Shown here in pieces: positions 1 to 32,421 of a stretch of DNA of 32,421 nt. Below the pieces are notes generated by a model, which searched no databases, was not told the DNA's origin, and worked only from the letters and a program-made list of their open reading frames with translations. Source of the DNA: a virus. The first letter of the stretch is position 1, and each line of letters opens with the position of its first letter. Made by a program: the position numbers and the translations under genes. The stretch covers positions 1-32,421 of IMG/VR virus record IMGVR_UViG_3300027779_000093; one strand, 5' to 3'.

Positions 1-2
1 CT

Positions 3-3000
3 GGATTTATGTCTAAAGCTAGTAACTTAGGGGATGTTACTTCAGCATCAACATCAAGAAATAATCTTGGTCTTGGTACTGCAGCAACATTAACTGCAGG
101 TACATCTGCTAGTAATGCTGTGCAATTAGATGGAAACTCTAAATTACCTGCTGTAGATGGTTCAGCATTAACAAACCTTCCTGCAGGCGGAACTGTAAAC
201 AGAGTCGCAGACGGTGCTATAGCTATTAGAAAACCAGTTGTACTTACCTCTGCAGGTAAAGCAAAGCAAGTTGCAGAAGCTACTGTTTTAGCATCAGGTG
301 CTAGTGCTGTATATTCTACAATGGATAATTCTGATACAGGTGATAGCAATGTTTCTACTGTTTATGAGCCTAATTCAGGTGCATTTGCTATAGTTTATAA
401 AGACACATCAAATAGCAGCTACGGAACGTGTGTATGTGGTACATGGTCAGATGGTACTATAACTTGGGGTACACCTGTTGTATTTGAAACATCTGCTATA
501 AATAATCAGCCTCATATTACTGCAGGTGGTAATAGAATCCATGTTTCTTATAGAGCAAGTGATACTCTTGGCGGTATAAGAAGTGCAAGTATTTCAGGAA
601 CTACACCTACATTTGCAGCAGAAACAGTTTGGGGAAAAGCAACAGAAACATTAGGTACAACAGAATTATCTACTACCCACGCCATACCTACAGGAGGAAC
701 TATTCATACTGTGTATGACACTACATCTGCTAGATTTGTTACTGTTTATAATGATTCAGGTAATAGTAATTATGGAACAGCAGTTGTGCATTATATTTCT
801 AATACAGGAACAGGAGCAACTACATATGGTACTCCTGTAGTATTTGAATCTGGCAGCATAGATGATAACGGAAAAGGTGCTAGAATATCTGCAGACACTA
901 ATACAAGTAGAGTAGTTGTTGCTTTTAGAGATAGTGGGGATAGCAGTAAGGGTAAAGCCATTGTAGGTTCAGTAACAGCAGGAACTAATGCTATTTCTTT
1001 TGGTACTGCAGCAACATTTAATAATGCACATACACAATATCCAGTTATAGTTGAAGACCCTAACACTAATAAACAAGCTATTTTTTATAGAAATTATGGT
1101 GGAGATAGTGGTCATGGGTATGGTATTGTTGGAACAGTAACTGGCGGAACAGATAATACTATTGCATTTGGAACTGCTGTAGAATTTAATGGTACAGATA
1201 CTCAAGAAATTGCTGCAGCTTATAGTCCAGATACTAATAAAATATTAGTTGTATATACAAATGTTCCAGGCGGACAAATGACTGGTAAATCACATGTTGC
1301 AACTATATCAGGAACAAATATAAGTTTTGGAGATCAAGACCAGTGGCAAGCTCAACGACCTACAAAAACATCTATGGCATACGATGAAACTGCAAATAAA
1401 TTTCTTATAGCTTACAATAACCAAGATGATAATGGTTATGGTTACGTGATTGTCGGCACAATGTCAGGTACAGACATGACATACGGAAGTGCTACTGTTA
1501 AGTTTGAAGCGGAGGCTATAGATGACCTTGAAGTAGGGTATAATCCTAGTTATGGAAAATGTTATGTAATACAGTATAATGGTACAGGTGATGACGTTAA
1601 AATGGAAACCATAACTATTAGTGGAACAACCCCAAGCACAGCTGAAACTTTTCAGGTACAGTCAGCAGAGCCTAACAGTTCCTTTATGGGTACTGCGTAT
1701 GATCCTATTAATAGTCTTGTAGTAGTGACTTATTGTTTAGCTTCTGATAGCGATTTAAAGACTTCAGTTGTAAAAACTGCTGACGGTATTCAAGCAGATG
1801 GCTACCACATAGGTTATGACACTTCAACTAATAACATAGTTATTTTGTATTCTGATGCAAAAACTGGTGTAACTAAAGTTAAAGCAATTTCTCATAATAC
1901 TTCAAACGGAACATATACTGCTGTAGGATCATCAACAGTATTAAATTTAAGTACAACACATACTACACAATCAGATGTAGTTTTTGATCCTGATACAAAC
2001 AGAACAATAGTCGCATATAAAGATAATACTAATAATCAAGCTACAGCTAATGTTGTTCAAACAGGAGGCACAGCCGCTTCTCCTACAGTTACAGTAGGAT
2101 CAAATGTCTTATTAGATAGTGGAGATACTGGAGGTACTGTAAGTTTAAGCTATGACACAACAAATAATAAAGTATTTGTAGCTTATGAAAATGCGACTGA
2201 TGGCGCAGTTAAAGGTGCTATTGGTACAATAACGGCAGGAACTAATGCTGCATCTTTTGCAGGGCATGCTAATATATGGAATCCATCTTCAGGCAGTATT
2301 GTAATATTTGCTCAAACATTTGATGATGACAAAGACAAAGTTATGTTTTTCTATAGAGATACTGAAAACGGTGACGACCTTACTTATAAAATTATAACGT
2401 CAGGAGCTTCATCATTTAGTGTTGCTACTGGAGCAGAACTATCTGCAAATGACACTAGATTTGGACCAGGTTCTGCTTCATTTGGTACAGGTAAAGGTGT
2501 TTTAGTAGGTATAAAAGACGAAGGTAATTCTAATAAAATATCCTACGCCACAACAAGATTTGCAGCCTCAACAACCACAACCCTAGACAACGCAAACTAT
2601 TTAGGCGTAGCTGCTGAAGCAATATCTGATACTGCTACAGGTAAAATAAATGTTATTGGTGGTATATCTGAAGGACACAGTTCTCTTACTATAGGTACTA
2701 ATTATTTTGCAACAGATGCAGGTGCAATAGCAACTTCTGGTACGCAACTTATAGGTAAAGCATTATCAGCTACAGAAATACAATTAGGCGTAAAATCAGG
2801 AACTGCTGCACATAATACAGTCGCCTTAGATGCAAACGCAAAACTACCTGCTGTAGATGGCTCACAATTAACTAATCTACCTTCTCCATCAAATGCTAGA
2901 ATATTCTGTGGCTCTTACGATTTTAGAGTAGATGGTTCTAGCACAGCACAAAATGTTTTAATTAGTTTGCCATCAGGTTATACTGTAGCAAATGTTAGGT

Positions 3001-3524
3001 CGTATGAAATTAATGTTCATGGTGTTGGTTTTGCGTCAGATGGTAATTTTTTATGTATGCTACCTTATAATGGCTCATCAAGTGTTTATTCAGGTCCGAC
3101 TTATAATACCTTTACATATATGAATAGTAACTCTGGTACTGCTACTAATAATAGTAAAACACAATCAGCTGCATTTATGTTAAATTGGGCTAATGGCACA
3201 AGCTACGACTTGTATAGTGCAAATGATGTAGATAATCCTAAACAAAATTATAACAATGCTAGTGGACATGGTGGTCAATTAACCTGTAGAGCAGTTTACA
3301 CAAATTCCCTTAGAAATGGGAGTTTAATGTATGATGCTTCTTGGCGTTATGGTTCAGGTAATCATGATCAAGCAAAAGTTTTAAGTATAGCATCTGCTTC
3401 AACTGGAGCAACAACTAGCAATTATGCAGATGGTTTTTACTTTTATATAGGTAATGCTAGTCAAGCAGCACAAAGCGTAGCAATTATGGAAGGCGTAGTT
3501 TCAGTTTACGCAATTATAGGTTAG
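3..3524 (+). CDS. Large repeat-containing tail fibre / receptor-binding protein (5' partial)
   Basis: Likely extended tail fibre or spike that contacts the host surface. The reading frame is open to the left edge, so the first ATG (base 9) is probably internal and the protein longer than 1171 residues. The N-terminal part has phage-fibre style sequence (NLGLGTAATL) and the block LDGNSKLPAVDGSALTNLP. From about residue 110 to 860 there are roughly 13-14 diverged units of about 55 residues, each with a core like VVVAYxDxxNSxxG followed by GTxxFGTxVxF, as in a beta-propeller-like or extended beta fibre. The LPAVDGS block recurs near residue 940, after a motif ending SGTQLIGKALSAT. The last ~210 residues are non-repetitive, rich in aromatic, Asn and Gly residues, and are the best candidate for the receptor-binding tip. 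A chaperone-like gene follows 9 bases later behind a good ribosome site. The fibre role is inferred from repeats and position; I recognise no catalytic domain. Confidence 0.75.
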   Translation, partial: GFMSKASNLGDVTSASTSRNNLGLGTAATLTAGTSASNAVQLDGNSKLPAVDGSALTNLPAGGTVNRVADGAIAIRKPVVLTSAGKAKQVAEATVLASGASAVYSTMDNSDTGDSNVSTVYEPNSGAFAIVYKDTSNSSYGTCVCGTWSDGTITWGTPVVFETSAINNQPHITAGGNRIHVSYRASDTLGGIRSASISGTTPTFAAETVWGKATETLGTTELSTTHAIPTGGTIHTVYDTTSARFVTVYNDSGNSNYGTAVVHYISNTGTGATTYGTPVVFESGSIDDNGKGARISADTNTSRVVVAFRDSGDSSKGKAIVGSVTAGTNAISFGTAATFNNAHTQYPVIVEDPNTNKQAIFYRNYGGDSGHGYGIVGTVTGGTDNTIAFGTAVEFNGTDTQEIAAAYSPDTNKILVVYTNVPGGQMTGKSHVATISGTNISFGDQDQWQAQRPTKTSMAYDETANKFLIAYNNQDDNGYGYVIVGTMSGTDMTYGSATVKFEAEAIDDLEVGYNPSYGKCYVIQYNGTGDDVKMETITISGTTPSTAETFQVQSAEPNSSFMGTAYDPINSLVVVTYCLASDSDLKTSVVKTADGIQADGYHIGYDTSTNNIVILYSDAKTGVTKVKAISHNTSNGTYTAVGSSTVLNLSTTHTTQSDVVFDPDTNRTIVAYKDNTNNQATANVVQTGGTAASPTVTVGSNVLLDSGDTGGTVSLSYDTTNNKVFVAYENATDGAVKGAIGTITAGTNAASFAGHANIWNPSSGSIVIFAQTFDDDKDKVMFFYRDTENGDDLTYKIITSGASSFSVATGAELSANDTRFGPGSASFGTGKGVLVGIKDEGNSNKISYATTRFAASTTTTLDNANYLGVAAEAISDTATGKINVIGGISEGHSSLTIGTNYFATDAGAIATSGTQLIGKALSATEIQLGVKSGTAAHNTVALDANAKLPAVDGSQLTNLPSPSNARIFCGSYDFRVDGSSTAQNVLISLPSGYTVANVRSYEINVHGVGFASDGNFLCMLPYNGSSSVYSGPTYNTFTYMNSNSGTATNNSKTQSAAFMLNWANGTSYDLYSANDVDNPKQNYNNASGHGGQLTCRAVYTNSLRNGSLMYDASWRYGSGNHDQAKVLSIASASTGATTSNYADGFYFYIGNASQAAQSVAIMEGVVSVYAIIG
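126..182 (+). repeat. Direct repeat A1 within fibre gene (LPAVDGS block)
   Basis: Encodes LDGNSKLPAVDGSALTNLP. The same 19-residue block recurs, slightly diverged, exactly 900 codons downstream at 2826-2882. It marks a hinge or module boundary on each side of the propeller-like repeat region. Confidence 0.75.
2826..2882 (+). repeat. Direct repeat A2 within fibre gene (LPAVDGS block)
   Basis: Encodes LDANAKLPAVDGSQLTNLP, the second copy of the block at 126-182. It lies between the repeat region and the unique C-terminal tip. Two matching blocks could support recombination that swaps the intervening fibre shaft. Confidence 0.75.
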
Positions 3525-3533
3525 GAGTAAATT

Positions 3534-3818
3534 ATGGCACAAACACAAATATATAATGCAACAACAAAACAATATGTAACATTAGAAGTTAATGATGATT
3601 TAGTTAATGAAGCCAATACTATTGAAGATAATAAAAAATCAATAAGGTCACAAAGAAATACTTTATTAAGTCAGACTGATTGGGCTTTAGCTTCTGATAG
3701 CCCTCTAACAAACGAACAGAAAACAGAAGCTACAACATACCGACAAGCATTAAGGGATTTACCAACACAAGAGGGTTTTCCTAATAATGCTTTTCCTACA
3801 AAGCCAAATTTTTTATAA
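3534..3818 (+). CDS. Phage tail / fibre assembly chaperone-like protein
   Basis: A 94-residue soluble protein immediately after the fibre, with AGGAG upstream of its ATG. Its central part (about residues 38-85) reads IRSQRNTLLSQTDW, then SPLT, TYRQALRDLPTQEGFP and a terminal PTKP. This is the signature of the small phage tail assembly chaperone family (Phage_tail_APC type), usually found next to tail fibre genes. Known members help fibre folding or attachment. Here the role rests on that motif and on adjacency; no catalytic residues are expected. Length is typical. Confidence 0.75.
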   Translation: MAQTQIYNATTKQYVTLEVNDDLVNEANTIEDNKKSIRSQRNTLLSQTDWALASDSPLTNEQKTEATTYRQALRDLPTQEGFPNNAFPTKPNFL

Positions 3819-3828
3819 GGAGAAAACA

Positions 3829-4284
3829 ATGCAAACAATAGTAAGAAACGGAACTAATATAAGTCTTTATTATCTAACCGATAGTAAGACTGTAGATATT
3901 ACTTCCACAGAAACAACAATTAGTGAAGGCGGTGTGCCAGAACTTATTATAGCAGATTGTACTACAAGTGATGCAACATTGCATACAGGCGTAGATGCTA
4001 AATCAGATTACTGGGGTTGGAAATACAAACATGATGGTTCTTCATGGTCAGCTAATGCAGATTTTAAAGGTTCTAATAGCCTTTCATCTGATATTAATGA
4101 CTCTGTAACGACTATTCCTGTCGGTACTTCAAACCCATTTACAACATCTGGTACTGTACAAATAGGTGATGAAAAGATTACTTACACTGGAGTAGATGGA
4201 ACAAATCTTACAGGTTGCACTAGAGGAGCTGCATCAACAAGTGCTGCAAGTTATACCTCTGGCGATACTGTAACACAGATCTAA
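3829..4284 (+). CDS. Small virion-type protein with a TGCTRG domain
   Basis: The start is placed at the ATG at 3829, which has AAGGAG 6-11 bases upstream; an in-frame ATG at 3787 lies inside the preceding gene and is unlikely. The protein is 151 residues. The first half is beta-rich with aromatic residues (DYWGWKYKHDG). The C-terminal ~70 residues form a compact repeat domain with SVTTIPVG, GTVQIGDEKITYTGV and LTGCTRG. The same domain occurs twice in the tail tube B protein of this phage (about residues 236-306 and 674-742). This suggests a tail- or fibre-associated structural protein. I do not recognise a named family for the whole protein. Its stop overlaps the start of the next gene (TAATG), implying translational coupling. 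Confidence 0.6.
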   Translation: MQTIVRNGTNISLYYLTDSKTVDITSTETTISEGGVPELIIADCTTSDATLHTGVDAKSDYWGWKYKHDGSSWSANADFKGSNSLSSDINDSVTTIPVGTSNPFTTSGTVQIGDEKITYTGVDGTNLTGCTRGAASTSAASYTSGDTVTQI

Positions 4285-4475
4285 TGCCTAAAATTAGTGT
4301 TACAGATATTGATAAAAAAGTAGCTGTTTTAGAACAGGCTTTACAGGACCATCAAGTAGTGTGTGAAAGCTTATCTAATGAAACTTTAGGCCGTGTTAAA
4401 AGAATAGAGGTTGCTATTGCTTCGTCTGCCTTTGCAATTATATCATTGCTCTTAGCAATATTGTTTGATTTATAA
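4284..4475 (+). CDS. Small coiled-coil plus C-terminal membrane anchor protein (XhlA / spanin-like lysis accessory)
   Basis: A 63-residue protein. Residues 1-44 are amphipathic and heptad-like (DIDKKVAVLEQALQDH... VKRIEVAIA), followed by one hydrophobic segment at about 45-61 ending at the C terminus. This layout matches XhlA-type haemolysin/holin accessory proteins and other small phage lysis proteins. It is translationally coupled to the upstream gene (TAATG) and ends one base before the ATG of the 3-TM holin-like gene, so the pair looks like a lysis cassette. Function is inferred from topology and neighbours, not from a diagnostic motif. Confidence 0.6.
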   Translation: MPKISVTDIDKKVAVLEQALQDHQVVCESLSNETLGRVKRIEVAIASSAFAIISLLLAILFDL

Positions 4476-4476
4476 A

Positions 4477-4911
4477 ATGTTTACATCATTACTTACTTTA
4501 TTTTCACCATTAATATCCACGGTGTTAGAAAGAGTGCTGCCTGAAGACAAACAAAAAGTTAAAGAGATTGAGGCTGCAATAAATTTAGAGTTAATTAGAA
4601 ATTCAGCGGTCTTAGAAAAAGGTGCAACTCAAATTATTTTAGCTGAAGCAAAATCTGAGCATTGGCTAACATCTAATTGGAGACCTCTTTTGATGTTAGT
4701 TATAATTGCAATTATTGCCTGGAATTATTTAATTGCTGCATTGTTAAATGTTATTGCCTTGCTGGTGTACGGACAAACTTATCCGCTTCAAATTGATTTA
4801 CCAGAAGAAATGTGGACACTTTTAACGATTGGAACAACAGGATATGTAGCTGGTAGAAGTTTTGAAAAAGTAGCAGAAAACATAAATATTAATAGAAACT
4901 CAAGAAATTGA
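4477..4911 (+). CDS. Holin-like protein, three membrane segments (GTA_holin_3TM type)
   Basis: A 144-residue inner-membrane protein predicted to permeabilise the membrane late in infection. The start is the ATG at 4477, just after the preceding stop; a TTG 12 bases earlier is a poorer choice. Segments: a hydrophobic N terminus (1-20), an amphipathic stretch (22-60), the characteristic HWLTSNWRP turn before a long hydrophobic region (about 69-97), and a third segment (about 112-127) preceding GRSFEK. The WRP/long TM/GRSxEK pattern is that of the 3-TM holin family first described in gene transfer agents. A strong terminator hairpin follows within 10 bases. No endolysin gene is adjacent, which is unusual for a lysis cassette. 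Confidence 0.75.
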   Translation: MFTSLLTLFSPLISTVLERVLPEDKQKVKEIEAAINLELIRNSAVLEKGATQIILAEAKSEHWLTSNWRPLLMLVIIAIIAWNYLIAALLNVIALLVYGQTYPLQIDLPEEMWTLLTIGTTGYVAGRSFEKVAENININRNSRN

Positions 4912-4918
4912 CCTTCAT

Positions 4919-4940
4919 AGAAGCTCATACAGAGCTTTTT
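4919..4940 (+). terminator. Rho-independent terminator after the holin-like gene
   Basis: AAGCTC (4921-4926), five-base loop, GAGCTT (4932-4937), with the second arm running into five T residues (4936-4940). It closes the fibre/lysis gene group; the next gene starts at 4983. Confidence 0.7.
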
Positions 4941-4982
4941 AAACTCTCCCCAATACTGAACTAACCCACATATGAGGTCATA

Positions 4983-5201
4983 ATGACAAATAAGAACGTA
5001 TTATCAATGTACCCAAAGCTTATGGTTTCTTGCCCAGAGTGTGGTGGTATTAATTATTTTGTTGAAGCAAGATATTTAGAATTTCTTAAAGATGAAGCAG
5101 AAATGGAAATTGTAGGTTTACGCTGTGTAAGCACAGACTGCAATTACATAATCGAGATGAACAATGATCAAGAAGTCAACTTTGAATTAGAACTAGAATA
5201 A
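4983..5201 (+). CDS. Small zinc-ribbon protein
   Basis: A 72-residue acidic protein with four cysteines spaced as a zinc ribbon: C17-P-E-C20-G-G and C48-x4-C53. GAGG lies 6 bases before the ATG. Such small ribbons often bind nucleic acid or act as transcription accessory factors, but the family is not recognised. It sits between the lysis genes and the phosphoesterase and probably shares an operon with the latter, whose start is 10 bases downstream. Confidence 0.6.
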   Translation: MTNKNVLSMYPKLMVSCPECGGINYFVEARYLEFLKDEAEMEIVGLRCVSTDCNYIIEMNNDQEVNFELELE

Positions 5202-5211
5202 GGAGAGTATC

Positions 5212-6279
5212 TTGAGTAATAATAAAGCTGGAAGACCAAGTCTTGATGATGGAATATTAAATCAAGCAATATCATTATGGAAAGAACACGACAAAAATAT
5301 AAGTAAGGCGGCCCTGTCTCTTGGAATGTCTTATGCAACATTTTACCATAGATTAAATAAAGCATTTGATAGGTTGGAGGAGGGTGACCAGGATGAGTTT
5401 GATATTAAACCACCTTTTGATCCAGAAGAGCCTGTTGAAAAAACCGTTGAACGAATGCTTGAAAATTATAAGAATAATAAAAGAGCAAAAGATGAGAGAG
5501 ACCTTATGCCAATTAAGGTTACTCACGACAAACCTATCTGTATTGTTTTTATGGGCGATCCACATATTGGAAACCCAGGAATGAACATTGAAAGTTTTAT
5601 GGATGATGTTCAAATTATTCGTAATACCGATGGAATGAAGGTTATAAATTTAGGTGATACAGCAGACAGCTGGATTGGAAATTTATGTAAACTTTACGCT
5701 AATAGTCCTATCACTGTAAATCAAACATGGAAGCTTGTTGAATTTTTCTTAGGAAAAGAACATGGCCTTGGTGATGATTTTCTTGTAGCGATTTCAGGTA
5801 ACCACGATCTCTGGCATAGTTCTTATGGTGATATTTTGGAATGGATCAAAGAGCCAAAAACTATCTATGAAGAATGGGCTGCAAGTTTAGATGTACAATT
5901 TTCAAATGATGTATCTTGTAAAATTCATGCTGCTCATGATCATCCTGGTAGATCACAATACGCTGCCAACTTTGGTCAGACTAAAGCTGCAATGTTTATG
6001 TCTAAGTACGATATCATTGCTGGTGGTCATACCCACACATGGGCAACTTCAACTTTTGAACAGCCAGGTCATGATCGTGTATGCCATACAATAAGAGCTC
6101 GTGGATATAAACACTTTGATCATTACGGAAAAAGATTGGGCTATGAAGAAATGCAATATGGCCAAAGTATATGTTGCGTGATTGATCCAAGAGCTGAAAG
6201 TCGAATTGATTTTATAACAACCTTTCCGTCAGTGAAAACTGCTTCGGATTTTCTTAACTACAAAAGGAGTAAACTATGA
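5212..6279 (+). CDS. HTH-metallophosphoesterase (calcineurin-like) fusion protein
   Basis: A 355-residue protein starting at TTG (5212) behind GGAGAG; no nearby ATG keeps the N-terminal domain. Residues ~12-52 form a Fis/resolvase-like helix-turn-helix (ISKAALSLGMSYATFYHRLNKA). Residues ~108-335 are a metallophosphoesterase with all the usual metal-site motifs: GDPH (D116, H118), GDTAD (D149), GNHD (N197, H198) and GGHTH (H273, H275), plus HAAHD around residues 239-243. Family members hydrolyse phosphodiesters or phosphomonoesters with two metals. The DNA-binding N terminus suggests a nucleic-acid substrate or targeting to DNA, which is inference. It precedes a tiny basic gene (ATGA overlap) and the attP region, so it is the last large gene before the attachment site. 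Confidence 0.8.
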   Translation: MSNNKAGRPSLDDGILNQAISLWKEHDKNISKAALSLGMSYATFYHRLNKAFDRLEEGDQDEFDIKPPFDPEEPVEKTVERMLENYKNNKRAKDERDLMPIKVTHDKPICIVFMGDPHIGNPGMNIESFMDDVQIIRNTDGMKVINLGDTADSWIGNLCKLYANSPITVNQTWKLVEFFLGKEHGLGDDFLVAISGNHDLWHSSYGDILEWIKEPKTIYEEWAASLDVQFSNDVSCKIHAAHDHPGRSQYAANFGQTKAAMFMSKYDIIAGGHTHTWATSTFEQPGHDRVCHTIRARGYKHFDHYGKRLGYEEMQYGQSICCVIDPRAESRIDFITTFPSVKTASDFLNYKRSKL

Positions 6280-6434
6280 TGGGAACTAAATCTATTTTAA
6301 TGGGTGCTAAATCCAAAAAGAAAAAAACTGGTGCATCAGGTAATAAAGCTGCTGGTTCTGGCAACCCTAAAAAACTTGGTGGCTCAGTAGTAAGGCCATC
6401 TACTAAATCTCGTTCTAAAAAAACTATGTACTAA
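6276..6434 (+). CDS. Tiny highly basic protein next to attP
   Basis: A 52-residue ORF (ATG at 6276 overlapping the upstream TGA; a second ATG at 6279 is equally possible) with AAGGAG 6 bases upstream. It is extremely Lys/Ser/Gly-rich (AKSKKKKTG, TKSRSKK), with no hydrophobic core, so it is probably disordered and nucleic-acid or virion associated. It is the same general type as the 45-residue basic protein at 23647. The good ribosome site and coupled start support its being real. Function unknown. Confidence 0.6.
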   Translation: MMGTKSILMGAKSKKKKTGASGNKAAGSGNPKKLGGSVVRPSTKSRSKKTMY

Positions 6435-6435
6435 T

Positions 6436-6461
6436 CTCAGAGAAAAACTCAGAGAAAGAAA
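6436..6461 (+). repeat. Tandem CTCAGAGAAA repeats (candidate integrase arm sites)
   Basis: Two identical copies of CTCAGAGAAA begin at 6436 and 6448, a 12-bp period. The second extends as CAGAGAAAGAAA (6450-6461), which recurs exactly at 6668-6679 on the other side of the attP core. This is the layout expected of arm-type binding sites for a tyrosine integrase. Confidence 0.5.
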
Positions 6462-6482
6462 TTTATAAAAGGATGTAAATTT

Positions 6483-6501
6483 CAGAGAAGAATTAGAGAA
6501 G
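6483..6501 (+). repeat. Degenerate CAGAGAAG / TAGAGAAG pair (candidate arm sites)
   Basis: Two further copies, CAGAGAAG at 6483-6490 and TAGAGAAG at 6494-6501, with an 11-bp period and the same orientation as the pair at 6436-6461. Confidence 0.4.
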
Positions 6502-6581
6502 AAGTTATTGATAGTTTATAAAAGTTATCTATAGTAAAACATAATTAATATAGTAATTATAGGTTATCAATGGTCAATTTT

Positions 6582-6609
6582 ACGGGTTCGAGTCCCGTCA
6601 TTCCCGCCA
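6582..6609 (+). other. attP core: 3' end of a tRNA gene (T-arm, acceptor strand, CCA)
   Basis: The T-stem ACGGG (6582-6586), loop TTCGAGT and stem CCCGT (6594-6598) are followed by acceptor strand CATTCCC, discriminator G and CCA (6607-6609). The upstream 40 bases do not form the rest of a tRNA, so this is the tRNA fragment a phage carries at its attachment site to rebuild the host gene after integration. The discriminator G and overall sequence recall tRNA-Asp and other G73 tRNAs; the isotype cannot be fixed from this fragment. The integrase starts 220 bases downstream. Confidence 0.85.
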
Positions 6610-6667
6610 CTCTTTTTAGCAGTATTCTGCCATTATCAGTCAGTTTACCCCTCCTCAGTGAGCGATC

Positions 6668-6679
6668 CAGAGAAAGAAA
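6668..6679 (+). repeat. CAGAGAAAGAAA, right-side copy of the arm repeat
   Basis: Exact 12-base match in direct orientation to 6450-6461, on the opposite side of the tRNA-like core. It overlaps the left arm of the inverted repeat at 6677-6715. Confidence 0.5.
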
Positions 6680-6715
6680 CAGCAAATTTCTGAACAGTTT
6701 TTGCGATTGCTGTTT
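6677..6715. repeat. 9-bp inverted repeat downstream of attP
   Basis: AAACAGCAA (6677-6685) pairs perfectly with TTGCTGTTT (6707-6715) across 21 bases. An alternative nested hairpin, GCAAA/TTTGC (6682-6686, 6700-6704), competes with it. It could be a protein-binding site for excision or integration, or an RNA structure at the end of the late transcript. Confidence 0.5.
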
Positions 6716-6734
6716 GCGGGTTACAGTGCGGGTT
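6715..6734 (+). repeat. Tandem TGCGGGTT direct repeat
   Basis: TGCGGGTT occurs at 6715-6722 and 6727-6734 (12-bp period, about one helical turn), followed by a T run. It is a candidate accessory-protein or integrase arm site between attP and the int promoter. Confidence 0.45.
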
Positions 6735-6748
6735 TTTTAAAATCACTC

Positions 6749-6777
6749 TTGACTATGACATATCCTGTCATTATATA
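6749..6777 (+). promoter_or_regulatory. Predicted int promoter
   Basis: TTGACT (6749-6754), 17-base spacer, TATATA (6772-6777), reading towards int. The spacer contains an exact copy of the phage operator palindrome, so binding there would block RNA polymerase. Confidence 0.6.
6755..6771. promoter_or_regulatory. Operator palindrome at int promoter (TGACA-N5-TGTCA)
   Basis: ATGACATATCCTGTCAT: perfect 6-bp arms around a 5-base centre, inside the spacer of the int promoter. Same architecture as 11520-11536 and 12500-12516. Confidence 0.65.
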
Positions 6778-6783
6778 TATACA

Positions 6784-6807
6784 TATGATATCAATTAAGA
6801 TATCATA
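6784..6807. repeat. 9-bp inverted repeat in int leader
   Basis: TATGATATC (6784-6792), spacer AATTAA, GATATCATA (6799-6807): a perfect palindrome between the predicted -10 and the int ribosome site. It is AT-only apart from one G/C pair per half around GATATC, so it is unlikely to be a terminator. It may be a second operator (for example for the excisionase-like protein) or an mRNA hairpin that limits int translation. Confidence 0.55.
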
Positions 6808-6828
6808 ATATAGTCAAGGGAGATGACA

Positions 6829-7938
6829 ATGAAAATATATCAAGATAAGACTAAGAAAAAAAACGGTACAAAATCATGGATCGCAGCTGATGGCCAATCC
6901 AGAAAACTTTTTAATACTAAATCAGAAGCATTAGATTATGAAAGAGATGTTCTAGTGCAGCAGACCAATGGCGTGTTTGTAAAAGTAGGCGATAGAACTT
7001 CAATGGCAAATGCCAAAGAAGCTTATGTAGCTTATATAGAAAGAAGATACGAAGCTGGTACAATTAAGTCTAAAGAGTATAAAGGTTCAGTTAACAAAAT
7101 AACTGTTATGAGTGAATTGGTTGATCTTAATAAGAATGTTAATGAGATCGATGTTTTAGATTTAGAAAAGCTTGTTGAAAGATTAGCTAAAGGTAGATCA
7201 TACAAGACTGTAAAAAATTACCTTATCACATTAAGTAACTTTTTTAAGTTTTCAATGAAGATGAAATGGGCAGCTTTAAATCCTGTTAGAGAACTTATAC
7301 TAAATGATTTAGTACAAAATGAAGTTAACTTTGAAGATAATCTTGCTAAGAAAATTTCTGATAATAATATAAATGCTGTCATTGATTTTTATTCTGAAAA
7401 TCACGAAAACAAATTAGCAATTTTATTATCAATATCTACTGGACTGAGAGCGGGTGAACAAAGAGCTCTTACCTGGGGCGATATTGATTTTGAAAAAAAC
7501 AAATTGTCTGTAAACAAATCTGCTGATGAAAATAATCAGATCAAAGGTCCGAAGACAAAAGCTGGTGTTAGAGATATTCCTTTAAGATTAGAATTAAAAG
7601 AAGCATTACAAGTCTGGAAAATGAAATCTAATTTCTCTACAGATAATGATTTAGTTTTCTCAACTGCTCAAGGAACTGTTCTTGGTCCAAATTATTTTAT
7701 GAGACAGGTTTTAATACCAGCTCAAAAAGCATCTGGTATTGATAGTTTTAGATGGCATGATCTAAGACATTATTTTGCATCTAAACTTTTACAAAACTTT
7801 CAGGATGAACTTTGGACTGTAACTACAATTATGGGCCATAAAGATATTAAAACAACTCATCAAATTTATAGTCATTGGTTGGAAGACGCTGAAAGGGATC
7901 AAAAAATTTACAATAAATTTAACAATACATGGAGTTAA
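6829..7938 (+). CDS. int: Tyrosine site-specific integrase
   Basis: Catalyses recombination between attP (6582-6609) and a host tRNA gene. The start at 6829 has AGGGAG with 6-base spacing; the ATG at 6823 sits directly against that site and is rejected. Of 369 residues, 1-55 resemble a small arm-binding domain, ~56-155 are the core-binding SAM-like domain, and ~170-360 are catalytic. Active-site residues: R207 in STGLRAGE, a lysine in the KGPKTKAG turn (around 242-244), H310-D-L-R313, H337 in MGHK, and nucleophile Y347 in THQIYSHW. Length and residue set are complete, so it should be active. Transcription from the predicted promoter at 6749 is probably repressor-controlled through the palindrome at 6755-6771. 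Two small genes follow in the same direction. Confidence 0.95.
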   Translation: MKIYQDKTKKKNGTKSWIAADGQSRKLFNTKSEALDYERDVLVQQTNGVFVKVGDRTSMANAKEAYVAYIERRYEAGTIKSKEYKGSVNKITVMSELVDLNKNVNEIDVLDLEKLVERLAKGRSYKTVKNYLITLSNFFKFSMKMKWAALNPVRELILNDLVQNEVNFEDNLAKKISDNNINAVIDFYSENHENKLAILLSISTGLRAGEQRALTWGDIDFEKNKLSVNKSADENNQIKGPKTKAGVRDIPLRLELKEALQVWKMKSNFSTDNDLVFSTAQGTVLGPNYFMRQVLIPAQKASGIDSFRWHDLRHYFASKLLQNFQDELWTVTTIMGHKDIKTTHQIYSHWLEDAERDQKIYNKFNNTWS

Positions 7939-7940
7939 TA

Positions 7941-8252
7941 ATGGGCGGTACTAAAAGATGGTATATGGAGGAGGAAGAAAAACTCCTCCAGGAAATAGGG
8001 GATGAAGCTTTCGAGGAAAGATTAGAAGCAATGGGCGGGCCATGCGATCCATGCTTTACTGATTATCCAAATTTTAGAATAGAGAGGTACAGAGATCACA
8101 CAACCTTTACACCTTTAAATGAAAGTGCTGAAGGGTGGTGGTTAGATAAAATTGAACCTGAGTGCAAAACAAAAGGCGATAGCTATATTGTTGAAAATCG
8201 TTTTGCTCCTGAAATTATAAAGGGAATTAATTATGCCATCACTGGGAGATAA
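7941..8252 (+). CDS. Small acidic protein of unknown function
   Basis: The start at 7941 has GGAG 6 bases upstream, inside the end of int, giving 103 residues. The N-terminal third is strongly acidic (MEEEEKLLQEIGDEAFEERLEAM), followed by GGPCDPC with two close cysteines, then a tryptophan-rich segment (EGWWLDKIEPEC). The three cysteines are not arranged as an obvious zinc finger. I do not recognise the family. It is cotranscribed with int and overlaps the next gene by 20 bases, so it may be an accessory to lysogeny or a passenger gene; nothing shows which. Confidence 0.6.
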   Translation: MGGTKRWYMEEEEKLLQEIGDEAFEERLEAMGGPCDPCFTDYPNFRIERYRDHTTFTPLNESAEGWWLDKIEPECKTKGDSYIVENRFAPEIIKGINYAITGR

Positions 8253-8532
8253 ATTATTATTTGAACCACAAGACGATGGCTGCGATGACCTAAGATTAAA
8301 TATGGTTAATTTTGCTAAACAGTTTGGCCTTACAGATGAAGAGATAATTAATCTTATAGATCACACTAATGCAGAGTTAGCTTTTTTTGAAATGTTACCA
8401 GAACACGAAAAACAAAAGGCATTGGATCGAACAACTGAAAATGTTAATAGAATATTAGTAGAAAATCCAGAGCTAGACGAATTGTCCCCATACCTCGAAT
8501 CTCTGCCCATTAATAGGCACGACATCAACTAG
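8233..8532 (+). CDS. Small acidic helical protein of unknown function
   Basis: A 99-residue protein with AAAGGGA before its ATG, overlapping the preceding gene by 20 bases in another frame. It is acidic and mostly helical (AKQFGLTDEEIINLIDHTNAELAFFEMLPEHEKQKALDR), with no cysteines beyond one, no membrane segment and no recognised motif. It is the last gene of the int transcript and faces the leftward recombination operon across a short hairpin region. Function unknown. Confidence 0.6.
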   Translation: MPSLGDKLLFEPQDDGCDDLRLNMVNFAKQFGLTDEEIINLIDHTNAELAFFEMLPEHEKQKALDRTTENVNRILVENPELDELSPYLESLPINRHDIN

Positions 8533-8550
8533 TATATAGGTTATGCTAAA

Positions 8551-8567
8551 AAGCTCTCTATGGGCTT
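8551..8567 (-). terminator. Weak, possibly bidirectional terminator between convergent operons
   Basis: AAGCTC (8551-8556) pairs with GGGCTT (8562-8567), one G-T wobble. Read on the minus strand the hairpin runs into TTTTT; on the plus strand a T run follows 11 bases later (8578-8584). It lies between the convergent ends of the int group and the recombination operon. Confidence 0.4.
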
Positions 8568-8586
8568 CTATAAGGGTCTTTTTTCC

Positions 8587-8940
8587 TTACAAATCATTCC
8601 AAAACTCATTTTCTGCTTCAGAAGCAGCAATTAAGAACTTTGTTGCTATATTTCTCATTTTAGTAGGATTAGCGGGGCAGCGATAATATACAAAATCATC
8701 ATCGCTGTTGTTCCTGACTAATAGTCTAATCTCTCCAGGCACTGCCCACAGAAGAAAATTCTGTGATTGTACTTCTCGCAATAAAACTTCTTTTTCCAAT
8801 TTGCTTAACTGGTATTGACCCTTCTTTGATAGCTTTCCGAACTCTGGCCCTGTTACCTTCACTGCTTGATCCGAAGAGCTCTTTTGCTGCTTCAGGAACG
8901 GATAGTAGAATACTTTTTTGAATTGTTTCTTCCATTGCAT
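8587..8940 (-). CDS. Overlapping-frame ORF at end of recombination operon (true extent uncertain)
   Basis: A 117-codon frame starting at an ATG coupled to the preceding stop (TAATG at 8940). Its first 65 codons run across the excisionase-like gene (8726-8935) in a frame shifted by one base. Only its last third lies outside that gene: residues 67-117, with YYRCPAN and IATKFLIAASEAENEFW, look like ordinary protein. A GTG at 8742 would give a 51-residue product overlapping the HTH gene by 17 bases. Either the full ORF is translated as a dual-coding region, a +1 frameshift joins the HTH protein to this tail, or only the short version is made. Function unknown. Confidence 0.4.
   Translation of the reverse strand: MQWKKQFKKVFYYPFLKQQKSSSDQAVKVTGPEFGKLSKKGQYQLSKLEKEVLLREVQSQNFLLWAVPGEIRLLVRNNSDDDFVYYRCPANPTKMRNIATKFLIAASEAENEFWNDL
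8726..8935 (-). CDS. Excisionase-like winged HTH protein
   Basis: A 69-residue product if started at the ATG at 8935; the same frame is open further upstream, but those codons lie in the preceding gene. The sequence LLSVPEAAKELFG, VRKAIKEGSIPV, KQIGKRSFIARSTI follows the MerR/AlpA/excisionase pattern: helix, turn, recognition helix, then the xxIGxRxxIxxxxI wing. Such proteins act as recombination directionality factors or small regulators. In a phage with an integrase and no other obvious excisionase, Xis is the natural guess, but this is inference. It is the last or next-to-last gene of the leftward operon and overlaps the alternative frame 8587-8940. No clear ribosome site; translation may be coupled to the upstream stop at 8940. 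Confidence 0.6.
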   Translation of the reverse strand: MEETIQKSILLSVPEAAKELFGSSSEGNRARVRKAIKEGSIPVKQIGKRSFIARSTITEFSSVGSAWRD

Positions 8941-9248
8941 TAATCATCAAAGCCTGGAATAGCATCTTCATTAAATCCAGGTATTGCATCATCAAATGGA
9001 TCGGCGGCTTCAACAGCGTCTGCATTTGGAAACAAATTAAATTGTGCTACCTCTGGATAACCAGCATCAGCATTTTTACTGCTAATTTTAATTCCCAAAG
9101 AATTTCCATCTTGTGATAATTTGTTAACAACAGCTGCTTCAAGTTTTGGATCACCTAAGTTTAGCCATAGTGCACCTGAGTAACCCTCGTTAGCGTTCAT
9201 TGATTGTTTTAATTGTAATTTACTGTTTGAAAAATGTGGTTTTCCCAT
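8940..9248 (-). CDS. Small recombination-operon protein with SSB-like acidic C-terminal tail
   Basis: A 102-residue protein directly after the annealing-protein gene (8-base gap). Residues 1-75 include SGALWLNLGDPK and GISLKI-type beta-rich sequence (NSLGIKISSK) but no motif I can name. The C terminus carries two copies of an acidic motif, DDAIPGF and EDAIPGF, ending in DD. This resembles the conserved acidic tip of bacterial SSB (DDDIPF), which docks recombination and repair proteins. A single-strand-binding or SSB-mimic role beside an annealing protein and exonuclease is therefore plausible but inferred; the N-terminal part is short for a full OB fold. Its stop overlaps the next ATG. Confidence 0.55.
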   Translation of the reverse strand: MGKPHFSNSKLQLKQSMNANEGYSGALWLNLGDPKLEAAVVNKLSQDGNSLGIKISSKNADAGYPEVAQFNLFPNADAVEAADPFDDAIPGFNEDAIPGFDD

Positions 9249-9256
9249 TTCTACTC

Positions 9257-10039
9257 CTATTGTAATTGTTTATATTTATCTGTGTAAAATTTGGTAACTT
9301 TCTTACCTATAATAGTGTACTGCTTGTTTGTTTCTAAATGCAGCTTTCTATATTGCTTCATGGAAGAGACTAAAGCATCAGCACTATTAAGTGTTCCCCA
9401 ATACTTCATTGTACCTTCCCAAAAATTTGTTGTTCTTCCAAAATCTTGCAATATAAATTCATCATCCCAACTTTCTAATGAAGGTGGTTTGATTTCTTTA
9501 GTCTCCAGCGAAGCTTCAACAGTAGGGCGAGACAAGGATTGATCAACCTTAATTCCCTTTGCTGGAGCTTCACTGGTATCAGTGCGAGGCTTGCTCTTAT
9601 TGATTGAAGAGCTAACAGGCTTCTGATTTTTTTCTGTAGCGTCTAGATCGGACAAAGCGTCTTTAATCCATAGATCCAAACCCAACCCAAACAATGCAAT
9701 GTTTTTAACTAAACATCTTTTTTCAGTGTTTATGATTTGGTTCATTTGGGGGTTTTTAACTGGGCTATTATTAAAATCTGTAACAGGCAACTGACATCGT
9801 ATTGTCATTCCGTTTATAGTTAATTCAGTTTGTATGTATACTTCCTTGGTGTCTTGATCTTTAAAATAATGAAGTCCAGAAGTCTGGTCCATTATTGTTT
9901 TGTATTCAAAGCTTTTTACAATATCAGATGTAGCCAATATTCTCCAAGCATTAGGCCAAGAAACATAATCAAACTTACCTTTCTTTTCCTTCATTTTAGT
10001 AACGTCAATATTATATAGTGTCTCAAATAACTCTTTCAT
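9257..10039 (-). CDS. Single-strand annealing protein, Sak/Rad52-like (DUF1071 type)
   Basis: Anneals complementary single strands during phage recombination and genome concatemer or circle formation, partnering the exonuclease encoded upstream. Of 260 residues, ~1-135 match the DUF1071 family: FDYVSWPNAWRILA near the N terminus (24-36) and the hallmark KRCLVKNIALFGLGLDLW at 107-124. Residues 136-185 are a low-complexity Ser/Lys/Pro linker. Residues 190-260 form a small C-terminal domain (SWDDEF, FGRTTNFWEG, YRKLHLE) that could bind DNA or a partner. It overlaps the preceding gene by 17 bases and precedes the SSB-tail gene, a typical order for phage recombination operons. Confidence 0.8.
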   Translation of the reverse strand: MKELFETLYNIDVTKMKEKKGKFDYVSWPNAWRILATSDIVKSFEYKTIMDQTSGLHYFKDQDTKEVYIQTELTINGMTIRCQLPVTDFNNSPVKNPQMNQIINTEKRCLVKNIALFGLGLDLWIKDALSDLDATEKNQKPVSSSINKSKPRTDTSEAPAKGIKVDQSLSRPTVEASLETKEIKPPSLESWDDEFILQDFGRTTNFWEGTMKYWGTLNSADALVSSMKQYRKLHLETNKQYTIIGKKVTKFYTDKYKQLQ

Positions 10040-10370
10040 TGTCTCCCTCTACCTTTTTAAAATTAAAAAAACTTTTGTATTGTGGATTTTTCTTAACCCA
10101 CTCTCGTGCATAATAAGGTTGATGATTATTTGAAATTTTAAATTCATCATCACTTGTCATGACTTCTTTTTCCCACCTAATTCTATTTATAATCATTGCA
10201 GCCGATATCTTTGTTTTACCTTTGCCAATATAGTCTCGGCAAAATTGATCAAACAATTCATAAACCTCTGGATTGTCTTCATGAAAATCTATAAATGCTT
10301 CTTCCCTTTTATTTCTGTAAGAAGTATTCATTAAATCTAAAAGCGTTCTTTCTAATTGAATTTGCATCAT
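10023..10370 (-). CDS. Conserved phage protein of unknown function in recombination operon
   Basis: A 115-residue protein with a compact conserved core: FHEDNPEVYELFDQF, then IGKGKTKISAAMIINRIRWE and FKISNNHQPYYAREW. This pattern (FH..NP.VY..F; the IRWE segment; the NNH.PYYAR motif) recurs in many temperate-phage proteins that have no assigned function. No catalytic residues are evident; the His/Asn/Tyr/Arg cluster could be a nucleic-acid site. Its start overlaps the stop of the 30-residue membrane peptide (ATGATG), and its end overlaps the annealing-protein gene. Confidence 0.7.
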   Translation of the reverse strand: MMQIQLERTLLDLMNTSYRNKREEAFIDFHEDNPEVYELFDQFCRDYIGKGKTKISAAMIINRIRWEKEVMTSDDEFKISNNHQPYYAREWVKKNPQYKSFFNFKKVEGDNERVI

Positions 10371-10459
10371 AGCTTCACCGTCATATCAATAATCCAAATA
10401 ACAAATAAGATTGTTGCCATACCAAAAAAAACTATTCTTAAAAATTCCATGTAGCTCAT
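10367..10459 (-). CDS. Micro membrane protein (30 aa)
   Basis: A 30-codon ORF beginning MSYMEFLRIVFFG with a single hydrophobic segment (about residues 6-25, FFGMATILFVIWII) and a basic C terminus. Its ATG overlaps the stop of the preceding micro-ORF (ATGA) and its own TGA overlaps the next ATG. Such unbroken coupling is hard to explain unless it is translated. Function unknown; a one-pass inner-membrane peptide is the only firm prediction. Confidence 0.6.
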   Translation of the reverse strand: MSYMEFLRIVFFGMATILFVIWIIDMTVKL

Positions 10460-10560
10460 CCGATTACTCCTAAAAACATCCACACTTGAAAAACAACAAT
10501 AACAACCATTAGATATTGCCCCCATCTTGGCGGTGTCCAATCCCAATTAATTTTTCTCAT
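10456..10560 (-). CDS. Micro membrane protein (34 aa)
   Basis: A 34-codon ORF with an N-terminal Trp/Pro-rich head (NWDWTPPRWGQYL) and one hydrophobic segment (about 18-33, MVVIVVF then VWMFLGVIG). The ATG overlaps the stop of the exonuclease gene (ATGA) and the stop overlaps the next start. It sits in the middle of a DNA recombination operon, where a membrane peptide is unexpected. Possible roles such as superinfection exclusion, a holin-like function or membrane tethering are speculation. Confidence 0.6.
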   Translation of the reverse strand: MRKINWDWTPPRWGQYLMVVIVVFQVWMFLGVIG

Positions 10561-11477
10561 TTAAGTCCCCATAATTTTTTTGCTAAATCCCTTTGATCAG
10601 GGTTCATGTTATTCCATCGCCAATCACCAAAATCAGGCTCTATTAAATCAAAAAGCTCTTTAACATTTTTTGCTTTTCTCAAAATATTTTCCCGTCTTTT
10701 ACAAGTAACTATTGCTGATTGCATAACTTGATCTAAATATTCGTCAGAAAGTTTTGAACAGTTATCAGAATTAAAAATGACGTAATCATCTTCATTAGCT
10801 ACAACAATAGTCGGTGATTTTTTTGACCCATACCAATAACCAGCTACCTGGCCCAACCAACTATCTAATGGTTCTTTTGGTAAAGGTTTTTTATAAAACC
10901 CAGTCTTTGATCTTTCATTTGCTGTTGGCCATACAGTTTTTAATTCTATATGACCGCTTTCAAAATCTTCTCTACCGCTATACGGCAAAGCACAGCCAGG
11001 CAGCTCGAATAGATATTCCTTCTCCCCAAGGAATTTATTTAATCCGAGCTGCTGACTTACCTCTTTGAGACCAGAAATAGCGTTCTCTGCAACTATTTCA
11101 ACAAGATCGGAATAATAGTGATGTTTAAAACTATCCCTCACATCCCAATCTACTGGCTCATAGGCTAAAAATTCTTCTTTGGCTGTTTTGTAATCGTTTT
11201 CATTTTCTGTTATTAATTTAGCGTCTACTAATTTCTGTACTGTAGTACCAGCTTGCATGGGTGCTGATTTAGTCTGTAGAAGCTTAACAGTTCTCCAGGC
11301 TTCTTGTATTTGATCTTTATCTTCAGAAAGTTTTATAATCTCCCATGCTTTTTTTACTAAAGGTCTTTTATAACATTTATCAAATACATGAAGGTGAAAA
11401 GGTGCTGATTTTATATTACTATGATGATAGTAATTTAAATTGCTTGCCCAATCTGGTGTTGATAATTTCCCTTTCAT
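10557..11477 (-). CDS. PD-(D/E)XK exonuclease (RecB/Cas4/YqaJ-like) of phage recombination system
   Basis: A 306-residue protein, first gene of the leftward operon, predicted to resect DNA ends and give the annealing protein single strands. The nuclease core is visible: YSGREDF with D171, a short strand, then E178-L-K180 (ExK motif), and WLGQVAGYWYG with Q210, the conserved glutamine/aromatic helix of RecB-like nucleases. Residues 1-125 are helical and contain AGTTVQKLVD (76-85), which resembles the N-terminal helix carrying the first conserved residues in this class. The C terminus is helical and basic. The ribosome site GGGAG lies 7 bases upstream. Exact family is uncertain; the nuclease assignment is strong given motif spacing and the annealing-protein neighbour. 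Confidence 0.75.
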   Translation of the reverse strand: MKGKLSTPDWASNLNYYHHSNIKSAPFHLHVFDKCYKRPLVKKAWEIIKLSEDKDQIQEAWRTVKLLQTKSAPMQAGTTVQKLVDAKLITENENDYKTAKEEFLAYEPVDWDVRDSFKHHYYSDLVEIVAENAISGLKEVSQQLGLNKFLGEKEYLFELPGCALPYSGREDFESGHIELKTVWPTANERSKTGFYKKPLPKEPLDSWLGQVAGYWYGSKKSPTIVVANEDDYVIFNSDNCSKLSDEYLDQVMQSAIVTCKRRENILRKAKNVKELFDLIEPDFGDWRWNNMNPDQRDLAKKLWGLK

Positions 11478-11506
11478 GATATCTCCCGTATCTTTAATTG
11501 ATTTGG

Positions 11507-11536
11507 AAGATAACTTGATTTGACATTCAATGTCAA
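11507..11536 (-). promoter_or_regulatory. Predicted leftward promoter of the recombination operon
   Basis: On the minus strand: perfect -35 TTGACA (11531-11536), 18-base spacer, TATCTT (11507-11512). The -35 is itself one arm of the operator palindrome at 11520-11536, so repressor and polymerase should compete. Confidence 0.55.
11520..11536. promoter_or_regulatory. Operator palindrome at recombination-operon promoter
   Basis: TTGACATTCAATGTCAA: perfect 6-bp arms around a 5-base centre, same architecture as the sites at int and at the repressor/cro region. Confidence 0.7.
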
Positions 11537-11585
11537 TAATAAATGTTATTTGCTATCATTTACTATTACTTATTAAGGCATAGGC

Positions 11586-11612
11586 AATAAAAAAGGGAGC
11601 ATATAGCTCCCT
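11586..11612 (-). terminator. Rho-independent terminator after the repressor gene
   Basis: On the minus strand AGGGAGC, five-base loop, GCTCCCT (arms 11594-11600 and 11606-11612) followed by TTTTTTATTG. It prevents repressor transcripts from running into the recombination operon. Confidence 0.85.
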
Positions 11613-11634
11613 CAATTACAATATTTTTTGTTAT

Positions 11635-12423
11635 TTATCTTTTAAAATAATCGTCTTCTTTGATCATCCATACAGATCTATGTGACCTACCATCAACAGT
11701 GGCAAATATTTGGTACACTTCCTCTACTTCACACTCAGTTAAAACTTTATCAGTAAAAGGTACAAGCAAAGATAACTTTCCTAGGGGCTCTTTAAAAGGT
11801 TTATAAAATCCAATAGGTCTAACACCGTGTTTCTCAGCAGACTTTTTAGTCATACGAACAAAACAAAATTTTTGTAAGTAATGTTCTCCTGGTGTTGTAT
11901 CAAGCATGATTACCTTATCATAGGCCATATGACCTTCTTCATTAGATAAAAGTATTTTACAACTTGGTAAGGTAACAGGCGGGATTGCAAATCTTTCTTC
12001 CTCTATAATATCAACATCAAGTATATCAGGCTGATCAAAGTTTTTTGGATTAGCTTCAAAATTCACATATCCAATTATTGGTACAGGATCAGGTGGAAAC
12101 AAAAGTATAGCTGGCGGAATATTTAAAAGCTTACCATACATTTCAGCGTCTTCTATACTGATTTGAGTTTTACCATTCATATGCCTTGAAATACTCTCAG
12201 GTCTTTTTTCTAATTGTTGTGCAAGCTCAATATTTGTTAATCCCATATTGTTTGCTGCAACCTGAAGCAAGCTTACGTTATTATTTTTTGATTTAATCCT
12301 TTCGGAGGCCGCCATGATCAATTCTCCCATTTTGTTTTGTGTCTTCCCAGTGTCAACCATATGATTGTGCACCGCTATCTGCTCTGCTTTTTTTACAATA
12401 TTTACTTTAGCTCTTGTGTCCAT
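11635..12423 (-). CDS. CI-like phage repressor (XRE-type HTH plus degenerate S24-like C-terminal domain)
   Basis: Probable master repressor of lysogeny. The start is set at the ATG at 12423 because AGGGAG lies about 11 bases upstream; the frame is open to 12531, but that stretch holds operators and promoters. Of 262 residues, ~60-105 form an XRE/CI helix-turn-helix (LTNIELAQQLEKRPESISRHMNG, then SIEDAEMYGKLLNIP). Residues 114-262 begin VPIIGYVNFEA and resemble an S24/LexA-type dimerisation domain (DKVIMLDTT, HYLQKFCFVRM, LSLLVPF), but I see neither the usual Ala-Gly cleavage site nor a GDSM serine motif. It may not self-cleave. It is divergent from the Cro-like gene with operators between, and a terminator follows it. 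Confidence 0.75.
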   Translation of the reverse strand: MDTRAKVNIVKKAEQIAVHNHMVDTGKTQNKMGELIMAASERIKSKNNNVSLLQVAANNMGLTNIELAQQLEKRPESISRHMNGKTQISIEDAEMYGKLLNIPPAILLFPPDPVPIIGYVNFEANPKNFDQPDILDVDIIEEERFAIPPVTLPSCKILLSNEEGHMAYDKVIMLDTTPGEHYLQKFCFVRMTKKSAEKHGVRPIGFYKPFKEPLGKLSLLVPFTDKVLTECEVEEVYQIFATVDGRSHRSVWMIKEDDYFKR

Positions 12424-12499
12424 GTCACTTATAACTCCCTTGTAAGTATTTTTATTATTAATAAAAGAGCAATCAATACGGACTATTATCAGTATCATA

Positions 12500-12516
12500 C
12501 TGACAGCTACTGTCAA
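12500..12516. promoter_or_regulatory. Operator O1 in repressor/cro intergenic region
   Basis: CTGACAGCTACTGTCAA, with exact TGACA-N5-TGTCA. Its centre is 31 bp (about three helical turns) from that of O2, suitable for cooperative binding on one DNA face. The right arm read on the minus strand is a TTGACA -35 hexamer. Confidence 0.7.
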
Positions 12517-12518
12517 AC

Positions 12519-12547
12519 TAAATAATGACATTGACTTGATCTGTCAA
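12519..12547 (-). promoter_or_regulatory. Predicted repressor promoter
   Basis: Minus strand TTGACA (12542-12547), 17-base spacer, TATTTA (12519-12524). The -35 overlaps operator O2. A second TTGACA at 12511-12516 has only poorly placed -10 candidates (GATAAT at 20-base spacing). Confidence 0.5.
12531..12547. promoter_or_regulatory. Operator O2 in repressor/cro intergenic region
   Basis: TTGACTTGATCTGTCAA: palindromic TTGAC/GTCAA arms with one mismatch to the inner TGACA consensus. An extra TGACA half-site (12526-12530) abuts it. Confidence 0.6.
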
Positions 12548-12564
12548 GCAAATACACATAGTAT
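12536..12564 (+). promoter_or_regulatory. Predicted rightward (cro-side) promoter
   Basis: TTGATC (12536-12541), 17-base spacer, TAGTAT (12559-12564); alternatively TTGACT (12531) with a weaker -10. Both overlap operator O2, so repressor binding would shut off the rightward early operon. Confidence 0.45.
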
Positions 12565-12596
12565 GTAACACATTATGACACATGGAGATAAATAAG

Positions 12597-12854
12597 ATGC
12601 GATTAGAGGATTGGAGACATACAAAGAAGCGTGGCGGAAAGCCAATGTCATACTCAGTTTTGGCAAATGGAATAGGGGTGTCACACGCAACAGTAGCAAG
12701 AAGGTATTGTTTACCTTTTCAACACAAGGATTTTTCCAGACCAGCTGAAGAAATCATGTTGAACATACAAGAATTTACAATGGGTGCGGTTAAACCAAAT
12801 GATTTTTATAATCTACCAGAAGAAGAAAATGAAGATGTTAAAAATGTGGCTTAG
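12597..12854 (+). CDS. Cro-like small HTH regulator
   Basis: The start is set at 12597, where GGAG stands 9 bases upstream; the earlier ATG at 12582 overlaps that ribosome site and is rejected. The 85-residue product has a basic N terminus (WRHTKKRGGKP) and a helix-turn-helix SYSVLANGIGVSHATVARRY at about residues 17-36, followed by an acidic tail. Its position, divergent from the repressor and first in the rightward operon, is that of Cro in lambda-like phages. Expected role: repress the repressor promoter on lytic entry, binding the same operators. Sequence alone does not prove which operator it prefers. Confidence 0.7.
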   Translation: MRLEDWRHTKKRGGKPMSYSVLANGIGVSHATVARRYCLPFQHKDFSRPAEEIMLNIQEFTMGAVKPNDFYNLPEEENEDVKNVA

Positions 12855-12860
12855 AAAATA

Positions 12861-13145
12861 ATGCCAGGTATTAGTGAAAAGATGTTGAATAAACTATCTT
12901 CTTTTCCGCAAGAGAAGTCTTTGGCAAGAGATCATGAAATAGACGATGCTTTAGAGGCATTAATGATTGCATCAGAAGAACTAAAAAGATTAAAAAAAGA
13001 AAAAGATGTTAGCTCAGTAGATGTAGCAAGAGCACTAACTAACCCACAATTTCCAAACAAGGCAAAAAAAGCTTTATCAAACTATACCTGGTTAGACGTT
13101 GCCCTAACCATTGCTAAAAAATGGTATTTACTAAGGAGTTTGTAA
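12861..13145 (+). CDS. Small early-operon protein, unknown
   Basis: A 94-residue protein 6 bases after the Cro-like gene, with a weak ribosome site. It is helical and charged (DDALEALMIASEELKRLKKEKD), ending in a hydrophobic, Trp-containing stretch (YTWLDVALTIAKKWYLL). No recognised domain. The order after Cro suggests an early replication or regulatory role, as inference only. Its stop is at 13143-13145, overlapping a nearby ATG. Confidence 0.6.
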   Translation: MPGISEKMLNKLSSFPQEKSLARDHEIDDALEALMIASEELKRLKKEKDVSSVDVARALTNPQFPNKAKKALSNYTWLDVALTIAKKWYLLRSL

Positions 13146-13148
13146 TGT

Positions 13149-13739
13149 ATGCGAAAGAAGGTCTCGAAAAGAAAACAGCAAGGCACAGAGCTGCCGCTAG
13201 GAGAATGTTTTGTTTGCAAGCAACCACATTATCGCCAAGAGAGTACCTGGGTAATAACAATGAACGACAGATTGTTATGCGAACCGATGAGGAAAGATTG
13301 CTTCGACAAGCAGCGAGGTATTACAGAAAACAGCACCAAAGAAGAGAGCACCTTGACCGTTAAATCGAAATATGATACCGATGGTGCTATATATAGCGGG
13401 ATCGCTAATCAACCCACCAAACAAATTTATAGAAATAAAGATAATAGCAATCTTAATAGCTCTCAAGCTATTAATAGCAGAGCTAGAGCTGATAAAATTA
13501 TTAAGGATGTAGCAAAAGAGCTCAACCCTTATTACTCAGCAGCAAAAACAAGCAGACAAAAAATGGGCACGCTAGACTTTCGATGGAAGCGTGTATTCAA
13601 GCAGCTAGATAAAAACCTATCTAGAGATAAATATGCCTCTCTCCTGAACAATGCATCAAACCTGAATGATCAACAAAAGAACTTATGGTTAACCAAAATG
13701 GAGAAATTTCTTGGCCTCAAAACTGTTCCACGAACATGA
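13149..13739 (+). CDS. Early-operon protein with CxxC zinc site, unknown
   Basis: A 196-residue protein with AAGGAG upstream (10-base spacing). The N terminus is Lys/Arg-rich, followed by a probable zinc site: C20-F-V-C23 and C44...C51, with H27 nearby. Residues 60-110 are low complexity (Ser, Asn, Lys, Thr). Residues ~113-190 are helical and charged (ADKIIKDVAKELNPYYSAAK, RWKRVFKQLDKNL). The overall look is of a nucleic-acid-binding early protein. I cannot tell a replication initiator from a transcription factor, and no helicase or primase motifs are visible. It overlaps the next gene by 29 bases. Confidence 0.6.
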   Translation: MRKKVSKRKQQGTELPLGECFVCKQPHYRQESTWVITMNDRLLCEPMRKDCFDKQRGITENSTKEESTLTVKSKYDTDGAIYSGIANQPTKQIYRNKDNSNLNSSQAINSRARADKIIKDVAKELNPYYSAAKTSRQKMGTLDFRWKRVFKQLDKNLSRDKYASLLNNASNLNDQQKNLWLTKMEKFLGLKTVPRT

Positions 13740-14148
13740 CGTATCAGAACTTTATGACTTCTTTATTGAAGCTGCATACATAGAGCAAATACTGCCAGCT
13801 GTCTTTCGTAAGCAGAAACTATCTTATTGGCCTGATCACAAAATAGCCTGGGATGCTTATGGATGGGATAGCGGAGCTAAACCACAAATTAGAGCATCAG
13901 CAAAACAAATAGATCACTATGACAAAGCATTAGAGTTATCATCAATGATCAACCTGGATGAAAGAAGGCTTATCTGGGCAGTAGCACACAGCTCCATTAT
14001 TAACGATAAAAATACAGGCATTGGATATAGAGAGCGTGGTCCTAATTGGCATAGAGTAGCAAAGATTATGGCCATAGATCATAGGACCGTTAAAAGAAAG
14101 CTTATAGATGCGATTATAAGGCTATACTACCAACTTCAACTCATATGA
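13711..14148 (+). CDS. HTH protein resembling DUF6362 family, end of early operon
   Basis: A 145-residue protein; the frame opens at TTG 13711 inside the previous gene, and a slightly later start is possible. The N-terminal half is helical. The C-terminal half reads LDERRLIWAVAHSS... GPNWHRVAKIMAIDHRTVKRKLIDAIIRL, a helix-turn-helix similar to that of the DUF6362 phage/bacterial family. As the last gene of the rightward early operon it occupies the place of a late regulator (lambda Q position). That comparison is only positional. It overlaps the convergent methyltransferase gene by 13 bases, and no terminator separates them. Confidence 0.6.
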   Translation: MASKLFHEHDVSELYDFFIEAAYIEQILPAVFRKQKLSYWPDHKIAWDAYGWDSGAKPQIRASAKQIDHYDKALELSSMINLDERRLIWAVAHSSIINDKNTGIGYRERGPNWHRVAKIMAIDHRTVKRKLIDAIIRLYYQLQLI

Positions 14149-15284
14149 CTGAGGATATGCTCAATAACTTTTACAGTAAATCCGTTACCAAGCATTTTAT
14201 ATCGCTGTGTATTTGATACTCCATCAGTATAGTTATCTGGAACTGTTTGCAATCTCTCACATTCTAAAGGCGTTAGCTTACGCCAAGTTAGTTCTTCTTC
14301 TTTAACTGCTATGCTATCTTTTTGTACTGTAGTAATAGCATTACTTTTAGTATCCTTTCGTATCTCTAAATGCTGATTAGTTTTACCCTCATCATTATAT
14401 CTACCTCTGATAGCACCACCTTTAACAGCAACTTTAGGTTCTCTATTGCCACCACCCATTGAGTTAAGTGTAGGTGATTTACCATCCTCTGAGTACACTC
14501 GCTTTAATATGTCATGACCATTTATTTCTGCGGCAGTACCGACTTGTTTCGTTGTATTGTAAGTAGGCTTACCTTCATTATCACAGGCTAAATAGTTACC
14601 TTGCCTTCCATTCTTTACATAATCCATAGCAGAAAAACTGTGAGCCTTTTCTTTGGTATCATCAATCATACAATTTCTTTCTCCATTTCTTTTGAGAAAG
14701 TTATCTGACATCTTTGTAAATTCTTCTGGTTCATATTCCAACACATCTCTCAATACTAAACCAACATCTTCTGGCTGTTCAATGTTTGGTATGTTAGTCC
14801 AATACAATCTATTTCTATTCTGTGCTGAAAGTAATGCAGAGTTAATTAGAATAGGTTCGATACCAAATAGACCATTATTAGAACACTCAGGATATATAGA
14901 TGATACTTGTTCTGATATAACATCTTGAAACTCTTGTTTCATACGAACATTCTCAAGCAAGAAGTATTTAGGTTTAACTTCTTTTAACAATCTAACAAAC
15001 TCAAAGAACAATGCTGAACGTGGATCATCAAAAGCTAATTGCTTACCCGCAAAACTAAACCCCTGACAAGGAGAGCCACCTACTATTAAATCTATGTCAG
15101 GTAAATCTTCACCTTTAATGTCTTTAATATCACCAAGCTGCACAGTATCTGGAAAGTTCTTTTGTGTTATTTGAATAGCATATTTATCTATTTCACTTGC
15201 ACAGTAAGTATCAACTTTAATACCTAAATTGTTTAATGCAATTTGTGTTCCACTACATCCGTCAAATAAGCTTAATACCCTCAT
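14136..15284 (-). CDS. DNA (cytosine-5) methyltransferase
   Basis: Transfers a methyl group from S-adenosylmethionine to C5 of cytosine in a target sequence. Of 382 residues: motif I LSLFDGCSGTQIAL (4-17), the Asp/Glu cluster ASEID (29-33), motif IV GGSPCQGFSFAGK with nucleophile C73, motif VI ENVR (111-114), motif VIII QNRNRLYW (155-162), a target-recognition region at about 180-330, then WRKLTPLECERLQTVPDNYT and motif X (LGNGFTVKVIEHIL). All key motifs are present, so activity is likely. There is no neighbouring restriction gene, so it is probably an orphan that protects phage DNA or alters expression. It is transcribed against the early operon and divergently from terS, with an operator-like palindrome at 15326 upstream. 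Confidence 0.9.
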   Translation of the reverse strand: MRVLSLFDGCSGTQIALNNLGIKVDTYCASEIDKYAIQITQKNFPDTVQLGDIKDIKGEDLPDIDLIVGGSPCQGFSFAGKQLAFDDPRSALFFEFVRLLKEVKPKYFLLENVRMKQEFQDVISEQVSSIYPECSNNGLFGIEPILINSALLSAQNRNRLYWTNIPNIEQPEDVGLVLRDVLEYEPEEFTKMSDNFLKRNGERNCMIDDTKEKAHSFSAMDYVKNGRQGNYLACDNEGKPTYNTTKQVGTAAEINGHDILKRVYSEDGKSPTLNSMGGGNREPKVAVKGGAIRGRYNDEGKTNQHLEIRKDTKSNAITTVQKDSIAVKEEELTWRKLTPLECERLQTVPDNYTDGVSNTQRYKMLGNGFTVKVIEHILSHMS

Positions 15285-15578
15285 TGTTTAAATGTATAAT
15301 GATTGACTTAGTATGACAATACTGATTGACAGCAAGTGTCTATATATTATTAACAGTTATGTCATTTAATGTTGCGAATGATACGAATAATGTTATTAAT
15401 TAGTTAACATTGGATAGCTATCTGTTCTCCTCTCCTCATAATTATAGGTAGTTATCAACATTGTAATCTAGGGCTGGTGTTTAATCTCCCTCCCTTTCTT
15501 ATAAATGTCAGTCCTAGTAACAACGATTTAAATCAACAGTATTTATTATTAAATCAGAAGCTTTAGAGGTAACTATAT
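15285..15578. promoter_or_regulatory. Divergent control region, methyltransferase / terS
   Basis: A 294-base AT-rich non-coding interval. Features seen: operator-like palindrome (15326-15342), a rightward TTGACA at 15326-15331 with TATTAA about 16 bases later, the palindrome GATAGCTATC (15413-15422), and the direct repeat CGAATGAT / CGAATAAT near 15375-15390. It probably holds the late (packaging/head) promoter and the methyltransferase promoter. No ORF of note. Confidence 0.5.
15326..15342. promoter_or_regulatory. Operator-like palindrome upstream of methyltransferase and terS
   Basis: TTGACAGCAAGTGTCTA: TGACA-N5-TGTCT, one mismatch from the exact operator. The left arm is a perfect -35 hexamer for rightward transcription. 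Confidence 0.5.
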
Positions 15579-16034
15579 ATGCCTAAAAAAGAACGATTAT
15601 CAGAAAAACAATTTACTGAAGTATTAGATCGTATTGTATCTGGTGAGAGCTTAACATCTATATGTAAAGAAACTCACTTACCATCCTGGAGAACAGTGCT
15701 GCGGCATTGCCAGGACACTGAAGAGGCATATGAAAGATATGCTAGAGCAAGAGCTGCTCAATCAGAAGTATTAATGGATCAGATAGCTGATATATGGAAT
15801 GAACCCTTCCCTGAAGACGCTAAAGAGAAGCACAGTGAAGTTTTAAGACGAGATAAGGCATCGTATTGGCTAGATAAAAGAGCACGTCAGATGCAACCTA
15901 AAGGTCTTACAAACAAGGTAGATACTAAACAGGACACAGGTGTCATAACCTTATCATGGCAGAATACTGCTGATGATGAGAGTAATGGTACTAATACTGC
16001 TCAAGTCATGAAGCTTGTAAAGCCTAGTGAATAG
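15579..16034 (+). CDS. terS: Terminase small subunit
   Basis: Recognises phage DNA for packaging and hands it to the large subunit. A 151-residue protein: the N-terminal helix-turn-helix (FTEVLDRIVSGESLTSICKETHLPSWRTVLRH, about 12-43) is the usual DNA-binding part, followed by a helical oligomerisation region (YARARAAQSEVLMDQIADIW, HSEVLRRDKASYWLDKRARQMQPK) and an acidic, disordered tail. Order and size fit small subunits of the terminase small subunit family whose helical YxRAREAQ segment is typical. The ribosome site is AGAGG about 7 bases before the ATG. A 163-base gap separates it from terL, unusual for this pair. Confidence 0.8.
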   Translation: MPKKERLSEKQFTEVLDRIVSGESLTSICKETHLPSWRTVLRHCQDTEEAYERYARARAAQSEVLMDQIADIWNEPFPEDAKEKHSEVLRRDKASYWLDKRARQMQPKGLTNKVDTKQDTGVITLSWQNTADDESNGTNTAQVMKLVKPSE

Positions 16035-16050
16035 TGTGTGTGTTTAACGC

Positions 16051-16072
16051 TGCGTGTCAGCACTCGCACGCA
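16051..16072. other. Hairpin-forming, GC-rich patch in terS-terL gap
   Basis: TGCGTG (16051-16056) and CACGCA (16067-16072) are perfect arms around 10 bases, in a locally GC-rich patch of otherwise AT-rich DNA. The 16035-16197 gap has no credible ORF. A packaging site or regulatory RNA element is possible, but unproven. Confidence 0.35.
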
Positions 16073-16197
16073 CGAGGATGCAGATAACATAGGCCAAGCT
16101 TATGATTATCTTCTCTATATCTTCTCTGGCTGTAGATTATCCGCAGTAAATAGCCATATGTTTCGGGATCAGCACCCGCAACAATAAATAATTAAGC

Positions 16198-17580
16198 ATG
16201 GGGGGTATGTTTTCAGCCATTACGACCCCTACCCCCCCAAAGAAACGGGAGCGGCTGGAGGTGCGTTATAACCAAACAGAGGAGTGTCTAACAGTGACTG
16301 AGATCGTCATACCATATACGCCAAGACCATTACAGGCAGAACTACATTATGCCTTAGATAAATATAGATGGGGCGTTGTAGTGTGTCACAGAAGATTTGG
16401 TAAAACAGTCATGGCAATAAACCATGTCCTCAGAGCAGCAATACTATGCGATAAAACTAACCCTAGGTTTGCTTATCTTGCTCCCACATACAGACAGGCA
16501 AAAGCTGTTGCTTGGGATTATGTAAAGCAATTTACGGAACAGATACCTGGAGTAAGGTATCATGAAACAGAATTAAGATGCGACCTTCCAAATGGAGCTC
16601 GTATATCCCTTCTAGGAGCTGAGAACCCTGACAGCCTTAGAGGTATTTATTTAGATGGATGTATTATGGATGAGGTGGCTGATATGCCAGAGCCCATCTT
16701 TCCAGAGATTATTAGACCAGCTCTTTCAGATAGAAAAGGTTGGTGTGTGTTTATAGGAACTCCTAGAGGGCACAATATGTTTTTTGACTATTATGAAAAG
16801 GCATCAAATGAAGATGATTGGTATACGATATTATACAAGGCATCAGAAACAGGAATATTAGACGAAGAAGAATTGACGGCCGCCAAGGTCATGATGACCG
16901 ATGATCAGTACGAACAGGAGTTTGAATGTTCCTGGGTGGCTAATGTGCCAGGTGCGATCTACGGCAAAGAAATGCAAATAGCATTAGAAGATAAAAGAAT
17001 TACAACCATACCATATGACCCCGCATATCCCGTGCAAACTTATTGGGATTTGGGAATAGGTGACAGCACCGCCATATGGTTCACTCAACAGATAGGAAGA
17101 CAGATAAATGTTATTGATTATTACGAAAATCGCAACGAAGGCTTACCTCACTACATTAAGTATTTGGCTAGCCTTAACTATATATATAACGATCACATTG
17201 CCCCTCATGATATCGAGGTCCGTGAATTGGGTACGGGAAAGTCTAGGCGTGAGACTGCTTATGATCTTGGTCTCAACTTTCGTGTGTGCCCTAAACTACC
17301 TATTGAAGACGGCATACACGCTGCTCAACTTTTACTACAAAGGTGTTATTTCGACACTGAAAAAACTAAAAAAGGCTTGGAAGCGTTAAGACAATATCAC
17401 AGGGCATATGATGAAAAGAAAAGATCTTTTAGGCCATCTCCTATTCATGACTGGTCCAGCCATGCTGCTGACGCTTTCCGATATCTTGCAGTGGGTATTC
17501 GGGAAATAAGAGATCAACAAAGAGCCCCGCAGAAATATGCCGATAGCAATTACGACCCTTTAGCAATTACTTTAGAATGA
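16198..17580 (+). CDS. terL: Terminase large subunit (packaging ATPase/nuclease)
   Basis: Motor that cuts and pumps DNA into the prohead, docking on the connector. Of 460 residues, the N-terminal ATPase domain has a deviant Walker A VVCHRRFGKT (61-70, K69), Walker B GCIMDE with catalytic E159, and the coupling motif GTPRG (187-191). The C-terminal RNase H-like nuclease shows YWDLG (D284) and HDWSSHAADAFRYL with D418 and D425. Length and motifs are complete. The start at 16198 (ATG within a G run) lacks a clear ribosome site; an ATG at 16207 is an alternative. The next gene begins 8 bases later. Confidence 0.92.
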   Translation: MGGMFSAITTPTPPKKRERLEVRYNQTEECLTVTEIVIPYTPRPLQAELHYALDKYRWGVVVCHRRFGKTVMAINHVLRAAILCDKTNPRFAYLAPTYRQAKAVAWDYVKQFTEQIPGVRYHETELRCDLPNGARISLLGAENPDSLRGIYLDGCIMDEVADMPEPIFPEIIRPALSDRKGWCVFIGTPRGHNMFFDYYEKASNEDDWYTILYKASETGILDEEELTAAKVMMTDDQYEQEFECSWVANVPGAIYGKEMQIALEDKRITTIPYDPAYPVQTYWDLGIGDSTAIWFTQQIGRQINVIDYYENRNEGLPHYIKYLASLNYIYNDHIAPHDIEVRELGTGKSRRETAYDLGLNFRVCPKLPIEDGIHAAQLLLQRCYFDTEKTKKGLEALRQYHRAYDEKKRSFRPSPIHDWSSHAADAFRYLAVGIREIRDQQRAPQKYADSNYDPLAITLE

Positions 17581-17587
17581 GATAAGA

Positions 17588-18025
17588 ATGTTTGAAAATA
17601 TTGGACAAGGTTTATTAACGAACCCTGTAACAGGGGATGCCGCACCTGAAGGCATGATGTTTAATTTAGATTATGCGACAGGGGAATATGTACTGGCAAA
17701 GAAGCCAGAAAGATTAAGAAGTCCAGAGGATATATTAAAAGATGACCCCGTGGATGTGGCTCTTGTTGCTGGTAGTGACGAAATCGATCCTACTGGTAAC
17801 CCAATGGATAGTGCTAGACCTAACCAGGTTATATATTCAAACCGCAGTTTAGTTATCGAAGCTAGGCGAAGATTATTTAAAGCTTATGGCCGAAGAAAAA
17901 CAATAGTTACTGGACCAATGGGGTTAATAACACCAGCACCAGTTAACTACAGGGTTGCCACCACACAAGAAAATGCAAATCAACAAATAGCTGATTTTGA
18001 AGCTATGCAAGAAGGACAGGAATAA
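17588..18025 (+). CDS. Unknown protein between terminase and connector
   Basis: A 145-residue soluble, mildly acidic protein with no cysteines, no membrane segment and no motif I recognise. The C-terminal half is helical (SLVIEARRRLFKAYGRRKT, QENANQQIADFEAMQEGQE). Coupled to the next gene by a shared base (TAATG) and 8 bases after terL, so it is coexpressed with the packaging and head genes and may be a minor virion or assembly protein. Confidence 0.6.
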   Translation: MFENIGQGLLTNPVTGDAAPEGMMFNLDYATGEYVLAKKPERLRSPEDILKDDPVDVALVAGSDEIDPTGNPMDSARPNQVIYSNRSLVIEARRRLFKAYGRRKTIVTGPMGLITPAPVNYRVATTQENANQQIADFEAMQEGQE

Positions 18026-19380
18026 TGGGTGTTAATTTAGATTTTAGCTGGATGGAAGATCTACCAAACTATCAATCTGTAGCTGATACAACTTTGGCAT
18101 CATCAGGGTTAGATACAAGTTTAGTAAGTACATATAATGCTGCTGATCTTGGAAAGACTGTAAATAATGCTACGCAAGAAAGTAATGACATTATAGACAA
18201 TGTTTCAAACACTACTGACACAAACCTAACAAATTTCGATTATAGCTCTACTTTAAGTAATTTTGATTTCTCTAGTTTATACAGCGGGGGTAGTTTTCTT
18301 GATCTCTCATCTTTAAACAGCATAGATTTTTCTACAATCTTAAATGGTGGTGTTAATGGTGTAGTAGATGCCAAAGGTGATGAAGTCGATAATGGTGTTG
18401 AAGCTGCTAATGATGGTGGCGGTGATAGCCTTACAACTGAAGGTAGCGCCACAGAAAGTGGTTTAGATGAAGAAGAAATTACAACAACAGAAAATAATAA
18501 TGGCGATGTAGATAAAACAACATGGTCTTCTGTATATGGTGAAACCTCAACTGTATCTGAAACCACTTTTATGAACTTTGAAGATATTGATCCTAACCTA
18601 GAAAACAGCGGGTACACTCAAGCTACAATGAATGGTGAAAGAGTTTGGGTATATGAAATTGATACATCTGCTTATATGGGATCAAGTAACCTCGGAGGCG
18701 GCACAAGTTTTAAAATAGTCTTAACTGAAGACGGTAGGGTTATTAGTAGGGCTGGGGGTTTATTTACTGACGAAGATTATACTATAGAAAATTGGGATGC
18801 TAATGAAAAAGAAAAAACTGGTGAGTGGTATGATGATTTCGACAATTATACATCTTTTAATGAAACCTACTCTAGTATTTTTGGAAGAGATATAGATCAA
18901 AAGACATTTGAGACATTATTTGGAAACGAAACATTTTCTAATTTTTCTACAGAACAACAAGCTTCTCATTTATTTTATACAGCTGGTGGTGCTGATAGAA
19001 ATAGATTGTTAGCAATGATTAGAAATGGCGATTTAACTCGATCACAATTAGCTGCTTTTGGTGTTAATATGACAACCTTATCAGATGCTTGGGATTGGGA
19101 TTTTAGCCTTAATCAACCTATGAGCAAAACATTAGCAGATAAGAAAAAACGTGATGAGAAGAAAAAGAAAAAAGATAGCCAACCAAAAGGCTTTGTTATG
19201 CCAAAGAATGTTGTTCATATAGGCGATGAAGATGCTGGTAAAAAAGGATTACGATTTACTGGAATGGGAACGGCTGGAAGAAATTATGCTTCCGATCCTT
19301 TTGCTGGGTCAGGTTTACTCAGTCAACCAACCTTAAATACACCATCTTTAATTGCTAAAAAAACAGCAGCAAAATCATAG
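18025..19380 (+). CDS. Large acidic unknown protein, virion candidate
   Basis: A 451-residue protein. Residues 1-115 are low-complexity, rich in Ser/Asn/Asp/Thr with repeats such as NFDFSSL and SLNSIDFS. Residues 115-180 are strongly acidic (DEVDNGVEAANDGGGD, EEEITTTENNNGD). Residues ~180-365 look globular, with aromatic residues (RVWVYEIDTSAYM, WDANEKEKTGEWYDDFDNY, FETLFGNETFSNF). Residues ~366-388 are a Lys-rich tract (KKKRDEKKKKKDSQ), then a Gly-rich end. No family recognised. Its place between terL and the connector, and its size, suggest a virion-associated or ejected protein, or a host-takeover gene; the sequence does not say which. Confidence 0.6.
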   Translation: MGVNLDFSWMEDLPNYQSVADTTLASSGLDTSLVSTYNAADLGKTVNNATQESNDIIDNVSNTTDTNLTNFDYSSTLSNFDFSSLYSGGSFLDLSSLNSIDFSTILNGGVNGVVDAKGDEVDNGVEAANDGGGDSLTTEGSATESGLDEEEITTTENNNGDVDKTTWSSVYGETSTVSETTFMNFEDIDPNLENSGYTQATMNGERVWVYEIDTSAYMGSSNLGGGTSFKIVLTEDGRVISRAGGLFTDEDYTIENWDANEKEKTGEWYDDFDNYTSFNETYSSIFGRDIDQKTFETLFGNETFSNFSTEQQASHLFYTAGGADRNRLLAMIRNGDLTRSQLAAFGVNMTTLSDAWDWDFSLNQPMSKTLADKKKRDEKKKKKDSQPKGFVMPKNVVHIGDEDAGKKGLRFTGMGTAGRNYASDPFAGSGLLSQPTLNTPSLIAKKTAAKS

Positions 19381-19389
19381 GATATAGAA

Positions 19390-20988
19390 ATGGCAACTGA
19401 CAAAGCATCAAAGCTCGTAAAAAGATTTAGTGCATTACAATCACAACGATCAACATGGGAACAACACTGGCAAGAGCTTGGTGATTATGTTGCCCCTAGA
19501 AAAAGCGATATAGTTAATACACGTTCTCCTGGGGAAAAAAGAACAGTTAATCTTTTTGATGCTACAGCTGTTCATGCTGCTGAATTATTATCCGCAAGCT
19601 TACATGGAATGTTAACTAACGCTTCTTCTCCTTGGTTTAGTTTGAGATTTACTTCTCCAGAGTTAGAGCAAAGTGATGAAGCAAAGACTTGGTTAGATAA
19701 TGCTACAAAACAAATGTACAATACTTTTCACAGAAGTAATTTTCAGGAACAAATACATGAACTTTATCATGACCTTATTGTTTTTGGTACGGGTGTGATG
19801 CTTGTTGAAATGGATGATGAATTTGATATCCGTTTTTCTACAAGACATATTTCTGAGTGTTTTTTATCTGAAGATGCAAATGGAAGAGTAGATAGTGTAT
19901 TTAGAAAATTTAAAATTTCAGCTAGAGCTGCTGTAGATAAATTTGGAAACACAGCTTCTCTTGAAAAAGCTTTTAAGAATGATCCAAGTGACGAAATTGA
20001 ATTACTTCATGTTGTTACTTCAAGAACAGATAGGGATGTTACCAGGCCAACTTCTGACAACAAACCTTTTGCGTCAATTTATATAAACCCAGAAACTGTA
20101 GAGATAATTGCAGAAAGTGGTTTTGACGAATTTCCATATATGTGCCCAAGATATTTAAAGGCAAGCAATGAACAGGGATATGGCCGTAGCCCAGCTATGA
20201 CTGCATTACCTGATATTAAAATGCTTAACAAAATGTCAGAGGTAACAATTCGATCTGCACAAAAGCAAGTCGACCCTCCATTGATGATACCTGATGATGG
20301 TTTTGTATTACCTATCAGGACAGTGCCAGGCGGATTAAATTTTTACCGAGCTGGAACTAGAGATAGATTAGAGCCCCTAAATATTGGGGCAAATAACCCA
20401 CTCGGTCTTCAGATGGAGGAGCAGCGTAGACAAGCAATTCGAGCTGCGTTTTATGTGGATCAGCTACAGCTGGGCGTGGGCGGGCCACAAATGACAGCGA
20501 CTGAAGTCCAGGCTCGATCTAATGAAAAAATGCAACTACTTGGTCCAGTATTAGGAAGGTTACAAGCCGAACTTTTACAGCCATTAATTAGTAGAGTGTT
20601 TATGATATTAATGAGAACAGAAAAATTAGCACAGCCACCAGCAATGTTACAAGGTGGAGATGTTGATATTGAATATGTTTCACCATTAGCTAAAGCTCAG
20701 AAACAAGGTGATATGCAATCTACAATGCAGCTATTTGAAATGATGCAGCCATTGGCCCAGGTCGATCCTAAAATTATTGATTTCTTAGATATTGATGGGA
20801 TAGCAAGACATTTAATTAGAGTTCTAGGTATACCAGCTGAAGTAACTAAGGGTGAAGAAGAAATAGCTGGCATTAGATACCAAAGGCAACAAGATCAAGC
20901 CAAACAACAAGAGCAGATGAAGCAAATGCAAGATGCAGAAATGATGAATAAAGCCGCACCAGCATTAAAAGCTTTAGACGGAGAATAA
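19390..20988 (+). CDS. Head-to-tail connector / portal protein (T7 gp8 type)
   Basis: Forms the dodecameric portal at the unique vertex of a podovirus capsid, binding terminase during packaging and the tail afterwards. Of 532 residues, the N terminus (RFSALQSQRSTWEQHWQELGDYVAPRK) and the following segments (LFDATAVHAAELLSASLHGMLTNASSPWFSL, LIVFGTGVMLVE) follow the T7-like connector family (Phage_head_tail). The central region has PDIKMLNKMSEVTIRSAQKQVDPPLMIP, and the C-terminal helical part (MTATEVQARSNEKMQLLGPVLGRLQAELLQPLI) fits the crown/wing. The Gln-rich extreme C terminus is usual. It is followed by the Bbp19-like gene and the scaffold, the classic order. Confidence 0.9.
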   Translation: MATDKASKLVKRFSALQSQRSTWEQHWQELGDYVAPRKSDIVNTRSPGEKRTVNLFDATAVHAAELLSASLHGMLTNASSPWFSLRFTSPELEQSDEAKTWLDNATKQMYNTFHRSNFQEQIHELYHDLIVFGTGVMLVEMDDEFDIRFSTRHISECFLSEDANGRVDSVFRKFKISARAAVDKFGNTASLEKAFKNDPSDEIELLHVVTSRTDRDVTRPTSDNKPFASIYINPETVEIIAESGFDEFPYMCPRYLKASNEQGYGRSPAMTALPDIKMLNKMSEVTIRSAQKQVDPPLMIPDDGFVLPIRTVPGGLNFYRAGTRDRLEPLNIGANNPLGLQMEEQRRQAIRAAFYVDQLQLGVGGPQMTATEVQARSNEKMQLLGPVLGRLQAELLQPLISRVFMILMRTEKLAQPPAMLQGGDVDIEYVSPLAKAQKQGDMQSTMQLFEMMQPLAQVDPKIIDFLDIDGIARHLIRVLGIPAEVTKGEEEIAGIRYQRQQDQAKQQEQMKQMQDAEMMNKAAPALKALDGE

Positions 20989-21005
20989 AAATTTAGGAGG
21001 AGAGG

Positions 21006-21284
21006 ATGACAACACAAGAGGAATTAATAAAAAAATCGCAAACAACAAAGTCCAACTATGAGCAACTTTTTAAGTCTTATACTGGAACAGAAGTATTAAA
21101 CGACTTATCCAAAAGATTTTTTGTTTTTACTTCAACAATTCCTACGGGGAAAATTGATCCGTATGAACTTGCTTACGCAGAAGGGCAGCGTAGCGTAGTC
21201 TTGTGGCTTTTAAGTATGAAAGAGCCAGAAGAAAAACAAAACCCAAATGATATTCTTGCCCAGATATCAACAGAACCAACATAG
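21006..21284 (+). CDS. Small Bbp19-like podovirus protein
   Basis: A 92-residue protein between connector and scaffold with a strong AGGAGGAGAGG ribosome region. Its core YELAYAEGQRSVVLWLLS (about 57-74) is the pattern of the small Bbp19-like family, found at this position in many podoviruses. Function is not established; an assembly role is likely from location. The assignment rests on a short motif. Confidence 0.55.
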   Translation: MTTQEELIKKSQTTKSNYEQLFKSYTGTEVLNDLSKRFFVFTSTIPTGKIDPYELAYAEGQRSVVLWLLSMKEPEEKQNPNDILAQISTEPT

Positions 21285-21292
21285 GAGAAAAT

Positions 21293-22138
21293 ATGTCTGA
21301 ACTAGAGGTTGCCGAACAGGCAGCGGTGGAAACATCGTCTGACGGTGCTAGTGTTCAAGATTGGAGGTCAACACTTCCAGAGGAGATAGCTACACATCGT
21401 TCATTAGAAAATATAACTGATGTAGGAGCATTAGCAAAAAGTTATGTTAATGCACAAAAATTAATAGGAGCTGATAAGGTTGTTTTACCTGGTAAACACG
21501 CAACACCAGAAGAGAGAGCTGAGTTTTATAGTAAAATAGGAAGGCCAGGAAGTATTGATGATTATCAAATTGATGTTGTCGATAATACACCTGACAATGT
21601 TGTTAACTTTTTTAGAAAAGCCGCATTTGATAGTGGTCTAACCCAAGAGCAAGCCGATACTTTTTTTAACAACTATAATGACTTTTCTACTACTCAACTA
21701 GAGACAAATACAAAAGCATTAGAAAGTTTAAGAGATAATGCTATCCAAGAACTAAAGTCTCAATGGGGTGATGCTTATGATGATAGGCAACAATTAGCTA
21801 CAGCAACAATAAATGAGTTTGCTGGCAGCAAAGAAACTGCCAATGCAATGGCAACTACGAGAATGGCTGACGGAACTATGCTTGGAGATAATCCAAACTT
21901 TGTTCGTCTTATGTCGGACATTGGAAAATTTATGACTGACAAAATTAGCGAAGATGATCTTAGTGGAATGAAATCAAGCGGTGCTTCAACACCAAATGAA
22001 ATTCAAGCTGAGATAGCAAAATTAATTGCACCTAATACTCCGTATTGGGATGGAAAACATCCAGAGCATGAACATTATGTCAATCAAGCTTTAGCTCTTC
22101 GTGAGCAAATAGCAGAAATAACTGGCGATGCCAGTTAG
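21293..22138 (+). CDS. Capsid scaffolding protein
   Basis: Internal scaffold that directs capsid assembly and is then removed. The 281-residue acidic, helix-rich protein has DWRSTLPEEIATHRSLENITDVGALAKSYVNAQKLIG near residues 22-60 and ERAEFYSKIGRPGSIDDYQI, both common in scaffolds of T7-like and related phages. The C-terminal helices with alternating charge likely bind the capsid. Position just upstream of the capsid gene supports this. A 153-base leader follows, separating it from the capsid. Confidence 0.8.
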   Translation: MSELEVAEQAAVETSSDGASVQDWRSTLPEEIATHRSLENITDVGALAKSYVNAQKLIGADKVVLPGKHATPEERAEFYSKIGRPGSIDDYQIDVVDNTPDNVVNFFRKAAFDSGLTQEQADTFFNNYNDFSTTQLETNTKALESLRDNAIQELKSQWGDAYDDRQQLATATINEFAGSKETANAMATTRMADGTMLGDNPNFVRLMSDIGKFMTDKISEDDLSGMKSSGASTPNEIQAEIAKLIAPNTPYWDGKHPEHEHYVNQALALREQIAEITGDAS

Positions 22139-22210
22139 GTTTAATAGTAGATAAACTTCGGTCCTACAATATTAAATCTTTTTAGAGGATAAGCTTTTGC
22201 CCCTCCGTTT

Positions 22211-22262
22211 TAGTGGACACGATAGTCCTTTTTTATAATAGGTCTCACATTTCGTGAGGTAA
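22211..22262 (+). promoter_or_regulatory. Capsid-gene leader: hairpins, T tract and consensus -10
   Basis: GGAC (22215-22218) / GTCC (22225-22228) hairpin followed by six Ts, overlapping TATAAT (22234-22239), then CTCAC-ATTTC-GTGAG (22244-22258). It could act as a partial terminator followed by a capsid promoter, with a 5' stem-loop stabilising the transcript. No good -35 is present at canonical spacing. Confidence 0.4.
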
Positions 22263-22291
22263 CCGTTTTTTTTACTTATATGGAGAAACAA

Positions 22292-23143
22292 ATGAGTAAT
22301 CAAATAACGACCGCATTTGTGCAGCAGTTTTCAGCTAATATTGATCTGTTGTCACAACAAATGGGATCACTTTTGCGTAATGCAGTAAGAGAAGAAAGCA
22401 TTAATGGCGAAAAAGCATTTTTTGATCAAGTAGGTTCAACTGCTGCGATTAAAAGAACTTCACGTCATGCTGACACACCATTAGTAGAAACACCACATTC
22501 AAGAAGAATGGTGGTGACTGAAACTTATGAGTGGGCAGACTTGATTGACGACAGCGACAAAGTTAGACTTTTAGCTGATCCTAAATCAACATATGCTAGA
22601 GCTGCTGCTGCTGCCATGGGGCGTGCAATGGATGATAGTATCATTTCTGCCGCAACTAGTGCTGCACTTACAGGAAAATCTGGTTCTGGATCACAGGCAT
22701 TAACAAACACAATAGTACACGGATCAGCTGGTCTAACTATTGCTAAACTAGTCGAAGCTAAAAAGAAGCTAGACTTAGGTAGCGTAGACCCGTCAATCAG
22801 TAGATATATTGCTGTTAGTCCTGAGCAAGTCGAAGATTTATTAAACAACACAACAGTAACTTCAGCTGATTACAATTCTGTAAAAGCTTTAGTGCAAGGC
22901 GAAGTAGATACTTTCCTTGGATTTAAATTCATTGTCTCAAACAGACTTGCTAAATCTGGTACTACCAGAACTGCATTTGCTTGGGCTGAAGATGGATTGC
23001 TACTAGGTGTTGGCAAAAACGTCAGTGCAAAAATTGACGAAAGAGCTGATAAATCATATTCAACACAAGTATTTTATTGTGCAGATTTTGGATCTACCCG
23101 TATGGAAGAAGCTAAAGTCGTATCAATAGAATGTACCGAGTAA
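22292..23143 (+). CDS. Major capsid protein
   Basis: Forms the icosahedral shell (HK97-fold family inferred). The start at 22292 has GGAG 6 bases upstream; the ATG at 22280 contains that ribosome site and is rejected, giving 283 residues. Typical capsid features: N-terminal FVQQFSANIDLLSQQMGSLLRNAVREE, the ETYEWADLIDDSDKVRLLADPKSTYARAAAAAMGRAMDD spine-helix-like region, and the C-terminal FGSTRMEEAKVVSIEC. Similar phage capsid proteins of this length occur in many podoviruses. It has its own leader, good ribosome site and downstream terminator, as expected for a high-output gene. Confidence 0.85.
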   Translation: MSNQITTAFVQQFSANIDLLSQQMGSLLRNAVREESINGEKAFFDQVGSTAAIKRTSRHADTPLVETPHSRRMVVTETYEWADLIDDSDKVRLLADPKSTYARAAAAAMGRAMDDSIISAATSAALTGKSGSGSQALTNTIVHGSAGLTIAKLVEAKKKLDLGSVDPSISRYIAVSPEQVEDLLNNTTVTSADYNSVKALVQGEVDTFLGFKFIVSNRLAKSGTTRTAFAWAEDGLLLGVGKNVSAKIDERADKSYSTQVFYCADFGSTRMEEAKVVSIECTE

Positions 23144-23157
23144 GGGAGTAATAGAAA

Positions 23158-23586
23158 ATGGCTAGTGTAAAAGCAACAAATATTACTAACTTAGATGCAA
23201 CACCAACAGTGCTTTCAGGTGCTGGTGATGTACATGGATCAGTAAGAGTTTTTAAAGACACTTATGAAGCAAGCTCGCTTGCTTCTGGATCTGACATCAC
23301 TGTAGCAAGATTACCTATCGGTGCTAGAATTGTAGACATTCACGTTAAAGCTGACGCTTTAGGTGGTTCTTCAACTTTAGCTGTAGGCAATGGAACAACC
23401 GCTGACAAATATGTAGCGGCTACTGCTTCCAATACTGCAAATAAACTAATTAGTTTATCAGTCGATGGTAAAATCGCAACAATAGGTGATGAAATTACAT
23501 CAACAATTACAGACATTTTAGTAACAACTGGTGGCGCAACCATCAGTGGTTCTATTACGACTGTGGTTTACTATACAGTTAGTTAA
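23158..23586 (+). CDS. Head decoration / fibre-type small structural protein
   Basis: A 142-residue protein, 15 bases after the capsid gene with GGGAG upstream. Beta-rich and Gly/Ala/Thr-rich (SVRVFKDTYEASSLASGSDITVARLPIGARIVDIHVKADALGGSSTLAVG), resembling small capsid-decoration or head-fibre proteins often found next to capsid genes. The strong terminator directly after it shows it shares the high-expression capsid transcript. Exact role not determined. Confidence 0.65.
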   Translation: MASVKATNITNLDATPTVLSGAGDVHGSVRVFKDTYEASSLASGSDITVARLPIGARIVDIHVKADALGGSSTLAVGNGTTADKYVAATASNTANKLISLSVDGKIATIGDEITSTITDILVTTGGATISGSITTVVYYTVS

Positions 23587-23596
23587 TAACTAAAAG

Positions 23597-23631
23597 AATA
23601 TGGGAAGGTTGAGTTATCGCCTTCCCATATT
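23597..23631 (+). terminator. Strong hairpin terminator after the capsid transcript
   Basis: Perfect 12-bp stem: AATATGGGAAGG (23597-23608) and CCTTCCCATATT (23620-23631), 11-base loop, followed by TTTAATTT. Placement after the capsid genes mirrors the T7 late terminator after gene 10. It may be leaky so tail genes are still made. The stem is symmetric and could work in either direction. Confidence 0.85.
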
Positions 23632-23646
23632 TAATTTGAGGTAAAA

Positions 23647-23784
23647 ATGTCCTTATATAAAAACATGAATAAAAGAAAAAAAGCTGGAACAAGTAGATCC
23701 AAGAAAAAATCTACAGTTTCAGATAAAGCCTATTCAAATATGAAAGCTGGCTTTCCAAAGAAAAAAAGAAAAACAATTATCTAA
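23647..23784 (+). CDS. Tiny basic protein (45 aa)
   Basis: Highly Lys-rich: MSLYKNMNKRKKAGTS, RSKKKSTVSDKAY, FPKKKRK. The MSLY start, AGTSRSKKKST and AYSNMKAGFP segments match a small protein repeatedly seen near head/tail genes of marine phages, whose function I do not know. GAGG lies 6 bases upstream. It is probably a DNA- or virion-binding peptide. It lies right after the capsid terminator and before tail tube A. Confidence 0.7.
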   Translation: MSLYKNMNKRKKAGTSRSKKKSTVSDKAYSNMKAGFPKKKRKTII

Positions 23785-23799
23785 ACATAGAGGTTTAAA

Positions 23800-24393
23800 A
23801 TGGCAGTATCAGATGTCAACATTTGTAATTCAGCATTAAATATGATTGGTGCAAGTAATATACTAGATTTAACTGAAGACAGTAAAACGGGTCGAATTTG
23901 CAACCAACGATATGAGTTTGTAAGAGATGCCGTTATGAGGGCACATCCTTGGAACTGCCTTATTCAAAGAACTTCTTTAGCACCAGATGCTACTTCCCCA
24001 AAGTTTGAATTCTCATACCAATTTACACTTCCGACCGATCCGTATTGTTTAAGATTATTAACACTTGAACAGCTTGATACAATTCATCGTGTAGAGGGAA
24101 GAAAAATTTTAACCGATGAAAGTACAATAAATATTTTATACATTGGAAGAGTTAACGATCCTCAACAATGGGACACACTTCTGGTAGAAACAATAGCAGC
24201 TAGAATGGCAGCAGATATTGCATACGCCATTGTAGGTTCTAATACCCTTGTACAGGATATGTACAATTTATATTCTAATAAACTTTCTGAAGCTCGCTTT
24301 GTTGATGCTACAGAAGGTACGCCAGGAGCAGTTACAGGCGTAGCTGATAGTGGCTCAATTCTTTCAGATACATTTATAAATTCAAGGTACTAA
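23800..24393 (+). CDS. Tail tubular protein A (T7 gp11-like)
   Basis: Ring-forming adaptor joining connector to the tail nozzle. A 197-residue protein starting with VSDVNICNSALNMIG, then RICNQRYEFVRDAVMRAHPWNCLIQRT, the hallmark N-terminal region of gp11-type proteins, followed by FEFSYQFTLPTDPYCLRLL. Length matches the family. The tail tube B gene begins 1 base after its stop, so they are cotranslated. Confidence 0.85.
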   Translation: MAVSDVNICNSALNMIGASNILDLTEDSKTGRICNQRYEFVRDAVMRAHPWNCLIQRTSLAPDATSPKFEFSYQFTLPTDPYCLRLLTLEQLDTIHRVEGRKILTDESTINILYIGRVNDPQQWDTLLVETIAARMAADIAYAIVGSNTLVQDMYNLYSNKLSEARFVDATEGTPGAVTGVADSGSILSDTFINSRY

Positions 24394-24394
24394 A

Positions 24395-27304
24395 ATGGTT
24401 AAATCCGCACCAGCATTTACAGGGTTTACGGCTGGAGAACTTTCTCCAAGAATGGATGGCCGAACAGATTTTGATAAATATTTTCAAGGTTGTAAAACTC
24501 TTAATAATTTTCTTGTTCATCCTCACGGGGGTGCTGCAAGAAGACCAGGTGCAATTTTTATATCAGAGGTAAAAGATAATTCAAAAGCGATTAGGTTAAT
24601 TCCTTTTGAGTTTAACGTAACTCAAACTTATGTCATGGAGTTTGGTAACCAATATATTCGTTTTTATAAAGATGGCGGACAAATAGTAGACAGCGGTTCT
24701 GCTTATGAAATTTCTTCTCCGTATTTAGAGAACGAGCTTGATGAAATTAAATTTGTTCAGTCTGCTGATGTTATGTATTTGTGTCATAAAAACCACCAGG
24801 TTAGAAAGCTTACAAGAATGGATCACACAGCATGGACCTTAACTGAAGTAGATTTTCGATTTGGTCCAATGATGGATATGAATTTAGAAGAAACATATCT
24901 ATTTTCATATGATGGTACTACACACGCAGACAGAGCAACTGGTGCTGTATACTTAGGAGCTTTTACAAAAACGAAAGGCGCTGATGGGGCTGATGATTTT
25001 CAACCTACTTTAGTGGGAATTAATAATAGCACTGGATTTAACTCTTTAGATATTGGAAGGCCAATTAGAGTACATGATGGATTTGTCAAAGCTACTGGAT
25101 TATTAACCAAAACCTTAAATGCTCAAATTAACCCTTCTGTTACCACTTTAACTTTAGCGTCAAATTCAAATATACCTCGTAAAGGTATTGTAGAAATTGG
25201 TAGCGAGTTAATATATTATAATGCTACTAGCAGTAATAATCTAACTTCTCTTACAAGAGGTTATGGTGGAACAACGGCTGCAACTCACGCTGCCAATGCA
25301 ACAGTAACATGGAAGAATGTTATTAAAGGTGATGTTCAAGAAAACGAAGATGGAAGATCAGAGCTTGTTCCTAATTATGTAAGCGTTGGTATTGGTACTG
25401 ATGATGGTGATCCATCAAGCACAGGATTAGAGCATAACGATAGAATAACAGATAAGAATAGAGGTTTTGTTACCGAAGGTTTTGAAGAAAATATGTTTGT
25501 TGAGCTTACTGTTGGCAATGGAAGTTATACAACAGATAACACATGGATCAATGATCAAAAGCCACCTTACTTAATTGTTAAGTCTACAGATGATACTTTA
25601 TTACTTGCACCAAGTGATCAGATAGGAACAAAAACCGCTAGTCAAAGTAATGCTCAAGGCAGTCCATTTAAGGGAAGCACTTTAACTGGTTACATGGGTT
25701 GGAACTCTTCAAGTGCAAGAACCACAAGTAGTGTTGTTTCTAATTATTACGGTACTGATTTAGACACTAATAGAAATTGGTCTTTAGGTGCATTTAGTGG
25801 AAATACTGGTTATCCAAGAGCAGTAGCTTTCTATGAAGAAAGATTAGTTTTTGCTGGGACAAATAATAATCCCCAAACATTATTCTTTTCTGCTTCAGGT
25901 GATTTTGAAAATTATAACTTAGGCACGGCAGATGATAACGCATTAATTTATACACTAGGTTCTAACCAGGTTAATGTTATTAGATATTTATCATCAGGAT
26001 CATCTTTAATTGTAGGAACTTCTGGTGGTGAATTTGCAGTTCAAGCCTCTGGAACTGATGCCCCTGTAACACCAACTAATATACAAATTAAAAGACAAGC
26101 CAATTATGGATCAGCTGATATACAACCAGCTCAAGTAGGAAATGTAACTCTATTTGTTCAAAGGGCCAGAAGAAAAATAAGAGAGCTAGTTTATAGTTTT
26201 GATACTAACTCTTATGAAGCTCCAGATATGACAATCTTATCTGAACACATAACTGAGACTGGAATAAAATCTATATCTCATATGCAAGAGCCAGATAATA
26301 TTCTTTGGTGTACTTTAAACAATGGCAAGTTAGCTGGTATGACTTACCGAAGAGAAGAAAGTGTTATTGCCTGGCATACTCAAACTTTAGGTGGTCAATG
26401 GGTTCAATCAACATCTAAATTAACTTCAGCAATAAATAATTCTGTTACCACAATTCCTGTAGGATCAACTGCTGATTTTACATCAACAGGAACTGTCGTT
26501 ATTGGTACTGAACAAATAACTTACACAGGCGTAACCGCAACTAGTTTTACTGGATGCACAAGAGGTGCTAATTCAACTACTGCCGCAGCTCATAATAATT
26601 TATCAGCTGTTACAAAATTAAATGCAATTACTTATCCTTACGGTATTGTTGAAAGTGTTGCTACTATTCCAGGAGTTTTAGATGAAGACCAAGTTTATCT
26701 ATCTGTAAAAAGAACTGTTGGTGGAGAAACAAAAAGATATATTGAAAGATTAAATTATTTAGACTTTGGAACAGAAGTCAAAGATGCTTACTTTGTTGAT
26801 AGTGGTTTATCCTATTACGGTGCTGCTGCTTCGTCATTTAGTGGTGCTGTTCATTTAGCTGGTGAGGTTGTAAATGTTCTTGCTGATGGTTCGGCTCATC
26901 CTCAAGTTACTGTAGCTGCTGACGGATCATTTTCTTTAAACAGAAATGCGGTATCAGCACATATTGGATTACCATATACATCTACATTACAGACTATGAG
27001 AATAGACGCTGGTGCAGCTCAAGGTACTGCACAAGGAAGATTAAAAAGAATAAGAGATGTTACTGTTAGGGTTTTTCGATCAGTAGGAATTAAAATAGGC
27101 CAAAACGCAGATGTGGCAGATATAATTCCCTTTAGATCATCAGCAGATGCAATGGACCAAGCTATACCATTATTTACTGGAGACAAAGAGGTTGAATTTT
27201 CAAGTGGTTACGATACTGACGGATTTATATTCGTGGTCCAAGATCAGCCGTTACCTCTAACCGTATTAGCTTTATATCCAAGATTATCTACATTTGAAGA
27301 ATGA
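24395..27304 (+). CDS. Tail tubular protein B (T7 gp12-like) with two inserted TGCTRG-type domains
   Basis: Forms the tail nozzle through which DNA leaves. A 969-residue protein; the N terminus FTAGELSPRMDGRTDFDKYFQGCKTLNNFLVHPHGGAARRPG is diagnostic of tail tube B. Further matches: IRLIPFEFNVTQTYVMEFGNQYIRFY and PRAVAFYEERLVFAGT. Two beta-type repeat domains are visible at about 236-306 (SVTTLTLA, IGSELIYYNA, LTSLTRG) and 674-742 (SVTTIPVG, IGTEQITYTGV, FTGCTRG). They resemble the C-terminal domain of the small protein at 3829-4284 and probably project from the nozzle. Overlaps the next gene by ATGA. Confidence 0.88.
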   Translation: MVKSAPAFTGFTAGELSPRMDGRTDFDKYFQGCKTLNNFLVHPHGGAARRPGAIFISEVKDNSKAIRLIPFEFNVTQTYVMEFGNQYIRFYKDGGQIVDSGSAYEISSPYLENELDEIKFVQSADVMYLCHKNHQVRKLTRMDHTAWTLTEVDFRFGPMMDMNLEETYLFSYDGTTHADRATGAVYLGAFTKTKGADGADDFQPTLVGINNSTGFNSLDIGRPIRVHDGFVKATGLLTKTLNAQINPSVTTLTLASNSNIPRKGIVEIGSELIYYNATSSNNLTSLTRGYGGTTAATHAANATVTWKNVIKGDVQENEDGRSELVPNYVSVGIGTDDGDPSSTGLEHNDRITDKNRGFVTEGFEENMFVELTVGNGSYTTDNTWINDQKPPYLIVKSTDDTLLLAPSDQIGTKTASQSNAQGSPFKGSTLTGYMGWNSSSARTTSSVVSNYYGTDLDTNRNWSLGAFSGNTGYPRAVAFYEERLVFAGTNNNPQTLFFSASGDFENYNLGTADDNALIYTLGSNQVNVIRYLSSGSSLIVGTSGGEFAVQASGTDAPVTPTNIQIKRQANYGSADIQPAQVGNVTLFVQRARRKIRELVYSFDTNSYEAPDMTILSEHITETGIKSISHMQEPDNILWCTLNNGKLAGMTYRREESVIAWHTQTLGGQWVQSTSKLTSAINNSVTTIPVGSTADFTSTGTVVIGTEQITYTGVTATSFTGCTRGANSTTAAAHNNLSAVTKLNAITYPYGIVESVATIPGVLDEDQVYLSVKRTVGGETKRYIERLNYLDFGTEVKDAYFVDSGLSYYGAAASSFSGAVHLAGEVVNVLADGSAHPQVTVAADGSFSLNRNAVSAHIGLPYTSTLQTMRIDAGAAQGTAQGRLKRIRDVTVRVFRSVGIKIGQNADVADIIPFRSSADAMDQAIPLFTGDKEVEFSSGYDTDGFIFVVQDQPLPLTVLALYPRLSTFEE

Positions 27305-27753
27305 CGTTTAGAGTAATACAGTTTGAGCCTTGGCATATGAAAGAGGTCTTAGATAATCCACCTTCTGATGGTTCACTAGAAACCTGGAGACTACCAGAAG
27401 ATACAAACAATTTTGAGGTTTATTATTCTTTAGGATCAAGTTTTTCTTTTGTTAATAACGGTCATGTTATTGCCTCATTTGGATTGAAAAAAATGTGGAA
27501 AGGCCATTGGCATATATGGTTCTTTGGAACAAATAAAGTCCACAAGGATGGATTAAAGATTATTAGGTTTGTTGAAAGACAAATACCTATTCTTGTTAGA
27601 GAAAAAAATATTAAACGAATACAAACACAAGTACACGCTGACTGGATCAGAGCTCAAAGATCAATAAAGATTTTAGGTTTTATTCAGGATGGTTTTTTTA
27701 AACACTATGGACCAGATGGTTCAGATTACATTAATTATAGGAGGTTGTTCTAA
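27301..27753 (+). CDS. GNAT-like protein in T7 gp13 position
   Basis: A 150-residue protein with an acetyltransferase-like layout: N-terminal strand (FRVIQFEPWHMKEVL), central strands with GHVIASFGLKKMWKG, and a C-terminal RAQRSIKILGFIQDGFFKHYGPDG, the usual 'lone GF' end of GNAT folds. It sits between tail tube B and a gp14-like gene, the same place as T7 gene 13, which belongs to a GNAT-related family (DUF2833) and has a virion role. I see no clear acetyl-CoA loop (Q/RxxGxG/A), so enzymatic activity is doubtful. Confidence 0.65.
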   Translation: MTFRVIQFEPWHMKEVLDNPPSDGSLETWRLPEDTNNFEVYYSLGSSFSFVNNGHVIASFGLKKMWKGHWHIWFFGTNKVHKDGLKIIRFVERQIPILVREKNIKRIQTQVHADWIRAQRSIKILGFIQDGFFKHYGPDGSDYINYRRLF

Positions 27754-28244
27754 TGGGTTGGTTAGCACCTGTATTAAGTATCGCTGGCGGAGTTATGGCT
27801 TATAACTCTTCAAAAAAAGCGGGCAAAAAACAACAAGAAGCTTATGAGTATCAGGCAAAAGTAAATCAAAGAAATGCAAAAGTATTAGACGCTCAAGCAT
27901 TATTAATGGGCCGACAAAGTGAATATGATATTCAAAGGTTTAGAAAAAATTATAAAAAGTTTGAAGGTTCAGCAAAAGTCGCAATTCATAAAAGTGGTTT
28001 TCGTTCTGATACTGGAACTGGTCTTGAAATTATGCTTGAAAATGCAAGAGAAGCACAAGATCAAATTGATATTCAAAGATACAATACACGAATAGAACAA
28101 TCAAAATTAAACGAAGAAGCTTTACAACAAAGAATGGGCTCTAACCTTAATGTAAAATACGGACAAGCTGCTAAGTCAGCTGGTTACGCATCAGGTAGAG
28201 CTTCACTAATAAGCGGTGTTTCACAAGCCGCTAGCTATGGGTAA
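27753..28244 (+). CDS. Internal virion protein B-like (T7 gp14 position)
   Basis: A 163-residue helix-rich protein. The first 20 residues are hydrophobic (LAPVLSIAGGVMAYNSSKKAG), followed by long charged helices (KQQEAYEYQAKVNQRNAKVLDAQALLMGRQSEYDIQRF) and the motif SGFRSDTGTGLEIMLEN. This is the composition of small internal core/ejection proteins in T7-like phages. Coupled start (TAATG). The order 13-14-15-16 supports the name; the sequence motif support is moderate. Confidence 0.7.
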   Translation: MGWLAPVLSIAGGVMAYNSSKKAGKKQQEAYEYQAKVNQRNAKVLDAQALLMGRQSEYDIQRFRKNYKKFEGSAKVAIHKSGFRSDTGTGLEIMLENAREAQDQIDIQRYNTRIEQSKLNEEALQQRMGSNLNVKYGQAAKSAGYASGRASLISGVSQAASYG

Positions 28245-28249
28245 TAAAA

Positions 28250-30262
28250 ATGGTTAAAATTCCTACATTTAATAATGAGCTTCAGCAAACAAATCAAAGC
28301 GGAAGTATTGGCTTGAGCGTTACTGCTAACCCTGGTGCACTATCTGCTGGTGATGCAGCTGGGGCACAAATAGGACAAGCAATTCAACAAGCTGGAGCTG
28401 TTGTTAATCAATTTGCTCAAAAAGAAAAGCAAATGAGAGATGCTATTGAAGCTTCAGAAATTTTGCAAAGGGTAAGCACAATAACATCTGAACTTGAAAC
28501 AGTGTCTCTTGGTAAAACTTTATTAGATAGAGATAGTTATCATAATAAAAATTTAGAAAACTTTAGAACATCTATTTTAAATGGCGGTGATTTTTCATAT
28601 AGTTATTATGATAACACTACGAAAACTGATGCAACAAGAAATTTCGCTGGGACAGAAGGTTTTAAACCACCATCAAACAAAGCTGTAAAAAGACTTCTTA
28701 CATCAGAATTAATAAATATGTTTGCAACATCTACTAAGGGTGTTCATAAAACAGTAACTGCTGAAACAATAGAAAATACAAAATTTGCATTTGATAAGAA
28801 TAATAAATTGCAAGTTAACACAATGCTTCAGGCAACAAAAAATAATGATTTAACTTCTTTATATACAACTGCATTAAATCAGTTTGGTTTAGATGTGAAC
28901 CCTCAGAGCGATACTTATTATTTAAAACAGTTATCACAAGGTATTGATCCGAAAGTAGGGATTAGTCAGTATGAACATATTGCTGCAACAAGCACATATA
29001 CACCAGCCGCAGCAGCAGAACTTGAAATTAAAGATTGGCAAGATTTTTTGAAAAGAGAAATTGATCTTAGAGAAAACGAATTTGTTGGTTTAGCTTTTGA
29101 TAAAGTAGGACCAGCGTATGATATGTTAATGCAAGATTTAAGAGCTAATCCAAAATATAATAATTTAGAATATGGATTATCTCCAGATGCTATTAGTAAA
29201 AGAATTGAAGAGCTTGATGACGCAAGAACAAGAGAAGTTAATAGAGCTCTATCTTTAGAAAATAAAATAGAAACAGCTGAAGAAGATTTTATTACTGATA
29301 GTCAAGAAGCTATGGAACAGGAAATTATTCAAGACATTGTAGGTGGTTTAGAAGAAGTTACAACAGCTACTATTGAAGACCTTCTTGTTAATGGCAGAGA
29401 GTTCACAGATCAATATGGCAAAAATAGAACAATTAAAATAACAGGCACACAAAGAGATCAATTATTGCAAAGATTAAAGGGTCAGTATGATGTTGATGAT
29501 TTTAATTATAAAAGAGAATTGATGACAAAACTATCACAAGCAACTTCTATTGAAGAAATTATAGCAATACAAAAAGACTTTGCCAAACATAGTGCAAGAT
29601 TTAAAACAGAAAGCCAACAACAAATGATTGGTGCTATACAATTTGCAATAAATAATAATGAGCAGTTTAATCTTTACAATAATAACAAAGATCAGCTTGA
29701 AGCTTCTATTGGTTATAATATGGATTTTGGTAGTGGTTCTATACCTAGATATGAAGACCTAACCTTACAACAAGCAACTTTAGATTATTACGATAGGCTT
29801 ATCTGGAGTGGTAAATACGAAATGACACCAGAAGTAGCAAGAGCTCAAGCTCAAAATTATTACAGAAAAAATGTTAATCAAGATTGGAGAGAGTTTGGTT
29901 TAACATTACCAGGGTTTCTTCTTGAAAAATTAGGTAATGATCCAACAAAATGGACCAGCTTAACTGTTGGAAGTGCTAGAGATGCTATTAAAAAAAGAGC
30001 AGAATTAGGTTCTTTTCCTTTAGGTGCTTTAGTATTTGCTGATGAAAAATTAAAATCTATTCAGGTTCAATCTGGATGGAATGAAAATGTTAATCAAAAG
30101 GACAATAAAGAAATTGGCAAAGGTGATAGCGAATTAAACTATGAAGAACTTGCTGCAAAAGCATATAATGCAACTGCTGAAAAAACAAATATTGATGCGG
30201 TTACAGCATTTGAAAAAACAGACACAGGCAAGAAAATCAATCAAATTAAAGGAATTAAATAA
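28250..30262 (+). CDS. Internal virion protein C-like (T7 gp15 position)
   Basis: A 670-residue, mostly helical, Gln/Asn/Lys-rich soluble protein with an N-terminal Gly/Ala/Gln segment (GDAAGAQIGQAIQQAGAVVNQFAQKEKQMRDA) that starts a long helix. No enzymatic motif recognised. Gene order and size fit the ejected core protein that spans the periplasm with the gp16-like protein. It ends TAATG into the next gene. Identity rests mainly on position and composition. Confidence 0.65.
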   Translation: MVKIPTFNNELQQTNQSGSIGLSVTANPGALSAGDAAGAQIGQAIQQAGAVVNQFAQKEKQMRDAIEASEILQRVSTITSELETVSLGKTLLDRDSYHNKNLENFRTSILNGGDFSYSYYDNTTKTDATRNFAGTEGFKPPSNKAVKRLLTSELINMFATSTKGVHKTVTAETIENTKFAFDKNNKLQVNTMLQATKNNDLTSLYTTALNQFGLDVNPQSDTYYLKQLSQGIDPKVGISQYEHIAATSTYTPAAAAELEIKDWQDFLKREIDLRENEFVGLAFDKVGPAYDMLMQDLRANPKYNNLEYGLSPDAISKRIEELDDARTREVNRALSLENKIETAEEDFITDSQEAMEQEIIQDIVGGLEEVTTATIEDLLVNGREFTDQYGKNRTIKITGTQRDQLLQRLKGQYDVDDFNYKRELMTKLSQATSIEEIIAIQKDFAKHSARFKTESQQQMIGAIQFAINNNEQFNLYNNNKDQLEASIGYNMDFGSGSIPRYEDLTLQQATLDYYDRLIWSGKYEMTPEVARAQAQNYYRKNVNQDWREFGLTLPGFLLEKLGNDPTKWTSLTVGSARDAIKKRAELGSFPLGALVFADEKLKSIQVQSGWNENVNQKDNKEIGKGDSELNYEELAAKAYNATAEKTNIDAVTAFEKTDTGKKINQIKGIK

Positions 30263-32421
30263 TGGTTTTTATACTTAATGCGAATGATATAGCCCAAGAT
30301 GCAATAGATATTGGTGATGGCAAAACTCAAAAACACAAAGACTTTATGAACTCTGAAATGGGCCAAGCATTAGTTAATGAAGGTTACAACCAGGATGAAC
30401 TTTTAAACAATATTGATAATGATAATGTTGTTTTAGAAGGTGCTGAAAATTCTTATGATACAGCTGGCTGGACAACCTTTCTTCAAGATGAAGGTTTAGA
30501 GTTTGTTTCTGATTTATTAATTGATGGCGGCATCATGGGCGATAGTGCAAGGCTAGGCTCTAACCAGGTTAATTATGGGACAAGTGTATCAGCTTTTTCG
30601 CCTTTTGGAGGTGCATTAAAAGAAGACGAAGAACTTACCACTGAAGATAAAAATCTTATGCTTATAGAGCACGTTAATAGCAATAAACACAATTTAACAA
30701 AAGGTGTTGTTAATTGGGCTAATCTTTCTGCATTACCCCCAGAAGATCAACTTATTGCTATAGCTAATGGTCATGGAATTATGGCTTACGAAGATTATTT
30801 TAATGAAAAAAATAGTCTAGGAGAACCTTTAGCTTTAGAAGATAGTTATTTTGCGGGAAGAAAAAGAAGAGGACCAGGTGACGCTACTTTAATAACCAAA
30901 TCTATTGGTGAAGCGATTATAGACCCAGTCAATCTTGGAACTGCTACGAGCATAGCAAGAGCTACATGGGGAGGTTTAAATACCTTATTTGGAAGAAAAA
31001 TTGCTAGTAGTAAATTAGGCATAATGGGTATTGGTGCTATTGAAGGCGGAGTATTTATGAGTGCTTATGATACTCAACTACAAAAACAATACATATTAAG
31101 TCATCTATGGGATGAGATTGATTGGGAAGCAACAAACGAAAACGCTGAAATTATGTTTAAGATTTATCCTGATATTGATGATACAGCAATCAGAGAAAAA
31201 ATAGCTTTAGCTCAAGAAAATTCAGAGAATGGTGTTCTTGATGAAGCCCTTATTGTAGAATTAAATGAAGATTATTTAGAGCGTGTGCGTGGAGACTTTA
31301 ATTTTAGTCAACTTGGTAAATCTGCTGTAACGGGAATAGCTGCTGGTACGGGTTTAGCTGCTGCATTTAAATATGCTCCAGCTGTCTATATGACTTTAAA
31401 TCAAGCCCTAAAAGCTTTTCCTAATCAATCAAGCACATTTCATAGTGGGTTTGTTTTTCCTGAAGGTATTAATCCATTAAGGAAAACAGAAATACAAACT
31501 CTTAGAAATCTTTCAAAGGGCGATCCTAAACTTTTTAAACAATACAAAGATCAAGTTATTGAAGACAAATACAAAGAATACAAAAAAAGAAACCCAAATG
31601 ACGGATGGGAAGAGCTAGAGTTTAAAAAGTTTAACAAACGAAATGGTAAAATAGAATATAAACAACCAGAGTATAATTTTAGTGATCCTAAAAACTTTGA
31701 GCAAGTATCTGATAACCTAATTAATGAAGTAGAGGAAATTGTTAAGCTTGCCGAAAGCGGTGATGAAAGAGCTATCAATATTATTGGACAAGCGGGCTGG
31801 TACAGAGATGTAGCTGGATCAAATAGAGAAACTTTTGGCGGCATGACTGATACAGTTATGGATGTTACAGCAGCTACATCACCTGGTGTTAAAGTAGAAA
31901 GCAACATGAATGTAACAATGGATATCATGAAAAGATATTCTTCTGGTGAATTTGATAAAGAGATAGCAGCTTACAAAGCAAGAATTGATGCTGGACAAAC
32001 AGTAAGTAATAAAAAACTTTCTTTAGAAGATATAGATGATTTTCCAAAGCTTAGAAATGCAGCTGGTAAATTGTACAACACAAACTCTCTAGCAGCGACA
32101 GAAGCTTTAATGGGAATGTTTGGAAGAATTGAAGCTGGTAAATCACCAAAGACAATTCAGTTTATGAAAAATTTAACAGGCCAAGATAGTAATGCAACTA
32201 TTGATGTTTGGGCGGCAAGATTTATACGAAGGTTAACTGGTCAAAAAGCAATTATTCCCGTTGCTGAAAAAGGTGTAGGTGGAAAACATCTTACTGGAAG
32301 CACATCAGAAAATCCAAGAATTGGTGGAGACTTTGGTGCGGGCCAATCAATATTTAATATAGCAAAAGACAAAATAAATAATTCTGATCTTTTGGGTAGA
32401 ATACAAAATATATCTGGAATA
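30262..32421 (+). CDS. Large internal virion / ejection protein (T7 gp16 position), 3' partial
   Basis: Open from the TAATG overlap at 30262 to the right edge: 720 codons without a stop, so the gene is larger. Early segments: LINDGGIMGDSARL-like acidic region, a helical stretch, a hydrophobic segment near residues 235-275 (KIASSKLGIMGIGAIEGGVFMSAY) and another near 353-375 (SAVTGIAAGTGLAAAFKYAPAV), both suited to membrane association during ejection. Later, around residues 615-660, LMGMFGRIEAGKSPKTIQ and SNATIDVWAARFIRRLTG form a compact motif seen in large phage virion proteins. I see no SLT lysozyme motif in this part. The fibre gene at the window's left edge would be the expected downstream neighbour. 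Confidence 0.7.
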   Translation, partial: MVFILNANDIAQDAIDIGDGKTQKHKDFMNSEMGQALVNEGYNQDELLNNIDNDNVVLEGAENSYDTAGWTTFLQDEGLEFVSDLLIDGGIMGDSARLGSNQVNYGTSVSAFSPFGGALKEDEELTTEDKNLMLIEHVNSNKHNLTKGVVNWANLSALPPEDQLIAIANGHGIMAYEDYFNEKNSLGEPLALEDSYFAGRKRRGPGDATLITKSIGEAIIDPVNLGTATSIARATWGGLNTLFGRKIASSKLGIMGIGAIEGGVFMSAYDTQLQKQYILSHLWDEIDWEATNENAEIMFKIYPDIDDTAIREKIALAQENSENGVLDEALIVELNEDYLERVRGDFNFSQLGKSAVTGIAAGTGLAAAFKYAPAVYMTLNQALKAFPNQSSTFHSGFVFPEGINPLRKTEIQTLRNLSKGDPKLFKQYKDQVIEDKYKEYKKRNPNDGWEELEFKKFNKRNGKIEYKQPEYNFSDPKNFEQVSDNLINEVEEIVKLAESGDERAINIIGQAGWYRDVAGSNRETFGGMTDTVMDVTAATSPGVKVESNMNVTMDIMKRYSSGEFDKEIAAYKARIDAGQTVSNKKLSLEDIDDFPKLRNAAGKLYNTNSLAATEALMGMFGRIEAGKSPKTIQFMKNLTGQDSNATIDVWAARFIRRLTGQKAIIPVAEKGVGGKHLTGSTSENPRIGGDFGAGQSIFNIAKDKINNSDLLGRIQNISGI

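Follow-up and report, generated by a model that had tools for sequence, protein, structure and literature searches.

A TGAC-N7-GTCA palindrome shared by integrase, recombination and cI/cro promoters is the probable immunity operator of a marine temperate phage lineage

The stretch of DNA analysed here (the window) was an IMG/VR contig (IMGVR_UViG_3300027779_000093) of 32,421 bases, with 35.7% G+C and no terminal repeat. It belonged to a podovirus whose structural module was homologous to that of the HTVC010P-type pelagiphages (portal 56-59% identical), with which it also had nuclease and Sak homologues in common. The gene set comprised a tyrosine integrase gene beside a tRNA-Asp attP, a recombination operon with nuclease and Sak, and divergent genes for a CI-like repressor and a Cro-like protein. 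The CRP-810-type phages, which are temperate marine phages with a nuclease, an annealing protein and an integrase, were like the window in their nuclease and Sak homologues and integrase, and the word "repressor" is absent from the CRP-810 paper (PMC11288001). A tblastn search of isolated phages with the window repressor gave zero matches, and the only match to the Cro-like protein in GenBank phage records was a fecal contig. Phage-like genes lay on both sides of attP and int (1-6570 and 15579-32421), an arrangement that, with the missing terminal repeat, resembled a circularly permuted free phage and not a host-flanked prophage.

A tRNA-Asp(GTC) 3' end made up the attP core (6582-6609, plus strand), which differed by a single C/T change from the 3' end of the complete tRNA-Asp(GTC) gene in L019. 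This end, one base different, also occurred in one single-cell genome of the Pelagibacteraceae and in other Proteobacteria. An exact search with the long form of attP found no matches, and a shorter form found four contigs with tRNA-Asp ends and no related prophage. In L017, a Pelagibacteraceae single-cell genome, a solitary tRNA-Asp 3' fragment (2434-2461) about 700 bp downstream of an intact tRNA-Asp was scar-like, as after integration of an element. The tyrosine integrase was encoded at 6823-7938 on the plus strand (PF00589, E 5.6e-23; phrog_1, E 2.3e-55), and its promoter (6749-6777, plus strand) was read from the sequence as TTGACT (-35, 6749-6754), 17 bp and TATATA (-10, 6772-6777). The palindrome TGACATATCCTGTCA (6756-6770), an exact copy of TGACA-N5-TGTCA, filled the 17-bp spacer and was clear of the -35. 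The whole promoter block was unchanged among the close relatives of the window (identical in L005 and L007), so the conservation there was not operator-specific.

The recombination operon (8587-11477, minus strand) contained a nuclease/exonuclease homologue (10557-11477) resembling the "putative nuclease" of HTVC010P-type pelagiphages, the Sak annealing protein (9257-10039), identified by PF06378, and small genes. The exo promoter on the minus strand consisted of TTGACA (11536-11531), 17 bp and TTATCT (11513-11508), and its -35 was overlapped by a second exact copy, TGACATTCAATGTCA (11521-11535). The half-sites of this copy were constant in L005 and L006/L007, and the centre varied (TTGAA, TTCAA, TTCCA). 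The promoters at int and exo were called by eye; a consensus promoter scan also listed the exo -35, did not pick up the int promoter and was uninformative at cI/cro. The first-pass annotation had put the operator on a -35 in several cases; this was so at exo, and at int the site fills the promoter spacer.

The cI-like repressor gene (11638-12423, minus strand) was divergent from the gene of the Cro-like HTH protein (12597-12854, plus strand), the first gene of the rightward operon. The conserved start of cI was at 12423 (MDTRAK..., preceded by GGGAG), whereas the ORF from the first ATG (12531) would take in the 12501 site; with the conserved start, both cI/cro sites were therefore intergenic. 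The first, TGACAGCTACTGTCA (12501-12515), was exact, kept in L005 and present with one mismatch in L006/L007, and the other, TGACTTGATCTGTCA (12532-12546), had one mismatch and was identical in L005, L006 and L007. Their centres (12508 and 12539) were 31 bp apart, as first annotated, and the distance was 30-31 bp in relatives. A TGACA just ahead of the second site created a longer inverted repeat, TGACA-N11-TGTCA (12527-12546), which was also kept in L005, L006 and L007.

The Cro-like protein (85 aa) belonged to a family of 34 members (A12) and gave a model with pLDDT 90. The repressor had an N-terminal HTH of the P22 c2/434 type, which aligned with operator-bound P22 c2 and 434 repressor/Cro (Z 9.3-10.9), and a C-terminal beta domain. 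Confidence in the predicted CI model was high for the HTH and moderate for the C-terminal domain, and none of the 26 CI members matched Peptidase_S24 (PF00717). The best whole-chain Foldseek matches of the model were the 186 and lambda repressors, with a lambda-186 hybrid repressor at the top (E 9.8e-07), and the superposition with 186 CI was poor (rmsd 10-15 Å, TM 0.22-0.29 on the query, identity 13-16%). Since the VIA-align rows spanned the HTH alone, a 186-type repressor assembly is only a lead.

The accessory cassette of the window consisted of a C5 cytosine methyltransferase gene (14136-15284, minus strand; PF00145, E 1.6e-60), with the one-mismatch copy TGACAGCAAGTGTCT (15327-15341) at its promoter. 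A both-strand scan of the window confirmed that TGACA-N5-TGTCA was exact only at 6756-6770, 11521-11535 and 12501-12515 (0.06 expected from 100 dinucleotide shuffles), and a degenerate scan returned the copies at 12532-12546 and 15327-15341 as the only ones with one mismatch. The exact and one-mismatch sites thus numbered 5, compared with a shuffle mean of 1.3, and 0 of 100 shuffles reached at least 5. All five were palindromic and adjoined a promoter, and a check for many equally good copies within genes came out negative. The wider form, TGAC-N7-GTCA, had one extra exact copy in the window, at 16295 within the large terminase gene, which looks like chance, and a one-mismatch copy beside the dcm promoter (15304-15318) that was weaker than the one at 15327.

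Relatives were fetched by protein similarity alone, without the motif. L005 (CI 71% identical) and L006/L007 carried the motif at the same places as the window. In L009, whose exonuclease was 34% identical to that of the window, the region separating cI from cro had an exact site, and exo was preceded by a one-mismatch site. The exonucleases of L010/L011 were 30-31% identical; both loci had the variant TTGACGT-N3-ACGTCA at exo, L011 had it at int as well, and related sites were present at cI/cro. The original proposal of one operator for int, the recombination operon and repressor/cro was supported, as the site was present at the corresponding promoters in relatives with as little as about 30% protein identity. 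Scans with exonuclease and Cro alignments gave about 150 further loci, and HMM annotation found the order cro-cI-exo-int, including the divergent repressor and small Cro-like HTH genes, in 39 non-redundant contigs.

The test set was made of 33 exonuclease clusters (80% identity) with 77 promoter regions (cro/cI, cro-exo, exo, int), and 256 four-base palindromes at spacings 3-11 were ranked (2,304 combinations). TGAC-N7-GTCA ranked first of the 2,304 and was exact in 34 of the 77 regions, counts that are not fully independent because some clusters are related; ranks 2-4 were the same site in other registers. At other spacings, TGAC/GTCA occurred in at most 4 regions (0 at N6, 1 at N8). Exact copies were present in the cI/cro intergenic region of 11 of 24 clusters (shuffle mean 0.06), at exo in 9 of 24 (0.03), upstream of int in 8 of 20 (0.04) and in 6 of 9 cro-exo regions (0.03), and the whole representative loci held 56 exact copies at N7 versus 0-15 at other spacings. 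The core promoters of 8 of the 33 clusters were without an exact copy, most of them with one-mismatch copies. In L008, L113 and L169, exo was close behind cI and the site was absent. As a sequence pattern, the regulon is real.

The methyltransferase had been named as a tentative regulon member. It was swapped for three or four small unknown genes in L005 (1714-2559) and L006 (750-1357), where the neighbouring sequence differed, yet the exact TGACAGTATCTGTCA headed the replacement cassette. Its membership was supported because the operator stayed at that promoter when the cassette was exchanged. Of 20 clusters, 12 had exact TGAC-N7-GTCA upstream of terS, with nearly all copies at a distance of 145-285 bp and near the divergent accessory gene; in L097, L062, L043 and L008, 46-55 bp separated the copy from the adjoining accessory-side gene start. 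The suggestion that terS itself is in the regulon was not upheld, and terS was rejected as an operator target for lack of evidence.

TGAC-N7-GTCA is most likely the operator of a phage immunity circuit, to which dimers of a small HTH protein would bind: the Cro-like protein in every phage, and the CI-like repressor in phages that carry it. Judged from the sequences, the 15-letter palindrome in the window and dozens of relatives is very probably a switch site through which one phage repressor circuit silences or releases all these genes together. The sites, where they lie at promoters, their conservation and the dialects were read from sequence, from which we infer that CI and Cro are the binders, and likewise the sign and timing of regulation. 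The operator was located on or within the -35 or spacer of the exo/Sak, int, cro, cI and accessory-cassette promoters, and we propose that a bound dimer would thereby exclude RNA polymerase. In a lysogen, CI would hold the recombination genes, the integrase, the cro operon and the accessory genes off and would tune its own gene via the paired sites. On induction or in lytic growth, Cro would build up and turn the same early promoters down again.

Because TTGACA is the -35 consensus, TGAC would be frequent at promoters, and the palindrome might be a by-product of them. The left half-site was indeed the -35 in the exo promoters and most int promoters (a T preceded the exact site to give TTGAC in 24 of 24 and 19 of 22, respectively). 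However, the GTCA half belongs to no promoter element, the int site of the window was separate from the -35, and the nuclease promoter region of HTVC024P had TTGACA without a GTCA partner. The preference for exactly N7 refuted the by-product, which we regard as very improbable. A host transcription factor box is equally improbable. TGTCA is also found in Pho boxes, but in those the repeats are direct and recur every 11 bp, whereas the site here was an inverted repeat of a single constant spacing and its dialects were phage-specific: the base after TGAC (base 5) was A, G, T or C depending on the phage, and agreement within a phage was 0.70 versus 0.38 for shuffled assignments (0 of 2000), which argues for a phage-encoded, co-evolving binder. 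The least probable reading was an RNA-level element (hairpin or attenuator) or an integrase arm site, to which the stem-forming ability of the palindromes and the distance of about 150 bp from the int copy to attP would lend themselves. The int and exo sites, upstream of or within the -35/-10, would stay untranscribed, a terminator-like stem was absent at the sites, and the copies at the exo, cro and accessory promoters had no att role.

It is also conceivable, but unlikely, that Cro alone owns the site, with the Cro-like protein as an early autorepressor and CI acting elsewhere or through other contacts. CI had no match in 9 clusters, most of whose records, many of them fragments, also had no integrase match, and 8 of the 9 kept the exact site in at least one core promoter. 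This persistence suggests that the Cro-like protein probably binds the operator too. L095 (no CI) and L097/L074 (with CI) also had a common Cro helix (KEATVARRWC) and dialect (TGACTT..ACGTCA). Conversely, an exact site was absent from the examined regions of HTVC024P and C72C1, which have a nuclease homologue and no A12-type Cro (C72C1 only a remote HTH). A prophage search in 385 class-level genomes found none, and 397 order-level genomes yielded six apparent SAR11 prophages with the syntenic cI-exo order and a homologous nuclease, in which neither a Cro-like match nor TGAC-N7-GTCA was found in the regions examined. Hence the site tracks the Cro-like protein. Against sole ownership by Cro, the paired sites at 30-31 bp flank the cI promoter, as expected for CI control, CI has its own P22 c2/434-like HTH, and in a lysogen int and exo must be kept repressed, a role for which no other candidate was seen. 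Under the preferred reading, with both proteins as binders, CI presumably reads the same word as Cro where it is present.

As a tentative extension, it is possible that the Cro-like protein dictates the operator word and that this word predates lysogeny control in the lineage, with a constant Cro-operator chassis on which CI and int are gained and lost as modules. If so, temperate and strictly lytic members would have a common early-gene circuit, and the dialect would define the immunity group. In the six Pelagibacterales genomes with the SAR11 prophages (L188-L193), terS was followed by a long cI ORF (394-515 aa open frame) and exo, and int was matched in four. Two of these prophages had another palindrome common to the cI and exo promoters (TTGTACATTTGTACAA in L190, TTGTCAAnnTTGACAA in L191), which suggests that the layout may outlive the operator word.

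The logic of the regulon is classical and follows the lambda-like principle of shared CI/Cro operators. In lambda, int is read from the left operon or a CII-type promoter, whereas in the window int has a promoter of its own that carries a separate operator, which would place the integrase directly under the immunity operator. The lambdoid switch (lambda, P22, 434; N15, PY54, phiKO2; PMC4997575, PMC4488713) was like the window in the divergent cI/cro genes, the paired intergenic palindromic operators, the operator at the recombination operon promoter (11521) and a CI HTH of the P22 c2/434 type. The window differed from it in the inclusion of an accessory cassette and a CI without a Pfam S24 match. 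The use of one recognition word at several separate loci was also similar to that of dispersed-operator repressors, among them C1 of phage P1. Mycobacteriophage L5 belongs to the same group (PMC5712189, PMC6550527), but its stoperators are 13-bp, asymmetric and spread through intergenic regions at about 24 per genome, with the site set retained in its relative D29 (PMC5712189), whereas here there were 4-6 palindromes, at promoters. A literature search on TGACA operators found nothing relevant. What is new here is the uncultured marine lineage, the int gene with its own operator, the dialects and the persistence of the operator without CI. The result is an operator code that can be read in a marine temperate phage group, itself widespread and uncultured; with sequence as the only input, it could serve to predict the genes shut in the lysogen, the phages likely to be homoimmune and the relatives that lost the lysogeny module. 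In L009, a second small HTH protein (5141-5518) adjoined the integrase, and its recognition helix was nearly that of CI (RPETVSRHMNGK).
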